From Stappia sp. ES.058 (lineage in GTDB: Bacteria > Pseudomonadota > Alphaproteobacteria > Rhizobiales > Stappiaceae), in assembly GCF_900105595.1 (NCBI RefSeq), contig NZ_LT629784.1:3162001-3226000 (forward strand): a DNA stretch of 64,000 nt. Reading direction: 5' to 3'. The first letter of the stretch is position 1. Each line of letters begins with the position of its first letter. This document shows positions 1 through 64,000 of the stretch, one piece after another. The position numbers and the translations under genes were made by a program. The notes under the pieces are model-generated. The model ran no database searches. It was not told the origin of the DNA and saw nothing but the letters and a program-made list of their open reading frames with translations.

Positions 1-837
1 CTTGCGCGCGGCTTGCTGACATCGCGAACGGGTCTCGTTGCTCTGATTGCCGCCGAAATCCAGTCGCCGTATCGCGCCTCACTGCTGGCGGCATTGTCGA
101 GCCGCCTTCAAGAGACAGGCAAGGTCGGCATGCTCATCAATACCGATCGTTCGGACGAGAGCGTCGCACGGGCGCTGCAGAAGGCCATTTCCTACCGCAC
201 CGAAGCCGCAATCATCCTGTCGGGCATGCCGGACGCCTCCCTGGCCGAAATCTGTCTGCGCAATGGCATGCGACTCGTGTTCATCAACCGGGAGGAGGAG
301 CGCCCCGGGGCGCTGCGCATTCATCTGGATGATGCTGTTGCCGGGCGCCAGGCTTTCGTGTCGCTCGCTGCAGCCGGATGCAAACGCCCGGCATTTGCAT
401 CTTCGATGGCCGGCACGCCCAGCCTGGTGGCAAGGGGTGTCGGGTTTCGGGCGATGGCTGCAGAGGCCGGCGTGCAGATCGTCGAGTGCGCGAGCGGCAT
501 GACCTCCTACCGCACGGGTCTCGATGTGGGCACGCAACTGCTGACGATGGCCGACCGTCCTGACGGTATCTTTTGCGCGACCGACCTGATCGCCTGCGGG
601 GTCGTCGATGCGGCACGCCAGCGCTTCAAGCTGCGCGTGCCGGAAGACGTGTCGGTGATCGGTTTCGACGACATCGAGCAGGCGGCATGGGAGAGTTACA
701 GCCTGACGACGTTCCGTCAGCCGATTGATGAGATTGCCGACGCGGCCGTAACCTATTTGTCCGAGGCGCCCAACGACGAGCCGCAAACGGTCACCCTTTC
801 ATCTCGGATGGTCTGGCGCGGGAGCATCCGGAAGTAA
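1..837 (+). CDS. LacI-family transcriptional regulator, 5' end outside window
   Basis: Sugar-responsive repressor or activator of the LacI/GalR type. The reading frame is open to base 1, and 278 residues are visible: essentially the whole periplasmic-binding-protein-like effector domain. The DNA-binding helix-turn-helix and hinge, normally the first ~60 residues, must lie left of the window. The C-terminal part is typical of the family: a CATDLIACGVVDAARQ stretch followed by VPEDVSVIGFDD and a TTFRQP motif near the end. A TTG at 13 could be called as a start, but that would give a protein without DNA-binding domain. I therefore treat the gene as cut by the window edge. It converges on the aldehyde dehydrogenase gene, so its targets may lie to the left. 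The effector cannot be read from sequence. Confidence 0.88.
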   Translation, partial: LARGLLTSRTGLVALIAAEIQSPYRASLLAALSSRLQETGKVGMLINTDRSDESVARALQKAISYRTEAAIILSGMPDASLAEICLRNGMRLVFINREEERPGALRIHLDDAVAGRQAFVSLAAAGCKRPAFASSMAGTPSLVARGVGFRAMAAEAGVQIVECASGMTSYRTGLDVGTQLLTMADRPDGIFCATDLIACGVVDAARQRFKLRVPEDVSVIGFDDIEQAAWESYSLTTFRQPIDEIADAAVTYLSEAPNDEPQTVTLSSRMVWRGSIRK

Positions 838-939
838 CGGCACGAAACGAAGGAGACCGACTTGACCAGCCGATGAACGTTCGTCCAGCCGCGACTTGAG
901 CCCGGTTGGAATTCACGCCAGTTGGCGCAGGCTGAAAAC

Positions 940-963
940 CGCCCGACACGCTAGGGTCGGGCG
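940..963 (-). terminator. Rho-independent terminator of the long catabolic operon
   Basis: A perfect 8-bp inverted repeat, CGCCCGAC and GTCGGGCG, with an 8-base loop lies in the 206-base gap between two convergent genes. Read on the minus strand the stem is followed at once by GGTTTTCAG, a short T run. It therefore fits the end of the minus-strand operon whose last stop codon is at 1044. It may also stop the plus-strand LacI transcript, but there is no T run on that side. Confidence 0.6.
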
Positions 964-1043
964 ATTGCGACGGTCAGGGCCCGCGCGTGGTTTGCCGAGC
1001 TCCAACGACCAATTCCGCAACGAATGCCTGAACGCCCCCTACC

Positions 1044-2495
1044 TCACATCGATGGAAGAAGGCTATCGGGCATATTCTGGTAGCACACCGGCCGGAGCCA
1101 ACGCCGGATGGCAAGGGTCCCGACGGAGGTGTGGCCGAAATTCGTCGAGGCGGGATAGGGGCCGCCGTGGACCATCGCGTCGCAGACCTCGACACCGGTC
1201 GGGAACCCATTGGAGAGCACGCGGCCGGCCTTGCGCTCAAGCACCGGCAAAAGCGTGCGTGCGGTGTCCGTGTCGGCGGCATCGAAATGCATCGTGCAGG
1301 TCAGCTGACCCTTGAGGCTCTCAGCGACCCGGCGCATCTCCGCCATGTCACCAACCTCGACGATCAACCCCAGCGGCCCGAAAACCTCCTCTCCGAGCTC
1401 TTCGGTATCGAGCCAGGTCTTGCCGGTGGTGCGATAGAGACAGGGTGTTGCGAAACGATCATCGCATGGGGACGAAATCAGCTCCTCGACACCGGCGCTA
1501 TCCGCAACGCGGTCTCGTCCTGCGCGGAACCCTTGCGCGATTGCATCGGTCAGCATCACCTGCGTGTCGGCCTCGGCCAGAGCCGCGACAACGTCCTTGG
1601 CAAAGGCATCGGCATCCGACCCGGCGCCCACGATTGCAATGCCGGGCTTGGTGCAGAACTGTCCCGCGCCCAGTGTCAGCGAAGCCGCCCATCCGGATGC
1701 AATCTGTCCGCCCCTTTCGGCCACGGCCTCGGGAAGGAGAAACATCGGGTTCACGCTTCCCAGTTCCCCGAAGAACGGAATTGGTTCCGGCCGCGCCGCG
1801 CAAAGATCGAAGAGGGCCCGCCCTCCGGCAAGCGACCCGGTAAACCCGACCGCGCGGATCAGCGGATGGGTCACCAATGCCTGCCCGGCTTCACGCGTGC
1901 CGTCCTGGACGAGGGAGAAGACGCCGGGATGAATGCCCTGCGCCTCGATCGCCGCAAGAATTGCCTCAGCGACCAGCTTGCCGGTGCCGGGATGCGCAGG
2001 GTGGCCCTTCACCACCACCGGACAGCCGGCGGCCAGCGCCGAGGCGGTGTCGCCGCCGGCAACGGAAAACGCAAGCGGAAAGTTCGACGCGCCGAAGACC
2101 GCCACGGGACCGATGGGCCGCTGCACCAGGCTGAGGCGCGGGCGCGGAGCGGGTTGCCGGTCCGGCAACGCGGAATCGTCGCGAACGTCGAGGTGCCCCC
2201 CGGCTTCGATCAGACGGGCGAACAGGCGCAACTGACCGGTCGTACGGCCGCGCTCCCCCTCCAACCGGGCGTCCGGCAATCCCGTCTCGGCAGCCGCGGT
2301 ACGTGTGATTTCTTCGCCCCTGGCCTCGATTTCATCGGCGATTGCCTCCAGAAAGCAGACCCGGTCAGCCCGGGTCGAGTGGCCAAAACTCCAGACCGCC
2401 TCTTCGGCCGCGGCACAGGCTGCATCAATGTTCCCCGCAGCCCCGGCCTCGCCGTCCACCCATTGGCCGGCAATCAGGTGCTTGTACATGAGCAT
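1044..2495 (-). CDS. Aldehyde dehydrogenase, 2-oxoglutarate-semialdehyde (2,5-dioxovalerate) dehydrogenase type
   Basis: NAD(P)-dependent oxidation of an aldehyde to an acid. The closest family I recognise is alpha-ketoglutaric semialdehyde dehydrogenase, the last step of pentonate, glucarate and hydroxyproline breakdown. Visible active-site parts are N138 in GASNFP, K163 in VVKGHP, general base E244 in FFGELGSVNP and nucleophile C281 in GAGQFCTKPG; EEVFGPLG is also present. The protein is 483 residues, shorter than the usual ~525. The N-terminus jumps from HLIAGQWVDGEA almost directly to IDAACAAAEEA, omitting roughly 20 residues normally found between these motifs. It is the last gene of the minus-strand run 8578-1044. 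Substrate is inferred from family and context only. Confidence 0.85.
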   Translation of the reverse strand: MLMYKHLIAGQWVDGEAGAAGNIDAACAAAEEAVWSFGHSTRADRVCFLEAIADEIEARGEEITRTAAAETGLPDARLEGERGRTTGQLRLFARLIEAGGHLDVRDDSALPDRQPAPRPRLSLVQRPIGPVAVFGASNFPLAFSVAGGDTASALAAGCPVVVKGHPAHPGTGKLVAEAILAAIEAQGIHPGVFSLVQDGTREAGQALVTHPLIRAVGFTGSLAGGRALFDLCAARPEPIPFFGELGSVNPMFLLPEAVAERGGQIASGWAASLTLGAGQFCTKPGIAIVGAGSDADAFAKDVVAALAEADTQVMLTDAIAQGFRAGRDRVADSAGVEELISSPCDDRFATPCLYRTTGKTWLDTEELGEEVFGPLGLIVEVGDMAEMRRVAESLKGQLTCTMHFDAADTDTARTLLPVLERKAGRVLSNGFPTGVEVCDAMVHGGPYPASTNFGHTSVGTLAIRRWLRPVCYQNMPDSLLPSM

Positions 2496-2531
2496 TTTCG
2501 TATCCTTTCGGGTTGGAGCTTGTAAGCGACG

Positions 2532-3167
2532 TCAGCCGGCGTTGCCGACGGGCTCTGACCGCGCGCCCACGGCAGCGCTCACGAGCAGCGCCACGGCGAG
2601 CATCCCCGGGTCGTCGTTGCCGATTGAACGGGCCTCATGGATTCGGGCGCGCCCGACGCGGCAGGGCAGCGCCCGAAACGCCTCCAGCGCCGCCTCCGTG
2701 GCGGCCATCGACCGCTGCGTCAGGTCGGATCGCGAAACGGCGCCGGCGGTCCCCGCCTCGAGGCTTGCCAGACTGTCAATCACGGTCTTTGCGCCTTCTC
2801 CGGTCCCGGATCGCGCCATCATTTCCTTGCGGGCCACCCCGACAAGCTCGGCCACGTCGCCTGGCGCGATGCTGTCGCAATCCTTCGTTGCCCGGCCCGA
2901 CGCCATCAGCGCGGCAATGATCAAGGTGCCGAAACTCGATCCCGTGGAGCGGGCCGCCGCCTTCGCGAGCTGCAGGAGGTATGCCCCGACCGACACGGAC
3001 GGCTCAGCAGGCTGGTTGGCCATGACGCCGATCAGGCGCGCCAGCATCGTGCCGGTATCCCCGTCTCCGAGATGGGAATCCGCCTCGTTCAGACGGCGCT
3101 CCAGCGGATCGATCCCGGCCTGAATGCGGACAATGGCGGCGCTGATGTCCTGCGCTGTGATCTCCAT
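2532..3167 (-). CDS. dhaL: DhaL subunit of a dihydroxyacetone-kinase-like enzyme
   Basis: ADP/ATP-binding subunit that supplies the phosphate for the keto-substrate subunit encoded just upstream. The protein is 211 residues, normal for DhaL. The metal-nucleotide motif DSHLGDGDTG (residues 30-39) gives the three Mg-binding aspartates D30, D35 and D37. STGSSFGTL and KTVIDSL match the nucleotide-binding loops. I chose the ATG at 3167 because the dhaK stop lies one base upstream, in a TGA-C-ATG arrangement that implies translational coupling; a longer frame to 3233 would run into dhaK. No phosphotransfer protein DhaM is seen nearby, so an ATP-dependent kinase is more likely than a PTS-dependent one. 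That is an inference. Confidence 0.9.
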   Translation of the reverse strand: MEITAQDISAAIVRIQAGIDPLERRLNEADSHLGDGDTGTMLARLIGVMANQPAEPSVSVGAYLLQLAKAAARSTGSSFGTLIIAALMASGRATKDCDSIAPGDVAELVGVARKEMMARSGTGEGAKTVIDSLASLEAGTAGAVSRSDLTQRSMAATEAALEAFRALPCRVGRARIHEARSIGNDDPGMLAVALLVSAAVGARSEPVGNAG

Positions 3168-3168
3168 G

Positions 3169-4167
3169 TCAGGACACCGTCCAGAACGGGCAAGTCGCCG
3201 GCGCGGCGAGCATCGTGTCGAGCTCCTCATCAAGGAAGCACAGGCTCACCGAGGCCCCGGCCATCTCCATCGAGGTCACGAACGGCCCGACCATGACCCG
3301 CGCCACATCGATGCCGCGCGCGCTCAGGAGCGTTCGAACGCTGCGATGGAGAATGAAAAGCTCCTCATAGGGAGAAGCTCCGAGGCTGTTGACCAGCAGG
3401 GCCACCCGCGAGGACGCTTCCGAGACCTTTTCAGCCATGAGCTTGTCGACCATCTCCGAGGCAATCGCATCCGCCGAGGAAAACGGCTGGCGCCAAAGAC
3501 CCGGCTCGCCGTGAATGCCCATGCCGAACTCGACGGTTCCGGATGCGACCTCGAAGGCAGGCGCATCGCGCCCCGGCATCAGGCAGGGTGCCAGCGCAAA
3601 GCCGATCGTCCGCGTGCGGTCCACGGCCTTGCGGGCGATGCGGGCCACCTCTTCCAGGTCCCGTCCCTCTTCCGCGGCCGCGCCCGCACATTTGTAGGCG
3701 AACAAAAGCCCCGCGACGCCACGGCGTTTCTCCATCTGGTCTTCCGGAGCGCTGGCGACATCGTCGGTGCCGAGAACGAGTTCGCTCCGGATGCCATCGT
3801 CTTCGGCCATCGAGCCCGCCATCTCGAAATTCATGCGGTCGCCGCCGTAGTTTCCGATCAGGCAGAGCACACCTGCTCCGGTATCGGCATGCAGGATACT
3901 GTCGAGCGACGTGCCGACGGTCGGTCCTTCGAAGACATTGCCGACGGCGCAGGCATCGAGTAGCCCCTCTCCGACATACCCGCAAAACAACGGCAGATGC
4001 CCGAACCCTCCCCCGGAGGCGATCCCGACCTTGCCGGCGGACTTTGCGCGGCCGCGCACCACGACGCGGCCTTCGTCGCCGACGATCCGGAGCGAAGGAT
4101 GAGCGAGACACAGGCCCTCGAGGCTTTCGTCCACATAATCTGCGGACGCGTTGATGATCTTGGTCAT
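3169..4167 (-). CDS. dhaK: DhaK subunit of a dihydroxyacetone-kinase-like enzyme, variant substrate loop
   Basis: Ketose-binding subunit that phosphorylates dihydroxyacetone or a related ketose; the substrate is held covalently on a histidine. The protein is 332 residues. H219 in GIHGEPG matches the covalent histidine. H57 and D110 (in NYGGDRMNF) match the catalytic pair of DhaK. The usual SGGGSGHEP loop reads SGGGFGHLP here (residues 51-59), so Ser and Glu next to the active site are replaced by Phe and Leu. This suggests a substrate other than free dihydroxyacetone. The ATG at 4167 has AAGGAGAT upstream. The next gene, dhaL, starts one base past the stop. Related kinases act on erythrulose, but I cannot assign that here. 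Confidence 0.88.
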   Translation of the reverse strand: MTKIINASADYVDESLEGLCLAHPSLRIVGDEGRVVVRGRAKSAGKVGIASGGGFGHLPLFCGYVGEGLLDACAVGNVFEGPTVGTSLDSILHADTGAGVLCLIGNYGGDRMNFEMAGSMAEDDGIRSELVLGTDDVASAPEDQMEKRRGVAGLLFAYKCAGAAAEEGRDLEEVARIARKAVDRTRTIGFALAPCLMPGRDAPAFEVASGTVEFGMGIHGEPGLWRQPFSSADAIASEMVDKLMAEKVSEASSRVALLVNSLGASPYEELFILHRSVRTLLSARGIDVARVMVGPFVTSMEMAGASVSLCFLDEELDTMLAAPATCPFWTVS

Positions 4168-4204
4168 GAGTATCTCCTTGTCTCGAACGGCGGACCCGAA
4201 AGGT

Positions 4205-5491
4205 TCACAGCAGCCCCAGGGCGCGCGGCAGGGCGAGAACGGTTTCCGGCACGTAGGTGATGATGAGCAGCACGAACACAGCCGCGCAGAAGAACGGGAA
4301 GATGTTCCGGACGATCCGCTCGATCGGCATGCCCAGGACAATGGAACCGGTGAAAAGGGCCGTTCCGTAAGGCGGCGTTATCAGGCCGATCACCAGGTTG
4401 AAGGTGCAGATCACCCCGAAATGAACCGGGTCGACCCCGATCTCGGTGGCCAACGGCAAGAGGATCGGGATGACGATGAAGATCGCCGGCAACATGTCCA
4501 TCACCATTCCCCACAAAAGCAGGAACACCATGATGATGAGGAGGATGAGCATCGGATCGTCCGTGAACGAGAACACCAGCGTGGCGATCTGCGCCGGGAC
4601 CTGCTCCGTGGCGAGGATCCATGAGAAAACATTCGCCGCGCCGGTGAGAAGCAACACCGCGCCCGACAAGGTGCCGCTGCGCAGCAGGATCAGAAAGAGT
4701 TCGCGCGGATCGGGGCGACCCTTGCGCTCGATCAGCCAGAGGCCGAACCCCCAGGCGACAGCGGCGGCGGAGGCTTCAGTGGGCGTGAAGACGCCCGACA
4801 GGATTCCACCCAGAATGATGACCGGCATCATCAGGAACGGAACCGATTCAATCACGACCTTCAGCTTTTCCCGCCGGCTGAGCGGTTCGCTCTTGGCGAG
4901 CACGGTATGACGCGTCGTCCAGAACACCGCGACGGCAAGCGTGATCCCGACCAGCAATCCGGGAACCAGTCCGCCGATCAGCATTCCGCCGATCGAGGTG
5001 CCGGAGACGGCGCCGACGAGAACCAGCGGGATCGAGGGCGGAATGATAGCCCCCTTGATCGAGGTCGCGATGGTCAGTGCGGCGCTGAACTCGCGGGTGA
5101 AACCGCTCTTTTCCATCATGCGCACCTGCGTGCGTCCAAGGGCGGCGATGTCGGCGATGGCCGATCCCGAACAGCCGCCGAACAACATGCTGGCGACGAT
5201 GTTCACATATCCGGTACCGCCCTTGAGCCGCCCGACAAGAAGCTGGGCAAACCGCAACAGCCTGTCCGCCGTGCCCGAGGCCACCATCAGGTCGCCGGCC
5301 AGCATGAAGAAGGGGATCGCCATGATGGTGAAGATGTCGAGACCACTGAAAAGCTGTTGAATGAGCAATGTCAGCGAATTTCCCGACATGACGAGATAGA
5401 GCGCACAGGCGAGAAGCATCGAAAAGGCGAGCGGAAAGCTCAGCGCAACGAGGGCCACGAAGCACAGCAGCATGGCGACGAAGGGGCTCAT
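4205..5491 (-). CDS. TRAP transporter large permease (DctM type)
   Basis: The 12-helix membrane subunit of a sodium-driven tripartite ATP-independent periplasmic importer. It has 428 residues, hydrophobic throughout, with features of the DctM family: MLFGGCSGSAIADIAALG, a GAIIPPSIPLVLVG loop, GVFTPTEASAAAV and NLVIGLITPPYGTALF. The start at 5491 overlaps the stop of the small permease gene in an ATGA, so the two are translated together. A longer frame to 5917 is a shadow of the small permease. It lies between the small permease and dhaK in one operon, so the imported compound probably feeds the kinase or the oxidase of the same operon. TRAP systems usually carry carboxylates or sugar acids. 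Confidence 0.93.
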   Translation of the reverse strand: MSPFVAMLLCFVALVALSFPLAFSMLLACALYLVMSGNSLTLLIQQLFSGLDIFTIMAIPFFMLAGDLMVASGTADRLLRFAQLLVGRLKGGTGYVNIVASMLFGGCSGSAIADIAALGRTQVRMMEKSGFTREFSAALTIATSIKGAIIPPSIPLVLVGAVSGTSIGGMLIGGLVPGLLVGITLAVAVFWTTRHTVLAKSEPLSRREKLKVVIESVPFLMMPVIILGGILSGVFTPTEASAAAVAWGFGLWLIERKGRPDPRELFLILLRSGTLSGAVLLLTGAANVFSWILATEQVPAQIATLVFSFTDDPMLILLIIMVFLLLWGMVMDMLPAIFIVIPILLPLATEIGVDPVHFGVICTFNLVIGLITPPYGTALFTGSIVLGMPIERIVRNIFPFFCAAVFVLLIITYVPETVLALPRALGLL

Positions 5492-6018
5492 TGTTTCGCC
5501 TCCGCGGGAAGGTCGTCGCCACCCATGATCATGAACCGGCTCGGGAAGAATTGCGCGGCCATGACGTGCAGAAGAAGAAGAACGCCGCCGACGGGGATGA
5601 TCGCGAAGACCCAGTAGTAGCGGATGCGCAAGGCCGGCGTGCGCATGATGCCGTCGAAGGAGAAGAACTCGTAGCCGTAGACGATGAAGATGATCGAGAC
5701 GAGAACGAGTCCGAGGTTGATGAGCGCGCGCACAAGCGCTTTCGCGCCGCCGGGCAAGATCTCGAACAGCAGGGACAGGCGCGGATGCTGGTTGGCGCGC
5801 AACGCCGTGGAGGCTCCCAGAAACGCCATGTAGATCATGGCGTAGCGCGCGACTTCCTCGCCCCAGAACACCGACAGCCCGAAGAAGTACCGGCCCGCCA
5901 CGAGGTAGAGTACGCAAGCGAACATCACGAGAAGCGATGCCGCCACCATGACGCCGGTGGCGAGTTGCAGCGCCTGGTCAGCGCGACGGCAAACCGTTTT
6001 CAAACGTTTGGGAAACAT
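5488..6018 (-). CDS. TRAP transporter small permease (DctQ type)
   Basis: Four-helix membrane subunit that joins the periplasmic binding protein to the large permease. It has 176 residues. Hydrophobic segments lie at about residues 20-42, 55-70, 92-115 and 133-155, and the family motif WGEEVARYAMIYMAFLGAS is present, followed by a conserved R-x-N-x-H region (LRANQHPRLSL). It overlaps the large permease gene by four bases (ATGA) and follows the binding-protein gene by 68 bases. Function is assigned from family and gene order; the substrate is unknown. Confidence 0.9.
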   Translation of the reverse strand: MFPKRLKTVCRRADQALQLATGVMVAASLLVMFACVLYLVAGRYFFGLSVFWGEEVARYAMIYMAFLGASTALRANQHPRLSLLFEILPGGAKALVRALINLGLVLVSIIFIVYGYEFFSFDGIMRTPALRIRYYWVFAIIPVGGVLLLLHVMAAQFFPSRFMIMGGDDLPAEAKQ

Positions 6019-6086
6019 CGGAAATCCTTGCGGCCAGAACCGGAGGCGGTCGCCCGCCCCCGGTTGAACGACACAGTCGAACGCGG

Positions 6087-7112
6087 TTAGAATTTGCCGT
6101 CGAACTCCGCCATGTGGGCGAAGAAGTCACTCACGAACGCCTCGCCGAAGTTCTCTTCCGCCCAGGCCCGCGTCGGGCCAGAAACGGCCTCGCGGAACAT
6201 CGCTACCTCCTCGGGGGACGGCGTGTAGACCTCGACACCCTTGTCCCGGATCTTGGCGACGGAAAGCATGTCCTGAACCGCGCCCGTTCCGTCATAGGCG
6301 AGCATGGCTTCCTCGCCGGCGTGGAGGATCGCGGTGCGCTCGTCATCCGAAAGCCCCTGGAACCATGCCTCGTTGGTGATGAAGGCCGCCGTCGTCATCA
6401 CGTGCTGGGTTTCGCTCATGTAGCCCTGCACCTGATCGAAGTTCTGGATGACGATATTGGCCGGTGTGTTCTCCTGACCGTCGACCACCCCGGTCTGCAG
6501 GCTGGTGTAGAGCTCGAGGAAGGGGATCGGCACCGGCGTGGCACCAAGGGACTCCATCATCTTCTGGTGCGGCACGACGCTCATGGTCCGCATCTTGAGA
6601 CCGTCGAGATCCGCAGGGCCCTTCACCAGGGTCGAACTCGTCGTCATGTTGCGGAAACCGTAGGGCTGCAGGAACAGGATTCGCACGCCGGTCTCTTCGG
6701 CGACATCGTCCATCAGCTTGGAAATGAAGGGCGTATCGGCATCCATCGCCGCGCGAAAATGCGAACGCGACGCAAAGAGATAGGGCATGTCGAGCACGCT
6801 CAGCCGCTCGTAGAGCAGCGACGCAACGACGCCGGACACCACATTGGCGAACTGGATGTCACCGCGACGAACCTGCTGGACGGTCGCCGCCTGATCCCCG
6901 AGTTGCCCGTTGGGGAACAACTCGACATCGAATTCTCCGCCCGAGAAGCGTTCGAGCGAGGCCTCGAAGACCTGCATGAAGGCCGAGGTCGGCGCGATCT
7001 GGGCATCGTTGGGGTCGGCCCAGGCCGCGCGCACGGTCTGTTCGGCTGACGCCTGGGGGACCGCAAGCCCCATGACAAGCGCCAGGGCGGCACCGGTTGC
7101 GAACTTTCTCAT
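6087..7112 (-). CDS. TRAP transporter periplasmic substrate-binding protein (DctP type)
   Basis: Secreted binding protein of the TRAP importer encoded by the next two genes. It has 341 residues with a signal peptide of about 23 residues ending ASA. The DctP fold is shown by DLDGLKMRTMSV, whose arginine normally forms the salt bridge to a substrate carboxylate, and by PFLELYTSLQTGVVDGQENT. This supports a ligand with a carboxylate group. It follows the FAD-oxidase gene by 65 bases on the same strand. A GGGAGGAAATGAG Shine-Dalgarno region precedes the ATG. Confidence 0.93.
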   Translation of the reverse strand: MRKFATGAALALVMGLAVPQASAEQTVRAAWADPNDAQIAPTSAFMQVFEASLERFSGGEFDVELFPNGQLGDQAATVQQVRRGDIQFANVVSGVVASLLYERLSVLDMPYLFASRSHFRAAMDADTPFISKLMDDVAEETGVRILFLQPYGFRNMTTSSTLVKGPADLDGLKMRTMSVVPHQKMMESLGATPVPIPFLELYTSLQTGVVDGQENTPANIVIQNFDQVQGYMSETQHVMTTAAFITNEAWFQGLSDDERTAILHAGEEAMLAYDGTGAVQDMLSVAKIRDKGVEVYTPSPEEVAMFREAVSGPTRAWAEENFGEAFVSDFFAHMAEFDGKF

Positions 7113-7177
7113 CTCATTTCCTCCCGTTCTTTGTTGTCGGATTTCCGCTCGCGCGGTTGGGGACCGTCAGACGGCCA

Positions 7178-8578
7178 TCACCCCGGGAAGATCTTTCCCG
7201 GGTTCATCAGGGATGCCGGATCGAGCGCGGCCTTGACCGCTCGCATGACCGCGAGCGCGTCGCCGTGTTGCCGGTCCAGCAGATGTCGTTTGTGCAGGCC
7301 AATGCCGTGCTCGCCGGAGCAAGCCCCGTCCAGCTCGATGGCCAACATCGAAACGCGCTCGCAAAGCGCCTCGGCACGGGCGGTCTCCTTCGGATCTTCC
7401 GGATCGAACAGAATGCCGAGGTGGAAATTGCCGTCGCCGACGTGGCCGACGAGCGGCGCCGTCAACCCCGCCTCGTCGATAAAGCGCTTGGTTGCCAGGA
7501 TGCAGTCGGCAAGACGGTCGAGCGGCACGCAGGCATCGGTGCCCATGTTCTTCTTGCCCGGCGCAAGCGCCAGCGCCGCCTCGTAGCAGCGCTCACGCGC
7601 GCCCCAGTAGAGCGAGTGGATCTCCGGCGTGTCGAAATAATCGGGCGATACGCCAGCCTCCTCCCGGCAGATCGCGGCAAACTCCCCGGCCCTGCGACGC
7701 ACGTCCGCCTCGTCACCGGCGAACTCGAACATGATCGTGTTGGTTTCCCGCAGCGCGTCGAGCCGGGAATAGCGGGCACAGGCGCCGGTCTGCACGGCGT
7801 CGAGCAACTCGATCCGCGACGGCTCGAGCCCATGCAGCAATGCCTGGGAAATGACCGCAAGGGCTGCGGAAAGGTCATCGATCTGGCAGATCCCGGAAAG
7901 CTGGAACGACGGCCGCGGAGCCAGCTTCAGCGTGACTTCGGTAACGATGCCGAGCGTTCCCTCCGCGCCGACGAACAGGCTGGTGAGGTCATAGCCTGTT
8001 GCGGACTTGCGGGCCCGGCTTCCCGTGCGGATCACCCGACCGTCCGGCATTACGACCTTCAGGGCGATGACGTTGTCCTTCATCGTTCCGTAGCGCACCG
8101 CCTGCGTTCCGGACGCACGGGTCGAGACCATACCGCCGATAGTGGCATCGGCCCCCGGGTCGATCGGGAAGAACAAGCCGGTGTTCCGCAGATGGGCGTT
8201 GAGGTCTTTGCGCGTCACGCCGGCCTCGACGGTGCAGTCCAGGGCTTCCGACGACACATCCACGATCCGGTTCATTTGCGACAGGTCGAGAACGACACCG
8301 CCGGCGACCGGCACGACCTGCCCTTCCAGCGAAGTCCCGGCGCCGCGACAGGTGACCGGCACACCGGCGGACGCTACAACGGACATCACGGCGGCCACTT
8401 CGTCGGTGCGGCGCGGCGAAACCACAACATCCGGAATTCGGGAAAACGGCATCCCCTCGCCGCTGGAATACTGGGCGCAGACGGATGGCCGCCGTTCGAC
8501 CGAGAGACCCAAGATCTGACCGAGATCCTCGCAGAGACGCTCAAGTGCCTTGTCCGTATACGGCGCATCCGCCTGCAT
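7178..8578 (-). CDS. FAD-binding oxidase, D-lactate dehydrogenase (cytochrome)/glycolate oxidase GlcD type
   Basis: Flavoprotein that oxidises a D-2-hydroxy acid to the 2-oxo acid and passes electrons to the respiratory chain or an acceptor. The 466 residues show the PCMH FAD-binding domain: PDVVVSPRRTDEVAAVM, then CRGAGTSLEGQ, then DPGADATIGGMVST and LFVGAEGTLGIVTEV. A C-terminal substrate domain contains GHVGDGNFHLGILFD and GEHGIG, and the protein ends MNPGKIFPG. It is the first gene of the minus-strand run that continues with TRAP, dhaKL and the aldehyde dehydrogenase. A candidate operator lies 79 bases upstream at 8657-8673. The substrate is probably a hydroxy acid taken up by one of the two transporters, by inference. 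Confidence 0.9.
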   Translation of the reverse strand: MQADAPYTDKALERLCEDLGQILGLSVERRPSVCAQYSSGEGMPFSRIPDVVVSPRRTDEVAAVMSVVASAGVPVTCRGAGTSLEGQVVPVAGGVVLDLSQMNRIVDVSSEALDCTVEAGVTRKDLNAHLRNTGLFFPIDPGADATIGGMVSTRASGTQAVRYGTMKDNVIALKVVMPDGRVIRTGSRARKSATGYDLTSLFVGAEGTLGIVTEVTLKLAPRPSFQLSGICQIDDLSAALAVISQALLHGLEPSRIELLDAVQTGACARYSRLDALRETNTIMFEFAGDEADVRRRAGEFAAICREEAGVSPDYFDTPEIHSLYWGARERCYEAALALAPGKKNMGTDACVPLDRLADCILATKRFIDEAGLTAPLVGHVGDGNFHLGILFDPEDPKETARAEALCERVSMLAIELDGACSGEHGIGLHKRHLLDRQHGDALAVMRAVKAALDPASLMNPGKIFPG

Positions 8579-8994
8579 TTACCCCTCCAGATCGCCGCAC
8601 GAATGAACCCGGAAAAAGCGGATCGGCTCCATCATGATCGGGACGCCAATCAACTTATTCCATAATGCGGGCCAGAAAATCATTTAAAATTCCTTTTTGC
8701 AAGGATAACTCGGCAAATTAGGCAAAAAATACGTATTTTTGTGAGAGCAATGGACAAATTAATCCATATAGTGGAAATTGAATTGAAAAGTAGCATTCCA
8801 AGGCATCCGCAACCAGACACACAGAGACGGGTCGGCGGCTCCTCAGATTTACAAGACCACCGCGCGAAACTAGGTTTTGCGTAAACTGTCAGGGACAGCA
8901 TGACGACAATGGTGCAAGCAGCGACACCCAGCCAGATCTCGGCCCCTGCCACGGGCGCAAACGCGAGACGCGGCCAAGTCACGAACGATGCGAC
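8579..8994. promoter_or_regulatory. Divergent control region between the oxidase operon and the IclR gene
   Basis: This 416-base gap is much more AT-rich than its surroundings between about 8675 and 8800. It contains the shared element at 8657-8673 (see separate entry), a perfect 16-bp palindrome AAAAATACGTATTTTT at 8725-8740, and TGGACAAATTAATCCA at 8751-8766, a TGGA...TCCA dyad with an AATT core. Another TGGAAATT follows at 8772-8779. TGGAAAT-type arms are known from IclR-family sites. I see no convincing gene here. An open frame on the minus strand at 8680-8982 has no coding character. Confidence 0.5.
8657..8673. promoter_or_regulatory. Candidate regulon operator, copy 1 (ATTCCATAATGCGGGCC)
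   Basis: Matches the 15-base pattern ATYCCRYAATRYGGG shared with 10835 and 11009; ten positions are identical in all three and the rest differ only by transitions. It sits 79 bases before the start of the oxidase operon. Confidence 0.55.
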
Positions 8995-9813
8995 ATGAAG
9001 AAAACGACCCCGGAAGAAGGCATCAAGTCACTTCACAAGGTAATGCGTGTTCTCGACTGTTTCTCGATCCTTGATGACGTCCTTTCGGTCAGCGAGATCG
9101 CCAGTCGTCTGAACATTCCACCAAGCACCGCGCACCGGCTGTTGTCGTCCATGCGCTCGGCCGATTTGCTGGAACAGGACAAGCGCCGCGGCGGCTACCG
9201 GCTTGGCCTGAAACTCTTCAGCCTTGGCAGCACGGTTCTCGGAAGCATGGACATCCACCGCATTTCCGTCGATGCAATGGAAGAGCTCCACCGCATCACC
9301 CGCATGTCGGTTCACCTCGCGGTTTTCGATGGCGAAGGCGTGCTGGTCGTGCGCAAGATCGGCTCGGCAAAGGAACTCTCCACATCGCTGAACCTCATGG
9401 AACGCGCACCGGCACATTGCACCGGAGTCGGAAAGGCGGTCCTCGCCTACCAGCCGAGCGAAGCGATCGACCGCGTATTCGCGGGCGAGGTCACCCGGTT
9501 CACGCCCTCCACGATCGTTGAACGGAGCACCTTCGATCGCGAGCTGGCAACGATTGCCGAGCGCGGCTACTCCATCGACGATCAGGAACACAACATCGGG
9601 ATCCGCTGCGTCGCGGTGCCGATCTTCAACGAAGCAGGCAAGGCCTTCGCCGCCATCAGCGTCAGCGGCACAGCCTGGGAACTCACCCCCGGTGCCGTCG
9701 AGGAGATCGCAAAGACAGTGAAGCTCCACGCCGGCGCCCTCTCGGCGAAACTCGGCTACACCGGAAAGACCGACCCGGCCCCCTCCGGCAGGAAAGGCAG
9801 GGCGCCGGCCTGA
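8995..9813 (+). CDS. IclR-family transcriptional regulator
   Basis: Small-molecule-responsive regulator, probably the local controller of the flanking catabolic genes. The 272 residues comprise an N-terminal winged helix-turn-helix (about 10-75, with LSVSEIASRLNIPPSTAHRL as recognition region) and a C-terminal IclR effector domain. The latter shows the family motifs GKAVLAY, RGYSIDDQEHNIGIRCVAVPIF and AAISVSG. It is transcribed away from the oxidase operon and converges on the DapA-family gene. Its ATG at 8995 has only a weak Shine-Dalgarno. The repeated element found before the three neighbouring structural units is the natural candidate for its binding site; this is inference from position. 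Confidence 0.92.
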   Translation: MKKTTPEEGIKSLHKVMRVLDCFSILDDVLSVSEIASRLNIPPSTAHRLLSSMRSADLLEQDKRRGGYRLGLKLFSLGSTVLGSMDIHRISVDAMEELHRITRMSVHLAVFDGEGVLVVRKIGSAKELSTSLNLMERAPAHCTGVGKAVLAYQPSEAIDRVFAGEVTRFTPSTIVERSTFDRELATIAERGYSIDDQEHNIGIRCVAVPIFNEAGKAFAAISVSGTAWELTPGAVEEIAKTVKLHAGALSAKLGYTGKTDPAPSGRKGRAPA

Positions 9814-9834
9814 CACGACCGTCGCCCTGCGCGA

Positions 9835-10767
9835 TCACGCGGCCGGCGCCGCTTTCCGGGCGAGGTCGAGCAACGGCTCGACCGCCGCATCGATGGCGGC
9901 CTTCTGCGCCGCAGACACCGGATCCATCGGCGCACGCGGCCCATAAAGCGCAAGACCCTGCCGGTGCTGGATATACTTCACGCAGGCCGGCAGATTGTCG
10001 TGCGGCATGACGTTCCACAATTCGTTCAACTTGAAGTGCATGTCGAGCGCGGCTGCGTGATCGCCGCGCTGAACCGCATCATAGAGCTGAACGGTCACGC
10101 TCGGCAGGGCGCAGGTGAGCGCACTGATCGCCCCATGAGCTCCCAGGGCGAAACCGGAATACAGCAGCGCGTCGATGCCGCTGGTTACAACATTCTCCGG
10201 CTTGGCCTTCAGCAGGAGATCGGACACAGACTTCAGATCGCCGGAACTCTGCTTCATTCCCACAACGCCGGGAACCTCGTCCATGATCTGCAACATCGCG
10301 TCGACGCTGAGATAGTTCCAGGGAATGACGTTGTAGATCAGAATCGGGATGCCGGTTTCCTCGTAGATCGCCCGGAAATGCGCCACGGTGGCCTCGAACG
10401 AGGACTTGAAGAGATAATGCGCAGGCGTCACCTGCAGCGCGTCAATGGAAAGCCCGTCGAGCATGCGCATGCGCTCGACAGCCGCACGCGTCGAATTCAC
10501 GATCAACCCGGCAACGAAGCTGGTACGGCCCGCCAGCGCATCATGCGCCGCACGCATGGCCGTCGCGAACTCTTGATCGGAAAGCGTATGCCCCTCGCCG
10601 GTCGACCCACCCGCGACAACGCCGCTCACGCCGGCCCGCACCATGAAATCGATCTGCGGCGCCAGCGCCTCGGGGACCAGCGCTCCCGTGTCGTCGAACG
10701 GCATGGACAAGGGCGGCATGATGCCCGTTAGCTTGTCCCGTACCGATGCAGCGATTTTATTGACCAT
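9835..10767 (-). CDS. Dihydrodipicolinate synthase (DapA)-family aldolase or dehydratase
   Basis: Class I Schiff-base enzyme of the DapA/NanA superfamily, 310 residues. Catalytic parts are visible: K172 in GVVGMKQSSGD (Schiff base), Y145 in ILIYNVIPWN, and the GGSTGEGHTLS loop at residues 53-63 that binds the 2-oxo acid carboxylate. Members act as 2-keto-3-deoxy acid aldolases, as 2-keto-3-deoxy-pentonate or -glucarate dehydratases giving 2-oxoglutarate semialdehyde, or as hydroxy-oxoglutarate aldolases. The nearby semialdehyde dehydrogenase favours a dehydratase role; this is inference. The ATG at 10767 is chosen for its CGGAGGGA Shine-Dalgarno; a start at 10818 is possible. A copy of the shared operator lies 68 bases upstream. 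A biosynthetic DapA is unlikely in this setting. Confidence 0.85.
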   Translation of the reverse strand: MVNKIAASVRDKLTGIMPPLSMPFDDTGALVPEALAPQIDFMVRAGVSGVVAGGSTGEGHTLSDQEFATAMRAAHDALAGRTSFVAGLIVNSTRAAVERMRMLDGLSIDALQVTPAHYLFKSSFEATVAHFRAIYEETGIPILIYNVIPWNYLSVDAMLQIMDEVPGVVGMKQSSGDLKSVSDLLLKAKPENVVTSGIDALLYSGFALGAHGAISALTCALPSVTVQLYDAVQRGDHAAALDMHFKLNELWNVMPHDNLPACVKYIQHRQGLALYGPRAPMDPVSAAQKAAIDAAVEPLLDLARKAAPAA

Positions 10768-10834
10768 CCGTCCCTCCGAGTTACAGCGATAGGCGCCCGG
10801 CAAACTCCTTGCCGCCACCTCGCCAAATCATCTT

Positions 10835-10851
10835 ATCCCACAATACGGGGA
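10835..10851. promoter_or_regulatory. Candidate regulon operator, copy 2 (ATCCCACAATACGGGGA)
   Basis: Second copy of the ATYCCRYAATRYGGG element. It lies 68 bases upstream of the DapA-family gene, which is on the minus strand. Confidence 0.55.
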
Positions 10852-11008
10852 AAAAGACCTTTGTTCTTCGTATACCTGGGCTAGACACCTGTCAATTGCC
10901 GGCGGCAATATCAGCTTTCACAACATAAAAAACTAAATTATTCCTTTTATATCAGCATAATAAACATTCACCGGACATGATGCTTGCATCGACATGTCAT
11001 CACTGTTA

Positions 11009-11025
11009 ATTCCGTAATATGGGAT
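11009..11025. promoter_or_regulatory. Candidate regulon operator, copy 3 (ATTCCGTAATATGGGAT)
   Basis: Third and most symmetric copy: around the central base, six of eight pairs are complementary. It lies 71 bases upstream of tctC and overlaps a possible -10 box. Confidence 0.6.
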
Positions 11026-11095
11026 TTCATGGAACGATGAAAGCCCATGCCAACGACGATGGAGGATCGTCGAACAGGGAGCCTGGAGGAGACCC

Positions 11096-12061
11096 ATGAG
11101 AACCGCACTCACGACCGCACTGGCCGTTTTCGGCCTCGCAGCCGCATCCGCAACAGCGCTTGCCGATTTTCCGGACCGTCCGGTAACCGTGATCGTGCCC
11201 TGGTCGGCAGGCGGCGGCACCGACGCCACCGGGCGGATCATCGCGACGATGCTGGAGGAAAGGCTCGGCCAGCCGTTCAATGTCGTCAACCGGACCGGCG
11301 GCGGCGGCATCGTCGGGCACACGGCCATCAAGGACGCAAACCCGGACGGATATACGATTGGCATTCTTACGACGGAACTCTCGATGTACGAGGCCGTCGG
11401 CTCCGCCAATCTCAATGCCACCGACTATTCCCTCGTCGGTCTCTACAATTCCGACCCGTCCGCAGTCTTCGTGAAGGCAGACTCCGATTTTCAGACCATC
11501 GCCGACCTTGCCAAGGCCGTGAAGGCCGATCCGCAGGCGATCCAGGCGAGCGGTGCCAACTTCGGCGGCGTGAACCACCTGTCGTGGGTGTCGATGGTTC
11601 AGGGGCTTGGTCTCGACGGCGCCGCGAGCAGCTGGGTGCCCGCCGAAGGCGGAGCGCCTGCACTTCAACTCCTGGCGTCGGGCGCGATCGACGTCGCCGT
11701 CGTCCAGTTTCCCGAAGCACAGGCCCTGATGGACGCCGGGGAGATCCGTGCCCTCGCGACGCTTGGCAGCGCGCCCAATCCCAAGCACCCCGATGTTCCT
11801 CCCGTGACCGACGCGCTCGGGATCGAATTCTCGATTGCGGGCTGGCGCGGTGTGGGGGGCCCGGCTGGCATGCCCGAAGACATCACCGCCACACTGACCT
11901 CCGAACTGGGGGAAATCGTCGCCAGCGACGCCTTCCGCGACCAGATGGGCGCACTCAATTACGGTGTCGTCTGGGCGGGCGGAGCGGACTTCGCCGACTA
12001 TCTCGAGCGCCGTGGCAAAGCATTCGGAGCGGCGATTTCCGCTGCCGGTCTTGGCAAATAG
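11096..12061 (+). CDS. tctC: Tripartite tricarboxylate transporter periplasmic binding protein (TctC/Bug type)
   Basis: Secreted solute-binding protein of a TTT importer, 321 residues. A signal peptide of about 22 residues ends ALA. Mature sequence begins DFPDRPVTVIVPWSAGGGTD, the hallmark of the Bug family, followed by VNRTGGGGIVGH and a VTDALG region. Ligands of the family are mostly carboxylates. The start is supported by CTGGAGGAGACCC upstream. The gene is first of a TctC-TctB-TctA set with gaps of 43 and 1 bases. The shared operator 71 bases upstream ties it to the oxidase/TRAP operon. Confidence 0.93.
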   Translation: MRTALTTALAVFGLAAASATALADFPDRPVTVIVPWSAGGGTDATGRIIATMLEERLGQPFNVVNRTGGGGIVGHTAIKDANPDGYTIGILTTELSMYEAVGSANLNATDYSLVGLYNSDPSAVFVKADSDFQTIADLAKAVKADPQAIQASGANFGGVNHLSWVSMVQGLGLDGAASSWVPAEGGAPALQLLASGAIDVAVVQFPEAQALMDAGEIRALATLGSAPNPKHPDVPPVTDALGIEFSIAGWRGVGGPAGMPEDITATLTSELGEIVASDAFRDQMGALNYGVVWAGGADFADYLERRGKAFGAAISAAGLGK

Positions 12062-12104
12062 GGGATACATCTCGCGGCACCTGGATGATTGAAAGGGTGA
12101 CTCC

Positions 12105-12578
12105 ATGCGCATTGGGCACACGGCGGACTTGGTCATCGGACTGGCATTCGCCGGTCTCGGATCGGCCATCTTCATGGTGGCCAGCGGGTTTCGCACCTTC
12201 CCCGGCATGGCGGTGAGTTCGGGGCTTTTCCCCAAGATCACCGGGACGGGAATGATCGTCTTCGGCATCGTGATGGCTCTTGCGGCGGCGCGCGCAGCGC
12301 GCCGCCAAACCCTCGCCCCCCACTCCGGCCAGGACGCCGGCGAACAAGCCCTTCCAACGCGTTATGCAATGACGGTCGTCGTCGCCCTCCTGGTCCTGAT
12401 CTTCGCCATGCCCATTATCGGTTTCCTTGCAAGCGGCTTTGTGTTTTCCGCATTCCTGGTACGACTTGGCGGCGGCCGTTGGCCGGGCGCTCTCGCCTTT
12501 GCGCTCCTGGCCACCATCGCCGTGTACATCGTGTTCACCTACGGACTGCGCGTTCCCCTGCCAAGAGGGCCATTTTGA
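12105..12578 (+). CDS. tctB: Tripartite tricarboxylate transporter small membrane subunit (TctB type)
   Basis: Four-helix membrane subunit of the TTT importer, 157 residues. Hydrophobic segments lie at roughly 8-28, 38-60, 85-112 and 118-145. The small size, low motif content and position between TctC and TctA are typical. The stop codon is separated by one base from the ATG of tctA, so the two are probably coupled. Confidence 0.88.
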   Translation: MRIGHTADLVIGLAFAGLGSAIFMVASGFRTFPGMAVSSGLFPKITGTGMIVFGIVMALAAARAARRQTLAPHSGQDAGEQALPTRYAMTVVVALLVLIFAMPIIGFLASGFVFSAFLVRLGGGRWPGALAFALLATIAVYIVFTYGLRVPLPRGPF

Positions 12579-12579
12579 G

Positions 12580-14082
12580 ATGATGGACGCACTCGCGCTT
12601 GCGGCAGGGCTGGTCTTCAACGCAGAGACCCTGACCGTCATTTTCCTCGCCTCCGCCTTCGGGCTGTTCGTAGGCGCCATGCCCGGCCTGACCGCTACGA
12701 TGGCGGCAGCACTCCTGGTTCCGCTCACCTTCTACATGGACCCGGTCCCCGCGATTGCGGCCATCATCTCCTGTACGGCAATGGCAATCACTGCGGGCGA
12801 TATCCCCGGCGCACTGCTGCGGATCCCGGGCACGCCGGCCTCTGCCGCATATGTCGAGGACGCCTATGGGCTGACCCGAAAGGGCAGGGCAGGGTTCGCC
12901 ATCGGGATCAGCATCTGCGCGGCCACCTTCGGCGGATTGTTCGGCTTCGCGACGCTTCTTGTCGCGGCACCGTTTCTGGCCCGCTTCGCGCTCAATTTTT
13001 CCAGCTTCGAATATTTCTGGCTGTCGATTCTCGGTCTGAGTTGCGCCGTTGTCGTCTCCCATGGCGGGGTGGCGAAGGGCATGCTGTCGCTTCTGCTCGG
13101 GCTGTTCATCGCCCAGATCGGGCTCGATCCCCTGATGGGCCAGCCCCGTTTCACCTTCGGCATTGCCGAGCTTTCCGGAGGCATCAGCTTCATTCCGGCA
13201 ATGATCGGAATGTTCGCCCTCGCCGAAATCCTGCGCAATGGCCGCGAGGGGCCGTCATCCGTGCCGCAGGTCGAGGTCGCAAACCCTTTCGCCGGTGTCG
13301 GGGCGGCGCTCAGCCGCTACCGGCTCAACCTGTTTCGCGGCGCGGCCGTCGGCTCGATCATCGGCGCGCTTCCTGGTATTGGCGGCGATCTGGGTGCCTG
13401 GATCACCTATTCGCTCGCCAAACGAACCTCGAAGGAACCGGAAAAATTCGGCACGGGTCATCCGGAGGGCCTCGTCGAGGCGGGCGCGTCCAACAATGCC
13501 GCCCTGTCCTCATCCTGGATCCCGGCAATGGTCTTCGGGATCCCGGGCGATGCCGTCACCGCGATCGCGGTCGGCGTGCTCTTCATGAAGGGTATGCAGC
13601 CCGGACCGCAGCTTCTGACAATCAATCCACAGAACTTCTACGCCGTGCTGCTTGTCTTCGTTCTGGCGAACCTGCTGCTGATCCCCTTCGGCTATCTGGC
13701 CGCCAGACTTGCGCGCAATCTCTTCAAGGTGCCGCGAAGCTACCTGAACGCTGCGATCCTGCTGTTTTGCGTGGTCGGCTCCTATTCGATCAACAACACG
13801 CTTTTCGGCGTGGGCATCATGCTTGGCCTCGGCGTGATCGCCTATTTCCTGCAATCGCGTGATTTTGCCATCGCCCCCATCATCCTGGGCATTGTTCTCG
13901 GTCCCCTCGTGGAACAGAGTTTCACCACATCCATGACCATCGCGCGCGGCGACCTCTGGGGCTTCTTCGAGCGCCCGATCGCCGCGGCACTGGGGATCGT
14001 GACCCTCCTGATATGGCTGGGCCTCGCAGCCGGGGCGATCCTGATCAAGAAACCGCCGTCCGACACCCTATCAAGCCGATAG
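12580..14082 (+). CDS. tctA: Tripartite tricarboxylate transporter large membrane subunit (TctA type)
   Basis: Main transport subunit, 500 residues, the normal length for TctA. It shows both copies of the characteristic proline-glycine loop: GLFVGAMPGLTATMAAALL near the start, and GALPGIGGDLGAWITY with VFGIPGDAVTAIAVG in the middle. I take ATG 12580, one base after the tctB stop; a second ATG at 12583 is equally possible. The gene ends just before a patch of IS debris at 14.13 kb, but its C-terminus (KKPPSDTLSSR) looks complete. Confidence 0.93.
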   Translation: MMDALALAAGLVFNAETLTVIFLASAFGLFVGAMPGLTATMAAALLVPLTFYMDPVPAIAAIISCTAMAITAGDIPGALLRIPGTPASAAYVEDAYGLTRKGRAGFAIGISICAATFGGLFGFATLLVAAPFLARFALNFSSFEYFWLSILGLSCAVVVSHGGVAKGMLSLLLGLFIAQIGLDPLMGQPRFTFGIAELSGGISFIPAMIGMFALAEILRNGREGPSSVPQVEVANPFAGVGAALSRYRLNLFRGAAVGSIIGALPGIGGDLGAWITYSLAKRTSKEPEKFGTGHPEGLVEAGASNNAALSSSWIPAMVFGIPGDAVTAIAVGVLFMKGMQPGPQLLTINPQNFYAVLLVFVLANLLLIPFGYLAARLARNLFKVPRSYLNAAILLFCVVGSYSINNTLFGVGIMLGLGVIAYFLQSRDFAIAPIILGIVLGPLVEQSFTTSMTIARGDLWGFFERPIAAALGIVTLLIWLGLAAGAILIKKPPSDTLSSR

Positions 14083-14086
14083 ACCC

Positions 14087-14102
14087 GGACGGCACGTCCT
14101 TT
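14087..14102 (+). terminator. Small hairpin after tctA
   Basis: GGACG-GCA-CGTCC followed by TTT begins four bases after the tctA stop. The stem is only five pairs, so this is a weak candidate terminator. Confidence 0.3.
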
Positions 14103-14129
14103 CCCGGCCACTGTTTCCCGCCTCGGCCG

Positions 14130-14340
14130 GCGCAACGACCACGGCTCTTGCGCCGGTCGAACAACTTGCACTCCAGCTTGGCGAAGAAGCTCTCGCTCAT
14201 CGCGTTGTCGTAAACATACCGACCCAGCGAATGGTCGATCGGTGTTTGAGTCAAACCACCCGAGAACTGGCACCAATCGTATGACTGTCGGAATGGTGGA
14301 TAACGTTACGCGACTTGCGTTGCCCGACCGCCATGTTCAT
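14130..14340 (-). pseudogene. IS3-family transposase (OrfB) fragment, decayed
   Basis: Remains of the catalytic core of an IS3-type integrase. From 14340 the frame reads MNMAVGQRKSRNVIHHSD, which matches the region around the second catalytic Asp of such transposases, then stops. In another frame, at about 14150-14230, YDNAMSESFFAKLECKLFDR matches the segment with the catalytic Glu. The N-terminal two thirds, OrfA and both inverted repeats are absent. It is therefore a dead fragment with at least one frameshift. It is not the same element as the IS at 28.6-29.7 kb, whose corresponding segment reads DNAAMESFFSSLKTE. Confidence 0.75.
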
Positions 14341-14457
14341 CGCGTCGTTTGCGAGTCGGGCATCCTGACTGTCTGACATGCAGGTCCGTTCTCAGGCGTG
14401 TCGGCAAGGCACAGGAAAACCGGCCACGGCGAAAACCCGCCGCGACCGGTGGCATCC

Positions 14458-14679
14458 TTACCGGACCCGGGACGCAGGGCTCGCCGTTTTGCCCTCATGA
14501 CGCCCTTCGACACGCGTCGCTCCGGCGGGCCGTTCGAACGCCCGTTTCTTGTGGTCGCGGATCGCGACACCCTTCTGCAGGTCACCGCCAGCTCGGCCGC
14601 CGTCGCGGCGAATGGTCTCTGCAAGCGTCAATTGTTCATCCAGTTTCGCCTGGCGTTCGCCCTTGGGGGTATCCGACAT
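14458..14679 (-). CDS. Small hypothetical protein, highly charged
   Basis: I do not recognise this gene. It encodes 73 residues, rich in Arg, Lys, Asp and Glu, with no membrane segment or signal peptide. The beginning, MSDTPKGERQAKLDEQLTLA, looks helical. A strong GGAGTTTGCC Shine-Dalgarno precedes the ATG and codon use looks like that of a real gene. It stands alone in the decayed patch between the IS3 fragment and the amidotransferase remnant. It could be a genuine small cytosolic protein or a chance frame. Confidence 0.45.
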   Translation of the reverse strand: MSDTPKGERQAKLDEQLTLAETIRRDGGRAGGDLQKGVAIRDHKKRAFERPAGATRVEGRHEGKTASPASRVR

Positions 14680-14879
14680 GGCAAACTCCTTTCCAAAGAC
14701 GCAAAACGCGAATTTCCCGAACCTGCGACTCCATTCGAGAAATGATCGTCCAGATTGAATACATCAGCCTTGTCCTTATCGAAACGAAGCGAAGGACAGC
14801 GCCTTTTTTTGCAACAAGACCGGCGGGAATCTTTTTGCGATTGTCGAGCTACACCCGGACAGCCAAAGCGGGAGCCACA

Positions 14880-15214
14880 ATGACGGATGAACAAGCTTCG
14901 GGCCGGAGCACTCCTCAGGCGCCCACGCAAAAGGACGACGATGGCGGCCGTCTTGATGCGCCAAGGCGCATCGGAATCGAGGGATGGTCGATCTTTCGGC
15001 GCGAAGCGTGCAAGGTCAACGCGCTCCACCACCAGTCGGTAAAGGACCTCGCCCCGGACTCAGGATCTCGGCACGCGACGAATTCGGCATCATGCAAGCG
15101 ATCGAGGCCGTCTCCGGGCCACCCCTGCTTGGGGTTCAGTGGCATCCGGAGTTGATGCCGTTTTCCCCAAGGGGGCAGGACCTGTTCGCCTGGTTCGTCA
15201 AGCAAGCCGCCTGA
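14880..15214 (+). pseudogene. Class I glutamine amidotransferase (peptidase C26, PuuD-like) remnant with frameshift
   Basis: The C-terminal third of a gamma-glutamyl-GABA-hydrolase-like protein. In one frame VNALHHQSVKDLAP matches the conserved NSLHHQ region. The homology continues in a second frame as GLRISARDEFGIMQAIE, then GVQWHPELMP with the catalytic His and Glu, ending FAWFVKQAA at 15214. One missing base near 15050 (GCCCCGGACTC, where an extra G restores A-P-G-L-R) joins the two. The N-terminal part with the nucleophilic Cys is absent. The sequence before about 14950 has no clear similarity, so the left border is uncertain. Confidence 0.75.
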
Positions 15215-15337
15215 CGCCGGACCATCCGCGATGGAAACAAGACCGCCGGCCATCATGCGCCGCGGATGATCATCAAGCGTGTTGACAAGGATCCGGCGAC
15301 GCACTCTGCCCTTTGATATTCCACGGGGAAATCGATA

Positions 15338-16189
15338 GTGATTGCATGTGTCGCCCCTGCCTATCCTTCCATTTGCGGACCCTCCATGTCCCTCGATCTG
15401 CCAAGCCTCGATAAAGTCTATGCGCTCTGGGATGGCCTTGCCGACTTCGATGCCGTCAACATCCAGGCCTCTCGCATGTATTTGCTCGAACAGATCAGCA
15501 CCCTGGTGGATGCCCAGAATGCGGACTGGATCGGCTGCGTGCGGCTGAGCTGGAGCCAGGCCGACGACCCGATGAAGGGATGGCGCCCGCGGACACTGTC
15601 CACCCTGAAGCCTTGCGCCAACACCAGCCAGGCGATCGACGAGGCCTTCCAGGAAATGGAGAAGGGCCAGCCGGACATCACCACCATCCGAAACGTGGAA
15701 CTGGCTGGCAGCTACAGGGTGCTGCTCTTGAACGAACTGGCGAACCCGGACTGGTTCGCGGGGCCGTCCTACCAGCGCTACTACAAGGCCCTGGACCGGC
15801 AGGATTCCATCTGGGCAGGCATCCCCGTGAGCGCAAATGCGGAAGTGCAGATCGGCTTCCATCGCAGCTTCGACAAGACGCCGTTCTCCCGCGAGGACAA
15901 GGCACTGGTCTTTCATGCGTTGCGCGGGATCCGCTGGTTCTACAAGCACCAGCTGCTGGGCGAAGGTGTCGGAGTCGCGTCGTCTCCGCTGACGCCCACG
16001 GAAAAGACGGTGCTGCAGGGGCTCCTGTTCGGCATGACCGAGAAGCAGATTGCCGGCCAGAACAACCAGAGCCCGCACACCACCCACGACCACGTGAAGC
16101 GGATCTTCCGCAAATACGGGGTTTCCAGCCGGTCCAGCCTGATGGCTCTCTGGCTCGGCAAGGGTCTGATATCGAACAATAACCCCTAA
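15338..16189 (+). CDS. LuxR-type (GerE helix-turn-helix) transcriptional regulator
   Basis: DNA-binding regulator, 283 residues from a GTG start. A C-terminal LuxR helix-turn-helix spans about residues 213-275: LTPTEKTVLQGLLFGMTEKQ, then HTTHDHVKRIFRKYGVSSR. The N-terminal 200 residues are a GAF/PAS-like sensor I cannot identify. The autoinducer-domain motifs of quorum-sensing LuxR proteins are not evident and no luxI is present. Start choice is open: GTG 15338 has GGGGAA upstream, while ATG 15386 begins MSLDLPSLDKVYALWDG. The large autotransporter gene follows on the same strand after 134 bases and is its most likely target, by position only. Confidence 0.8.
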   Translation: MIACVAPAYPSICGPSMSLDLPSLDKVYALWDGLADFDAVNIQASRMYLLEQISTLVDAQNADWIGCVRLSWSQADDPMKGWRPRTLSTLKPCANTSQAIDEAFQEMEKGQPDITTIRNVELAGSYRVLLLNELANPDWFAGPSYQRYYKALDRQDSIWAGIPVSANAEVQIGFHRSFDKTPFSREDKALVFHALRGIRWFYKHQLLGEGVGVASSPLTPTEKTVLQGLLFGMTEKQIAGQNNQSPHTTHDHVKRIFRKYGVSSRSSLMALWLGKGLISNNNP

Positions 16190-16323
16190 ACAGGGGATTC
16201 AACTCCCTCCCCCTCCGGCGCCATAAGCAGTTTGCGAAAATGCCCTGCGCCGCAGGAGAGCCATGCCGGTTTTCCTGCGGCGCGCCGTCACATGACCTGA
16301 CGGTTCGGCTCGAGGGGAAAACC

Positions 16324-19300
16324 ATGGCCATGATCGACACCACGTCTCTCGCGCCTTTCGACGCGGCACATGAAACGTCGAGCCGTGCAACGAGGCCTGG
16401 AACGTGCACCGGCGAAAGCCGCCGGAAGGCCCGCCGAGCAAGCCCCGCGCGTCGGCGCGTCCTCTCCCTTCTCGCCTCGACGGCCCTGTGCGCCGCGTCG
16501 CTCATGACCTTGTCCGTCGAGACGGTACAGGCGGCGACCTATGCGGTCACAAAGGCAACGGATGACGGAAGCGGAACGGTCGCAGGGTCGCTGAGTTGGG
16601 CAATTGCGAATGCCTCGTCGGACGGCGACGTGATCGAGATCGATCCCGGCATCGCGAACATTGCCGTCACTGGAACATTGCCCGCCTTTGCGGCAAACGT
16701 CACGGTTCGGGCGAGCGCCGCGGTGGAGATCACCGGTTCGCCATTCGCGGCGTCGGGCACGTCGCTGGTCCTGTCAGGTGAATCCTCCACGAACGCACTC
16801 GCCGCCGCCCTGACGGGCGCCGTAGCCGGCGAGGACGGGAACAACGGTGCCGACGGAGCTCCGGGCGCAGAAGGCTCGGTGGGAACCGCGGGAACGACAG
16901 CGCTTTCGGGAAGCGATGCCAAACTGGAGAACACTGGCACGATCACGGGCGGAAGCGGCGGCAACGGCGGCGACGGCGGCGACGATGTAGGTGAAGGTGG
17001 CAATGGCGGAAATGGCGGCACGGGTGGCGCGGGCATTGCGGGCACGGGCCTTACCATTGCAAACAGTGGAACGATCCGCGGGGGTGACGGCGGTCACGGA
17101 GGCGAAGGTGGTGTCGCCTCTTTTTTCGGCACCCGCGGGGCCAAAGGGAGCGAAGGTGTTGGGGGGGCCGGTATCACGGGCTCAGACCTGACAATCATCA
17201 ACAGCGGCACGATTGCCGGCGGGCTCTCTGGCGACGGCGTCCGCGCCACTGCAATCGAATTCACCTCGGGCACCAACACACTGGAGCTACGATCCGGTTC
17301 AACGATCACCGGCAATGTCGTAGCGGGTGGCGGGAGCGACACACTTGTCCTGGGAGGAGATACCAGCCCTGGCGCGAGCTTCGATCTGGGCGATATCGGC
17401 ACCAAATACACCGGCTTTGAAGCCATGTCGAAGACAGGCAGCTCCACCTGGACCATGACCGGCACAGCCGGTGCCGCGCTTGGAGACCTGACGGTTTCAG
17501 GCGGCTCGCTCAACCTCGACGGGGCAACGGCGACAGCCAATCTGCTCACCGTGAATGGCGGCACGCTGATTGTCTCCGGCACCCGGATCAATGTCGTCAA
17601 CAGCATCAACCTCGGCCTGGATAGTGGCCAGAGCACTCTGACCGTGGCGAATTTGGCCCAGTTTGTGTCAGCTTCGCCCACCTATATGGCGCGAGATGGC
17701 GGCACCGCGACGCTGAACATCGGCGCAGCGGCCGGTGAAGCCGCAGCAGAAGCCGGCTTCTTCTCCTCCGGTCTGCTTGTCTTCGGAGCGGGCGACGGAA
17801 CCGTCGTGTTCAACCATACAAACAGCGCACTTTTCTTTACCAACGACATAAGCGGCAAGGGAACGATCGAGGCCCACGCCGGCACCACGATCCTGACCGG
17901 CAACAACTCCGCCTTCACCGGCTCGACAATAATGAACGGCGGCACGCTGCGTGCCGGGGGCGCGGATGCCTTTGCCGACAACACCCACTACGAGATCAAC
18001 GGCGGAACCCTCGACCTCGGCGGCCATGATCTTACGATGTCGCGGCTGTGGGGAAGCGGCGGCACGCTGACCAGCACCGGCTCTGAAGCGGACCTGATCC
18101 TGGGTCAGGACGACGTTACCCGCTTTTCCGGCGAAGTCTCCGGCTTGCGCAACCTTACGAAAACGGGCTTTGGAACCGTGTTTCTGCGCGGCAACACAGC
18201 CGTTTCCGGCACGATCGGCGTCGACGAGGGCGTTCTCAGCTTCGGCGGCGGCAAGACCATAACGAGCGGGCGTGGGGCAGCTACCGCGGCCGGCACAAGG
18301 GATGCCGAATTCGAGATTTCCGGTGCAGGAACGCTGTGGACCATCGGCTCGGACCTGCGGCTCGGCGACACCGGCGGCAGCGGAAACGGCAACCTGTGGA
18401 TCTGGGACAAGGCCGTGGTCAGCGCCGCGAGCCTGCACATGGGCGATGGCGGCAAGGCCCAAGCCGAGGTCACGGATGCGGGATCCGTTCTGACCGTGAC
18501 CGGCCCCGCCGAGATCGGCGTTTCCTCTGGCGGGAGCGCTGCCATGGTGCTGTCCAACGGTGGACGTCTCGTCGTCGGCGGTGGAACCGGAACGGTGAAC
18601 CTTGCCGCAGGCGCAGGCGCCTCCGGTATGCTGGTGATCGGCGCAGAGACCGGCCAGACACCGGTTTCCGCCGGAACGCTCGAGGCGCAGACGGTTGCTT
18701 TCGGCGCAGGCGATGGCAGCATCGTCTTCAATCACATGAACACGGCCTATGACTTCAAAGCCGACGTGACCGGCGACGGCACCCTCGCCTTCCGAAACGG
18801 CGAGACGCTGCTCTCGGGTGACTATTCCGGCTTCACCGGCTCGGCCGAGATCTACCGCACCGGCGCGGCACGGCTGCAGTCGAACTTCGCCGGCGACGTC
18901 GGCCTGCACTCGGGAACCGTCTACACGCTCGACACCACGCTTGCCGGCAGCTTCACCGTCAATGACGGCGCCGTGCTCAAGGGGCAAGGCACGATCGGCG
19001 GTCTTTCGCTCGCCTCGGGCGGAACGCTTGCGCCCGGCAACTCGATCGGGACCATCAATGTGGCCGGCGACCTCTCCTTCGGTCCGGGAAGCATCTATGA
19101 GGTGGAGGTGGACGACACCGGCGGAAGCGACCTGACGACGGCGACTGGACGCATCGACCTGACCGGCGGAACGGTCAATGTTTCGCTGCTAAGCGGGGCC
19201 ACACCGCCCCTTTCTCCGTCGACCAGCTACACGATCCTCACCGGCACAGGCGGCGTCTTCGGATCTTTCGACAGCGTCACGGAAAGCTTCGCCTTCCTCG

Positions 19301-20469
19301 ATGCAGCCCTTGTTTATCAACCGAATGCGGTGGTGCTGGAACTGACCCGCAACAGCACGGACTTCGCGTCGCAGGCACGGACCGCCAACCAGCTGGCCGT
19401 CGCCACGAGCCTCGACAATCCCGCGCTCTCGGCATCGCTTTTCGGCGCACTGATCGGCCTCGACGCCCCCTCGGCCCGGGCCGCCTATGACAGCCTTTCC
19501 GGCGAGATCCATGCCTCCCTGCCGGCGATGTTCGTCACCGAAAGCGCCCGTCTGCGCGAAACGGTGGCCCGCCGAATCGCCAGGGGATTCGCCGGACTCG
19601 CCCGCGAAGCGGTTCCCTCGACCGAGCAGAAGCCACTCACGAACCTGCAGATCTGGGGCCAGGTCCAGGGCACCTACGCGACGTTCAACGGTAACGGCAA
19701 TGCTGCCCGGCTTTCGAGCGGCAGCGGCGGCGGGCTCTTCGGTCTGGAATCCAGCCCGACGCAGGATGTCAGGCTCGGCCTTCTGGCCGGCTTCGGCCGG
19801 TCGACGGCAAGCGTCGACAAACGCGGGTCGAGCGCAACGGCGGACAGCTTCACGCTTGGCGCCTATGGCACGGTTCGCTCCGGCGCGCTCCGCCTCCAGG
19901 CCGGCGCCTCCCAAAGCTGGCATCAGGTATCGACCAGCCGTCACGTCGCCTTCGGCGGCATCGACGAAACCGTCACCGCCGACTACGGGTCGCGCACGGC
20001 CCAGGCTTTCGCCGACCTCTCCTACCGTTTCGATACGCCCTGGCTCGGGCTTGAACCCTTCGCCGGCCTTGCGATGGTTCACCACCACGCCGGCGCCGTC
20101 GAGGAGACCGGATCGGTCGACGTGGCGCTTTCCGGCAAGGCATCGAGCCAGATCTTCGGCTCAAGCAACCTCGGCATGCGCCTGTCGAAGACCCTGTCGA
20201 TGCGCAATGGCATGACCACCGAACTGACCGGCAGTCTCGGTTGGCAACATGCCATCGGGAGCGTGACGGCCGACCGTCGCCTTGCCATTGCGGGCCTGGA
20301 CGGTTTCTCCGTCCAGGGAGCGCCCATCGACCGCGACAGCGCGCTGGTGCAGGCAGGTGTTCGCTTCAACGTCAGCGACCTTGCAAACATCGGCCTGTCC
20401 TATCAGGGACGCATCGGGCGCAACACCATGGAACAAGGCGCCAACGCGAGGCTGCAAATCCGCTTCTAG
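16324..20469 (+). CDS. Autotransporter (type Va secretion) with Gly-rich segment and duplicated passenger module
   Basis: Large surface protein, 1381 residues from ATG 16324 (GAGGGGAAAACC upstream). It has an extended charged signal region with an RRKARR...RRR stretch, a hydrophobic core and cleavage near VQA. Residues ~169-293 are Gly-rich, with runs such as GGSGGNGGDGGDD and GGNGGNGGTGGAG. A beta-helix-type passenger follows, with many SGTITGG- and NGGTL-like turns. A module beginning FGAGDGTVVFNHTNSA recurs as FGAGDGSIVFNHMNTA about 306 residues later. A linker (SGEIHASLPAMFVTESARLR) leads to a ~280-residue C-terminal autotransporter beta-barrel ending LQIRF with the required terminal Phe. 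Likely an adhesin or surface structural protein. No protease triad is evident. Confidence 0.92.
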   Translation: MAMIDTTSLAPFDAAHETSSRATRPGTCTGESRRKARRASPARRRVLSLLASTALCAASLMTLSVETVQAATYAVTKATDDGSGTVAGSLSWAIANASSDGDVIEIDPGIANIAVTGTLPAFAANVTVRASAAVEITGSPFAASGTSLVLSGESSTNALAAALTGAVAGEDGNNGADGAPGAEGSVGTAGTTALSGSDAKLENTGTITGGSGGNGGDGGDDVGEGGNGGNGGTGGAGIAGTGLTIANSGTIRGGDGGHGGEGGVASFFGTRGAKGSEGVGGAGITGSDLTIINSGTIAGGLSGDGVRATAIEFTSGTNTLELRSGSTITGNVVAGGGSDTLVLGGDTSPGASFDLGDIGTKYTGFEAMSKTGSSTWTMTGTAGAALGDLTVSGGSLNLDGATATANLLTVNGGTLIVSGTRINVVNSINLGLDSGQSTLTVANLAQFVSASPTYMARDGGTATLNIGAAAGEAAAEAGFFSSGLLVFGAGDGTVVFNHTNSALFFTNDISGKGTIEAHAGTTILTGNNSAFTGSTIMNGGTLRAGGADAFADNTHYEINGGTLDLGGHDLTMSRLWGSGGTLTSTGSEADLILGQDDVTRFSGEVSGLRNLTKTGFGTVFLRGNTAVSGTIGVDEGVLSFGGGKTITSGRGAATAAGTRDAEFEISGAGTLWTIGSDLRLGDTGGSGNGNLWIWDKAVVSAASLHMGDGGKAQAEVTDAGSVLTVTGPAEIGVSSGGSAAMVLSNGGRLVVGGGTGTVNLAAGAGASGMLVIGAETGQTPVSAGTLEAQTVAFGAGDGSIVFNHMNTAYDFKADVTGDGTLAFRNGETLLSGDYSGFTGSAEIYRTGAARLQSNFAGDVGLHSGTVYTLDTTLAGSFTVNDGAVLKGQGTIGGLSLASGGTLAPGNSIGTINVAGDLSFGPGSIYEVEVDDTGGSDLTTATGRIDLTGGTVNVSLLSGATPPLSPSTSYTILTGTGGVFGSFDSVTESFAFLDAALVYQPNAVVLELTRNSTDFASQARTANQLAVATSLDNPALSASLFGALIGLDAPSARAAYDSLSGEIHASLPAMFVTESARLRETVARRIARGFAGLAREAVPSTEQKPLTNLQIWGQVQGTYATFNGNGNAARLSSGSGGGLFGLESSPTQDVRLGLLAGFGRSTASVDKRGSSATADSFTLGAYGTVRSGALRLQAGASQSWHQVSTSRHVAFGGIDETVTADYGSRTAQAFADLSYRFDTPWLGLEPFAGLAMVHHHAGAVEETGSVDVALSGKASSQIFGSSNLGMRLSKTLSMRNGMTTELTGSLGWQHAIGSVTADRRLAIAGLDGFSVQGAPIDRDSALVQAGVRFNVSDLANIGLSYQGRIGRNTMEQGANARLQIRF
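17782..18846 (+). repeat. Two copies of a ~50-residue passenger module in the autotransporter
   Basis: Copy 1 is at about 17782-17928 and copy 2 at about 18700-18846. Shared residues include FGAGDG, VFNH, a D-x-x-GxGT turn and a final FTGS. The divergence suggests an old internal duplication, typical of beta-helix passengers. Confidence 0.65.
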
Positions 20470-20627
20470 GTCCGCGATCTGCGCTCCAGGGACGGTGATC
20501 TTCCGACTTCACCGCCTGAACAGGCACCGGTTCTTCCTTCCGCGAGACGCGCCGCTTGTCCCGCGGAAAGGGAGGGCGTCGACACAACAAGACCCCGTTC
20601 GTCGCCGGGATCGGTGATCGGCGACGC

Positions 20628-21569
20628 TCAGGTGTTTCCGCTTGGCATCTGAATCTCGAAAATTTCGTCCATCAGCCATTTTCGGAACACGTCCACATAG
20701 GACGTGGCGACAATATCTTTGGCGCACACGAACTTGTAGGACAGCGGCGGCCGGATATAGCTTTCGGAAATCACGGAGATCCGCCCCGCCTCCACGTCCT
20801 GGTCGATCAGGGAGCGATCCGCGAGCGCGATCCCCTGACCTGAGCGGACAACCTCGATGATCGTGTGCTGATCGTCGAAAACGAGATTGGGGTGATCGCC
20901 GCCGGTCTCGATATCTTCCTGGCCGAGCCAGCTTTCCCAGTCCTTCAGGTCGCGATAGTTCAAACGGGTGATATCGGGGCGCCGCAGCAAATCCATCGGG
21001 TTCTCGACGCTCCTGATGAGATCCTCGCTACAGACGGGAACGAGCTTTTCCCTGAGCAGTTCGAACGAATGCGTGCCGGCGGGCGCTTCCTCGCAGTATT
21101 CTATGAAAACGTCATTGGGTCCGGGCGAAGATGCGTTCGACCGGACATTGTTCAGATGCAGCTGCAGTCCCGGGTTTTCGTTCATGAAATCCGAAATGCG
21201 CGGAGCAATCACCTTCAGGGCGAAGAATGGCCCCGCACTGACGTTGAGGGTCTTTGTGTCGCGGATCCTTCGGATGAGCGACAGTGTCTCGCTGATCTCG
21301 TCGAGAGCGCGTTTGCAGGTTTCCTTCAGCAGGATCCCCTGAGGGGTCAGCGACACTGCCGTCTTGCCGCGCACGAACACGCGAACGCCGAGCTTTTCTT
21401 CAAGCAGCTTGATCTGATGGCTGACCGCGCCCTGGCTTACGGACAATTCGTCGGCGGCCTTCGTGAAGCTCAGATGATGAGCAACCGCTTCAAAAGCACG
21501 TATCGCCTTCAGGCTCGGGATGCGCTTCCGATCGGACCTGCGATGCTCAAGATCATTATTTTTTTTCAT
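20628..21569 (-). CDS. LysR-family transcriptional regulator (GcvA-like)
   Basis: Probable controller of the divergent ornithine-type operon. It has 313 residues from ATG 21569; a TTG at 21578 would add three. The N-terminal helix-turn-helix (PSLKAIRAFEAVAHHLSFTK, then LSVSQGAVSHQIKLLEEKLG) has the wording typical of the GcvA subgroup. The effector-binding domain fills the rest, with SGQGIALADRSLI near the end. The gene is transcribed away from the binding-protein gene across a 173-base AT-rich gap. Only a poor Shine-Dalgarno is visible. Confidence 0.9.
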   Translation of the reverse strand: MKKNNDLEHRRSDRKRIPSLKAIRAFEAVAHHLSFTKAADELSVSQGAVSHQIKLLEEKLGVRVFVRGKTAVSLTPQGILLKETCKRALDEISETLSLIRRIRDTKTLNVSAGPFFALKVIAPRISDFMNENPGLQLHLNNVRSNASSPGPNDVFIEYCEEAPAGTHSFELLREKLVPVCSEDLIRSVENPMDLLRRPDITRLNYRDLKDWESWLGQEDIETGGDHPNLVFDDQHTIIEVVRSGQGIALADRSLIDQDVEAGRISVISESYIRPPLSYKFVCAKDIVATSYVDVFRKWLMDEIFEIQMPSGNT

Positions 21570-21742
21570 ATCATTCAATAATTCTTTTGCATTGTTTGAT
21601 CAATCAACACGGGGATATTTTTGAAAAAAATGCAGATCCAGGCAGCTGAGTAAAATAAAAAAATTATTCAGTACGGATGCAAACGAAGCGGGCAATAACG
21701 GGCCAGCCTTACCCAGGCAGCCAATGGTGGAGGAATGCAAAT
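21570..21742. promoter_or_regulatory. Divergent control region of the LysR gene and the ornithine-type operon
   Basis: AT-rich gap. TTGATCAA at 21596-21603 is a perfect 8-bp palindrome inside the larger, imperfect dyad TGTTTGATCAATCAACA. It is a possible regulator site close to the LysR start. A GGTGGAGGAATG Shine-Dalgarno stands before the binding-protein gene. I could not find a convincing -35/-10 pair. Confidence 0.35.
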
Positions 21743-22537
21743 ATGAAATCGCTCTTCAAAATCTCGGCACTCACGATCGCGATGATAATGTCGGGTCTGG
21801 CATCGGCGTCGGCCGAAACCCTGAGGGTTGGAACCGAAGGCGCCTATGCTCCGTTCAACTATGTTTCCCAAGATGGTGCGATCGAAGGATTCGACGTGGA
21901 CATCGGCAACGCCATTTGCGCGGTGATGAAGGTCGAGTGCGAGTGGAGCGTGCATGACTGGGGCGGCATCATTCCGGCCCTGAACGCCAACAAGTTCGAC
22001 TTCATGGTGGCGTCGATGGCCATCACGCCGACACGCCAGGCGGCGGTGAATTTCACTGATCCCTATTACTTCAACGCCATGCGGTTCGTGAAGCTGAAGG
22101 AAGTCGATCTCGACGATGCGAAGCCCGAAACGCTCAAGGGGCTGACCATCGGGGCACAGCAGGGCGCGGTGTCCGCCAAGGTCCTGGACGACTGGTTCCC
22201 GGACAGCGACATCAAGCTCTTCCCCAAGCTCGGCGAAGCCCTGATGGACCTGGATAGCGGCCGCATCGATCTGGTGCTCGCGAGCCAGTTCGCCATCGGC
22301 GACTGGATGAAAGACGGCGTGGATTGCTGTGAATTCGTCGGCGAGAGCTTCCTGATGGATGGCACGGTCGGTGCCGGCATCGCCTTCCGCAAGGCGGATA
22401 CCGACCTCCAGGCCCGCGTGAACGACGCGCTGCGCACGATCATCGACAACGGCACCTATGAAGAGATCCGGAAAAGCTATTTCGAGTTCGATGTCATGAG
22501 CAAGCCGGGCTATGTGAGCGAACTGTTCAACAAGTAA
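21743..22537 (+). CDS. ABC transporter periplasmic binding protein, basic/polar amino acid type
   Basis: Secreted amino-acid-binding protein of the ArgT/HisJ class, 264 residues. A signal peptide of about 24 residues ends ASA. The mature protein opens ETLRVGTEGAYAPFNY and continues with GFDVDIGNAIC, the two strongest family signatures. MAITPTRQAAVNFTDPYY supplies ligand-contact residues. The ATG at 21743 is chosen for its GGAGGAATGC Shine-Dalgarno and because the signal peptide begins there. It leads an operon with two permeases, an ATPase, a peptidase, ornithine cyclodeaminase and a racemase, so ornithine, arginine, lysine or a derivative is the probable ligand. Confidence 0.92.
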   Translation: MKSLFKISALTIAMIMSGLASASAETLRVGTEGAYAPFNYVSQDGAIEGFDVDIGNAICAVMKVECEWSVHDWGGIIPALNANKFDFMVASMAITPTRQAAVNFTDPYYFNAMRFVKLKEVDLDDAKPETLKGLTIGAQQGAVSAKVLDDWFPDSDIKLFPKLGEALMDLDSGRIDLVLASQFAIGDWMKDGVDCCEFVGESFLMDGTVGAGIAFRKADTDLQARVNDALRTIIDNGTYEEIRKSYFEFDVMSKPGYVSELFNK

Positions 22538-22544
22538 GCCGCAT

Positions 22545-22612
22545 GCGCCCGCGCCCCTCGGGCGCAGGTCATCAAGGGCAGGCCGGTCGCCTTCATGCAG
22601 GACCGGTCTGCC
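22545..22612 (+). promoter_or_regulatory. Two hairpins between binding-protein and permease genes
   Basis: The first stem is GCGCCCG / CGGGCGC with a 7-base loop (22545-22565). The second is GGCAGGCCGGTC / GACCGGTCTGCC, twelve pairs with one mismatch and a 12-base loop (22577-22612). Neither is followed by a T run. Such intercistronic structures commonly protect the upstream message and lower expression of the permeases. Confidence 0.55.
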
Positions 22613-22671
22613 GACATTCCGTCAGCAAAAGGGCATAGCGGACTCCGTGTGTTTGCCTGACAGAGGACGAC

Positions 22672-23397
22672 ATGACCTGGTTGAACTCACTTTCCTATGG
22701 AAGCGGCGGCTGGGGCGATGAACTGCTGCATGGTCTGGGAGTAACACTCGCCCTTGCCATCGCAACCTTCCCCTTTGCCGTGGTCCTGTCGTTCCTCATC
22801 CACTGGGCCAAGGTGTCGCGTTTCAAGGCCCTCAGACTGTTCGGTCGCGCCTATACGACCGTGTTCAAGAGCCTGCCGGAAATCCTGACGCTTCTGATCC
22901 TCTACTATCAGTCGCAAGCCATCGTTTCCTGGGTGGTCGAGGCCATTGCGCCAGGATCCCACCTTTCCATCAGCCCCTTCGTGGCCGGCATGATGTCTCT
23001 GGCCTTCGTGATCAGCGCCTATGGCAGCGAAGTGGTGCGCGGCGCGCTCAATGCGGTCGGAAAGGGGCAGTTCGAGGCGGCAAGCTCGCTCGGTCTTTCA
23101 CCGGTCCATGCCTTTTTCAAGGTGATCCTGCCGCAGCTCTGGCGCCATGCCATCCCCGGGTTCGGCAACCTCTGGGTCATCCTGCTCAAGGACACGTCGC
23201 TGGTTTCCGTCATCACCTTGTTCGAACTGACCCATGTGGCCTCGATGGCGATCAACACCACCCGCCAGCCCTTCCTGTTCTTCGGTCTTATCGCGATCAT
23301 CTATGTCCTGCTGGTGACCTTCTCGACCAGGGCCCAGAAACAGCTCGAGAAGCGCGTCTCCAGAGGCTTCACGCGCGAGGAGAACGGCGATGTTTGA
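22672..23397 (+). CDS. ABC transporter permease, polar amino acid type (HisQ/HisM)
   Basis: Inner-membrane channel subunit, 241 residues with about five hydrophobic helices. The ATPase-contact (EAA) loop is visible as FEAASSLGLSPVHAFFKVIL followed by PQLWRHAIPG. It begins 134 bases after the binding-protein gene and overlaps the second permease by eight bases, which implies coupled translation. The two permeases would form the heterodimeric channel. Confidence 0.92.
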   Translation: MTWLNSLSYGSGGWGDELLHGLGVTLALAIATFPFAVVLSFLIHWAKVSRFKALRLFGRAYTTVFKSLPEILTLLILYYQSQAIVSWVVEAIAPGSHLSISPFVAGMMSLAFVISAYGSEVVRGALNAVGKGQFEAASSLGLSPVHAFFKVILPQLWRHAIPGFGNLWVILLKDTSLVSVITLFELTHVASMAINTTRQPFLFFGLIAIIYVLLVTFSTRAQKQLEKRVSRGFTREENGDV

Positions 23398-24064
23398 TCT
23401 CTATTTCGGAGAGCTGCCGCGCTGGACCGACGGTCTGATCCTGACCACCGTGATGAGCACGCTGTCGGTCGTGATCGGGTTCTTCGTGGCCCTGCCCATT
23501 GCGCTCGCCCGCTCCAGGTCGAAGGGCATCACCGGCTGGCTGGCACTGGGATATGTGAACATTTTCCGCGGCGTCCCGCTGCTGGTGCTGATGTTCCTGA
23601 TCTACTACGGATCCGGCCAGTTCAGCCGTGAACTGCGCGCGGCCGGACTGTGGTGGTTCTTCCGCGACGCCTATTACTGCGGCCTGCTTGCACTGGTGCT
23701 GAACACCGCCGCCTATCAGGCGGAGATCATCCGGGGCAGCCTCGACACCATCGCGACCTCGGTTCGCGAGACCAATGAAGCATTGAACCTGACGCGCTGG
23801 ACCAGCTTTCGCCGGGTGCTTCTGCCGATCGCCTTCGCCAAGGCGCTGCCGCCGCTCGGCAACGAATACATTCTGATGGTCAAGGCGACGTCGCTGCTGG
23901 CGATCATCACCGTCTTCGACCTCATGGGACAGGCGCGGATGATCTTTTCCGAGACCTTCAATCTGGGCGTCTACTACATCGCCGCCGCGCACTATCTGGT
24001 CCTGGTTCTGCTCATCGAGTGGCTGCTGCGCCGGGTCGAAGCCAGAATCAAGTGGATGGCCTGA
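23390..24064 (+). CDS. ABC transporter permease, polar amino acid type (second subunit)
   Basis: Partner channel subunit, 224 residues, again with about five helices. [16 protein letters not shown] near residues 60-75 is typical of HisM/GlnP-like permeases. The EAA loop reads [20 protein letters not shown]. Its ATG lies inside the end of the first permease gene. The ATPase gene follows after 38 bases. Confidence 0.92.
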
Positions 24065-24102
24065 CGGGCCTGGCCCCGGGCCGACCAACAAGGAGATCGG
24101 GC

Positions 24103-24846
24103 ATGGTTGCCGATACCGCCATCAAATTCGAGAACATGAACAAGTATTTCGCTGCGTTCCATGTTCTGAAGGACATAAACCTGACCATTGCCAAGGGCGA
24201 GCGCATCGTGGTCTGCGGTCCGTCGGGATCGGGCAAGTCAACCCTCATCCGCTGTGTCAATGCACTGGAGAAATACCAGTCCGGCCATCTCTATGTGGAC
24301 GGGATCGAGCTCGATGAAACGCCCGGCACGATCCGGAAGGTCCGAAATCACGTCGGCATGTGCTTTCAGCATTTCAATCTGTTTCCGCATCTCACAGCGC
24401 TCGAAAACTGCACGCTGTCGCCGATCTTCACGCATCGGATCCCGAAGGCCGAAGCGGAAAAACAGGCCATGGACTACCTGGCCAAGGTGCGCATGGAGGG
24501 ATTCGCGGATAAATACCCGTCCCAATTGTCGGGCGGACAGCAGCAACGCGTGGCGATCGCCCGCTCGCTGTGCATGAAGCCCGACATCATGCTGTTCGAC
24601 GAACCGACCTCCGCCCTTGATCCCGAGAGTATCTCGGAGGTTCTGGACGTGATGGTCGATCTGGCCGGCGGCGGGATGACCATGATGTGCGTCACCCACG
24701 AGATGGGTTTCGCGCGCAAGGTCGCCGACCGGGTCGTGTTCATGGATGCGGGCGAGATCGTCGAGGTCAACGACCCCGAGGGCTTCTTCGCCAATCCGCA
24801 GGAAGAGCGCTCTGCCAAGTTCCTGAAACAGATCATCAATCACTGA
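24103..24846 (+). CDS. ABC transporter ATP-binding protein, polar amino acid type
   Basis: Cytosolic motor of the importer, 247 residues. All nucleotide-binding elements are intact: Walker [11 protein letters not shown]-loop [12 protein letters not shown], signature [15 protein letters not shown], Walker [13 protein letters not shown] and the switch histidine in [15 protein letters not shown]. The ATG at 24103 follows AAGGAGATCGGGC. A longer frame to 24019 has no start signal and would overlap the permease. Confidence 0.95.
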
Positions 24847-24905
24847 TCACAGAGGTCGCCCCCAGCATTTCGGGGGCCATACGCCAGAAAAACGAGAGGC
24901 AAGGC

Positions 24906-26396
24906 ATGCGTTTTCGCGTGGCCGTCATCGGCTTCATTCATGAAAGCAACACATTCACGTCGCTGTCGACCGATATGCAGGATTTCCGCTCAACCCAGTA
25001 TTTCCTGGGACAGGACGTTCTTGCTGAATTCAGGAACACGGGGTCCGAAATCGGTGGCTGCATCGATATCGTCGAGGAAAAGGGATGGGCGCCCGACTAT
25101 ATCCTCGGCGCCCATGCCCAGCCCGGCGGACCGGTTTCCGAAGCCGCCCGACGCGAGATTACGGATGAATGCCTTCGCCGACTCAAGGCCGGCGGCCCCT
25201 ATGACGGCGTCTTCGTCGCCTTGCACGGCGCCATGGTGACCGAGACCGACCAGGACGGCGAAAGCCAGTTTCTCCGACAACTCCGAACGGTCGTCGGAGA
25301 TGACATTCCCATCGCCGTCACGCTTGACCTGCATGCGAATGTCTTCGACGAGTTGGCGGAGCTGGCGCAGATCGCGGTTTCGTTCCGCACCTATCCGCAT
25401 GTCGACCTGCGCGAGGTTGGCCGCGAGGCAAGCGAACGCCTGCATGAGGCGATGGCCGGCGGCAGCGCGCCAAAAATCGCGGTTCACCGCCCCCAGGTTC
25501 TGCTTGGGTGCGATGACGGCCGGACCTCCGATGACGGGCCGATGTGTCGCCTGCTGGAAAGCGCGGCGCGCGAAATGGACGCGCCCGGCATCTTGAACGT
25601 GGCGATCAACGCCGGCTTTCCCGACGCCGATGTGTGGGCGTCGGGGCCGAGCGTTCTGGTGACCTATGACAGTCTCGCGACGAGCCGCGAGGCCGCCGAT
25701 ACAGTGGCCGGACGGATCTGCGATGAAATCTGGGACTGCCGCGACACCTGGAACGGGCCGGTTCCGCTCAACGAGTGCATGCAGAGGCTGAAGTCCGTCA
25801 CGCCGGCTAACGGACCGATCGTCATCGCCGACTATGCCGACAATCCCGGTGGCGGCGCCCACAGCGACTGCACGGCGCTGATTTCGGCACTGCTTGAAGC
25901 CGGCGTCACCAACGCAGCCGCTGGCGCACTGCTGGACCCCGAGGCGGCCGAGACACTGGCCGCGAAAGGCGTCGGCGCCGAGGTCACCCTTGCCATCGGC
26001 GGCAAGACCGACCCGAGCGTGGGTGGCGGACCGATCGAGGTGACCGGCACGGTCATGGCGGTCAGCGACGGTCACTTCCACTTCGAGGGACCGATGTTCA
26101 CCGGCCTCCCCGCGTCCACCGGCACCAGCGTGTGTCTGCGCGTCGACGGTCTCGACATCATGATCGTGTCCGAGCGAATGCAGGTCTACGACCAGAACAT
26201 CCTGCGCGTCGTCGGGATCGAACCGGCCGAAAAATCGATCCTCGCGGTGAAGTCCATGAACCACTTCAAGGGCGCCTTCCGGCCGATCGCCTCCGAGATC
26301 ATCGTGACGGATGCGGGAGGGCTGTGTTCGCCCGACCTGTCCCGGCGCACCTACACCCGGCTCCGCCGCCCGGTCTTTCCTCTCGACACACTGTGA
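24906..26396 (+). CDS. M81-family metallopeptidase (MlrC-like)
   Basis: Member of the M81 family, named after the MlrC enzyme of microcystin breakdown. The family probably cleaves small peptides or amide-like compounds in many catabolic operons. It has 496 residues, normal length. Likely metal-binding parts are IGFIHESNTF at residues 8-17, ALHGAM and DLHANVFDEL. The C-terminal domain with ADNPGGGAHSDCTALI is typical. It lies 59 bases after the ATPase gene and 8 bases before ornithine cyclodeaminase. In this operon it may release ornithine or a similar amino acid from an imported conjugate; that is inference. Confidence 0.88.
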   Translation: MRFRVAVIGFIHESNTFTSLSTDMQDFRSTQYFLGQDVLAEFRNTGSEIGGCIDIVEEKGWAPDYILGAHAQPGGPVSEAARREITDECLRRLKAGGPYDGVFVALHGAMVTETDQDGESQFLRQLRTVVGDDIPIAVTLDLHANVFDELAELAQIAVSFRTYPHVDLREVGREASERLHEAMAGGSAPKIAVHRPQVLLGCDDGRTSDDGPMCRLLESAAREMDAPGILNVAINAGFPDADVWASGPSVLVTYDSLATSREAADTVAGRICDEIWDCRDTWNGPVPLNECMQRLKSVTPANGPIVIADYADNPGGGAHSDCTALISALLEAGVTNAAAGALLDPEAAETLAAKGVGAEVTLAIGGKTDPSVGGGPIEVTGTVMAVSDGHFHFEGPMFTGLPASTGTSVCLRVDGLDIMIVSERMQVYDQNILRVVGIEPAEKSILAVKSMNHFKGAFRPIASEIIVTDAGGLCSPDLSRRTYTRLRRPVFPLDTL

Positions 26397-26404
26397 GCAT
26401 TGCC

Positions 26405-27466
26405 ATGTCTGCGTCTCCCCTCGCCCTCGTCCCCTTCGTCAATGTCGAGAATATGATGCGTCTGGTGCTCGAGATCAGCATCGAGCGCTGCCTTGAAGAG
26501 CTGACCGCCTATGTCGAGGAGGACTTTCGCCGCTGGGAACTCTTCGACAAGACGCCCCGTGTCGCGTCGCACACCGACGACGGCGTGATCGAGCTGATGC
26601 CGACATCCGACGGCATCGATTATGCGTTCAAATACGTCAACGGACACCCCAAGAACATGAAGGACGGGTTGCAGACCGTGACCGCCTTCGGGGTGCTGTC
26701 CTCGGTCGAAACCGGCTATCCGGTGCTGTTTTCAGAGATGACCATCCTCACGGCCCTGCGCACCGCCGCGACCTCGGCCATGGCGACAAGGGCCCTGGCG
26801 CCCAAGGGAGCGACCACCCTCGCGATCATCGGCAATGGGGCGCAGGCCGAGTTTCAGGCGCTGGCGCTCAAGACGGTCTGCGGCATCAGCGACATCCGCC
26901 TCTGCGACACCGACCGGGCCGCAACGGAAAAATGCGTCCGCAACCTGTCGGGCACCGGGCTGAACATCGTCAAATGCACCAGTCCGGAAGAGGCGATCGA
27001 GGGTGCCGACGTGATCACCACCTGCACCGCGGACAAGCAATATGCGACCGTCCTGACCGACAACATGGTTGGCGCGGGCGTCCATATCAACGCGATCGGC
27101 GGGGATTGCCCCGGCAAGACCGAACTGCACGCCGACATCCTCAACCGCTCGGGTGTTTTCGTCGAATATCCGCCCCAGACCCGGATCGAGGGAGAAATCC
27201 AGCAGATGCCTGCAGATTTCCCGGTGACGGAACTCTGGCGGGTCCTGGCCGGCGACGCGAAGGGCCGCGAGACGAACCGCGAAATCACCCTCTTTGATGG
27301 CGTGGGCTTCGCGATCGAGGATTTCTCCGCGCTGCGCTGGTTGCGTGACAAGGTGGCCCGGTCGACGTGGCACGTCGACCTCGACCTGATCGCCGATCCC
27401 GACGATCCGCGCGACCTCTATGGCATGATCCAGCGCGAGAAATTGCGTATGCAGCGCGCCGGGTAA
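26405..27466 (+). CDS. ocd: Ornithine cyclodeaminase
   Basis: Converts L-ornithine to L-proline and ammonia using tightly bound NAD. The 353 residues closely follow the bacterial enzyme over the whole length: RVASHTDDGVIELMP, FKYVNGHP, then the Rossmann motif IIGNGAQAEF, then GGDCPGKTELHADIL and RIEGEIQQMPADFPV. The key residues known from the Pseudomonas enzyme (E56, K69, D228) appear as E63, K76 and D234. This identity is firmer than a generic mu-crystallin-family label. The ATG at 26405 sits eight bases after the M81 stop. With the importer upstream and the racemase downstream it makes ornithine breakdown the clearest role of the operon. Confidence 0.9.
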   Translation: MSASPLALVPFVNVENMMRLVLEISIERCLEELTAYVEEDFRRWELFDKTPRVASHTDDGVIELMPTSDGIDYAFKYVNGHPKNMKDGLQTVTAFGVLSSVETGYPVLFSEMTILTALRTAATSAMATRALAPKGATTLAIIGNGAQAEFQALALKTVCGISDIRLCDTDRAATEKCVRNLSGTGLNIVKCTSPEEAIEGADVITTCTADKQYATVLTDNMVGAGVHINAIGGDCPGKTELHADILNRSGVFVEYPPQTRIEGEIQQMPADFPVTELWRVLAGDAKGRETNREITLFDGVGFAIEDFSALRWLRDKVARSTWHVDLDLIADPDDPRDLYGMIQREKLRMQRAG

Positions 27467-27470
27467 CAGG

Positions 27471-28589
27471 ATGGACAGCCGTATCGACAGGTCGGTCAGA
27501 TGGGCGGAGCCGCCGTCCGGCGCAACGGCGCGGATCGAAATCCGGCCGGAGGCCCTCCGCCGAAACTTCACGGTATTGCGCGAGCTGTGTGGCGAACACG
27601 GCATCGCCATTTCCGGAGTGACCAAGGGCGTCGGCGGCCATCCGGACGTTGCCCGTCTGATGCTGGATGCAGGCATCCATTCGCTGGCGGATGCGCGCCT
27701 TGAGAACATCCGGCGGATGCGCATCGCAAGCATCACCGCACCGATCCACCTCCTGCGCCCGCCGGGGCTTGGCGAAATCGCGGATGCCGCGAGACTGACC
27801 GACCTCATTTTCGTGTCCAACAGGACGACGATCGACGCGATTGCCCATCATGCCCGCACAACGGGATCTTTGGTGAAGATTGCGCCGATGGTGGACCTCG
27901 GGGACATGCGCGAGGGGGTTCCTCCCGGGGACCTGCTGAGCCTCACCGACCATGCGCACGCGCTTGAAGGGATCGAGATAACCGGCCTGGGCACGAATTT
28001 CGCCTGCCATACGGGTCTGCTGCCGACGCGCGAAAACCTCGCGGTCTTTGCCGGATTGACCGAGCAGGTCGAGACCCAGATCGGCCGGGCGCTGGAGATC
28101 GTGTCCGGCGGCAACAGCGCGTCCCTTCTGGCGATGAAACGTGGTGAGTTCCCTCAGAAAATCACTCACCTGCGTCTCGGCGAAAGCCTTTTGTTCGGAA
28201 CGGAGGCCGCACAAGGCTCCGCCATCCCCGGCACACGACGCGACGGCTTCCTGATCGCCGCTGAAATCCTCGAAACCTGGGACCGGGACACCGACATCTC
28301 CGGTCCCCGCGCGCGCAACGCCCTGGGCGAGGAAGTCAGTCTCACGGTGTCGGGACGGCGTCACATGGCCGTGTTGGGGATCGGCGCTGTCGACACGGCG
28401 ATATCCGGCCTTGTCCCTGTCGATCCGAACGTCGAGGTGCTTGGCTTTTCAAGCGATCATACCGTGGTCGACATTTCCAGAGCGCGATCGTTCAAGCCGG
28501 GCGATGTTCTCAGGTTCGTGCCGAGCTATTCAGCACTCGCCACCGCGATGTCGTCTCCCTACCTGTGCAGTCAGACACTGGAGGCCTGA
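27471..28589 (+). CDS. Alanine/ornithine-racemase-type PLP enzyme; 3' end formed by an IS
   Basis: Fold-type III PLP enzyme of the alanine racemase N-terminal family, in the branch that includes ornithine racemase. It has 372 residues. The PLP lysine is K52 in ISGVTKGVGG. LEIVSGGNSASL and HLRLGESLLFG match the phosphate-binding and C-terminal parts of the branch. Four bases after ornithine cyclodeaminase, it would turn D-ornithine into the L-form used there; substrate is inferred. The stop codon TGA at 28587-28589 is the first three bases of the adjacent IS. The native last residues may therefore be lost, although the fold looks complete. Confidence 0.85.
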   Translation: MDSRIDRSVRWAEPPSGATARIEIRPEALRRNFTVLRELCGEHGIAISGVTKGVGGHPDVARLMLDAGIHSLADARLENIRRMRIASITAPIHLLRPPGLGEIADAARLTDLIFVSNRTTIDAIAHHARTTGSLVKIAPMVDLGDMREGVPPGDLLSLTDHAHALEGIEITGLGTNFACHTGLLPTRENLAVFAGLTEQVETQIGRALEIVSGGNSASLLAMKRGEFPQKITHLRLGESLLFGTEAAQGSAIPGTRRDGFLIAAEILETWDRDTDISGPRARNALGEEVSLTVSGRRHMAVLGIGAVDTAISGLVPVDPNVEVLGFSSDHTVVDISRARSFKPGDVLRFVPSYSALATAMSSPYLCSQTLEA

Positions 28590-29371
28590 GCTGCTGCCGG
28601 TTTGATGGACAGGCGGTTGGGCTTCCATAGCTTGTTCTTCGTATTGCATGGGGCTCATATAGCCCAGCGTCGAGTGCCGCCGCTTTGGATTGTAGAAGCG
28701 CTCGATGTAGTCGAACACGTCTGCCTTTGCATCGTCCCTGGTTCGATAGAGCTTGCGTGCACATCGCTCGGTCTTGAGCGATGAGAAGAAGCTTTCCATA
28801 GCGGCATTATCCCACACGTTCCCCGACCGGCTCATCGAGCAGGTAATGCCGTGATCGGCCATCAGGCTCTGGAACTGCTCGCTGGTGTATTGGCTGCCCT
28901 GATCACTGTGATGCAGCAGGCTGTCCGGCTTGCCCCGGCGCCAGATCGCCATGATCAGGGCGTCAGTGACGAGTCGGGCAGTCATGCCAGCACTCATCGA
29001 CCATCCGACGACACGCCGGGAATAAAGACCGATGACGGCGGCGACATGGAGCCAGCCCTGAGCGGTCCAGATATAGGTAAAGTCGGCGATCCACTTCTGG
29101 TTCGGCACCGATGCCACGGAGTCCCGGTCCAGCATATTGGGGGAGATCGCATTGCGCTGACCCGCATCCTTGGGCAGGCCACGCCGACGGGGACGTGCCC
29201 GCAGCCCTTCCTGGCGCATCAGCCGTTCGATGCGGTGCAGCCCGACATCCAACCCTTCGGCCAGAACGTCACGCCAGACCCGGCGGGCACCATAGGTGCG
29301 GTCGGAGCCGGCAAAGCTGGAACGGATCCCGACCAGATCACTCGGTGCTTCGCAATAAACCCGAACCTCAT
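28587..29371 (-). pseudogene. IS3-family transposase OrfB, internal deletion and frameshift
   Basis: The start (MRFGFIAKHR at 29371) lies in one frame, which ends after about 50 codons. The catalytic core continues in another frame from DLVGIRSSFAGSDRTYGARR onward. The join suggests loss of roughly 40 codons, judged against related elements I know. The DDE residues are all present: WIADFTYI, HHSDQGSQYTS and NAAMESFFSSLKTE. The core frame has no stop inside the IS and runs into the racemase gene, ending at 28530. Confidence 0.75.
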
Positions 29372-29658
29372 ATCGAGTCCCTCGCGAAGTAGGCCGCGGC
29401 TTTTTCTAGGTTGTCCCGCTCCGCTTTGAGCTTGGCAATCTCTTTACGTAGCCGGTCGATCTCCAGTTGCTCGGACTTCATCTGCCCGTTGCCGGGAAAG
29501 GCCTGTTGCGGATCGGCAGCCTGCTCCCTGATCCATTTGCGCAAAACGTTCTCATGAAGGTCCAGGTCTCGCGCCGCCTGGGCGACCGACACGCCCCGAT
29601 CCTTGACCAGATTCACTGTTTCGAGCTTGAACTCGCGGCTGAACTTCCGTCTCTGCAT
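29368..29658 (-). CDS. IS3-family transposase OrfA
   Basis: DNA-binding half of the IS3 transposase, 96 residues. An N-terminal helix-turn-helix (KFSREFKLETVNLVKDRGVS, then AQAARDLDLHENVLRKWIRE) is followed by a leucine-zipper-like coil (ELQIDRL-type heptads at about 60-90). It overlaps orfB in an ATGA (29371-29368), where normal elements make OrfAB by frameshifting. The gene itself looks intact. Confidence 0.9.
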   Translation of the reverse strand: MQRRKFSREFKLETVNLVKDRGVSVAQAARDLDLHENVLRKWIREQAADPQQAFPGNGQMKSEQLEIDRLRKEIAKLKAERDNLEKAAAYFARDSI

Positions 29659-29718
29659 TCCAACTCTCCAGTTCCAAAAACACCTTAACTCGGTGTCCTC
29701 AAAACCGGCAGCAGCTCA

Positions 29719-30019
29719 GGTTCACGGTTTCAACGGCAAGAACGGCATGTGGATGTACGACCCCAAAGGCAAGGCGTTTTGGCTAGGTCGTCTCGCAGGG
29801 CACCAATCCTACGTCGAAGAAACAACGTGGTATTCAGAAGGCGGCGAAGAAAACTACGGCGGCGGGTTCTGGAAGTACTCCAAACGCTTCAAGGAGCTTA
29901 CCCTAGAGGGGCCGTACGGGGCCGAAGACCTGTTGATAAAGGTATCGTCGCGCCTCGCGTTCAGCACGTCCGGCTACAACTGGCCCGCCGCGCGCATCGC
30001 CAATCTTGTGCCCGCCTGA
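29719..30019 (+). pseudogene. 3' remnant of an unidentified gene, cut by the IS
   Basis: An open frame of about 99 codons runs out of the right IS end with no start of its own and stops at 30019. It reads HGFNGKNGMWMYDPKGKAFW and continues with an aromatic- and Gly-rich stretch (EENYGGGFWKYSKRFKEL). I do not recognise the protein. Base composition is lower in GC than the neighbouring genes, which hints at transferred DNA. It is not a continuation of the racemase on the other side of the IS. Confidence 0.55.
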
Positions 30020-30093
30020 ACCACGCTCCGCATGGGGTAGATTGTGGGTAGAATCTTCCATGCTGGAAATTCATCAATAAAATCAATGGAATT

Positions 30094-30170
30094 TGGTAGC
30101 GGAGGAGGGACTTGAACCCCCGACACGCGGATTATGATTCCGCTGCTCTAACCGGCTGAGCTACTCCGCC
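30094..30170 (-). tRNA. tRNA-Met (anticodon CAU), elongator type
   Basis: A 77-nt cloverleaf on the minus strand with encoded CCA (30094-30096). The acceptor stem is GGCGGAG/CUCCGCU with a G-U first pair. The D-arm reads GCUCAGCCGGUUAGAGC. The anticodon arm is GCGGA-AUCAUAA-UCCGC, with CAU complementary to 30134-30136, and the T-arm is GGGGGUUCAAGUCCCUC. The first pair and overall sequence fit elongator rather than initiator tRNA-Met. A tRNA-Ile2 (modified CAU) is less likely. Confidence 0.93.
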
Positions 30171-30211
30171 GTCCGTATCGCGAAAGTGGCTCCCGCGCGG
30201 ATATGAGCCGC

Positions 30212-30240
30212 ATATAGTCGGCGCCGCGCCGCACTGTCAA
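30212..30240 (-). promoter_or_regulatory. Sigma-70-type promoter of tRNA-Met
   Basis: On the minus strand TTGACA (30240-30235) and CTATAT (30217-30212) are spaced by exactly 17 bases. The -10 box lies 42 bases before the mature tRNA 5' end, leaving a short leader. Confidence 0.7.
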
Positions 30241-30582
30241 GCCACCTCTTGCCGCTTTGCGCCGTTCTCCCCAAACCTTCACGCCCGACCACATGAGCGG
30301 CGCGCCGGGCTCCATCGCGCCGCCGTTACGCGGCCAACGGTGAGGCGCGACCATTCCAACAGGCAAGGACACCCGACCCGAAGCGACGACAAAGGCAAAT
30401 GCTTGCCGACACGCGGACGGGAGGTTACGAGAAGACCGTGCGCGTGGCGTGGCGTGCTGTTGCGTGGAACTGGCAATATGGCGCCGGCCCGCGCAACATA
30501 CCGCCGACAGGCAGCGCACGCGTGGGACGCCAGAAACAAGCCAACGGTTTCCGACGGGCGGAACAGAGCAAGGGGGCAGCGC
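30241..30582. other. Gap without a recognisable gene
   Basis: Between the tRNA promoter and the GTG start of the exporter gene I see only a GC-rich leader, with AAGGGGGCAGC just before the start as Shine-Dalgarno. Open frames crossing the gap on both strands have no coding character; one of them runs through the tRNA gene. Confidence 0.5.
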
Positions 30583-32274
30583 GTGAGCGGTGCGCAGGAC
30601 ACGAAATCGGCAGCAGGGAGTCTTTTCCTGCTGTTTTCCTTCCTGATCCGGGACGGCAATCTGCTGCGCTCGCCGGTGTTGGCCTATGCGATCATGGCAA
30701 GCTTCACCCGCTCCGGAATGATCTATGCGATCAATGCGATCGCGGGGGGCGCGGCGATCGCCGCGGGCAATGTCACGCTTCTTGCAGCAACGGTCCTGTC
30801 GACGCTGACGTTCTCGCATATGGCGCGGGTCAATTCCTTCAAGCTCGTGGAGACCACCAAACGACGGCTGCGCACGCGGCTGAGCCGGCGGCTGCTGGAT
30901 GCGCGGGCGAGCTATCTGGCGGGCCGCGACCAGGGCAAGGTCTACTCCATTGTCACCCATGAGGTGAACGAGATCTCGCATGCCTCCACCAATTTCATCG
31001 AGTCGCTCGAGGCCTGCCTGCTCATTGCCTTCTGCATTCCCTATCTCTTCTATCTGTCGTGGCCGAGCGGCGCGGCAACGCTCACAGCCGTTGTCATCGG
31101 CGGGTTCGGCTATCTTCTCGCCCAGGGACCTGCGCAGGCAAGTGCGGAAGCCGCGTCACGCATCGAATGGCAATTCTTCGACCGGATCAATGATGTCCTG
31201 CGCGGCTACAAGGAACTGCGGCTGCGCGAGGCACGCAAGGACGATCTCCAGAGCGACATCGTCGAAATCTCCTTGCGCGAGCGCGCCTTGAAGCTTGTCG
31301 CGGAACGCTATTACAGCTTCGGACAGGTTTTCGCGCAGGGCGCGATGATGGGACTCCTCTGCGCCATCGTCGTCGGCCTGCCGCTTCTGGCCGGCACTGA
31401 AACCGCGACCGTGCTTCAGATCCTGACCGTCGTGCTGCTCACCTACGGACCGATCGAGACGGTGATGGGAAATCTCTCCTCCTTTTCGCGCGCCACTGTC
31501 GCCAAGAGGCTGATCGACGGGCTGGAACGCGACCTCATCAAGGAAACCGAAGACGGTGTCACCCCCGAAAGGCCAGACGATACCCCCTCGTTCCGCAGCA
31601 TCGAGTTGAGAGGCGCGACCACCGTGCTGACGAGCACCAGTGCGGCCGGCGACGACGAGAGCTTTACTGTCGGTCCGCTCGACCTCACCTTCGTGCCCGG
31701 CGAAGTGGTCTTCATCTGCGGTGGCAATGGGGCGGGCAAGTCGACGCTGATTTCGCTGCTGACCGGCTTGCGCCGGCCGGACGCCGGCGAAATCCTGCTG
31801 GATGGCCAGGTGGTCAAGGACGTGGATCTCATCCGCTACCGCGGCCTGTTCAGTGCCGTCTTCAGCGAGTTTCACCTGTTCTCGCGCCTCTATGGCCTGA
31901 GCGAGGACGAGCGGGCCGACATCCCTCGCCATCTCGCCGATCTCGATCTCGCCCACCGGGTGTCCGTCACCGAGGAAAGCTTCTCCACGCTGGCGCTGTC
32001 CACCGGACAGAAACGGCGGCTGGCACTGTCCGTCGCGCTCGCCGAGAAGCGTCCGATCATCGTGCTCGACGAGTTTGCCGCCGACCAGGATCCGGTCCGC
32101 CGCGCGCTGTTCTACGACGTGCTGGTGCCGCAGATGGCGCGGGACGGCCACCTCGTTCTCGCCGTGACCCACGACGAACACCGCTTCACACAATGTGACC
32201 GGCTGATCCGGATGGAAGCCGGGCAGATCGTCTCGGATGAACGGTTGAACGGCGGAGCGCTCAAGGTGATGTGA
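30583..32274 (+). CDS. ABC transporter, fused membrane and ATPase, PvdE/SyrD cyclic-peptide-exporter type
   Basis: Half-transporter of 563 residues that probably works as a homodimer. The N-terminal ~330 residues carry about six membrane segments. The ATPase domain has Walker A GGNGAGKST, signature LSTGQKRRLAL, Walker B IIVLDEFAADQDP and the switch histidine in VTHDEHRF. The LSTGQ signature and the VVFICGGNGAGKSTLI wording are those of the PvdE/SyrD family, which exports siderophore precursors and lipopeptides. The GTG start at 30583 is preceded by AAGGGGG. No peptide synthetase or siderophore gene is in the window, so the cargo is unknown. The MurA-like gene follows on the same strand after 172 bases. 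Confidence 0.85.
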   Translation: MSGAQDTKSAAGSLFLLFSFLIRDGNLLRSPVLAYAIMASFTRSGMIYAINAIAGGAAIAAGNVTLLAATVLSTLTFSHMARVNSFKLVETTKRRLRTRLSRRLLDARASYLAGRDQGKVYSIVTHEVNEISHASTNFIESLEACLLIAFCIPYLFYLSWPSGAATLTAVVIGGFGYLLAQGPAQASAEAASRIEWQFFDRINDVLRGYKELRLREARKDDLQSDIVEISLRERALKLVAERYYSFGQVFAQGAMMGLLCAIVVGLPLLAGTETATVLQILTVVLLTYGPIETVMGNLSSFSRATVAKRLIDGLERDLIKETEDGVTPERPDDTPSFRSIELRGATTVLTSTSAAGDDESFTVGPLDLTFVPGEVVFICGGNGAGKSTLISLLTGLRRPDAGEILLDGQVVKDVDLIRYRGLFSAVFSEFHLFSRLYGLSEDERADIPRHLADLDLAHRVSVTEESFSTLALSTGQKRRLALSVALAEKRPIIVLDEFAADQDPVRRALFYDVLVPQMARDGHLVLAVTHDEHRFTQCDRLIRMEAGQIVSDERLNGGALKVM

Positions 32275-32446
32275 GAGCGATGGCGCCAGCGCGCGTCCGC
32301 GTCTGCCGTTGCATCTCTCCCTTGCCACAAAGGCGCCCGACATCTGCCGTTTGCCGTCGGCCTCAATCTCCAGTAGGAAACGGCAACACACCTGAGCGCC
32401 CGTCCCGGACGCGGCGAAAACGGCACCTTCTGGAGGCACGCGTCAC

Positions 32447-33733
32447 ATGGCCGATCTTTTCGTCGACGGCGGACATCCGATTTCCGGCACGGTGACCCCG
32501 TCGGGAAACAAGAACGCCGTCCTTCCCATGCTGTGCGCGACGCTGTTGACCGACGAGCCGGTGACGCTGGAAAACGTTCCCGAAATCAGCGATGTCGAAA
32601 AGATCCTCGCCTATTTCGAACGGATGGGCTCCACGGTTGCGCGCGCAGACGACGGCGCAACGCTGACCATTCGGCATGACTTCGAAGCCTTTCGCGACGC
32701 CAAGGCGGAACTTCCCCTCGGCATCCGTTCCGCCGTGCTGCTGCTGGCGCCTGTGATGGTGCGCACCGGCACCTTGCGCTTCGATACGGATGCGAAGGGC
32801 TGCGCCCTCGGCATGCGGGAAATCGATCCGCACCTGGAAATTCTCGAACAGTTTGGCAGCCGAATCGTCGCCACCCAGCCCTATGACATTCGCCGCGACG
32901 GCACGCTGGAAGGTCAGGAAATCTGGGCCGACTATGCCTCGGTGACGGCGACCGAGACCTTCGCCATGATGGCGGCGACCGCCAGGGGCAGTTCCGTTCT
33001 GATGAACGCGGCCTCCGAGCCGCATGTGCAGGCGCTGTGCCGGATGCTCACCGACATGGGAGCGCGCTTCGACGGTCTTGGCACCTCGCGGCTGACGATC
33101 ACCGGTGTGGAGAAGCTCGCGGGCACCCGCGCCCGCGTCCCCGACGATCATCACGAGGTCGCGACCTTTCTGGCGATTGGCGGCGTCACCGGTGGCCGAC
33201 TGACGGTCAAGACGGATGTGACCGAGCACATGACGCTGATCCTGCGCCAGTTCTCGAAGCTCGGCCTGCAGTTCGAGGTGAAGGACGACGCGATCACCGT
33301 GACCGGCTGGACGCGAGAGGTGCAACGCCCCTACACCCGCGAGATGCTTCCCAAGATCGAGGCCGCGCCGTGGCCGTATTTTCCCGCCGACCTGTTGCCC
33401 CAGGCAATCGGCGTCGCGGTCGGCTGCACATCGGAGATCATGTTCTGGAACAAGATCTATGAGGGCGCGCTCGGCTGGAGTTCGGAGCTTGCCAAGTTCG
33501 GAGCGCGGGTGCATTTGTCCGACCCGCACCGGCTGATCGTCTTTGGCGGAAATTCGCTTCGCCCGGCGGTCGTGGAAGCGCCCTATATCATTCGCGTGGT
33601 GCTCGGTCTGTTCCTGGCCGCGATCCAGGTGGAAGGCCAGTCTCTGATCAAGAACGCCGATCCGATCCGCCGCGCCCATCCGCGTTTCGTTGAAAAGCTG
33701 ACGGAGCTGGGCGCCAGGGTCCGCTGGACCTGA
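32447..33733 (+). CDS. Divergent MurA (UDP-GlcNAc enolpyruvyltransferase) paralogue
   Basis: Member of the EPSP-synthase/MurA family, 428 residues. Known MurA features that remain: K22-N23 in SGNKNAVLPML, C119 in the KGCALGMRE loop (the PEP-reactive, fosfomycin-target Cys position), and D315 in YFPADLLPQ. But the loop lacks the usual GGCxIGxRP wording. The DLRAGAAL motif near the C-terminus is replaced by APYIIRVVLGLFLAAI, and RGYE by RRAHP. It is therefore likely a paralogue with an altered substrate rather than the housekeeping enzyme, which should lie elsewhere. It sits between the ABC exporter and an enolase-superfamily gene, all on the plus strand. Confidence 0.8.
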   Translation: MADLFVDGGHPISGTVTPSGNKNAVLPMLCATLLTDEPVTLENVPEISDVEKILAYFERMGSTVARADDGATLTIRHDFEAFRDAKAELPLGIRSAVLLLAPVMVRTGTLRFDTDAKGCALGMREIDPHLEILEQFGSRIVATQPYDIRRDGTLEGQEIWADYASVTATETFAMMAATARGSSVLMNAASEPHVQALCRMLTDMGARFDGLGTSRLTITGVEKLAGTRARVPDDHHEVATFLAIGGVTGGRLTVKTDVTEHMTLILRQFSKLGLQFEVKDDAITVTGWTREVQRPYTREMLPKIEAAPWPYFPADLLPQAIGVAVGCTSEIMFWNKIYEGALGWSSELAKFGARVHLSDPHRLIVFGGNSLRPAVVEAPYIIRVVLGLFLAAIQVEGQSLIKNADPIRRAHPRFVEKLTELGARVRWT

Positions 33734-33763
33734 CAGCGCGCCCACAAGCTGCAGGAGCTCCGG

Positions 33764-34990
33764 ATGAAACTTGCCGCACTCGAGACCTTCGTCGTCGGCA
33801 ATCCGCCACCCGGCTTCGGCGGGCGCTACTTCGTCTTCGTCAAGCTGACGACGGCCTGCGGCATCGTCGGCTACGGCGAGATCTATGCGGCAGCCTTCTC
33901 GCCGTTTGTCGTGGAGCAGATGGCGCGCGATGTCTTCGCCCGCTATCTCGACGGCACCGACCCCTTCCGCAGCGAGGCCTTTCTTCGGCGCGCCTATGGC
34001 TCGGGTTTCTCGCAGCGCCCCGATCCGTCGATGGCGGGTGTGGTGTCCGGTCTCGAAATGGCGATGTGGGACATTGTCGGCAAGGCACTCGACAAGCCCG
34101 TGCATGCGCTGCTCGGCGGCCAGGTTCATGAGCGGCTGCGCAGCTACACCTATCTCTATCCAGCGCGGGACGACGATCCGGCAACCTTCTACCTGGATGC
34201 GGATCGGGCGGCGGAGACGGCGGAGCGCTATGTCGCGCAGGGCTTCACGGCCGTGAAGTTCGATCCCGCCGGCCCCTATTCCGTGTACGACGGACGCCAG
34301 CCCGACCTGGAAACGCTTGAGCGCTGCGACGCCTTCTGCCGCAAGATCCGCGAGGCCGTCGGTGCGAAAGCAGATCTCCTGTTCGGCACACACGGACAGT
34401 TCACCGCGTCCGGCGCGCTGCGTCTGGCGCGACGACTGGAGGCCTATGACCCGCTTTGGTTCGAGGAACCCGTGCCACCGGATGCGCCAGAGGAAATGGC
34501 AAAGGTGGCGCGCGGAACGTCGATACCGGTTGCGGCGGGAGAGCGGCTTTGCACCAAGTGGGAGTTTTCCCGAGTGCTGACGAGCGGAGCGGCCTCCATC
34601 CTGCAGATGAATCTCGGCCGGGTCGGCGGTCTGTTGGAAGCGAAAAAGATCGCCGGCATGGCGGAAGCCTTCCACGCCCAGATCGCCCCGCACCTCTATT
34701 GCGGGCCGATCGTGGCCGCGGCCAATATCCAGTTGGCGGCGTGCTCGCCCAATTTCCTGATCCTGGAAAGCATCGGCACGTTCGACGGTTTCCATGCAAG
34801 ACTGCTCGAGACGCCGATTGCCTGGGAAAACGGCTACGTGATGACGCCAACGGCGCCCGGGCTCGGGGTCGAGCTCGATGAAAACGTTGCCCGTGCCCAC
34901 CCATACGAGGGCCACGGGCTGCATCTCGACATGGCGCAAACGCCGGTCGATCCCACGCGCGACGCCCGCTTCGGCGTGCCGCAGCCTTGA
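33764..34990 (+). CDS. Mandelate racemase/muconate lactonizing enzyme (enolase superfamily), sugar-acid dehydratase-like
   Basis: Two-domain enolase-superfamily protein, 408 residues. A KFD at 165-167 (VKFDP) is the place of the catalytic base on strand two. Metal ligands at E234/E235 (WFEEPVPP) and E260 (AAGERLCTKWEF) are visible, as is the late histidine in IAPHLYCG. The first metal ligand, usually Asp in a DxHG motif, reads GTHGQF here (residues 208-213), so Asp is replaced by Gly. Either the metal site differs or this subgroup uses another residue. The family abstracts a proton alpha to a carboxylate, and sugar-acid dehydratases are the nearest in wording. It starts 30 bases after the MurA-like gene. 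Confidence 0.82.
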   Translation: MKLAALETFVVGNPPPGFGGRYFVFVKLTTACGIVGYGEIYAAAFSPFVVEQMARDVFARYLDGTDPFRSEAFLRRAYGSGFSQRPDPSMAGVVSGLEMAMWDIVGKALDKPVHALLGGQVHERLRSYTYLYPARDDDPATFYLDADRAAETAERYVAQGFTAVKFDPAGPYSVYDGRQPDLETLERCDAFCRKIREAVGAKADLLFGTHGQFTASGALRLARRLEAYDPLWFEEPVPPDAPEEMAKVARGTSIPVAAGERLCTKWEFSRVLTSGAASILQMNLGRVGGLLEAKKIAGMAEAFHAQIAPHLYCGPIVAAANIQLAACSPNFLILESIGTFDGFHARLLETPIAWENGYVMTPTAPGLGVELDENVARAHPYEGHGLHLDMAQTPVDPTRDARFGVPQP

Positions 34991-35012
34991 AGGGGCGGCA
35001 CGCCGGACGGCA

Positions 35013-36293
35013 TCAGCCGTTCAGATCGCGATCAAGGCGGGCACCGACGCTGAGTACGCGGGTATCCTGGCCCTTGGCGCCACCGATCATCAGCGCGCCG
35101 GGACGCCCCGTCCCGGTCGTGCGTGTCGGCATGGTCATGGCGCAGGCATCGGCCAGATTGAGCAACGAGGTGTTGCGCAGCATCGCGGCATTGACCCGGT
35201 CGAACTCCGCTTCGGCCTCGCGGATCGACGGCGGCTGGATCTGCAGGGTCGGCGCGATCAGCGCCTCGAAGCCGGACAGCGCCTCGGCAAGGCGCGAGAT
35301 CACGGCGCGCCGCTGCGCATAGGCCTCGGCAATCTCTTCGGCAGTCGCGGTCTCGCTGATCTTGATGCGCGCAAGCACACGCGGATCGCCGATGACCGCC
35401 AACTGGTCCAGGTCGTTTTGATAGACCTCATGCGCCTCCGCTGAAACAAGCAGACGGTTGAGCCCGAGCGCCTCGTGAAGGAATGTCAGGTCCAGATCAA
35501 CAAGCGTGTGGCCGCTTTCCTCAAGACGCGCCTTCGCCGCCTCGAAGTGGCCGCTCGACCAGGCATCGAGATCGTTGGTGAAGGCGCCTTTGGGCACCGC
35601 AAGCCGCAACGCTCCAGAGGGCGCTTCGACCGCCTCGGCCGGGGTGTCGCTCATCACCGCGAAAGCGGCAAGCATCGTCTCGAAATCGCGCGCCAGAGGA
35701 CCGCAGGAATCGAAGGAACCCGCCAACGGATGCACGCCCTGAAGCGGCACCGCATCCTGGCTCGGCTTGTGGCCGTAAAGCCCGTTGATCGCTGCGGGAA
35801 TGCGCACGGAGCCGCCGGTGTCCGTCCCGAGCGCGACGTCGGCAAGGCCGAGCCCCACCGTCACGGCGCCACCGGATGTGGATCCGCCGGGAATGCCCTC
35901 GGCATCGAAGACATTGGCCGGCGTGCCATAGTGCGGATTGAGACCGACACCGGAATAGGCCAGCTCGCTCATTGTCGTGCGGCCGAAGGGCACGGCACCT
36001 GCCGCCTTGATACGCTGGATGACCGGACAATCGACGGTCGCCGGAGCACGCTCGCGCAAAAGACGCGAAGCCGCGGTACTGCGTTGACCGGCTTCGTCGT
36101 AGAGATCCTTGACGCTGACCAGAAGGCCGGAGAGCGGCAAGGGGCGGTCGGCCGCGGCAATGCGGGCCTCGGCAACCTCTGCATCCTTGCGGATCCGTTC
36201 CGGGTCGAACTGCGTGAACAGCTTGCCCGCCGCCTCGCCCATGGCCTCCACCCGCGCAATCGCGGCTTCGGCCTTTTTGACAGTCTCTCCCAT
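35013..36293 (-). CDS. Amidase (amidase-signature family)
   Basis: Hydrolyses a carboxamide or related bond. The 426 residues contain the full catalytic triad: K62 in VSVKDLYD, cis-Ser S138 in GGSTSGGA and nucleophile S162 in TDTGGSVRIPA. The 24-residue spacing of the two serines matches the family. The ATG at 36293 is chosen for its GGAGGGC Shine-Dalgarno; an in-frame start at 36329 is less likely. It ends the minus-strand run of hydro-lyase, TRAP transporter and DUF2848, and converges on the enolase gene with a 22-base gap. The likely substrate is a small amide imported by the TRAP system (inference). Confidence 0.9.
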   Translation of the reverse strand: MGETVKKAEAAIARVEAMGEAAGKLFTQFDPERIRKDAEVAEARIAAADRPLPLSGLLVSVKDLYDEAGQRSTAASRLLRERAPATVDCPVIQRIKAAGAVPFGRTTMSELAYSGVGLNPHYGTPANVFDAEGIPGGSTSGGAVTVGLGLADVALGTDTGGSVRIPAAINGLYGHKPSQDAVPLQGVHPLAGSFDSCGPLARDFETMLAAFAVMSDTPAEAVEAPSGALRLAVPKGAFTNDLDAWSSGHFEAAKARLEESGHTLVDLDLTFLHEALGLNRLLVSAEAHEVYQNDLDQLAVIGDPRVLARIKISETATAEEIAEAYAQRRAVISRLAEALSGFEALIAPTLQIQPPSIREAEAEFDRVNAAMLRNTSLLNLADACAMTMPTRTTGTGRPGALMIGGAKGQDTRVLSVGARLDRDLNG

Positions 36294-36341
36294 ATGCCCT
36301 CCGGTCAGGCGCTCGCGCGCCCTCGTCAAACGAAACGCCGA

Positions 36342-37013
36342 TCACGCGACGATCGGCAGTGTCCTGATCTGGTAGCGGTGCGCGATGGTTCGATCAAGCT
36401 CGGGGTCGCGCAACTCCATCCGGAAGGCTGCAGCAGGACGCACGCCGCCGATTGCGCCGAAGGTTCCGCACAGGACGGCCGCGGCGCCCCGGCCCGGCGA
36501 TGCCAGCCCGGCTCCGGCGATCAGTTCCTGTAGCGGACGGATCGAGGCAATCGTTCCCTCCTGATAAAGCGTCCACTCGGCCTCCGGCGTTTGCTGGATC
36601 CACGAACGCAGTTCAAGACTTTCCAGCCGGTTGGCCACATCGGAAAGCCGCCACAGGTCGCGCGCGACGGGCTTGGCGCAAATCTGCTTGGAGAGAGCAA
36701 CCGAATGCGCTTCAAGCTCGCGGTCGGTGTGATCGGAGGCGAGCCCGAGATAATAGTCCCCCGCATGGGACACCACGAAAGGCTCGACCTCACCTGACGT
36801 GCCCTCACCCACGACCTCGATTTCGCTCGCCTGGGTCAACTGGTCGGCCGCGCAGCGATAATAAAGCGGCACGGCAGAGGGCGGGACGACACCCAGTTCT
36901 GCCAGTTCGTCGATGTGATGACGGATGGCCTCGGGATCGCGGCCGGTCCAGCCGGCAACGGTGAGGTCGCGAACGTCGATGGCCATCACGCCATCGTCGA
37001 GAAAGAAATCCAT
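36342..37013 (-). CDS. DUF2848-family protein
   Basis: A 223-residue protein of the DUF2848 family, found mainly in proteobacterial catabolic operons and without an established function. The characteristic wording is present: VAGWTGRDPEAIRHHI, then SGEVEPFVVSHAG, then LASDHTDRELEAHSVALSKQ and CGTFGAIGGVRPA. The fold resembles fumarylacetoacetate-hydrolase-like enzymes, so a hydrolase or lyase is plausible. It starts at ATG 37013 after AAAGGATC, 10 bases downstream of the TRAP permease, and precedes the amidase by 48 bases. Confidence 0.85.
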   Translation of the reverse strand: MDFFLDDGVMAIDVRDLTVAGWTGRDPEAIRHHIDELAELGVVPPSAVPLYYRCAADQLTQASEIEVVGEGTSGEVEPFVVSHAGDYYLGLASDHTDRELEAHSVALSKQICAKPVARDLWRLSDVANRLESLELRSWIQQTPEAEWTLYQEGTIASIRPLQELIAGAGLASPGRGAAAVLCGTFGAIGGVRPAAAFRMELRDPELDRTIAHRYQIRTLPIVA

Positions 37014-37023
37014 ATCAGATCCT

Positions 37024-38304
37024 TTAGAGACTGTTTGGAAGAAACAGGGCGACATCCGGCACAAGGACGAGCAACGCGACCATTGCCAGCATCACCAGAA
37101 CATAGGGAATGGTGCCGACCATCACCTCCGACAGGTTTCCCGACTTGCGCGCGCCCTGCACGACATAGAGGTTCAATCCCACCGGCGGCGTGATCAGCGC
37201 CATTTCCACCAGAACGATCATCAGGATGCCGAACCACACCGGATCATAGCCAAGCCCGACCACGACCGGCACGACGATGGGAATGGTCGCCACCATCAAA
37301 GACAGCGTCTCGATGAAGAAACCGAGCACGATATAGAGCAGGATCACGACCAGCAGCGTGCCGACCGGCGGCAGGTCCAGGCCCGTGAGCATGGCCTGCA
37401 ACTCACGCCCAAGGCCCGCAGACGCCAGCGTGAAATTGAGGAAGTAGGCCCCGGTGATCACCAGCATGATCATCGCGGTAATGCCGATTGTGCCAAGCAG
37501 GCTGTCGCGCATCATCCGGACCGAAACGCCGCCGTTCGCAGCGGCGATGGCCAGCGCGATCGCAACGCCCACGGCAGCCGATTCCGTCGGCGTCGCCCAG
37601 CCGGCATAGATCGTCCCGATCACCACTGTGAACAGGATTATGATCGGAATGAGCTGCAGCAGGCTGGCGAAGCGCTCGCCCCAGCCGAAGCTGCGGCTTT
37701 CCCCGCCGAGCGACGGCTTGATCTTGCACAGGATGGCCGTGATCACGACGAAGGCGAGAGCCATCATCAGCCCCGGCAAAAGTCCCGCCAGGAAGAGCCG
37801 CGGGATCGAGGTCTGGGTCAGGAAACCATAGACGATCAGGTTGATCGAGGGTGGGATCAAAATGCCGAGCGTGCCGCCGGCGGCAATCGCCCCGGAGAAC
37901 AGACGCGGATCGTAGCCGAGCCGTTCGGCCTGCGGCATGGCGACCGTCGCGACCGTGGCGGCCGTGGCGACCGACGACCCGGATGTAGCCGAAAACATTG
38001 TCGCCGTGCCAATATTGGCGTGGATCAGCCCGCCCGGAAGCCAGGAAAACCACTTGTCGAGCGAAGCATAGGTTTTTTCTGCGACCCCACCACGCACCAG
38101 GATCTCGCCCAAGAGCACGAAGAAGGGAATGGCGATCAGCGTGGCGTGATTGGACGCCGACCAGACCACCTGCCCCAGGCCGCGCATGAGCGGAAACGGG
38201 GAAAAGAACTGGTCAATGCCGAACCCGAGTAAAAACAGCACGATGCCGACGGGAATGGAGAGGGACAAGAGCCCAAGCAGCGCGACAGCGACGCTCCAGA
38301 TCAT
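37024..38304 (-). CDS. TRAP transporter large permease (DctM type), second system
   Basis: Twelve-helix membrane subunit, 426 residues. Family motifs: MFSATSGSSVATAATVATVA, GTLGILIPPSINLIVYGFLT, TPTESAAVGVAIALA and LITPPVGLNLYVVQ. The last resembles the NLNLPVGLNLYV loops of monocarboxylate- and dicarboxylate-type TRAP permeases. Its ATG overlaps the stop of the small permease in an ATGA. It is distinct from the permease at 4.2-5.5 kb. Confidence 0.93.
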   Translation of the reverse strand: MIWSVAVALLGLLSLSIPVGIVLFLLGFGIDQFFSPFPLMRGLGQVVWSASNHATLIAIPFFVLLGEILVRGGVAEKTYASLDKWFSWLPGGLIHANIGTATMFSATSGSSVATAATVATVAMPQAERLGYDPRLFSGAIAAGGTLGILIPPSINLIVYGFLTQTSIPRLFLAGLLPGLMMALAFVVITAILCKIKPSLGGESRSFGWGERFASLLQLIPIIILFTVVIGTIYAGWATPTESAAVGVAIALAIAAANGGVSVRMMRDSLLGTIGITAMIMLVITGAYFLNFTLASAGLGRELQAMLTGLDLPPVGTLLVVILLYIVLGFFIETLSLMVATIPIVVPVVVGLGYDPVWFGILMIVLVEMALITPPVGLNLYVVQGARKSGNLSEVMVGTIPYVLVMLAMVALLVLVPDVALFLPNSL

Positions 38305-38849
38305 CGCTCGGTCTCCACTTCCGTACCGGGGCCTACCAGGCTTTCCGCCTTGGCAAGGTCACGACGCAGCAGGAGCGCGCAGGTCAGCGCCACCAGCACA
38401 CAGGCCGAGATCGCGAACCAGACCCAGCCCGAGAACCACACGACCTGCGGGATCCACAAGGGCGTTTCCAAGGGCGTATTGGCGCGTGAACTGCTGACGA
38501 TGGATTTTTCCAGGACCGGCCAGGCATGAAAGGCAATCACGCTGACAGTCGCGGCCAGAACGGTGATCGCGAAGAGATCCATCAGCGCCTTGCCGCCGGC
38601 ATGAAGCTTGTGACGGATCAGGTCGATGCGCACATGCGCCAGCTCGGTGAGTGCGTAGGACAGGCCCCAGCTCGCCACGCCGGCCATGACATAGCCGGAA
38701 ATCTCATCCGACCCGCCAAGCGAGCGCGCGAACTGGCGCAAGGTAATGTCGACAATGACGAACCCGGCGGTGATGAGAAGCACCATCCCAAGGACCAGCG
38801 CGATCATCTTGTTGATACGGCGCAAGGCCGTGGCAATTCCGTCGATCAT
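38301..38849 (-). CDS. TRAP transporter small permease (DctQ type), second system
   Basis: Four-helix subunit, 182 residues. Helices lie at about 16-40, 55-70, 90-112 and 135-160, and SDEISGYVMAGVASWGLSYA is the usual second-helix motif. I chose ATG 38849 because GGCGGAGATCGAG precedes it. A GTG at 38876, one base from the binding-protein stop, would add nine residues. It overlaps the large permease gene by four bases. Confidence 0.88.
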   Translation of the reverse strand: MIDGIATALRRINKMIALVLGMVLLITAGFVIVDITLRQFARSLGGSDEISGYVMAGVASWGLSYALTELAHVRIDLIRHKLHAGGKALMDLFAITVLAATVSVIAFHAWPVLEKSIVSSSRANTPLETPLWIPQVVWFSGWVWFAISACVLVALTCALLLRRDLAKAESLVGPGTEVETER

Positions 38850-38877
38850 GTCTCGATCTCCGCCGGGTTCTGTCACA

Positions 38878-39927
38878 TCACTTTAGCGGGATCGAAACAC
38901 CGACGACTTCGCCGACGCTCTCGTTCCAGCGCTTGGCCCAGTCGTCGCCGGCACGCTCGGCCCACTCTGGAAGAACCGTATCGGTGAGGATGGCCCGCGC
39001 CTTGGCGATGTCGGCCTCGCTCGGCTCGACGAGCTTCAGCGATGCGGAGTCGCCGGCGGAGCATTCGCCCTTGCCGGTCAGGCAGGCAATGTCGGTTTCA
39101 AGCGAACCCGTGGCAAGGTCCCAGGCCGGAGCCTCGAATTTCGTCGTGATCTGCTCCTGGATGAGGATCTTGGTTTCGTCCGACAGGCTGTTCCAGCGAT
39201 CCATGTTCATCGCCGTCACGACGGAGTCCCAGCCGCCAAGCGGCAACGTCATCAGCGTATCGGTGACTTCCCACCAGCCGGCGGAATAACCCGAACCCGA
39301 CCCGGTCACGGCGCAGTCGATCACGCCGCGCTCAAGCGCACCCGGCACTTCCGAAAACCCGACGTTGACGCCTTCCGCGCCCAGCGCTTCCAGGAATTTC
39401 GTGGTCATACGGCCGGACCCGCGGATCTTCTTGCCTTCCAGATCGGCAAGAGAGGACAGGTCGCCCTTGCAAAAGACGACCTGCGGCGGATAGGGCGCGA
39501 TCGCGAGCAGCTTGGCGTTGAAGCGGTTGGCGAAGATCTCTTCCACCATCGGGCGAGCGGCTTCAACCATCGCCTCTGCCTGTTCAGGCGTCGTCGCGAC
39601 AAGCGGAACATCGAGCCCCTCGAGTTCCGGCGCATCGCCGACGGCATAGTCGGCGACCGTCATGCCGACGTCGAAAACGCCATCGCCGAGCATGCGGAAC
39701 ACGTCGCCGCCCTTGATGCCCATCTGATCATGCGTGGTAAGCTGGACGGTGATATCGCCGCCGGATGCCTCGGGAAGTGTCTTTGTCCAGAACGGCGCCT
39801 CGAACTGCTTGTGCAGCGGCAGGCCGCTCCAGCTGCCAACGACCGAAATCTCCTCGGCAACAACAGGCGCAAGCGCCAGCAGGGATACGGCCGATGCGGC
39901 CGCAATTCGGGTAAGAGCACGTTTCAT
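38878..39927 (-). CDS. TRAP transporter periplasmic binding protein (DctP type), second system
   Basis: Secreted binding protein, 349 residues, with a signal peptide of about 24 residues (MKRALTRIAAASAV start, cleavage near VVA). The motif LADLEGKKIRGSGR carries the arginine that normally pairs with a substrate carboxylate, and GALERGVIDCAVTGSGSGYS follows at the usual distance. Family and position make it the receptor of the importer encoded downstream. It starts 21 bases after the hydro-lyase gene. Confidence 0.92.
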   Translation of the reverse strand: MKRALTRIAAASAVSLLALAPVVAEEISVVGSWSGLPLHKQFEAPFWTKTLPEASGGDITVQLTTHDQMGIKGGDVFRMLGDGVFDVGMTVADYAVGDAPELEGLDVPLVATTPEQAEAMVEAARPMVEEIFANRFNAKLLAIAPYPPQVVFCKGDLSSLADLEGKKIRGSGRMTTKFLEALGAEGVNVGFSEVPGALERGVIDCAVTGSGSGYSAGWWEVTDTLMTLPLGGWDSVVTAMNMDRWNSLSDETKILIQEQITTKFEAPAWDLATGSLETDIACLTGKGECSAGDSASLKLVEPSEADIAKARAILTDTVLPEWAERAGDDWAKRWNESVGEVVGVSIPLK

Positions 39928-39948
39928 GTCAACTCTCCTCTGGTTTTT

Positions 39949-40803
39949 TCAGGTCGACAGCTGGCGGGCGCTGCCAAGGGAAAACTCGGCTGCATCCGCG
40001 GAAAGATCGGTAACCAGCATATGGCCCGGTTCGTGGGTGATCGCGATATCGGGTCGGGCCGTGCGGATCGCCATTTGCGGGGTCACGCCGCAAGCCCAGA
40101 ACACCGGAATTTCATCCGGCTGAAGCATCGGCGCATCACCGAAGTCGGGCTTTGAAAGATCCGCGATGCCGATTTCGGCCGGATCTCCGATATGCACGGG
40201 CGCACCATGCGCAAGACGGTAGCGATCCGACAGAAGCACCGCCTGAATCGCGTCGGCGGCCCGAAAGGCGCGCATCGACACGACCATCGGACCGGAAAAC
40301 GGTCCGGACGGCTGCGTCATCAGCGACGTGACATACATTGCCACATTGCACCTATTGGCGATGTGCGGCAACGCAATGCCCGCACGCAGGATCGCCGCCT
40401 CGAACGAGAACGAACACCCAAGCACGAAAGAGACAAGATCGTCACGCCAGATCGGACCGAGATCCGCGACGGAGCGATAGCCATCGGACCCGCCCTCGAA
40501 GATCCGATAGGCGCCGATATCGGTGCGAATGTCGAGATCGCGGCCAAGAGCTGGAATCGTCGGATCGCCAGGTTCCGAGAGGCCGATGACAGGACAGGGC
40601 TTGGGATTGCGCAGGCAGTAGCGCAGAAAATCATCCGCAAGAGCGCTTGGTAGGATCGCAAGATTTCCCTGGAGGCTACCGGCCGCACATCCGGCGGTCG
40701 GATCGCGGAAGTCACCTGCGCGAATGGCGCGGCGCAAGTCCGCCGGAGAAAGCGAGCGAAGGTCGCTCGCCGCGTGGGATTGTGTTTTGGCGATGCCCGA
40801 CAC
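39949..40803 (-). CDS. D-glutamate-cyclase-family putative hydro-lyase (YcsI/UPF0317, DUF1445)
   Basis: A 284-residue member of the YcsI family, annotated as putative hydro-lyase and related to the vertebrate D-glutamate cyclase domain. Diagnostic stretches: GCAAGSLQGNLAILP, LVSFVLGCSFSFEAAIL, then PMVVSMRAF and HEPGHMLVTD near the end. The codon at 40803 is GTG, with AGGGAGGG upstream at somewhat long spacing. It is the first catabolic gene after the LysR gene on the same strand. It would modify the compound brought in by the TRAP system; D-glutamate-like cyclic lactams are possible substrates but this is unproven. Confidence 0.85.
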   Translation of the reverse strand: MSGIAKTQSHAASDLRSLSPADLRRAIRAGDFRDPTAGCAAGSLQGNLAILPSALADDFLRYCLRNPKPCPVIGLSEPGDPTIPALGRDLDIRTDIGAYRIFEGGSDGYRSVADLGPIWRDDLVSFVLGCSFSFEAAILRAGIALPHIANRCNVAMYVTSLMTQPSGPFSGPMVVSMRAFRAADAIQAVLLSDRYRLAHGAPVHIGDPAEIGIADLSKPDFGDAPMLQPDEIPVFWACGVTPQMAIRTARPDIAITHEPGHMLVTDLSADAAEFSLGSARQLST

Positions 40804-40883
40804 GGTCCACTTACCCTCCCTAGTTAAGACAAGTGAAGGATCGCGGCGAGAATTGATCTTGTCAAGTTATCAGCGAAAGTTTC

Positions 40884-41789
40884 TTACGATCTCTTAATAT
40901 GATCATTCTGATCACAGGTCATCGCGATGGAGGCGACCGCATTTCCCAGCTCCGCATTGCGCTCGGGCATGTAGGCAACCATGAAGCGCAAGTTCGCAAG
41001 ATTGGCGGCATCCACAACCGGAAGCGGCTTGATACTCTTGCCGAAGGGTTCCGCCTCCGCCATGCGCTCGGGCAGGACACCGATGCCGAACCCGTCCGAG
41101 ACAAGGTGAATGACGGTGGAAAGCGACGCCGACCCGTGCAATTCCAGGGCCGGAAGATCCGGCGCGGACAACAGGGCTTCCAGTTCGCGAAAGGGCGGGG
41201 TCGCTTTGGGAAAGGTCACGATGGTATGGCTGGCCAGTTCCGCAAGCGAGAGGGGGTCAGGAGCCAACGTCATGCCCAAGGCCGCGTACCACCCAAGCTT
41301 CAGCGGCTTGAGGGCGACAGAGGCGGCCCCGCGCGGAACACTTTCACGCAACAGGATCGCGACATCCAGTTCATCATCCACAAGCGCTGCACTCAACTGG
41401 CGCGAGGTATCGACCGACAACTCGAACCGGACCCTTGGGTGCGCATTCTTCAATTGTGCCAACAAGTCCGACAAGAGCGTGTGAACGATTGTCTCCGCGA
41501 CGCCGATACGCACGGTTCCGCTCAAGCCCCCGGGTCGGGTGATCTCCTGGACCAGTCGGTCGCGCGCCGCCACAAGTCGATGCGCCTCCTCGAGAAACCG
41601 CCGTCCGACCGGCGTCAGCCGTACCTGCCGCCGTGCCCGGTCGAAGATCTGGATGCCGAGGCGTTTTTCCAGCGCCAGAACACGATTGGAGATCGCCGAT
41701 TGCGACAGCCCGTATTTCTGGGCCGCCGCCCGAAACCCGCCGGCACGCACGATATCCTGCAGGATCTCGATATCTTTCAGTTCAAACAA
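40884..41789 (-). CDS. LysR-family transcriptional regulator
   Basis: Likely controller of the hydro-lyase/TRAP/amidase run that follows 80 bases downstream on the same strand. It has 301 residues. The helix-turn-helix region is KDIEILQDIVRAGGFRAAAQ, then KYGLSQSAISNRVLALEKRL. The effector domain includes RIGVAETIVHTLLSDLL. The start codon is TTG at 41789, supported by AAGGAGACCGGCG; no ATG suits the N-terminus. A rare start may keep regulator levels low. Confidence 0.88.
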   Translation of the reverse strand: MFELKDIEILQDIVRAGGFRAAAQKYGLSQSAISNRVLALEKRLGIQIFDRARRQVRLTPVGRRFLEEAHRLVAARDRLVQEITRPGGLSGTVRIGVAETIVHTLLSDLLAQLKNAHPRVRFELSVDTSRQLSAALVDDELDVAILLRESVPRGAASVALKPLKLGWYAALGMTLAPDPLSLAELASHTIVTFPKATPPFRELEALLSAPDLPALELHGSASLSTVIHLVSDGFGIGVLPERMAEAEPFGKSIKPLPVVDAANLANLRFMVAYMPERNAELGNAVASIAMTCDQNDHIKRS

Positions 41790-42093
41790 CGCCGGTCTCC
41801 TTCAGCGTGCCTCGATCCACGTCGTGGCGGAAGCACCTTAGCCAATTGGAGCGCCCTGTCACGCGGACGCGAAACACCCAACCGGTCCCGGACACCCGCG
41901 TGCATCTTGCCGGACGGTCGTCTCCAGCGATTTTCAAGGCTTGATTGTCACGGTCAGTAACGTCTTATCTGGTAGTCTTCACGGACGATGCCCTCGCCAC
42001 TGTGGCGCGCGTCCGCATCGTCCTCCTCCGATCGACCTGCCGAACGCGTGCCTTTCCTCCAGCATCGCCTCCCAAGAGAAGCGCCTTAACGCC
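41790..42093. other. Divergent gap between LysR and LysE genes
   Basis: This 304-base gap should hold both promoters. I see no clear repeat, hairpin or promoter match, and the open frames here have no coding character. Confidence 0.4.
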
Positions 42094-42705
42094 ATGTCAT
42101 TCGAACAGCTTTTCGGTTTTGCCGCTTTCGCCTATGTGGCTTCGGCAACGCCCGGCCCGAACAACATCCTGTTGACCGCCGTCGGCGGCGCCGGAGGCAT
42201 TCGCGCGGGCCTGCCCGTGCTCCTGGGGATCGTCCTCGGCTTTGCCACGATGGTTTTCCTGCTGGCCTTCGGACTCGGACGGACGATCTTCACCATGGAC
42301 GCGGTGCTCGACACGATCCGGTACGGTGGCCTCGCGATCCTCGCCTGGCTTGCCTGGAAGATCGCGACCGCACCGGTCGCACAGGCCGACGAACCCGCAC
42401 CGGACCTCGGCCGGCGCGGCAGTTTCCTCGGCGCGGCGCTGTTTCAATGGGTCAACCCGAAGGCCTGGATCGTGGCGGCGGGAGCAATCACCTCGTTCCT
42501 GCAGCCCGACTTGCCGGTTCTCGCCCAGGCCACGACCCTTGCAACCGTCTTCATCCTGGCCGGCGCATTCGGCTGCCTGCCCTGGCTCGCCTTTGGGGCG
42601 CTGGTCAAACGCTTCCTGCGCGACCCGCTTCACGCCCGCCTGTTCAACGTGGCGATGGCGCTGTTGCTCGTGGTCTCGATGCTGCTGGTGATTTTCGGCG
42701 GCTGA
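42094..42705 (+). CDS. LysE/RhtB-family amino acid exporter
   Basis: Inner-membrane exporter of amino acids or their derivatives, 203 residues with about six hydrophobic segments. The family motif ATPGPNNILLTAVGGAGGIR is at residues 18-37, followed by LPVLLGIVLGF. WVNPKAWIVAAGA is the second conserved part. The ATG at 42094 is preceded by AAGAGAAG. It diverges from the LysR gene, an arrangement common for LysE exporters and their regulators, so it may be controlled by that protein. Substrate unknown. Confidence 0.9.
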   Translation: MSFEQLFGFAAFAYVASATPGPNNILLTAVGGAGGIRAGLPVLLGIVLGFATMVFLLAFGLGRTIFTMDAVLDTIRYGGLAILAWLAWKIATAPVAQADEPAPDLGRRGSFLGAALFQWVNPKAWIVAAGAITSFLQPDLPVLAQATTLATVFILAGAFGCLPWLAFGALVKRFLRDPLHARLFNVAMALLLVVSMLLVIFGG

Positions 42706-42748
42706 CGCGAGAACCCGCGCCAGCCGAAGGTCGTTCGCAGTACAGAAA

Positions 42749-44758
42749 TCAAACGAGCCCCTTGCGCATCACGTCGCCAAGACGGCGCGCGAAGGCCGCC
42801 GCATCGCTCGGGGCATCCCCGTCCAGAATCCGTGCCTGATCGAACAGCAGCCAGGCCATGTCGGCGAGTTCACCCTTGTCTCCATCGGCTGACAGACGCT
42901 TGGACATCCCGCCCACCAGGGCATGAGACGGATTGAACTCAAGCACCGGAGCAAAAGCGCCGGACGCCCCTCCCTGTTGGCGTGCCATCAGCTTTTCCAG
43001 CTGCCGGTCAGGGCCGTGTTCGGGCGCGACAAGACACACGGGGCTTTCCGACAACCGGGCAGAGGAGCGCACATCGGACACGCTTTCCCCAAGCGTTTCC
43101 TTCAAGAACGCCGTGACCAGCCCGATATCGACCGCACCCTCGACATCCTTGTCTTTCGCTCCGGCTTCCTCGGCCTTGTCGTCATCGACAGGGATTGCAT
43201 CCAGCGCCGCGGCCCCTTGCGTAACCGACTGGAACGGTTTGCCCTCGAAGCCCTGCGCCATCTGCACCCAGAAGGCGTCGACCGGATCGGCGAGATAAAG
43301 CACCTCTACACCGCGCGCGCGAAACCCCTCCAGATGCGGACTGGACGCAATCGCCTCGACGCTCGACCCCGTCGCGTAGAAGATCTGCGTCTGGTTTTCC
43401 TTCATGTCGGCGACATAGTCGGCGAGCGTGCGCCAGCCCTCGCCCTTGTCCCGGCTGGACCGGAAACGGGCGAGCGCCAACAGCTTGTCCTTGCGCTCGA
43501 AGTCCTCGTAGATCCCCTCCTTCAGGACTGGGCCGAAGTTTTCCCAGATCTTGAGGAAGGTTTCGGGGTCGTTCTCCGAGAGCTTCTGCAACTCGCTCAG
43601 GATCCGGTTGGTCACGCCCTTGCGGATCGATTCCAGCACCGGATTGTGTTGCAGCATCTCACGCGAGAGATTGAGCGGAAGATCGGCACTGTCGATCACG
43701 CCGCGCGCGAACCGCAACCACGCCGGCAGAAGGTCGACATCATCGGCAATGAACACCCGCCGCACGTAGAGCTTCACCCGTCCCTTGCGGTCGGGGTCGA
43801 AAAGATCGAAGGGCTTCATCGACGGCAGGAACACAAGCACGGAATATTCGTGCCGGCCTTCCGCACGATAGTGCAACGTCAGCGCCGGGTCGTCATACTG
43901 GCCCGAGACATGGCCGTAAAACTCCTTGTATTCCTCCTCGGACACCTCGGATTTCGACTTCGTCCAAAGCGCCGTACCATCGGCGAGCTGTCGCTCCGCC
44001 GGGGCCCTGCCAAGCTGCTCATTGACATCCTCATCCGTGGCATCGTCGAGATCCTCATCCGCCTTTGCATCCTCTGCGGCCTTGGCCTGCACATCCAGAA
44101 GCAGGATCGGGACCGGCACATGCGCCGAATAGGATCGCACGACCCGCTCCACCTCGCCCGCTTGCGCATAGGCGAGCGCATCATCCTTCAGATGCAGGAC
44201 GACGCGGGAACCGCGCGCCGGCGCATCGGCCAGGTCCACCGGCTCGACGGTAAACTCGCCCATGCCGTCAGAGGTCCAGCGCCACGCCTCCTCGCTGCCG
44301 GCGGCCCGGCTCACGACCTCAACCTGATCCGCGACCATGAAGGCGGAATAGAAGCCGACGCCGAACTGGCCGATAAGCGCGGAGCCGTCATTGGCCTCGC
44401 CGAGCTTGTCCATGAACGCGCGGGTCCCGGAACGGGCGATGGTGCCGAGGTTTGCGATCATCTCGTCCCGGGTCATGCCGATGCCATTGTCGGACACCAC
44501 CAGACGTTTCGCCTCCGCATCGACCTCCAGACGGATCGCGAAATCGGGATCGTCCCGGATCAGTTCGGGCGCGGTCAGCGCGCTGTGGCGCAGGCGCTCG
44601 CAGGCATCGGCGGCGTTGGACACCAGTTCGCGCAGGAAAATGTCCTTGTTGGAATAAACGGAATGCACCATGAGGTGCAGCAAACGGGCCACCTCGGCCT
44701 GAAAGGCATGTGCCTGCGGGGCGGCGCCGTCCGTCTTTTCTGTCGTATCGGTCGTCAT
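42749..44758 (-). CDS. htpG: Molecular chaperone HtpG (Hsp90)
   Basis: Bacterial Hsp90, an ATP-dependent folding chaperone in the cytosol, 669 residues. The N-terminal ATPase motifs are clear: IFLRELVSNAADACERLR, DNGIGMTRDEM, then LIGQFGVGFYSAFMVAD. The middle domain has YVRRVFIADDVDLLPAWL and DLPLNLSREMLQHNPVL. The start at 44758 gives a short charged extension before QAEVARLLHLMVHSVYSN. The protein is slightly longer than the usual 620-640 residues. A heat-shock-type promoter lies about 75 bases upstream. Confidence 0.97.
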   Translation of the reverse strand: MTTDTTEKTDGAAPQAHAFQAEVARLLHLMVHSVYSNKDIFLRELVSNAADACERLRHSALTAPELIRDDPDFAIRLEVDAEAKRLVVSDNGIGMTRDEMIANLGTIARSGTRAFMDKLGEANDGSALIGQFGVGFYSAFMVADQVEVVSRAAGSEEAWRWTSDGMGEFTVEPVDLADAPARGSRVVLHLKDDALAYAQAGEVERVVRSYSAHVPVPILLLDVQAKAAEDAKADEDLDDATDEDVNEQLGRAPAERQLADGTALWTKSKSEVSEEEYKEFYGHVSGQYDDPALTLHYRAEGRHEYSVLVFLPSMKPFDLFDPDRKGRVKLYVRRVFIADDVDLLPAWLRFARGVIDSADLPLNLSREMLQHNPVLESIRKGVTNRILSELQKLSENDPETFLKIWENFGPVLKEGIYEDFERKDKLLALARFRSSRDKGEGWRTLADYVADMKENQTQIFYATGSSVEAIASSPHLEGFRARGVEVLYLADPVDAFWVQMAQGFEGKPFQSVTQGAAALDAIPVDDDKAEEAGAKDKDVEGAVDIGLVTAFLKETLGESVSDVRSSARLSESPVCLVAPEHGPDRQLEKLMARQQGGASGAFAPVLEFNPSHALVGGMSKRLSADGDKGELADMAWLLFDQARILDGDAPSDAAAFARRLGDVMRKGLV

Positions 44759-44832
44759 GAGGCTCACGGCTCCTGTTGGATACGTCTCGATCGATCTGGG
44801 TGGGCGGCATGCGTGCCGCTCCGGCGGCACAG

Positions 44833-44861
44833 ATATCGGTGAAGCGAGGCGGCGTTTCAAG
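44833..44861 (-). promoter_or_regulatory. Heat-shock (RpoH, sigma-32) promoter of htpG
   Basis: On the minus strand CTTGAA (44861-44856), 17 bases, then CGATAT (44838-44833) fits the alphaproteobacterial RpoH pattern of CTTGAA and a C-x-ATAT-like -10. Transcription would start about 68 bases before the htpG ATG. It lies just before the 3' end of the glycerophosphodiesterase gene. Confidence 0.65.
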
Positions 44862-44873
44862 CGCCGTCGGCAC

Positions 44874-45641
44874 TCACCAAACGCGTTCGTCCTGCGCCAC
44901 ACGCTTGAGCACGGACGGCCGGTCGGTGACGATGCCGTCGACGCCAAGCCGGATCAGCCGGCGCATCTCAGCCTCGTCGTCGATGGTCCACACATGCACG
45001 GCGATGCCGTGGCGGTTGCTGTGGCGCAGGAACGCCCGCGTCGCCAGCGGCACGCCGTATTGCGACAGCGGGATCTGCGCGCAGGCGACATCGGGAACGC
45101 CGATAGGCGCACGCCAGGCGCCGAACCGCAGCGCCGCGACGCTGCGCGGTCCGGAACTGAGGCAGACCCGTTGGCCGAACCGGGCCCGCGCGGCCCGCAA
45201 CCGCGCGTCGGAAAAAGACGCGACGCACACCCGATCCAGACAGTTCATCCGTTCCAGCAGGTCCAGCGTCGGCGCAAGCGCGTGGTCGGTCTTGATGTCG
45301 ATGTTGAAGCGCATGGACGGATGGGTCTCCAGCGCCTCGGCCAGGGTCATGAGCGGCTCCCCGCCCTGAATCCGCACGCCCTTGAGAGCCTGCATATTCT
45401 GCGCCGAGACCACACCGCGACCGTCGGTGGTGCGCTCCAGCCGGTCGTCATGAAAGACGACGACTTTCCCGTCGCGGCTTGCCTGTACGTCGATCTCGAT
45501 GAAGCGGTAGCCCATGGCCTCAACGGCGGCGAAGGCCGCGCGACTGTTCTCCGGCTGCTCCAGTCCGCCGCCGCGATGAGCAAGGGCGGCGAAGCCCTCG
45601 CCGGCCAGATAGGGGTGGACGGGGGAAAAACCGTCGGCCAT
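44874..45641 (-). CDS. Glycerophosphodiester phosphodiesterase
   Basis: Cleaves glycerophosphodiesters to glycerol-3-phosphate and an alcohol. The 255 residues carry the GDPD motifs: LAHRGGGLEQPENS with the catalytic His and Glu, IEIDVQASRDGKVVVFHDD with the metal-binding Glu/Asp and second His, and VHVWTIDDEAEMRRLIRLGV near the end. No signal peptide, so cytosolic. ATG 45641 is preferred over a start at 45686, which adds residues without similarity. Confidence 0.92.
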   Translation of the reverse strand: MADGFSPVHPYLAGEGFAALAHRGGGLEQPENSRAAFAAVEAMGYRFIEIDVQASRDGKVVVFHDDRLERTTDGRGVVSAQNMQALKGVRIQGGEPLMTLAEALETHPSMRFNIDIKTDHALAPTLDLLERMNCLDRVCVASFSDARLRAARARFGQRVCLSSGPRSVAALRFGAWRAPIGVPDVACAQIPLSQYGVPLATRAFLRHSNRHGIAVHVWTIDDEAEMRRLIRLGVDGIVTDRPSVLKRVAQDERVW

Positions 45642-45825
45642 GAAACAATGATCCTGCTGGCGCCCGGCGCGCGGGCCGTCGCCCAAGTCCTATGACCAAG
45701 GCGCGGGATGTGCAATCCGAAGCGGAAAGATTGACGCCAATGTCCGGATCGGCTGCAATCGGCTGGCGGTTGCGGTCCCTGCATGAAGGGGATCGCTGAC
45801 AATGGGCGGCAAGGGAGCGGAAGTC

Positions 45826-48018
45826 ATGAGACAGTTCTGGAAGAACGGCGGTTCCCGCAATCGCATGTCGGGCCTTGCCGCCGTGCTCCTGACCCTCTTG
45901 TTCGGCGTCGCGCTCTCGGCAAGCGCCCATGCCACGGACAGGCATGCGCTTGTCATCGGCAATGCGGACTACACGGGAGCGACTCTGTCGGCCCTGAAGA
46001 ACCCGGCAAACGATGCTGCGCTGATCGCCGACACGCTGAAAAAAGCCGGCTTCGAGGTGACGCTGGTGCTGGACGCCGACCTGCGCGACATGAAACGCGC
46101 GGTGCGCGATTTCACCGACGCGCTCGGCGCGGCCGAACCGGACGCGCTCGCCGCCGTCTATTATTCCGGCCACGGCTTCCAGGCCGGCGGGCGCAACTAT
46201 CTCGCTCCGCTGGGCGCGGATCTGCGCGACGAGGTCGACGCCGAATTCGAGGCACTTTCGGTCGACTGGGTGCTGTCGCGCGTCGAGGCCGCCCATGACG
46301 GCGCAAACATCGTCATTCTGGACGCCTGCCGCAACACAGCCCTGAGCCGCTCCATCGGCACAGGCAGCGAAGGCTTCGCGCTGCTGCAAAGCACGCCGCG
46401 CGGCAGCTTCATTTCCTTCGCCACGGCACCGGGCAGCACAGCCGCCGACGGCACGGGACTGAACAGCCCCTACACTTCGGCCATCGCGACGGAAATGCTC
46501 GTGCCCGGCCGCACGGTGGAAGCGGTGTTCAAGGCGGTGCGCCGGCGCGTCGTGGAAACCACCGGCGGCGAACAGGTGCCCTGGGACCACTCCTCGCTGA
46601 CCGCCGACGTGGTATTCCTGCCAGACGCTTCTGCTATCGCGGGAGCGACTGCGCCGGGGGGTGCCGCCCTCTCCGACGTGCAGATCGAACTGCAGCTCTG
46701 GAACGACGTGAAGGACAGCAATGCGCCCGAACAGCTGCAGGCCTATCTCGATCGCTTCCCGCAAGGCGCCTTTGCAGCACTTGCCAAATCCCGGCTGGAA
46801 ACGGCGCAACAAGGCGGCACCGGCGAGGTGGAAAAGCTCTTTGCGCAACTCGCAAGCCGCTCGCTCATCGTCGACAACCCGACCCGGCCGCATGAATTCT
46901 ACAGCAACGCGCGGCTCCGCGAGATAAGGGGCGACTACCCCAAGGCCCGGCAGGACTATCTGAAATATTTCGCTTTCGGCATGCCGCAGGTCGACCCGCA
47001 TCTGCGTTTCCAGGCGGTGCTCAAGATCCAGGAGGGACGCGAGGGCGCGCGGGAAATCTATCGCGCGCTCTCGCAAGGCCGGCAGGACCCGACGACGCTC
47101 TTCGCCGAGATCCTTCTTGCGGAACGCGAGGAACGCGTGCGTCGGCTGACGGCATTTCTCACCGCCAACCCGGAGTTCACCCCGGCGCATTACGCTCTGT
47201 CGCAAGACTTCAGCGAGGCCCGCCTGGGCCAGCAGTCGACCTCCGACAAGACGCGCGAGCACGAGCTGCTAACCAATTTCATGGAAGGGGTCGAGGACGG
47301 CCGTTTCCTGCGTTTTTATCTGGACCAGCAGATGGCGGCCGAACAGATCGAGGACGCCAAGACGCGCCTCGCGGCGCTTTCCTTCCTCAACACCGCCGCG
47401 CTTGCCAATCCGGTCAAGCTGAACGCGATGCGCAGCAATCAGGGCTGGATGCTGACGCTGGCCATCGCCGACCGCGCGCGCGAAATCTTCGTCCGGTTGC
47501 CCGGGGAGGAGTTCAAGTCGACCGGATTCGTCAATGGCGCGCTCGACCCGACCACGGGACAGAAAATCCCCTACCCGGCATTCGAACTGCCGGGCAATGT
47601 CGGCAACACCGACATCGCCGTGCGCTACCGCGACATTCGCGACGAGTTGCAAGGCCCCTTCACCGTCAGCTTCACACCGGCCGGGGCTTTGGTATCGGGA
47701 CAAAAAGACATTCTGGAACGCCTGTCGAGCGGGTGGCTCAGCTTCCGCGACTGGGACGGCAAGATGTATGTCTACTTCTCGCATCTGATCAGCTACCGCT
47801 GCGCCATCGACAGCGTGATGTATGCGGTGGACAGCGACACGCCGGACACGCAATTCGAAACCGGTCCCTGCGATCCGGACAATCCGCACGCAGTGCCCGA
47901 AAGCGGACCGGGATCGAAGATCCATATCATTGTGCCAAAGGCGACCGGATACGTCACAGTGCAGCTTTCCTATGCCGATGGAACCCGCTCCGAAGTCAAA
48001 CGCTTCGACGCCCCGTGA
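45826..48018 (+). CDS. Secreted caspase-fold (peptidase C14) protein
   Basis: Bacterial caspase-like peptidase, 730 residues from ATG 45826 (GGGAG eight bases upstream; a weaker start at 45802 adds eight). A signal peptide of about 37 residues ends SAHA. The p20-like domain follows directly: HALVIGNADY, then the catalytic His H116 in YYSGHGFQAGGRNYLAP and Cys C168 in VILDACRNTALSR. After about residue 275 comes a helical repeat region. The last ~200 residues look like a beta-rich domain with cysteines (SYRCAID, GPCDPDN). The protein should be periplasmic or lipid-facing. It is followed after 18 bases by a CHASE2 cyclase gene. Substrate unknown. Confidence 0.85.
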   Translation: MRQFWKNGGSRNRMSGLAAVLLTLLFGVALSASAHATDRHALVIGNADYTGATLSALKNPANDAALIADTLKKAGFEVTLVLDADLRDMKRAVRDFTDALGAAEPDALAAVYYSGHGFQAGGRNYLAPLGADLRDEVDAEFEALSVDWVLSRVEAAHDGANIVILDACRNTALSRSIGTGSEGFALLQSTPRGSFISFATAPGSTAADGTGLNSPYTSAIATEMLVPGRTVEAVFKAVRRRVVETTGGEQVPWDHSSLTADVVFLPDASAIAGATAPGGAALSDVQIELQLWNDVKDSNAPEQLQAYLDRFPQGAFAALAKSRLETAQQGGTGEVEKLFAQLASRSLIVDNPTRPHEFYSNARLREIRGDYPKARQDYLKYFAFGMPQVDPHLRFQAVLKIQEGREGAREIYRALSQGRQDPTTLFAEILLAEREERVRRLTAFLTANPEFTPAHYALSQDFSEARLGQQSTSDKTREHELLTNFMEGVEDGRFLRFYLDQQMAAEQIEDAKTRLAALSFLNTAALANPVKLNAMRSNQGWMLTLAIADRAREIFVRLPGEEFKSTGFVNGALDPTTGQKIPYPAFELPGNVGNTDIAVRYRDIRDELQGPFTVSFTPAGALVSGQKDILERLSSGWLSFRDWDGKMYVYFSHLISYRCAIDSVMYAVDSDTPDTQFETGPCDPDNPHAVPESGPGSKIHIIVPKATGYVTVQLSYADGTRSEVKRFDAP

Positions 48019-48036
48019 TGCGCGTCCCATAACAAG

Positions 48037-49959
48037 ATGATATCCGCACCCGCGCGCCGCCACTGGCGCCTGCAGGCTGTCGCCGCCATCCTGATCGCAG
48101 TCCTGGCAGCCCTTGTCGCCGTCCCCTGGCTGGAACCGCGAGCAGGCGACTGGGCGCTTGCGCTCGCCCCCTCGCCGGGGGCTGTCGTCACGAATCAGAT
48201 CGTCGTGGTGGCGATCACGGAGGACACGCTTTCCACCTTCCCCTATCGCTCTCCCGTCGACCGGGCATTCCTCGCCGGACTGATCGCTCGGCTCGACGAC
48301 GCAGGTGCACGTGTCGTCGGTCTCGATATCCTGATCGACCAGCCAAGCGAACCGATCAAGGATGCGCGCTTTTTCAAGACCCTCGATGCGGTCAGCGTGC
48401 CTGTCGTATTGGCACTTGCAACCCGCGACGACGGGCTGACAGACCGCCAGGCCGACTATGTCGCGCGCACTATCGCCCCCCAACCTGCCGGGCTTGTCGC
48501 ACTTGCCCGCGACGAGGTCGACGGCGTCCTGCGACATCTGCCGAGCGCTCGCCCCGGCAATGCGACCTTCGCGCAATCCCTGGCAGACAATGCAGCGAAA
48601 CCGATCTCAGGCCGGATCCTCTATTCGCGTGCCGTCGACGAGGCGGCCCCTTTTCCCGTCTACCCGGCGCATTTGGTCGCGCGACTACCTGATGACTGGT
48701 TTGCCGGCAAATTTATCCTTATCGGCACGGATCTGCCGACCATCGACCGTCATCCGACACCGCTGACGACCCTGGAGGGAAGCACGGCCGGGACGTTGCC
48801 CGGGGTCGTTATTCACGCGCACGTCCTGGCGCAAACGCTCGCGGGCCTCAGCCTTCGCCCGCTGCCCCCCCTGGCGGGGGGCGTCGCGATCGTCGCAGCC
48901 GCGCTCCTCGCGGCTGCGGGCTTTTCCACCGGCATCGCGCCACGACACCTGTTCATTGCCCTTGCACTGGCGCTTGTCGGCTATCTCGCAGTCGCCGGCG
49001 TCCTGATCGCCCGCGCCGGGGTTCTGCCGCCCCTGATCGCCCCGCCACTCGCCGCGATCGTCGCCGGCGGTCTGGTTTCACTGGCCCGCTGGCGCGCGGA
49101 TCACACCGACCGTGCCTTCCTACGCCACGCCTTCGCGCAATACGTCAGCCCGTCGGTGGTAGAGCGGATCGCCAGCGGACGCCTGCATCTTGGTCTCGGC
49201 GGCGAAAAACGCGAGGTGACCTTTCTCTTCACCGATCTTGAGGGATTTACGAGCCTGTCGGAACGCCTGCCGCCGCCCGAGGTCGCCGACCTGCTCAATG
49301 CCTATCTCGACCGCATATGCGAGTTGATGACAGAACATGGCGCCACCATCGACAAGATAATCGGCGATGCCGTCGTCTGTTTCTTCGGCGCACCGGACGA
49401 CGACCCGGACCAGGCGGAACACGCGTTCGCGCTTGCCCTCGCCCTCGATGGCTTTGCGGAAGCCCACCGCAAACGGCTGCTTGAGGAAAAGGCCGTCGCG
49501 CTCGGCGTTACCCGCATCGGCGTGCACAGCGGCGAGGCGGTCATCGGCAACTTCGGGGGAAGCCGCTTCTTCGACTACACGGGGGTCGGCGACACGGTGA
49601 ACACCGCAGCCCGGCTCGAAGGCGCCAACAAATACCTCGGCACACGCATTCTTGTCAGCGAGACGGTCGCGCGGGCCTGCCGTGTATCCTGCGTCCTGCG
49701 CCCGGCTGCAAACCTTGTGCTCAAGGGGCGCGACAGCGCGCTTGCCTGTTTCGAACCGCTCCCGGCGGAGGAAGCGGCGGCCGAATGGTTCACCGCCTAC
49801 ACCAGAGCCTTCAAGCAGCTCGTCGCACACCACGAGGACGCAAGCGCCGGCTTTGAAAAGGTGCTTGCGCTGAAACCGCAGGATCCGCTGGCACGGCTGC
49901 ATCTGGCGCGGTTGCAGGCAGGCGAAGAAGGCGCGACACTGACGCTTGACGGAAAGTGA
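48037..49959 (+). CDS. CHASE2-sensor class III adenylate cyclase
   Basis: Membrane sensor that makes cAMP, 640 residues. One N-terminal helix (~13-30) leads to a periplasmic CHASE2 domain (~35-285, with FLAGLIARLDDAGARVVGLD). Three membrane helices (~290-350) follow, then a cytosolic cyclase domain (~390-560). Catalytic residues are intact: metal Asp D400 in FLFTDLEGF and D444 in KIIGDAV, adenine-selecting K440 and D513, transition-state N522 and R526. These predict ATP rather than GTP as substrate. The ~70 C-terminal residues may hold a TPR-like helix pair. It lies between the caspase gene and a FecR-like gene in one operon. Confidence 0.92.
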   Translation: MISAPARRHWRLQAVAAILIAVLAALVAVPWLEPRAGDWALALAPSPGAVVTNQIVVVAITEDTLSTFPYRSPVDRAFLAGLIARLDDAGARVVGLDILIDQPSEPIKDARFFKTLDAVSVPVVLALATRDDGLTDRQADYVARTIAPQPAGLVALARDEVDGVLRHLPSARPGNATFAQSLADNAAKPISGRILYSRAVDEAAPFPVYPAHLVARLPDDWFAGKFILIGTDLPTIDRHPTPLTTLEGSTAGTLPGVVIHAHVLAQTLAGLSLRPLPPLAGGVAIVAAALLAAAGFSTGIAPRHLFIALALALVGYLAVAGVLIARAGVLPPLIAPPLAAIVAGGLVSLARWRADHTDRAFLRHAFAQYVSPSVVERIASGRLHLGLGGEKREVTFLFTDLEGFTSLSERLPPPEVADLLNAYLDRICELMTEHGATIDKIIGDAVVCFFGAPDDDPDQAEHAFALALALDGFAEAHRKRLLEEKAVALGVTRIGVHSGEAVIGNFGGSRFFDYTGVGDTVNTAARLEGANKYLGTRILVSETVARACRVSCVLRPAANLVLKGRDSALACFEPLPAEEAAAEWFTAYTRAFKQLVAHHEDASAGFEKVLALKPQDPLARLHLARLQAGEEGATLTLDGK

Positions 49960-49983
49960 CCAACGGGCCTGGAGACGCGAAAG

Positions 49984-50769
49984 ATGCAGATGAAGCGGCC
50001 TTGTGACCTGCGCCGACGGTTTGTTGCGCGGACAGCCATCCGCGCGGCCCTTGCGTTTGCCGCGCTGTCACTGGTGCTCGGCACGGCGCGTGCCGATTTC
50101 GTCGTTCTGGCTGCAAGCGGAACGTCCGACGGTCTGGAAACCGGGACCCGACTTGCAGATGACGCAAGGATCGCCTTGCAGAAAGGTGCCAAGGTCACGC
50201 TGATGTCCCGGGACGGACGCATGCTGACGCTTGAGGGCAGCTATTCCGGTCTCGTGGACCCTCAATCCGATGCGCCGGCCGGTGCGAAAGGCAGCCGCGG
50301 ACCACTGGAGAAGCTTTCCCGGTTGTTGCAGGGCGCCGACGCGCGCTCCACCGTGCTGGGTGCCGCCCGAGCAGGCGCCGGCACTGTTCCCCCGCCGCCC
50401 GGTATCTGGCACGTCAGCGTCGACAGCTCCGGCCCGCGCTGTGTGCGGCCGGGATCTCTCCAGTTCTGGCGGCGCGATGCCGCGCGGCACAGTCCCGTCA
50501 CCCTGCGCAGCGCGTCCGGCCGACGCGACGGCCTCACCTTTGAAAAGGGCACTCATGTGCTGACGGTCGAAGATGCCCTGGCCGATGACGACGATCGCCT
50601 GCTGGTCTCACTCGACGACAATCTGCGCGACCTCGCGATTGCCCATCGCCCCGACGCGCTTGCCGACGCCTCTCCCGGCGAACTGCTCGTATGGATGCTG
50701 GACAACGACTGCAAGCGCCAGGCACTCACCCTGATCGGGCATGTTCATGCCGGCAGGGCGCTGCGCTGA
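49984..50769 (+). CDS. Secreted FecR-like protein of unknown function
   Basis: A 261-residue exported protein with a signal peptide of about 38 residues ending ARA. The mature part begins DFVVLAASGTSDGLETGTRL and continues with IALQKGAKVTLMSRDGRML, wording typical of FecR-type domains (periplasmic beta-rich modules). A basic, Cys-containing C-terminal half (SGPRCVRPGSLQFWRRD) has no match I know. It is 24 bases downstream of the cyclase gene. FecR domains are often near CHASE2 cyclases, and it may be the partner of the CHASE2 sensor; that is inference. Confidence 0.65.
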   Translation: MQMKRPCDLRRRFVARTAIRAALAFAALSLVLGTARADFVVLAASGTSDGLETGTRLADDARIALQKGAKVTLMSRDGRMLTLEGSYSGLVDPQSDAPAGAKGSRGPLEKLSRLLQGADARSTVLGAARAGAGTVPPPPGIWHVSVDSSGPRCVRPGSLQFWRRDAARHSPVTLRSASGRRDGLTFEKGTHVLTVEDALADDDDRLLVSLDDNLRDLAIAHRPDALADASPGELLVWMLDNDCKRQALTLIGHVHAGRALR

Positions 50770-50793
50770 AAAGGCCGTACCCGGCGCCCTGAT

Positions 50794-52032
50794 TCAGGCG
50801 AGCGCAGGGCGCGGAGTGCGGGTGCGCCACAGCACCAGACAGATGACGGCAATGTTGAGCATGTTCCAGGCAATGCCATTCAGGAACGCTGCCTGATAGG
50901 ATGCCGTCAGGTCGTAGATCCAGCCCGACATCCAGCCGCCCAGCGCCATGCCGACGATGGTCGCGGTGATGACCAGGCCGACCCGCTGCCCCGCCTCGCG
51001 CGCGGGCATGTACTCGCGCACGACAATGGCATAGCTCGACACGATGCCGCCTTGCGACAGGCCGAAGATCAAAGACACAAGATAGAGCGAGGCAAGCCCG
51101 TCGTAGGGGATGTAAAGCAGGAGCGCGAGACATTGCAGCACCGCCCCGATCAACAGGGTCGGAACACCGCCGATCCTGTCTGCCAGAACGCCCGAGATCA
51201 GGCGACTGGCGATCCCGCCGGCAAGCATCAGCGACAACATTTCCGCCCCCCGCGCCACGCCGTAACCGAGATCGACGCAATAGGCAACGATATGCACCTG
51301 CGGCATCGACATGGCAACACAACAGCCCAGACCGGCGATCACAAGAAGTCCTTGCAGAACACGCGGCGACATCGCGATCTGCCGTGCGGGCGGCGGCTCC
51401 CTCACCGGCTGTGCCTGCCCCCGGGTCATCATGTGCGGCGGCGGACGACGCAGCAAAAAGGCCACCGGGATCAGCACGCACAGACAAACGGTGCCGACGA
51501 AAAGATAGGCACCGCGCCAACCGTGGTCCTGCATCACCGCCTGGAGCACCAGCGGCCAGATCGCCCCGGCGAAATAGTTTCCCGACGCGGTCGCGGCCAT
51601 CGCAAGACCGCGCCGCTTCGCGAACCAATGCGAGACATCGGCGAGCAGCGGTCCGAAGGTCGCGGCGGAGCCGAAGCCGATCAGAACGCCCTGCAGAATG
51701 GCGAAAACAAGAAGGGACTGGGCCTGTGAGGCAAGCAGAAACCCCGAGCCGAGCGCGGCGGAGGCAATCGCCAGCGGCGCCGTGACGCCGTAGCGGTCGA
51801 CGAAGCGCCCGATCAACAGGTTGCCGAGCGCGAATCCGATCATCGTGGCGGTATAGGGCAGAGAGGCCTCGGCGCGGTCGACGCCGAACTCGGCTTCCAC
51901 CGAAGGAAGCACGACGATCACCGACCACATGCCGACCCCGCCAATGGTGGCAAGAAACATCGACAGACCGAGACGTAACCAGGCATAGGCGCTATCAACG
52001 CCGCCGGGCGTCGGAGTGTCAGCAGTCGACAT
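50794..52032 (-). CDS. MFS transporter, monocarboxylate (OFA/MCT-like) type
   Basis: Twelve-helix secondary carrier, 412 residues. The motif after helix 2 reads GRFVDRYG, and the order of loops (WFAKRRGLAMAATASGNYFA) is typical of the monocarboxylate-porter-like MFS group. A central loop separates the two six-helix halves (about 200-225). It converges on the FecR-like gene with a 24-base gap. GAGGAAATTCC stands upstream of the ATG. Substrate unknown; probably an organic acid. Confidence 0.88.
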   Translation of the reverse strand: MSTADTPTPGGVDSAYAWLRLGLSMFLATIGGVGMWSVIVVLPSVEAEFGVDRAEASLPYTATMIGFALGNLLIGRFVDRYGVTAPLAIASAALGSGFLLASQAQSLLVFAILQGVLIGFGSAATFGPLLADVSHWFAKRRGLAMAATASGNYFAGAIWPLVLQAVMQDHGWRGAYLFVGTVCLCVLIPVAFLLRRPPPHMMTRGQAQPVREPPPARQIAMSPRVLQGLLVIAGLGCCVAMSMPQVHIVAYCVDLGYGVARGAEMLSLMLAGGIASRLISGVLADRIGGVPTLLIGAVLQCLALLLYIPYDGLASLYLVSLIFGLSQGGIVSSYAIVVREYMPAREAGQRVGLVITATIVGMALGGWMSGWIYDLTASYQAAFLNGIAWNMLNIAVICLVLWRTRTPRPALA

Positions 52033-52120
52033 GCTCGGAATTTCCTCGGATCACATCAGGCATGGTCATTCCGAGTTACAACCGCCTGATCGTTCTGGCA
52101 ATCCCGCGACAGCCAATTTC

Positions 52121-53188
52121 CTAGCAGGCGCTGACCAGGGACTTTGCCGCCACCTCTGTGAATTGTTCAGCCGCACGCGGCGCCGGCTTGCCGGCCAGCC
52201 GCTTCATCAGCCAGGCACCGTCACCATCGCCAGAACGGCGGTAGGACATGTCGCGTTCCGGCGGGATCGGCACAACACCCTCGGCGCTGCGCTCGCCGAT
52301 GGCGAAACGGAAGGCATAGCCCGGCGTCAATCCCATGCGCAGATCGGAGACCACCACCTTGCCGTCGGCTTCCTCGGCGCGAAAATACCCGCGGCTGAAC
52401 CAGACGAGTTTCTCGAACGCATCGGAGCCGGACAGGCAGGCGACAAGATCGGGACGGCGCGGATGCGTGTAGATCGGCGCTGCCGCGCCTTTCCCGTCGA
52501 ACAGCGACAGATAGACGTTGTGATATCGGCCCTCTTCAAGCCCTATCACCTTCCAAACCACGGTGGTAAACGGCGCGGCGATGGCGAAGACACGGTCGGG
52601 CTGAAGCCCGGCACGCTCGAACACGGCCTTCGCCCGTGCCTCCATATGCCCCTGCAGCACGACCGAAAGGCCGAGATATGCCGTGCTGACGACCAGTGCC
52701 GTCGTCAATCCGCGCGCGAACGTGCGTCCCCAGTCGCGCCGGAACAACGCCCACACGGTCACGACGAGAAGCGGCAGCGTATAGAGCGGGTCGATGATGA
52801 AGACCGACCCGACACCCACCGGGTCCGGATAAAGCGGCCAGAACAGGCGCGTGCCATAGACCGTGATCGCATCGATGATCGCGTGGGTGGAGAGACACAG
52901 ATAGACGGTGAGCCACACCAGCCAGCGCTTGTCGCGCAGCACGCGAAAAATCCGCAGAAGCGCCTCGCCGACCACGGGCACGGCCAGAGCCTGGATGAAA
53001 AGCGAATGGGTCGCGCCGCGATGCAGGACAAAACTGTCGACCGGATCATCGAAGGGAATGAACACGTCGAGGTCCGGCAAGGTGCCGAGCACACCGCCAA
53101 CGAGCGCCGCCTTGCGCGGTCCGAGCGTCTTGCCGAGGCAGGCGGTGGAGACCGCCGCTCCGAGGAGAAATTGCGTGAGGGAATCCAT
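52121..53188 (-). CDS. YdjM-like membrane-bound metal-dependent hydrolase
   Basis: A 355-residue membrane protein of the YdjM (DUF457) family. MDSLTQFLLGAAVSTACLGK at the N-terminus, GTLPDLDVFIPFDDPVDS and HRGATHSLFI carry the conserved His and Asp residues, and STHAIIDAITVYGT the next pair. Several hydrophobic segments lie between residues 80 and 200. The C-terminal third is soluble. In enterobacteria members are SOS-linked, but the biochemical role is not settled. It stands alone between the MFS gene and the fatty-acid oxidation gene. Confidence 0.85.
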   Translation of the reverse strand: MDSLTQFLLGAAVSTACLGKTLGPRKAALVGGVLGTLPDLDVFIPFDDPVDSFVLHRGATHSLFIQALAVPVVGEALLRIFRVLRDKRWLVWLTVYLCLSTHAIIDAITVYGTRLFWPLYPDPVGVGSVFIIDPLYTLPLLVVTVWALFRRDWGRTFARGLTTALVVSTAYLGLSVVLQGHMEARAKAVFERAGLQPDRVFAIAAPFTTVVWKVIGLEEGRYHNVYLSLFDGKGAAAPIYTHPRRPDLVACLSGSDAFEKLVWFSRGYFRAEEADGKVVVSDLRMGLTPGYAFRFAIGERSAEGVVPIPPERDMSYRRSGDGDGAWLMKRLAGKPAPRAAEQFTEVAAKSLVSAC

Positions 53189-53324
53189 GCGGGTCTTTTC
53201 GGGTCAGGAACGGACGGCGGGTTGACCGCCGAGCCGCCGCTCGAATGGCAACTCGGCATGATGCGCCGAACATAGGGCACCGTGCCGGTGCGACCAGCCC
53301 GCAAGGCGCCCGGTCGGCAGCAAC

Positions 53325-55430
53325 TCACCCCTCGCCGTTCAACGAGGCGAAGGTCTTTCCGGTCTCGACCAGACGCACCAGCAGCGGCGACGGCTCCCAG
53401 AAGAATGCGTCTTCCTTCGCGAATTCGCGAATGTCGGCGAGAATCGCGTCCAGGCCCTGGGTATCCGCATGGTGCATCGGCCCACCGCGCCAGCGCGGAA
53501 AGCCGTAGCCGAAGAGCATCGTCACATCGATGTCGAGCGGACGCAGCGCAATTCCCTCCTCGACCGTCTTTGCAGCCTCGTTGATCATCGCCGCCATGTA
53601 GCGGCGGATGATCTCCGCATCACTGAAATCACGCGGTACGATGCCCTTCGCATCGCGCTCGGCCGCGATGATCACCTCCACTTCCGGGTCAGGCGTGCCG
53701 CGGCGCGCGCCCTCCTCATAGCGGTAGAAACCGCGGCCCGTCTTCTGGCCAAACCATTCGCGTTCGCACAGCCGGTCGGCAAAGCCGACGACACGCTCGC
53801 GCGGATCGCGTGTCGCCGCGCGGCGCTTGCGACCGGCCCAGGCGATGTCGAGACCTGCGAGATCGCCGACAGCGAAGGGACCCATCGCAAATCCGAATGC
53901 CACCAGAGCGGCATCGATCCGGTAGGGGCTTGCGCCGTCCTCGACCATGTAGTCGGCGGCCTTGCGATAGGTGTTCAGCAAGCGGTTGCCGATAAAGCCG
54001 TCGCAAACGCCGGCGCGCACCGCGACCTTCTTCATCCGCTTGGCGAGCGCGAACCCGGTGACAACCACATCCGCTGCGGTCTTGTCGGCAACCACGACCT
54101 CCAGAAGCCGCATCACATGGGCGGGTGAGAAGAAATGAAAGCCGATCACATCCTGCGGGCGCTGCGTCGCCGCCGCGATCTCGTTGACATCCAGATAAGA
54201 GGTGTTGGTCGCCAGGATCGCGCGCTCCTTGCACACGGCGTCGAGCTTGCGGAACACTTCCTTCTTGACCTCCATGTCCTCGAAAACCGCTTCGATAACG
54301 AGATCGGCGTCCTTGAGAGCGGCATAATCCGTCGCGGTCCGGAAGGCGCCGGCCAGAATGGCATCGCGCCTGGAGGCGTCCATCTTGCCGCGCCGCACCC
54401 CATCGTCGAGCAAACGCGCCACCATCGCATGCGCGCGCTCCGCACCGGCCTCGTCGCGCTCGATCAGGGTCACGTCGAGGCCGCTCCCAAGAGCCGCGAC
54501 CGCGATGCCGCTACCCATCGTGCCGCCGCCGATGATGCCGATGCGGTGCAGCGGACGTGCCGTCGCCTGCCCGGCCTCAGGGATTTTCGCCACCGCACGC
54601 TCGGCAAAGAAGGCATGGATCAGGCCCGCACGCTGGTCGGAGGCCATCAGCTCGGTGAAGAGCGCGCGCTCGCGCGTGAGACCCTCGCCGAGGGGCAGGT
54701 CGTAAGCCGCCTCCACCGCATCGATCGCCACCATCGGCGAGAGCTGGCCGCGCGCCCGCTTCTGGGTTGCCTTGCGCGCCTCGGCAAACAGCATCTCGTC
54801 CTTCGCGCCCGGTTCGATCTCACCCGTGCGCCGCAGCGCCGGTGCCTTGTCGAGATAGGCGCGGGCAAACGCGAGACCGGCATTGAGCGCATCGTCGTCG
54901 CGCGACACGGCATCGACGATGCCGAGCGTTTCCGCTTCCTCAGCCCCGACATGCCGGCCCGAGGTGATCAGGTCGAGCGCCGACTTCGCACCCGTGAGGC
55001 GCGGCAAGCGCTGGGTGCCGCCGGCACCGGGAAGAATTCCAAGCGTGACTTCGGGCAGACCGACACGCGCCGTTTCAAGCGCCACGCGGGCATGACAGCC
55101 GAGCGCAACCTCAAGCCCGCCGCCCAGCGCCGTTCCATGCAACGCGGCGACGACCGGCTTGTCGCAAGCTTCGATCCGGTTGATCACGTCGGGAAGAAAC
55201 GGCTCGGCCATCGGCTTGCCGAACTCCTTGATATCAGCGCCGGCGATGAAGGTCCGCCCCACACCGTAGAGCACCGCGATGCTGGCGTTTTCGTCCTGCA
55301 TGAAACGGGCGACCGCGTCGTCTAGCCCGGCCCGCACGGCCTGCGAAAGGGCATTCACCGGCGGATTGTCCACCGCAATCCGTGCGATGCCATTTTCAAC
55401 GGAGTAGCGAACGGGGTCTGTCACGAACAA
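53325..55430 (-). CDS. Bifunctional enoyl-CoA hydratase/3-hydroxyacyl-CoA dehydrogenase
   Basis: Two successive steps of fatty acid beta-oxidation in one protein of 701 residues. The crotonase domain (1-190) has the oxyanion wording TFIAGADIKEF and both catalytic glutamates, in LGGGLEVALGCH and VGLPEVTLGILPGAGG. The dehydrogenase part (~295-700) has the NAD motif GIIGGGTMGSGIA and the catalytic His in GFHFFSPAHVMRLLEVV. A C-terminal 3HCDH domain includes FGYGFPRWRGGPM. This is the stand-alone FadB/FadJ-like form common in alphaproteobacteria. No thiolase is in the window. Confidence 0.93.
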   Translation of the reverse strand: MFVTDPVRYSVENGIARIAVDNPPVNALSQAVRAGLDDAVARFMQDENASIAVLYGVGRTFIAGADIKEFGKPMAEPFLPDVINRIEACDKPVVAALHGTALGGGLEVALGCHARVALETARVGLPEVTLGILPGAGGTQRLPRLTGAKSALDLITSGRHVGAEEAETLGIVDAVSRDDDALNAGLAFARAYLDKAPALRRTGEIEPGAKDEMLFAEARKATQKRARGQLSPMVAIDAVEAAYDLPLGEGLTRERALFTELMASDQRAGLIHAFFAERAVAKIPEAGQATARPLHRIGIIGGGTMGSGIAVAALGSGLDVTLIERDEAGAERAHAMVARLLDDGVRRGKMDASRRDAILAGAFRTATDYAALKDADLVIEAVFEDMEVKKEVFRKLDAVCKERAILATNTSYLDVNEIAAATQRPQDVIGFHFFSPAHVMRLLEVVVADKTAADVVVTGFALAKRMKKVAVRAGVCDGFIGNRLLNTYRKAADYMVEDGASPYRIDAALVAFGFAMGPFAVGDLAGLDIAWAGRKRRAATRDPRERVVGFADRLCEREWFGQKTGRGFYRYEEGARRGTPDPEVEVIIAAERDAKGIVPRDFSDAEIIRRYMAAMINEAAKTVEEGIALRPLDIDVTMLFGYGFPRWRGGPMHHADTQGLDAILADIREFAKEDAFFWEPSPLLVRLVETGKTFASLNGEG

Positions 55431-55580
55431 AGTCTCCCTGACGAGTTTTGAAAGGCGGGGTCACATGCCGCGCAGTCTAGGCGGCGACAAAGATGTTTGA
55501 AACTTAAAATATCTTCATCCGATTACCGCCAAGGCAGTCGCCGCGCGGCAAAGGGCAGCCGGCACCGATGGCTGGCACAC

Positions 55581-56411
55581 TCACGCGACGATTTCCAGCG
55601 CGATATCGGCCAGAGGCAGTCCGTCGACCCGGGTCGCCCAGGTTTCGCCCGGCACCACGGGAATGGCCCGCGTTAGGGTTCCAGTCGTCACGATGGCACC
55701 GCAGTCGACAGGTTCGGCCAGCGCCGTTGCCGGCAGTCCGTCAACCATCGCCTTCAGGGCACTCAACGGGCCGCCGAGCACATTTTCCGACGCGCCCCGA
55801 TCGACGACGTCGCCGTCCTTCAGCAAGGCCAGCGTGAAGGACGACAGAGCCTCGAACCAGCCATCCCGATTCGCATCAGTCACCGCCACGAACGGACGAT
55901 GCCGCAGCAAACCATGCAAGGCAAAGGCAGCCACCGTGTCGGGCGCGCGAAACCGCCAGCCGGGATACGGCGACTGCACCAGTTCGAAGCCGAGCGCCAC
56001 ACCGTCGATACGCGCGAGCAAGTCGGTCTCGTTCATTCCGGCCGACAGGAGTGCGGCAATCCGAAACACGATCTCAGGCTCGATGCGTGGTTCCATCAGC
56101 GACGAGACACCGCAGGCCGCCGGCACATCACGCTCCACCACCTGAACGGTGCTGTCGTAAACCGGCCCCCAGATCGGCGCATGCACGTCGTATTCGTCCC
56201 AGATCGTGCGGTTGGTGAAACCGATCTTCCAGCCGACCGGCGTCAAGCCATCCGCGATCCGGCGCGTGCGCAGCGCACACGAGACGCGGTAGGCGGCGGC
56301 AAGATCGAACCCGCTGTCCGTATCGGTGATCGGCGCGCAGGAGCCGGCACGCCCGGCAACCTCGAGCAGGGACTGCGCAAGCTCCCCGCGCATCGCATCT
56401 TGCCCGTCCAT
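55581..56411 (-). CDS. 2-keto-4-pentenoate hydratase-like protein (FAA hydrolase superfamily)
   Basis: A 276-residue protein of the hydratase/decarboxylase branch of the FAH superfamily, as in aromatic meta-cleavage pathways. Useful signs: [20 protein letters not shown], then [13 protein letters not shown] with the metal-binding E-x-E pattern, [13 protein letters not shown], and [12 protein letters not shown]. It is alone, without other meta-cleavage genes, so the true substrate is uncertain. It diverges from the FKBP gene. Confidence 0.82.
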
Positions 56412-56553
56412 CGTGTTTCTCCCGCTCCCCTCGCCCGCGCGCCTTGCCCGCCGGTCTTTTTCGTTTCGCGCGCAACGATGCCGAGCCGGATCCCGAATGG
56501 CAAGTCATGCTTCGGTCAAGGTTGCGAAGGAAAAGAGGGTGGCCGCCGCACCT

Positions 56554-56580
56554 GCTTGCTCCGCTTGCTCCGCTTGCTGC
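56554..56580 (+). repeat. Short tandem repeat, three copies of a 9-bp unit
   Basis: GCTTGCTCC occurs twice and GCTTGCTGC once, head to tail, in the 260-base gap between the divergent hydratase and FKBP genes. No other structure is evident in that gap. Confidence 0.7.
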
Positions 56581-56671
56581 GCGGGCGACTGTGCGGTCGA
56601 CTGCTCGGGTGACATGCAACACGACGCGTCGCCCGGTTTTTATTCTGACATCCAAGCCCTTGCGAGGACCC

Positions 56672-57058
56672 ATGAAACGTTTGCTGACCGCGCTTAGCGC
56701 GCTTTTTCTCACAATTGCCCCGGCTGCCGCGGCTGATCTGCAAGTCACCGACGTGGCCGTCGGCAGCGGCGCGGAAGCCGTCGCAGGCTCGACGGTCACA
56801 GTGCATTACACCGGCTGGCTGATGGACGGCACGAAATTCGATTCCAGCCGCGACCGTGGCGAGCCCTTTTCCTTCCCGCTCGGCGCCGGCCGTGTGATCC
56901 AAGGATGGGACGAAGGCGTCGCCGGCATGAAGGTCGGCGGGCGCCGGGAACTGGTCATTCCCCCGGCAATGGGATATGGCGCGCGCGGTGCAGGCGGCGT
57001 GATTCCGCCGAACGCCACGCTGAAGTTCGACGTGGAACTGCTCGACGTCTCCAAATAG
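56672..57058 (+). CDS. FKBP-type peptidyl-prolyl isomerase, exported
   Basis: Folding helper that interconverts cis and trans prolyl bonds, 128 residues. A signal peptide of about 20 residues ([20 protein letters not shown]) places it in the periplasm. The FKBP core is complete: [35 protein letters not shown] and the ending [15 protein letters not shown]. The ATG at 56672 is set by the signal peptide and a GCGAGGACC region; upstream in-frame codons lack similarity. Confidence 0.93.
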
Positions 57059-57100
57059 ACGCCGCGACACGATCAGGCTCCATCTCTAAAACCGACAAGG

Positions 57101-57132
57101 CGTGCCGGAGACCCTGGCGTTATTCCGGCACG
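57101..57132 (+). terminator. Hairpin between convergent FKBP and phosphatidyltransferase genes
   Basis: CGTGCCGGA and TCCGGCACG form a perfect 9-bp stem with a 14-base loop, 43 bases after the FKBP stop. It overlaps the last codons of the opposing gene. TCTTCCT follows on the plus strand, so termination there is plausible though the T run is poor. Confidence 0.5.
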
Positions 57133-57770
57133 TCTTCCTGATGAAGCTCTCGCGCGCTGTCGGCAGCGCGAAGAAGACGTACGGCGCGACGCATGCGCTG
57201 CACGGCGGTGAAATGCGACAGCACGCCATAGAGAGCCAGCCCCCCGGCGATCACGGTCGCTCCCGACAGGCCGGCGAGTGGTGCCGCACCGGCCGCAAGC
57301 AGCATCGCGCAGAGAAAGATGATCCGCTCCAGCCGCTCGAAAAAGTCCGGCCAGGCCTCATTGCTGATGGGGATCTCGATGGCGGTGCGGGCCTTGGCGT
57401 AACTCGTCAGGACACCACCGGAAAACGCAAAGAGCGCCACCCCCCACATATTCTGTGCGGCCGCGATGGCGCCAAGAACCGCAAGCTCCTGATACCGATC
57501 GACCATGGCATCGAAGTAGCCGCCGGAGCGCGTGCACATGTCGCGCCGGCGCGCGACCGCGCCATCGAGCGCATCGAAGGCGAAGGACACTGCGAGCGTC
57601 ACCCCGAAGAGCGCCGGATTGCCGTGCCAGAGATAGGCGAGCGAGGCCAGGCAGATCAAAACCAGACCGGTTGCCGTCACCTGGTTGGGCGTCATGCCGG
57701 CACGTATCAGCGGCGTCGAGAGGCTTTCCCAGAGCGGGTCGATATGGCGCTTGAACAATCCGTCGATCAT
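57120..57770 (-). CDS. CDP-alcohol phosphatidyltransferase family protein
   Basis: Integral membrane enzyme, 216 residues with about five to six helices. It transfers a phosphatidyl or phospho-alcohol group from a CDP-linked donor. The family signature is complete: FDALDGAVARRRD, then GGYFDAMVDRYQE, giving the D-x2-DG-x2-AR-x-G-x3-D-x3-D pattern. The acceptor alcohol cannot be told from the sequence. It lies downstream of the FGGY kinase gene on the same strand with 65 bases between. Confidence 0.9.
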   Translation of the reverse strand: MIDGLFKRHIDPLWESLSTPLIRAGMTPNQVTATGLVLICLASLAYLWHGNPALFGVTLAVSFAFDALDGAVARRRDMCTRSGGYFDAMVDRYQELAVLGAIAAAQNMWGVALFAFSGGVLTSYAKARTAIEIPISNEAWPDFFERLERIIFLCAMLLAAGAAPLAGLSGATVIAGGLALYGVLSHFTAVQRMRRAVRLLRAADSARELHQEDVPE

Positions 57771-57835
57771 CGGTGCGGAATCCCTTGGAGGCGCCGTCGG
57801 GCGGGCCGTTTTGGTTTAAAGAATTGCAAGCGGCC

Positions 57836-59395
57836 TCACCGATAGAGGGACAGAAGCCCCTTGCGATGACGGTCGAGACGCGCCGCGCGCGCCGCAAGCC
57901 GCGCCACGCCGGCAGGCTGCGGATCGTAGATCTCCACCGGTCCGGAGGACAGAACGGGGGCTGCCGCCTTCACACTGTCGAACCAGCCAAGAGCCACGCC
58001 CGCGATGGTGGCGGCGCCGCGCACGCCGGCATGCCGCGGCGCGCGCACCTCGACCCTGCGATCCAGCGCATCGGCCAACAGTTGCGCGAACCGGGGATTG
58101 ACGGCAGCCCCGCCGACCAGCGGCAACGGCAGATCCTGGCGTACGCCCTTCTGGCGCGCCACCTTCGACATCGCCCAGCGCAGGTTCAGCGCAACGCCCT
58201 CCAGCGTCGCCCGCAACACCGCATTGCGATCGTGACGCACGCTCAGCCCGTAAAGCACCCCGCGCAGGCGGTCGTCATCAACGGGAACGCGCTCACCGGC
58301 GAGCCAGGGAACGAACAGCGGATCATCGTCCTGCATGTCTCCGATCCCGTCGTAAAGCGTATCCAGCGCGCTGTCGCTGTCGCCGGCGGATTCCCCGACA
58401 AGACGTGCAGCCCAGGCGAAAGCCGTACCCGCACTCTCCTGCGTCGCGATCAGAAGCGGACGGAAATCCACGCTGCTGGAGATGGTCGCATAGGAGTGAA
58501 AGACATCGAGACGGCGAGAGGGGAAAAACCCGCTCAGCCAAGCGCTGGTGCCGGCATAAGCGTGAAGCTGGCCGTCCTCAACCGCACCCGAGCCGATCGC
58601 CGTCGCCCCGACATCGCCGGCGCCTGCAACCACCGGGAGCCCGGCTCCGAGCCCGAGGTCGGCTGCGGCCCGCTCGGAAAGATGGCCAGCAACCGACGCG
58701 CCATCGACGATTTCGGGCAGTTTGTCGAGCGGAATGCCGAGTCGACCGGCGAGAAAGGGAGACCACCCCTCCCGGCCCGGACGCGTGTCCATCATCCATG
58801 TCAGATTCGCGCTGTCAGCGGTCGTGGCGAGAGCGCCGGTGGCGCGGAAAATCAGCCAGTCCTTGACGTCGAGAAGCTTGTGCGACGCCGTCCACACGTC
58901 CGGTTCATGGGCCTTGATCCACAACATCTTGGCCGGGGGATCCATGCCGTTGTGCGACGGCGCGCCGTTCGCGATGCGAGTCCAGGTGAACAGCTTGTCG
59001 GCCCGGTAGCCGGCGATCGGAGGAAATCCGCCGTTCATCTTGCGCGACAGCGCCCCGGCGCGCTTGTCGAGCGAGATCAGCGCCGGACGCAAGACCTCGC
59101 CATCCCGGTCGACACACACCAGTCCGCACATCTGCGCGCAAGGCACGAGCGCCACGGCGCGTTCCCCCAGATCCGGGATCTGATCCCGCAGCGATGCAAT
59201 TCCAAGGCATAGCGCCTGCCACCAGTCGTCCGGGCGCTGTTCGGCCATGTCCGGCCCGGGAAAGGACACGGGATAGGAGGCCGCTGCGGTCGCCTCGAGC
59301 GCCAACGAGCGATCGAGCGCTGCAAGCTTGACACCCGAAGTTCCGAAGTCGGCCGCAATCACCAGATCGCGGCTGTCCTGCTTGTCCCTTTTCAC
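57836..59395 (-). CDS. FGGY-family carbohydrate kinase (xylulokinase-like)
   Basis: ATP-dependent sugar or polyol kinase, 519 residues. The N-terminal phosphate loop is ADFGTSGVKLAALD. GAGDVGATAIGSG and GGAAVNPRFAQLLADALDR in the C-terminal domain match the second FGGY signature region. HNGMDPPAKMLWIKAHEPDV resembles xylulokinase. The catalytic Asp is likely in the SANLTWMMDTRPG or GAGDVG region. Exact sugar unknown. It diverges from the Stealth gene. Confidence 0.9.
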   Translation of the reverse strand: MKRDKQDSRDLVIAADFGTSGVKLAALDRSLALEATAAASYPVSFPGPDMAEQRPDDWWQALCLGIASLRDQIPDLGERAVALVPCAQMCGLVCVDRDGEVLRPALISLDKRAGALSRKMNGGFPPIAGYRADKLFTWTRIANGAPSHNGMDPPAKMLWIKAHEPDVWTASHKLLDVKDWLIFRATGALATTADSANLTWMMDTRPGREGWSPFLAGRLGIPLDKLPEIVDGASVAGHLSERAAADLGLGAGLPVVAGAGDVGATAIGSGAVEDGQLHAYAGTSAWLSGFFPSRRLDVFHSYATISSSVDFRPLLIATQESAGTAFAWAARLVGESAGDSDSALDTLYDGIGDMQDDDPLFVPWLAGERVPVDDDRLRGVLYGLSVRHDRNAVLRATLEGVALNLRWAMSKVARQKGVRQDLPLPLVGGAAVNPRFAQLLADALDRRVEVRAPRHAGVRGAATIAGVALGWFDSVKAAAPVLSSGPVEIYDPQPAGVARLAARAARLDRHRKGLLSLYR

Positions 59396-59568
59396 TACCT
59401 ACCCCCTGGTTCGTCCGGCCACATATTTGCCCATGTCCCGGGACCGGGTTTATAGAGGTCCGCAACAAAAATGAACTCCCCAACGCATGCCGTCGCCGCA
59501 AGATGCGTGACCGACACGCCGGCGGACCGATCCCGACCGAACGGCAAACCGGAGAAAGCCGCGATTCC

Positions 59569-60558
59569 ATGGGCGAAGGCGAAACAAAGACCATCCGACC
59601 GAGCGAGATCGACGTGGTCTACACGTGGGTTGACGACATGTTTCCCGGATATGCCGAGACGCTCGAACAGTTTGCGACGACCCGCCACGACACCAATCCC
59701 AACCGCACTCGCGACAATCTGGAAATGCTGCGCTATTCGCTGCGTTCGCTCGAGCGTCACGTCCCCTTCGTGCGCCGGGTGCATCTGCTGACCTGCCGGC
59801 CGCAGGTGCCCGAATGGCTGAACACCGACCACCCGGACATCACGGTGATGCATCACGACGAGATCATGGCGCCGGAAATCCTTCCGACCTTCAATTCCTT
59901 CGCCATCATCAGTCACCTCGCAAAGCTGCCCTGCGTGAGCGAACACTTTCTCTATTGCGAGGACGACATGCTGTTTCTTTCCAAAGCGCATCTTTCGGAC
60001 TTTGTCCAGGACGACGGGCGGCTGCGCGTTTTCGCCAAAAACCGCGACGCCCCGGTGCATGCGAAGACCAGACCCGGGGACAGCCCGTGGAACCTGTCCC
60101 TGGCAAACGCCAATGCAGCGCTCGACCGGGCCTTCGGCCCTCGTCGCCGCAAGTTCCTCGCCCACGGCCCGCGGCTGATCGAACGCCGCTCGTTCGAGGA
60201 GATGTGCAATCGCTTCGGGCACGAGATCGCGGCGACCCGCGCATCGCGTTTCCGTGGTGGCGACAACGTGCCGCCTGAGTACCTCTATCCGCACTACCTG
60301 CTGGAGACGGAGGAGGCCGTTCTCGCTTCGGACGCCGAGACCCGACGCGTGGCGGGCTATGCCTCGATCGACAACTTCCTGCCCTGGACGTGGCTGCAAC
60401 TCGCCCGGCTCGACCGTCTCCGGCCGGTAACCGCGACGCTCAACGACAATTTCAACGATCGGCCGAATCCCCGCGTCGTAGCCCATGTCCGCAACCGCCT
60501 GAACCGCTGGTTTCCCGAGCCATCGCGCTTCGAGCGTTTGGACCGCCCGCCGACCTGA
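59569..60558 (+). CDS. Stealth-family sugar-phosphate transferase
   Basis: Predicted hexose-1-phosphoryl transferase that makes phosphodiester-linked glycans, 329 residues. The conserved regions are easy to see: CR1 IDVVYTWVDD at residues 14-23, CR2 RTRDNLEMLRYSLRSLERHV through LPTFNSFAIISHLAKLP and FLYCEDDMLF, and CR3 around AHGPRLIERRSFEEM. These place it with capsule phosphotransferases and GlcNAc-phosphotransferase. The ATG at 59569 follows GGAGAAAG. Its stop TGA abuts the stop of the opposing glycosyltransferase gene, forming TGATCA. Confidence 0.88.
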   Translation: MGEGETKTIRPSEIDVVYTWVDDMFPGYAETLEQFATTRHDTNPNRTRDNLEMLRYSLRSLERHVPFVRRVHLLTCRPQVPEWLNTDHPDITVMHHDEIMAPEILPTFNSFAIISHLAKLPCVSEHFLYCEDDMLFLSKAHLSDFVQDDGRLRVFAKNRDAPVHAKTRPGDSPWNLSLANANAALDRAFGPRRRKFLAHGPRLIERRSFEEMCNRFGHEIAATRASRFRGGDNVPPEYLYPHYLLETEEAVLASDAETRRVAGYASIDNFLPWTWLQLARLDRLRPVTATLNDNFNDRPNPRVVAHVRNRLNRWFPEPSRFERLDRPPT

Positions 60559-61680
60559 TCAGGGCCGCAAAGCGTTCCTGTAGATCTCCACGAAGGCGGG
60601 GCCGGTCGCTTCGACGCCAAAGGAATGCGCATGCGGCAACGCCCACGCGCACAGCTCCCGGCGCGTCGAGACATCACCGCACAGCTCGATCAGCTTGGCC
60701 GCAAGCGCCGATGCATCGCCCGGCGGCACCAGCAGCCTTTCCCCGGGACCGGTCAGCACGGTGCGATAGCCCTCGTTGGCGGCGGCCACCGGCAGGGTCC
60801 CGGCCGCCATCGCCTCGATCAGGACAAGCCCGAAGCTCTCCCCGTAGAGAGACGACGCGACAAGAAGATCCGCCTCCGCGACAAGCCGGCGCGCCCTGTC
60901 CGCATCGGGGGTCACGACCAGGCGAATTCGCGCGCCGCCCGCGCCCGCCATCGCCTCCCGGACCAGGCCTTCCTGAGGCCCTCCGCCGGCGATGGTCAAT
61001 CGGGCATCGGGCAGGCGGTCCGCGACCTCCGGCCAGGCCGCGAGCAGCACGCCAAGTCCCTTGCGGGCTTCGAAACGACCGAGAAAGACAAACTCCGCGC
61101 CGACCCCGCCTTCCGCCTTCATCGCACCGGCGTCCTGCCAGGACGCCAGGTCGATGGCGGGCGGCAGGACATGCGCCGCAACGCCGGAATCCTGCGGGCG
61201 CAAATGCGCAAGCGGCGTTGCCGAGGGAACGATGACCGCCCGCGAGTGCGTCAGGAAATGCCGTCCCGCACGACCGAGCGCCCGCGCGGCAAGTCCTCCG
61301 CTCTTGTCTTCAGGGAGCGTTGCATGGAAGGTGGTGACCGTGGGCAGTTTCAGGTCCCGCCAGACCTGCCAGGCCATCAGCGGCGTCCACGGCGTGTGCA
61401 GATGAACGAGGTCCGCCCCCCAGTCCCGCAGTGAGGCAACGAGTTGCTGACGTTCGCGCCGGCGCGCAAAGCTGATCTCGAAGCCCGTGCCGAACAGGCG
61501 CGCCTTGACGGCCCGTCCGCAGTGATCGATGCCCGCAAGGGAGGCCCCTTGCACAGGATGAGGGGCAACGATACGCACGTCGTGACCGGCTCGCGCAAGC
61601 CAGGCGGAAAGATCGCGGACATGAGCCTGCACGCCGCCGGGCCGGGCAAGGTCATACGGGCAGATCTGGACGATCTTCAT
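60559..61680 (-). CDS. Glycosyltransferase family 4 protein
   Basis: GT-B-fold glycosyltransferase, 373 residues. The N-terminal acceptor domain opens MKIVQICPYDLARPGGVQAH, and LVHLHTPWTPL and VTTFHATLPE follow. The donor-binding domain has FLGRFEARKGLGVLL and the E-x7-E motif in LYGESFGLVLIEAMAAG. ATG 61680 is chosen because similarity begins there. An ATG at 61698 would overlap the stop of the upstream phosphatidyltransferase gene and is also possible, so the two genes are likely one transcript. Confidence 0.9.
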   Translation of the reverse strand: MKIVQICPYDLARPGGVQAHVRDLSAWLARAGHDVRIVAPHPVQGASLAGIDHCGRAVKARLFGTGFEISFARRRERQQLVASLRDWGADLVHLHTPWTPLMAWQVWRDLKLPTVTTFHATLPEDKSGGLAARALGRAGRHFLTHSRAVIVPSATPLAHLRPQDSGVAAHVLPPAIDLASWQDAGAMKAEGGVGAEFVFLGRFEARKGLGVLLAAWPEVADRLPDARLTIAGGGPQEGLVREAMAGAGGARIRLVVTPDADRARRLVAEADLLVASSLYGESFGLVLIEAMAAGTLPVAAANEGYRTVLTGPGERLLVPPGDASALAAKLIELCGDVSTRRELCAWALPHAHSFGVEATGPAFVEIYRNALRP

Positions 61681-61690
61681 CGCTCGCGCA

Positions 61691-62416
61691 TCATCCATCA
61701 TGCCGGGCAAGCGTCGCGACCAGACCCTCGACGACATCGGCAAGCGCATAGACGAGCAGGAAGACGATCAGCCAGGTCAAGGTGCCGCTCCACCAGGCAA
61801 GCAGCAACGCCGGCGGGATCGCACCGCTCAGCCCGGCAAAGAACAAAAAGACAACATCCAGAGGACCGGGCACCCGCTCGCCTGCCGGCCCGGCAGTCGC
61901 GGCGACGCCCGCACCGGCATCGCGCACGACCCTGGCATAGAGCCGGATCCAAGCGGCCGCGCAACCAACCGCCGTCCAGACTGTACCGCTGTCGAGAATC
62001 CGGTCGGCCAATAGCCCGATGCTGGCATAAAGCAAGCCCCATTGCGCCATGTCGACCAGGAAATCGAGCGTTCCGCCAAGCTTCGAGGTGCGCCCCGTGC
62101 AACGCGCAAGTCCCCCGTCGACACAATCGAGGATCTGAAACACAATCGCGACACATCCCACCCCGAGCGCGGCCTGATCCACCGGGAGCGCAAGCGCGAG
62201 CACGGGCATGGAAAGAGCTAACAGCAGGGACGAGACCGTGACCGCGGTCGGTGAAACCGGCAAGCGCGCGAGAAGCCAGATGAGAGGAAAACTCCAGACG
62301 CGATAAAACACCATCACGGCCCAGTCTCCCCGCAACTCCGCCCTGCGCTTGTCCCTGCCATAGTCCTGAACGACCCTGGCAAAGCTCGGGACACCGTTCG
62401 ATCCGTTGTTGCTCAC
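61691..62416 (-). CDS. CDP-alcohol phosphatidyltransferase family protein, second copy
   Basis: Membrane enzyme, 241 residues. The signature is intact: LDCVDGGLAR, then GGTLDFLVDMAQWG. A soluble stretch of about 35 residues (QDYGRDKRRAELRGDWAVM) precedes the first helix, which is reminiscent of inositol-phosphate-type and archaeal-like members. It is divergently arranged with a nucleotidyltransferase gene across a 69-base gap, which suggests that the transferase makes the CDP-alcohol this enzyme uses. That pairing is inference. Confidence 0.88.
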   Translation of the reverse strand: MSNNGSNGVPSFARVVQDYGRDKRRAELRGDWAVMVFYRVWSFPLIWLLARLPVSPTAVTVSSLLLALSMPVLALALPVDQAALGVGCVAIVFQILDCVDGGLARCTGRTSKLGGTLDFLVDMAQWGLLYASIGLLADRILDSGTVWTAVGCAAAWIRLYARVVRDAGAGVAATAGPAGERVPGPLDVVFLFFAGLSGAIPPALLLAWWSGTLTWLIVFLLVYALADVVEGLVATLARHDG

Positions 62417-62485
62417 CTGCCCTCTCTTGCCCCGCTGCCGGGCCTCGCCTATGACTGGATCGACTTATCATATTCTGGCGGTTCC

Positions 62486-63256
62486 ATGGTTGACATCACT
62501 GCAATTTTTCTCGCGGCGGGGCGCGGCGTGCGCATGGGTGAACGTGGACGCATGACGCCCAAGGGGCTGCTGTCGATCGGCCCGGCAAGCTTTGTCGAGG
62601 ATGCGGTTGCCACCTTGCGGGCGCACGGCCTTTCGTCGATACGCATTGTCACCGGGCATCTGGCGGACCACTACAAGACACTTGCGCGCGAGCGGCTGCC
62701 CGACGCGGAACTGCGCCACAACCCCGATTTTGCCGACAAGGGATCCCTTCACAGTCTTCTTGTCGGCTTGAAGGGGGAAGCCGGGCCCTGCCTGTTGCTG
62801 GAATCCGACCTCGTCTTCGAGCCACGTGCGGTGGAAGCCGTGATCGCCGATCCGGCGCGCGCCTCCCTGCTGGTCTCGGGCCCGACCGGCGCCGGCGACG
62901 AGGTCTACGTCTGGGCGGACGATCGTGCGGGCAAGGCCTGCCTGAAGGACATGTCGAAAGACGCGGCGCGCTGGCCGACCCCTCATCACGGCGAGTTGGT
63001 CGGCCTGACCTATCTGACGGCCGACGCGGTGACGCGTCTCAACACGATCGGACCCGGCATGGTCGCGCAGGATCCGATGTCGGACTATGAAAGCGGGATC
63101 GTTGCGCTTGCCGGCACCGAACCCGTGATCTGCCCGAAGATCGACGATCTCGCCTGGGCCGAAGTCGACAACGAGACCATGCTGGCGCGCGCGGCGGAGC
63201 TCGTCTATCCACGCATCGCCGCGGCACGCAAAACCCACCCGCTAATGGGGACGTGA
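62486..63256 (+). CDS. Sugar- or alcohol-phosphate nucleotidyltransferase
   Basis: NTP-transferase of the MobA/GlmU-like fold, 256 residues. The nucleotide loop is AIFLAAGRGVRMG followed by MTPKGLLSIG. The metal-binding Asp of the LLLESDLVF strand and the second acidic site near the C-terminus (KIDDLAWAEVDNETM) are visible. Members with this end pattern activate choline-phosphate, inositol-phosphate or phosphonates with CTP. The neighbouring CDP-alcohol transferase supports CTP use. Its last 15 bases overlap the opposing membrane-protein gene. Confidence 0.85.
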   Translation: MVDITAIFLAAGRGVRMGERGRMTPKGLLSIGPASFVEDAVATLRAHGLSSIRIVTGHLADHYKTLARERLPDAELRHNPDFADKGSLHSLLVGLKGEAGPCLLLESDLVFEPRAVEAVIADPARASLLVSGPTGAGDEVYVWADDRAGKACLKDMSKDAARWPTPHHGELVGLTYLTADAVTRLNTIGPGMVAQDPMSDYESGIVALAGTEPVICPKIDDLAWAEVDNETMLARAAELVYPRIAAARKTHPLMGT

Positions 63257-64000
63257 CAGCGCCACCTGTGCGGCAAAAGTTCCAACCAGTGCGAAAACAA
63301 GGGCGATCCAGCTGCTGGTGAAGCCTGACAGGGCGCCAATTTCGCCCATCGCCCAGGACACCTTCGTAACCACGAGCGCGAAGTAGCCGCAAAGTGCCAG
63401 CCCCACGATCCGCGCCGGCGAAACGATCCGGCCGGATCCGGCAATCGGAGCCAGGCTGGCACCGAGCAGCGCATAGGCCCCCGGCAGGAAAAACGCCACG
63501 ACACGCCGCCACAGGGCCGCGTCGACATCCGGCCCTTTCAGCGGATTGTCGTCTGCTGCTAGCCGCTCGAGGGGGGCTTGCGGAAGGTAGAACGCCGGGA
63601 TCCCGAAATAGGTCAGCGTTTCCGGGAGCACGTCAAGGCGCACATCGAGCGTTGCGTAGCGTGAAATCAGATAAAGCGGATGCTCTGCATAGGCGTCCGG
63701 ATCGGCTTCGCGATCCGGCTCTCCCCTCTCCCCGCCGGGTAGATTTGCCCACAGATCCACATCATGGAACCGCCAGAAGCCCGGCTGGCCGGACGGCTCG
63801 GCCTTGCGCGCAACAAGAACATCGCGCAGATCGCCGGACACAACGCCACGATAAAGCTCCACGTCGCGCAACTCCGGTTCGTCGGTACGCACGACCCTGG
63901 CCCTCAACACATTGCCATTGACCACCAGCCAGCGCTTGTCCGAAAGCGCCCCTTTGGAAAACCGCGCGCCATAAGCGCCAAGCTGAAGTTCGGCCTGGGC
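63242..64000 (-). CDS. LptF/LptG-like membrane protein, 5' part outside window
   Basis: The frame is open to base 64000 and 252 residues are visible, the C-terminal part of a larger protein. A beta-rich soluble stretch (ARFSKGALSDKRWLVVNGNV, then WRFHDVDLWA) precedes three hydrophobic segments (about 175-250). This order and the RRVVAFFLPGAYALLG region resemble the C-terminal half of YjgP/YjgQ-type permeases that move lipopolysaccharide, but similarity is weak by eye. A GTG at 63925 could be mistaken for a start; I consider the gene to continue. It could be some other glycolipid transport protein linked to the adjacent locus. Confidence 0.5.
   Translation of the reverse strand, partial: AQAELQLGAYGARFSKGALSDKRWLVVNGNVLRARVVRTDEPELRDVELYRGVVSGDLRDVLVARKAEPSGQPGFWRFHDVDLWANLPGGERGEPDREADPDAYAEHPLYLISRYATLDVRLDVLPETLTYFGIPAFYLPQAPLERLAADDNPLKGPDVDAALWRRVVAFFLPGAYALLGASLAPIAGSGRIVSPARIVGLALCGYFALVVTKVSWAMGEIGALSGFTSSWIALVFALVGTFAAQVALSRPH

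Follow-up and report, generated by a model that had tools for sequence, protein, structure and literature searches.

The question raised by this locus is whether a short element repeated before several transcription units places two importers and a set of catabolic enzymes under a single regulator, a gene for an IclR-family protein lying among them. The genes concerned are found in a window of 64,000 nucleotides (the whole stretch of DNA that was analysed) from a marine bacterium and are the following:

1044–2495, minus strand: aldehyde dehydrogenase; nearest solved relative 3v4c, 'Aldehyde dehydrogenase (NADP+)'
2532–3233, minus strand: DhaL-type kinase subunit
3169–4167, minus strand: DhaK-type kinase subunit (ORF listed to 4341; start from the profile match)
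4205–5491, minus strand: TRAP large permease DctM (ORF listed to 5917; start from comparison with locus L061)
5488–6018, minus strand: TRAP small permease DctQ
6087–7112, minus strand: TRAP solute receptor DctP
7178–8578, minus strand: FAD-linked 2-hydroxyacid oxidase/dehydrogenase, GlcD/D-lactate dehydrogenase-like, first gene of the operon
8995–9813, plus strand: IclR-family regulator with HTH_IclR and IclR_C domains, the proposed binder
9835–10767, minus strand: DapA-family (DHDPS/NAL superfamily) lyase or dehydratase
11096–12061, plus strand: TctC, receptor of a tripartite tricarboxylate transporter (TTT)
12105–12578, plus strand: TctB
12427–14082, plus strand: TctA (ORF as listed; the true start is probably just past tctB)

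The regulator matches PF09339 with 51.2 bits (cut-off 22) and PF01614 with 135.8 bits (cut-off 24), as expected of the IclR family. The NCBIfam models BhcR, PcaR/PcaU/PobR, KdgR, AllR, and IclR match nearly the entire protein, with BhcR the best at 186.7 bits; however, all scores fall below the curated cut-offs (350 bits for BhcR), and the protein is therefore none of these regulators. The translation of the DapA-family gene scores 166.2 bits against Pfam DHDPS and carries the superfamily motifs GGSTGEG, IYNVIP, and GMKQSSGD, which we take to represent the pyruvate-binding G(S/T)TGE, the catalytic Tyr, and the Schiff-base Lys of the DHDPS/NAL (DapA) superfamily. Comparisons of the cluster proteins with solved structures gave families only and no substrate.

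A sequence-only reading of the window had described three 15-mers, partly palindromic, lying 79, 68, and 71 bases before the oxidase operon, dapA, and tctC. The 15-mers are present on the plus strand (8657–8671, 10835–10849, and 11009–11023), but the gaps to the start codons count as 78 bases for the oxidase gene (start 8578), 67 for dapA (10767), and 72 for tctC (11096). The partial palindrome is borne out as a 17-bp palindrome, ATYCCRYWWWRYGGRAT, of which the 15-mers are copies, and the number of three sites has to be raised to at least four, because a site at 8761–8777 had been overlooked. The putative operators are as follows:

8657–8673: operator A, ATTCCATAATGCGGGCC, 78 bases before the oxidase operon
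8761–8777: operator B, AATCCATATAGTGGAAA, between the oxidase operon and iclR, 104 bp from A
10835–10851: operator C, ATCCCACAATACGGGGA, 67 bases before dapA
11009–11025: operator D, ATTCCGTAATATGGGAT, the 17-mer ending 70 bases before tctC

Relative to WTTCCRYWWWRYGGAAW, sites B and D (11009) each have one mismatch and sites A (8657) and C (10835) three, while sites with zero mismatches occur in two Devosia loci (L070 and L075) and one Rhizobiales locus (L080). Site D is the sole exact match to the 17-mer in the genome.

The degenerate 15-mer WTYCCRYAATRYGGG has three exact matches in the 4.63-Mb genome, all inside 2.4 kb of this cluster. That count involves circularity, as these very sites supplied the pattern, and the real evidence is conservation, which was tested separately. 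At one mismatch, there are 11 further places outside the cluster, 10 of which fall in mechanical ORFs of at least 100 aa (the exception is L013, genome position 3876570), and we therefore propose no regulon member at a distance; location in an ORF is itself weak evidence in this genome, because site D too sits in a mechanical ORF of 162 codons. The 17-mer at up to two mismatches occurs at 33 places in the genome, four of which are sites A–D; the nine inspected among the other 29 (L143–L151) all fall within mechanical ORFs no shorter than 100 aa. At up to two mismatches, the 15-mer has 136 + 121 matches in the genome, compared with 72 + 62 for the reversed control pattern, and at up to three mismatches it is not enriched in the window (27 matches against a shuffled mean of 22.59, sd 5.51). 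These loose-match counts mean that the matrix alone is unable to find regulon members genome-wide at low stringency; as regards the check on random matching proposed in the earlier reading, exact matches are not random, whereas loose matches are. The lack of enrichment at three mismatches would also suit a chance likeness or a recent duplication of intergenic DNA, and the bases directly outside A and C, which agree with each other at eight of nine positions in the window (AATCAACTT and AATCATCTT; weaker likeness in relatives), could hint at copying. This explanation has a vanishingly small probability in our view, because the sites persist in near loci and in distant families, with no shuffled match at up to one mismatch.

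Conservation was followed in a near set of six orthologous loci, own locus counted. Sites A, C, and D are present in all six and B in five; A has at most two mismatches in every locus, and B has at most two mismatches to the 17-mer in five loci and four in L065. The spacing between A and B is 102–104 bp across these loci. When near and far loci are compared, sites C and D are 68% identical and the remainder of that intergenic region 42%; for sites A and B the figure is 65%, and for the remainder of theirs 33%. Site A is the most conserved stretch of its intergenic region; for conservation, site C comes no higher than 40th among 312 windows. The centre of the element varies and its TCC...GG arms are kept. 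An alternative reading takes the motif for a core-promoter or sigma-factor element held at a constant distance from gene starts, since the distance to three start codons is similar and TATAAT lies within some orthologous sites (for instance, L064 12024). That is very improbable, because the arms are kept around a variable centre, the palindrome fits an IclR consensus, exact matches are confined to the cluster, and site B is some 190 bases or more away from either flanking start.

The distant set comprises 47 loci with an IclR protein 38–52% identical, and the comparison set 28 loci with an IclR protein 33–39% identical. At up to one mismatch, the 15-mer has 28 matches in 28.5 kb upstream of cluster genes (23 of the 47 distant loci), compared with 13 in the other 787 kb, none in 40 shuffles, and one in the 28 comparison loci. 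The 17-mer, composed after the distant loci had been seen, has 44 sites at up to two mismatches in 32 of the 47 loci, as against a shuffled mean of 0.5 and 22 sites in the remaining 787 kb. Because it also exceeds its shuffled mean of 0.35 in the comparison set, with seven sites in six loci, it is partly a family-wide motif. At the levels tested, the enrichment of both patterns over shuffles in distant loci refutes chance or duplication. The expectation that the element should be conserved upstream of orthologous genes thus holds, with a footprint in the six near loci and a site in these 32 distant ones. Among distant loci in which the start of the gene concerned could be located, a site precedes dapA in 26/43, iclR in 19/46, tctC in 10/22, and dctP in 1/4, and none was found upstream of glcD (0/11), dhaK (0/6), or the aldehyde dehydrogenase gene (0/6); few distant dhaK genes could be counted because the query ORF extends too far upstream. 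Evidence for membership of the oxidase operon therefore comes from the six near loci. In the remaining 15 distant loci, no site was found at up to two mismatches; these include two Azospirillum loci (L091 and L093), both with DapA, DhaKL, oxidase, and TRAP genes, and a Devosia locus (L084) whose best site has three mismatches.

Group 1 of the IclR family has been reported to include a subgroup, WTT-11-AAW, with the consensus WTTYCRYW3RYGRAAW, a 17-bp odd palindrome. In that study, most site centres fall between −20 and −80 relative to the gene start, regulons are mostly small and often include transporters, and correlated HTH residues for this subgroup include Lys30, Thr5, and Glu26 (Suvorova and Gelfand 2021, PMC8222616). 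The element described here matches this published pattern, being a 17-bp palindrome with the TTYCRY-W3-RYGRAA core. It differs in having C or T at position 3 with A or G opposite (TYCC...GGRA), and in that the right arm of sites A and C ends in GGGCC or GGGGA. Because the published consensus fits and the sites co-distribute with the iclR gene, the sites are very likely operators of the IclR protein encoded at 8995–9813, whatever the sign of regulation. Another regulator, global or encoded elsewhere, might bind them instead, with iclR merely adjacent: 15 of the 47 distant IclR loci are without a site, IclR proteins have similar motifs so that a paralogue could bind, and a close dapA known to lack an adjacent IclR gene, wanted as a control, was not obtained among 150 genomes of the order. 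We regard this as improbable, since sites elsewhere in the genome would be anticipated for a global regulator and exact matches occur nowhere else, and since the presence of the site is clustered on the IclR tree (13 changes; 27.2 on average after shuffling) and the site precedes iclR itself in distant loci. A close dapA occurs in two other genomes of those 150, and both have the site.

How the IclR protein would act depends on the position of the sites relative to promoters. A sigma-70 consensus scan of 8560–11120 found no promoters (shuffles mean 1.1), and promoters were therefore placed by eye from the alignment, giving for dapA:

10890–10895, minus strand: candidate −35, TTGACA, invariant in all six near loci
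10867–10872, minus strand: candidate −10, TACGAA, not invariant

With these by-eye promoters, site C would lie just downstream of the dapA start site and site D would overlap the tctC −10, so that a bound protein would block RNA polymerase. Some IclR-family proteins activate rather than repress, and PcaU and PobR are activators or dual regulators. The same protein could accordingly bind these sites, which are real and IclR-like, as an activator or dual regulator, and site B, some 190 bases upstream from the start of the oxidase gene, is feasibly placed for activation. Activation or dual control is unlikely, though a more serious rival than the others, because A, C, and D are 67–78 bases from the start codons and because C and D would sit at or downstream of the −10, which favours repression. 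Repression is thus preferred, and the locus is probably one local IclR repressor regulon comprising the oxidase–TRAP–DhaKL–aldehyde dehydrogenase operon, dapA, tctCBA, and perhaps iclR; autoregulation of iclR is possible. In this scheme, an IclR dimer (or tetramer) would bind the 17-bp palindrome, and the four copies would put the oxidase operon, dapA, and tctCBA (possibly also iclR) under one local regulator, most likely a repressor that is let go by the substrate or an intermediate. A single tetramer may bridge sites A and B, which lie about ten helical turns from each other. Local IclR control of a catabolic cluster is a well-supported and conventional kind of gene control.

The conserved sites uphold the earlier proposal of co-regulated units; that these units serve one pathway is something we infer. 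An organic or sugar acid may be taken up via TRAP and/or TTT and a 2-hydroxy acid oxidized; the DapA-family enzyme would next carry out a cleavage, DhaKL would phosphorylate a triose- or tetrose-like product, and an aldehyde would be oxidized. We suggest tentatively, and with rather less than even expectation, that this IclR orthologous group marks an undescribed catabolic pathway extending across Alphaproteobacteria to Erwiniaceae, in which a DapA-family lyase feeds DhaKL, the TRAP and TTT importers are interchangeable or joint under one regulator, and A and B are bridged by a tetramer. A comparable arrangement is seen in Salinivirga fredricksonii, where the IclR-type regulator GalR lies beside a TTT importer proposed for D-galactonate; that locus carries dgoK of the DeLey-Doudoroff route (PMC5507952), whereas dapA-family, dhaKL, and oxidase genes are found here instead. 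A description of the present gene combination was not found in the titles and abstract openings searched.

The regulon turns neighbouring genes into one testable unit, in which two importers and four enzyme functions are expected to answer a common compound. Since the operator can be recognised even in distant families, the regulon could be used to seek the substrate by reporter induction, and it could show which dapA- and dhaKL-like genes elsewhere share the pathway. A near-identical gene set, including both importers, occurs in Azospirillum oleiclasticum (L067). A further 20 ORFs picked from six distant loci did not identify the substrate from neighbouring genes; ten of them are transporter parts and three have no family match, and the non-transporter ORFs include one FAA hydrolase, two FAD oxidoreductases, and one RraA-like aldolase.

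The genes and predicted operators of the cluster, with gene names assigned by Pfam and NCBIfam profile matches, are as follows.

From 8578 downwards, minus strand: in order, a GlcD/D-lactate-dehydrogenase-like oxidase, DctP, DctQ, DctM, DhaK, DhaL and an aldehyde dehydrogenase
8657..8673: site A, between the oxidase operon and iclR
8761..8777: site B, between the oxidase operon and iclR
8995-9813, plus strand: IclR
Next, minus strand: DapA-family protein
10835..10851: site C, before dapA
11009..11025: site D, before tctC
Next, plus strand: TctC, TctB and TctA

These matches agree with the gene names of the sequence-only reading, whose "split kinase" is the DhaK/DhaL pair, a common arrangement. 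The closest solved structure to the aldehyde dehydrogenase is 3v4c (683 bits), and that to the oxidase is annotated "probable D-lactate dehydrogenase, mitochondrial" (388 bits). The translated DapA-family protein retains the GSTGE motif together with the tyrosine and lysine characteristic of its class, and pyruvate-type chemistry is therefore likely. For the IclR protein, none of the named NCBIfam IclR models scored above its cut-off. Beside the tct operon lie an ORF for a LuxR-type regulator with a GerE domain (15338-16189) and, after it, a 1409-codon ORF (16240-20469).

It had been proposed that three 15-bp elements mark one regulon under the neighbouring IclR protein, and all three lie exactly where they were placed; read as 17-mers, the sites fit a palindrome. 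Within the window, WTTCCRYWWWRYGGAAW matches with at most one mismatch at two places, 8761 and 11009, and with three mismatches at five, among them 8657 and 10835; the site at 8761 (B) is an addition to the original three. In the organism's own 4.63-Mb, single-contig genome, ATYCCRYWWWRYGGRAT occurs at 33 places with at most two mismatches (reversed control, 10), of which A, B, C and D are four and D is the sole perfect match, and this pattern is no independent test because it was composed once distant loci had been seen. In the nine bases just outside A (8648-8656, AATCAACTT) and C (10826-10834, AATCATCTT), beyond the palindrome, eight are alike.

Six near loci were compared: the organism's own and those of S. 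stellulata, MAG SP118, a Roseitalea MAG, a Roseibium MAG and Boseongicola H5; these five others encode IclR proteins 74-93% identical to that of the window. Sites A, C and D are within two mismatches of the 17-mer in all six, and B in five, with four mismatches in the Roseibium MAG. In the above order, start-to-start spacing is 104, 104, 104, 102, 103 and 104 for A-B and 174, 174, 174, 179, 163 and 155 for C-D. Between the three Stappia-type loci and the other three, identity is 68% at C and D versus 42% in the remainder of their intergenic region, and 65% at A and B versus 33% elsewhere in the oxidase/iclR region. The most conserved 17-column stretches of the latter region fall on A, followed by one at B; in the dapA/tctC region, the tctC ribosome-binding region comes first and D second, while C ranks 40th of 312 windows and is thus the weakest footprint by this measure.

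Beyond these, the best 80 of 569 loci from a scan of named genomes were used, five being near loci, 47 distant (IclR 38-52% identical) and 28 more distant (33-39%). For the 15-mer, the search took in both strands of the stretch, 300 bases at most, that precedes each cluster gene with a placeable start, excluding cluster-gene bodies. With 0, 1 and 2 mismatches, the 15-mer gave 5, 28 and 75 matches in 4, 23 and 34 of the 47 distant loci, where a single palindromic site may score on both strands; 40 shuffles averaged 0, 0 and 1.1, the remaining 787 kb held 0, 13 and 36, and the 28 more distant loci held 0, 1 and 2. At up to two mismatches, the 17-mer gave 44 sites in 32 of the 47 loci (shuffled, 0.5; other 787 kb, 22) and seven in six of the 28 (shuffled, 0.35), so the motif is partly common to related IclR groups. 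Fifteen of the 47 had no site. In the distant loci of this best-80 set, sites lie upstream of dapA (26/43), iclR (19/46), tctC (10/22) and dctP (1/4), and none was found upstream of glcD (0/11), aldehyde dehydrogenase (0/6) or dhaK (0/6), where an over-long 5' end of the query ORF left few dhaK genes testable. Mapped onto a tree of the IclR proteins, site presence requires 13 changes, compared with an average of 27.2 for shuffled labels (0/500 that low); near-copies add to this signal, and eight translations in the tree carry stops as X.

The gene sets of related loci differ in the importer. Azospirillum oleiclasticum (IclR 52%) carries DctPQM, oxidase, DapA, DhaKL, TctC, TctA and IclR in a single stretch, with two-mismatch sites in the dapA-dhaK interval and ahead of iclR. 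In most Devosia-type loci the set is TctCBA-DapA-DhaKL-IclR, and a single site separates tctC from dapA; one such locus, L084, has no site with fewer than three mismatches. Two other Azospirillum loci have DctP and DctM in place of the TTT importer, together with DapA, DhaKL, oxidase and a related IclR; no site was found there at up to two mismatches, and the operator may have changed. Importers thus vary around a core of IclR and DapA, often with DhaKL, which fits the proposed single pathway. Extra palindromic sites, away from orthologues of the window's sites, lie at L069:14510, L068:15303 and L109:10801; in L069 and L068 they lie close to the 5' terminus of an ORF for an FAD oxidoreductase, which together with a gene for an ABC ATPase adjoins dapA, and the regulon may be larger there. 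The IclR gene itself is accessory, since a close copy (E up to 1e-50) is present in three of the 14 genus genomes examined (its own, G007 and G011, the last 93% identical) and four of 87 across the family.

The shared element is confirmed and extended, and the regulon interpretation is upheld in its computationally testable respects. The mechanism is of a known kind, a regulon with predicted IclR binding. Suvorova and Gelfand describe group 1 IclR sites, including a subgroup WTTYCRYW3RYGRAAW, most of them centred between -20 and -80, and binding by a tetramer (PMC8222616); by its sequence, the present element belongs to this kind. In another reported locus, an IclR-type regulator, GalR, neighbours a TTT importer for which D-galactonate is the proposed substrate (PMC5507952). 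The papers brought up by literature searches for this gene combination gave no description of it in their titles or abstract openings. The Roseitalea MAG locus (L064) has a second IclR gene, at about 1029 and 30% identical; in the interval from it to dhaL, two palindromes, ATTTC...GAAAT or near, stand 21 bp apart (3141 and 3162), resembling tandem IclR sites that Suvorova and Gelfand report (PMC8222616).

Alignment by eye suggests candidate promoters. For dapA, TTGACA (minus strand, 10895-10890) is invariant in all six near loci, with TACGAA 17 bases beyond it in the window; transcription would start near 10860, with C immediately downstream. For tctC, TTGCAT (10984-10989, TTGC invariant) and TAATTC (11007-11012, TAAT invariant) are spaced by 17 bases, and D would cover the -10. 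Both placements would favour a repressor; the promoter positions are inferred, a sigma-70 scan of 8560-11120 having found no promoter. Upstream of iclR, GATTTACAAGACCACCGCGCGAAACTAGGTTTTGCG (8846-8881) is almost identical across the three Stappia-type loci and unrecognisable in the other three near loci; TTTACA and TAGGTT, 17 bases apart, could be the iclR promoter.
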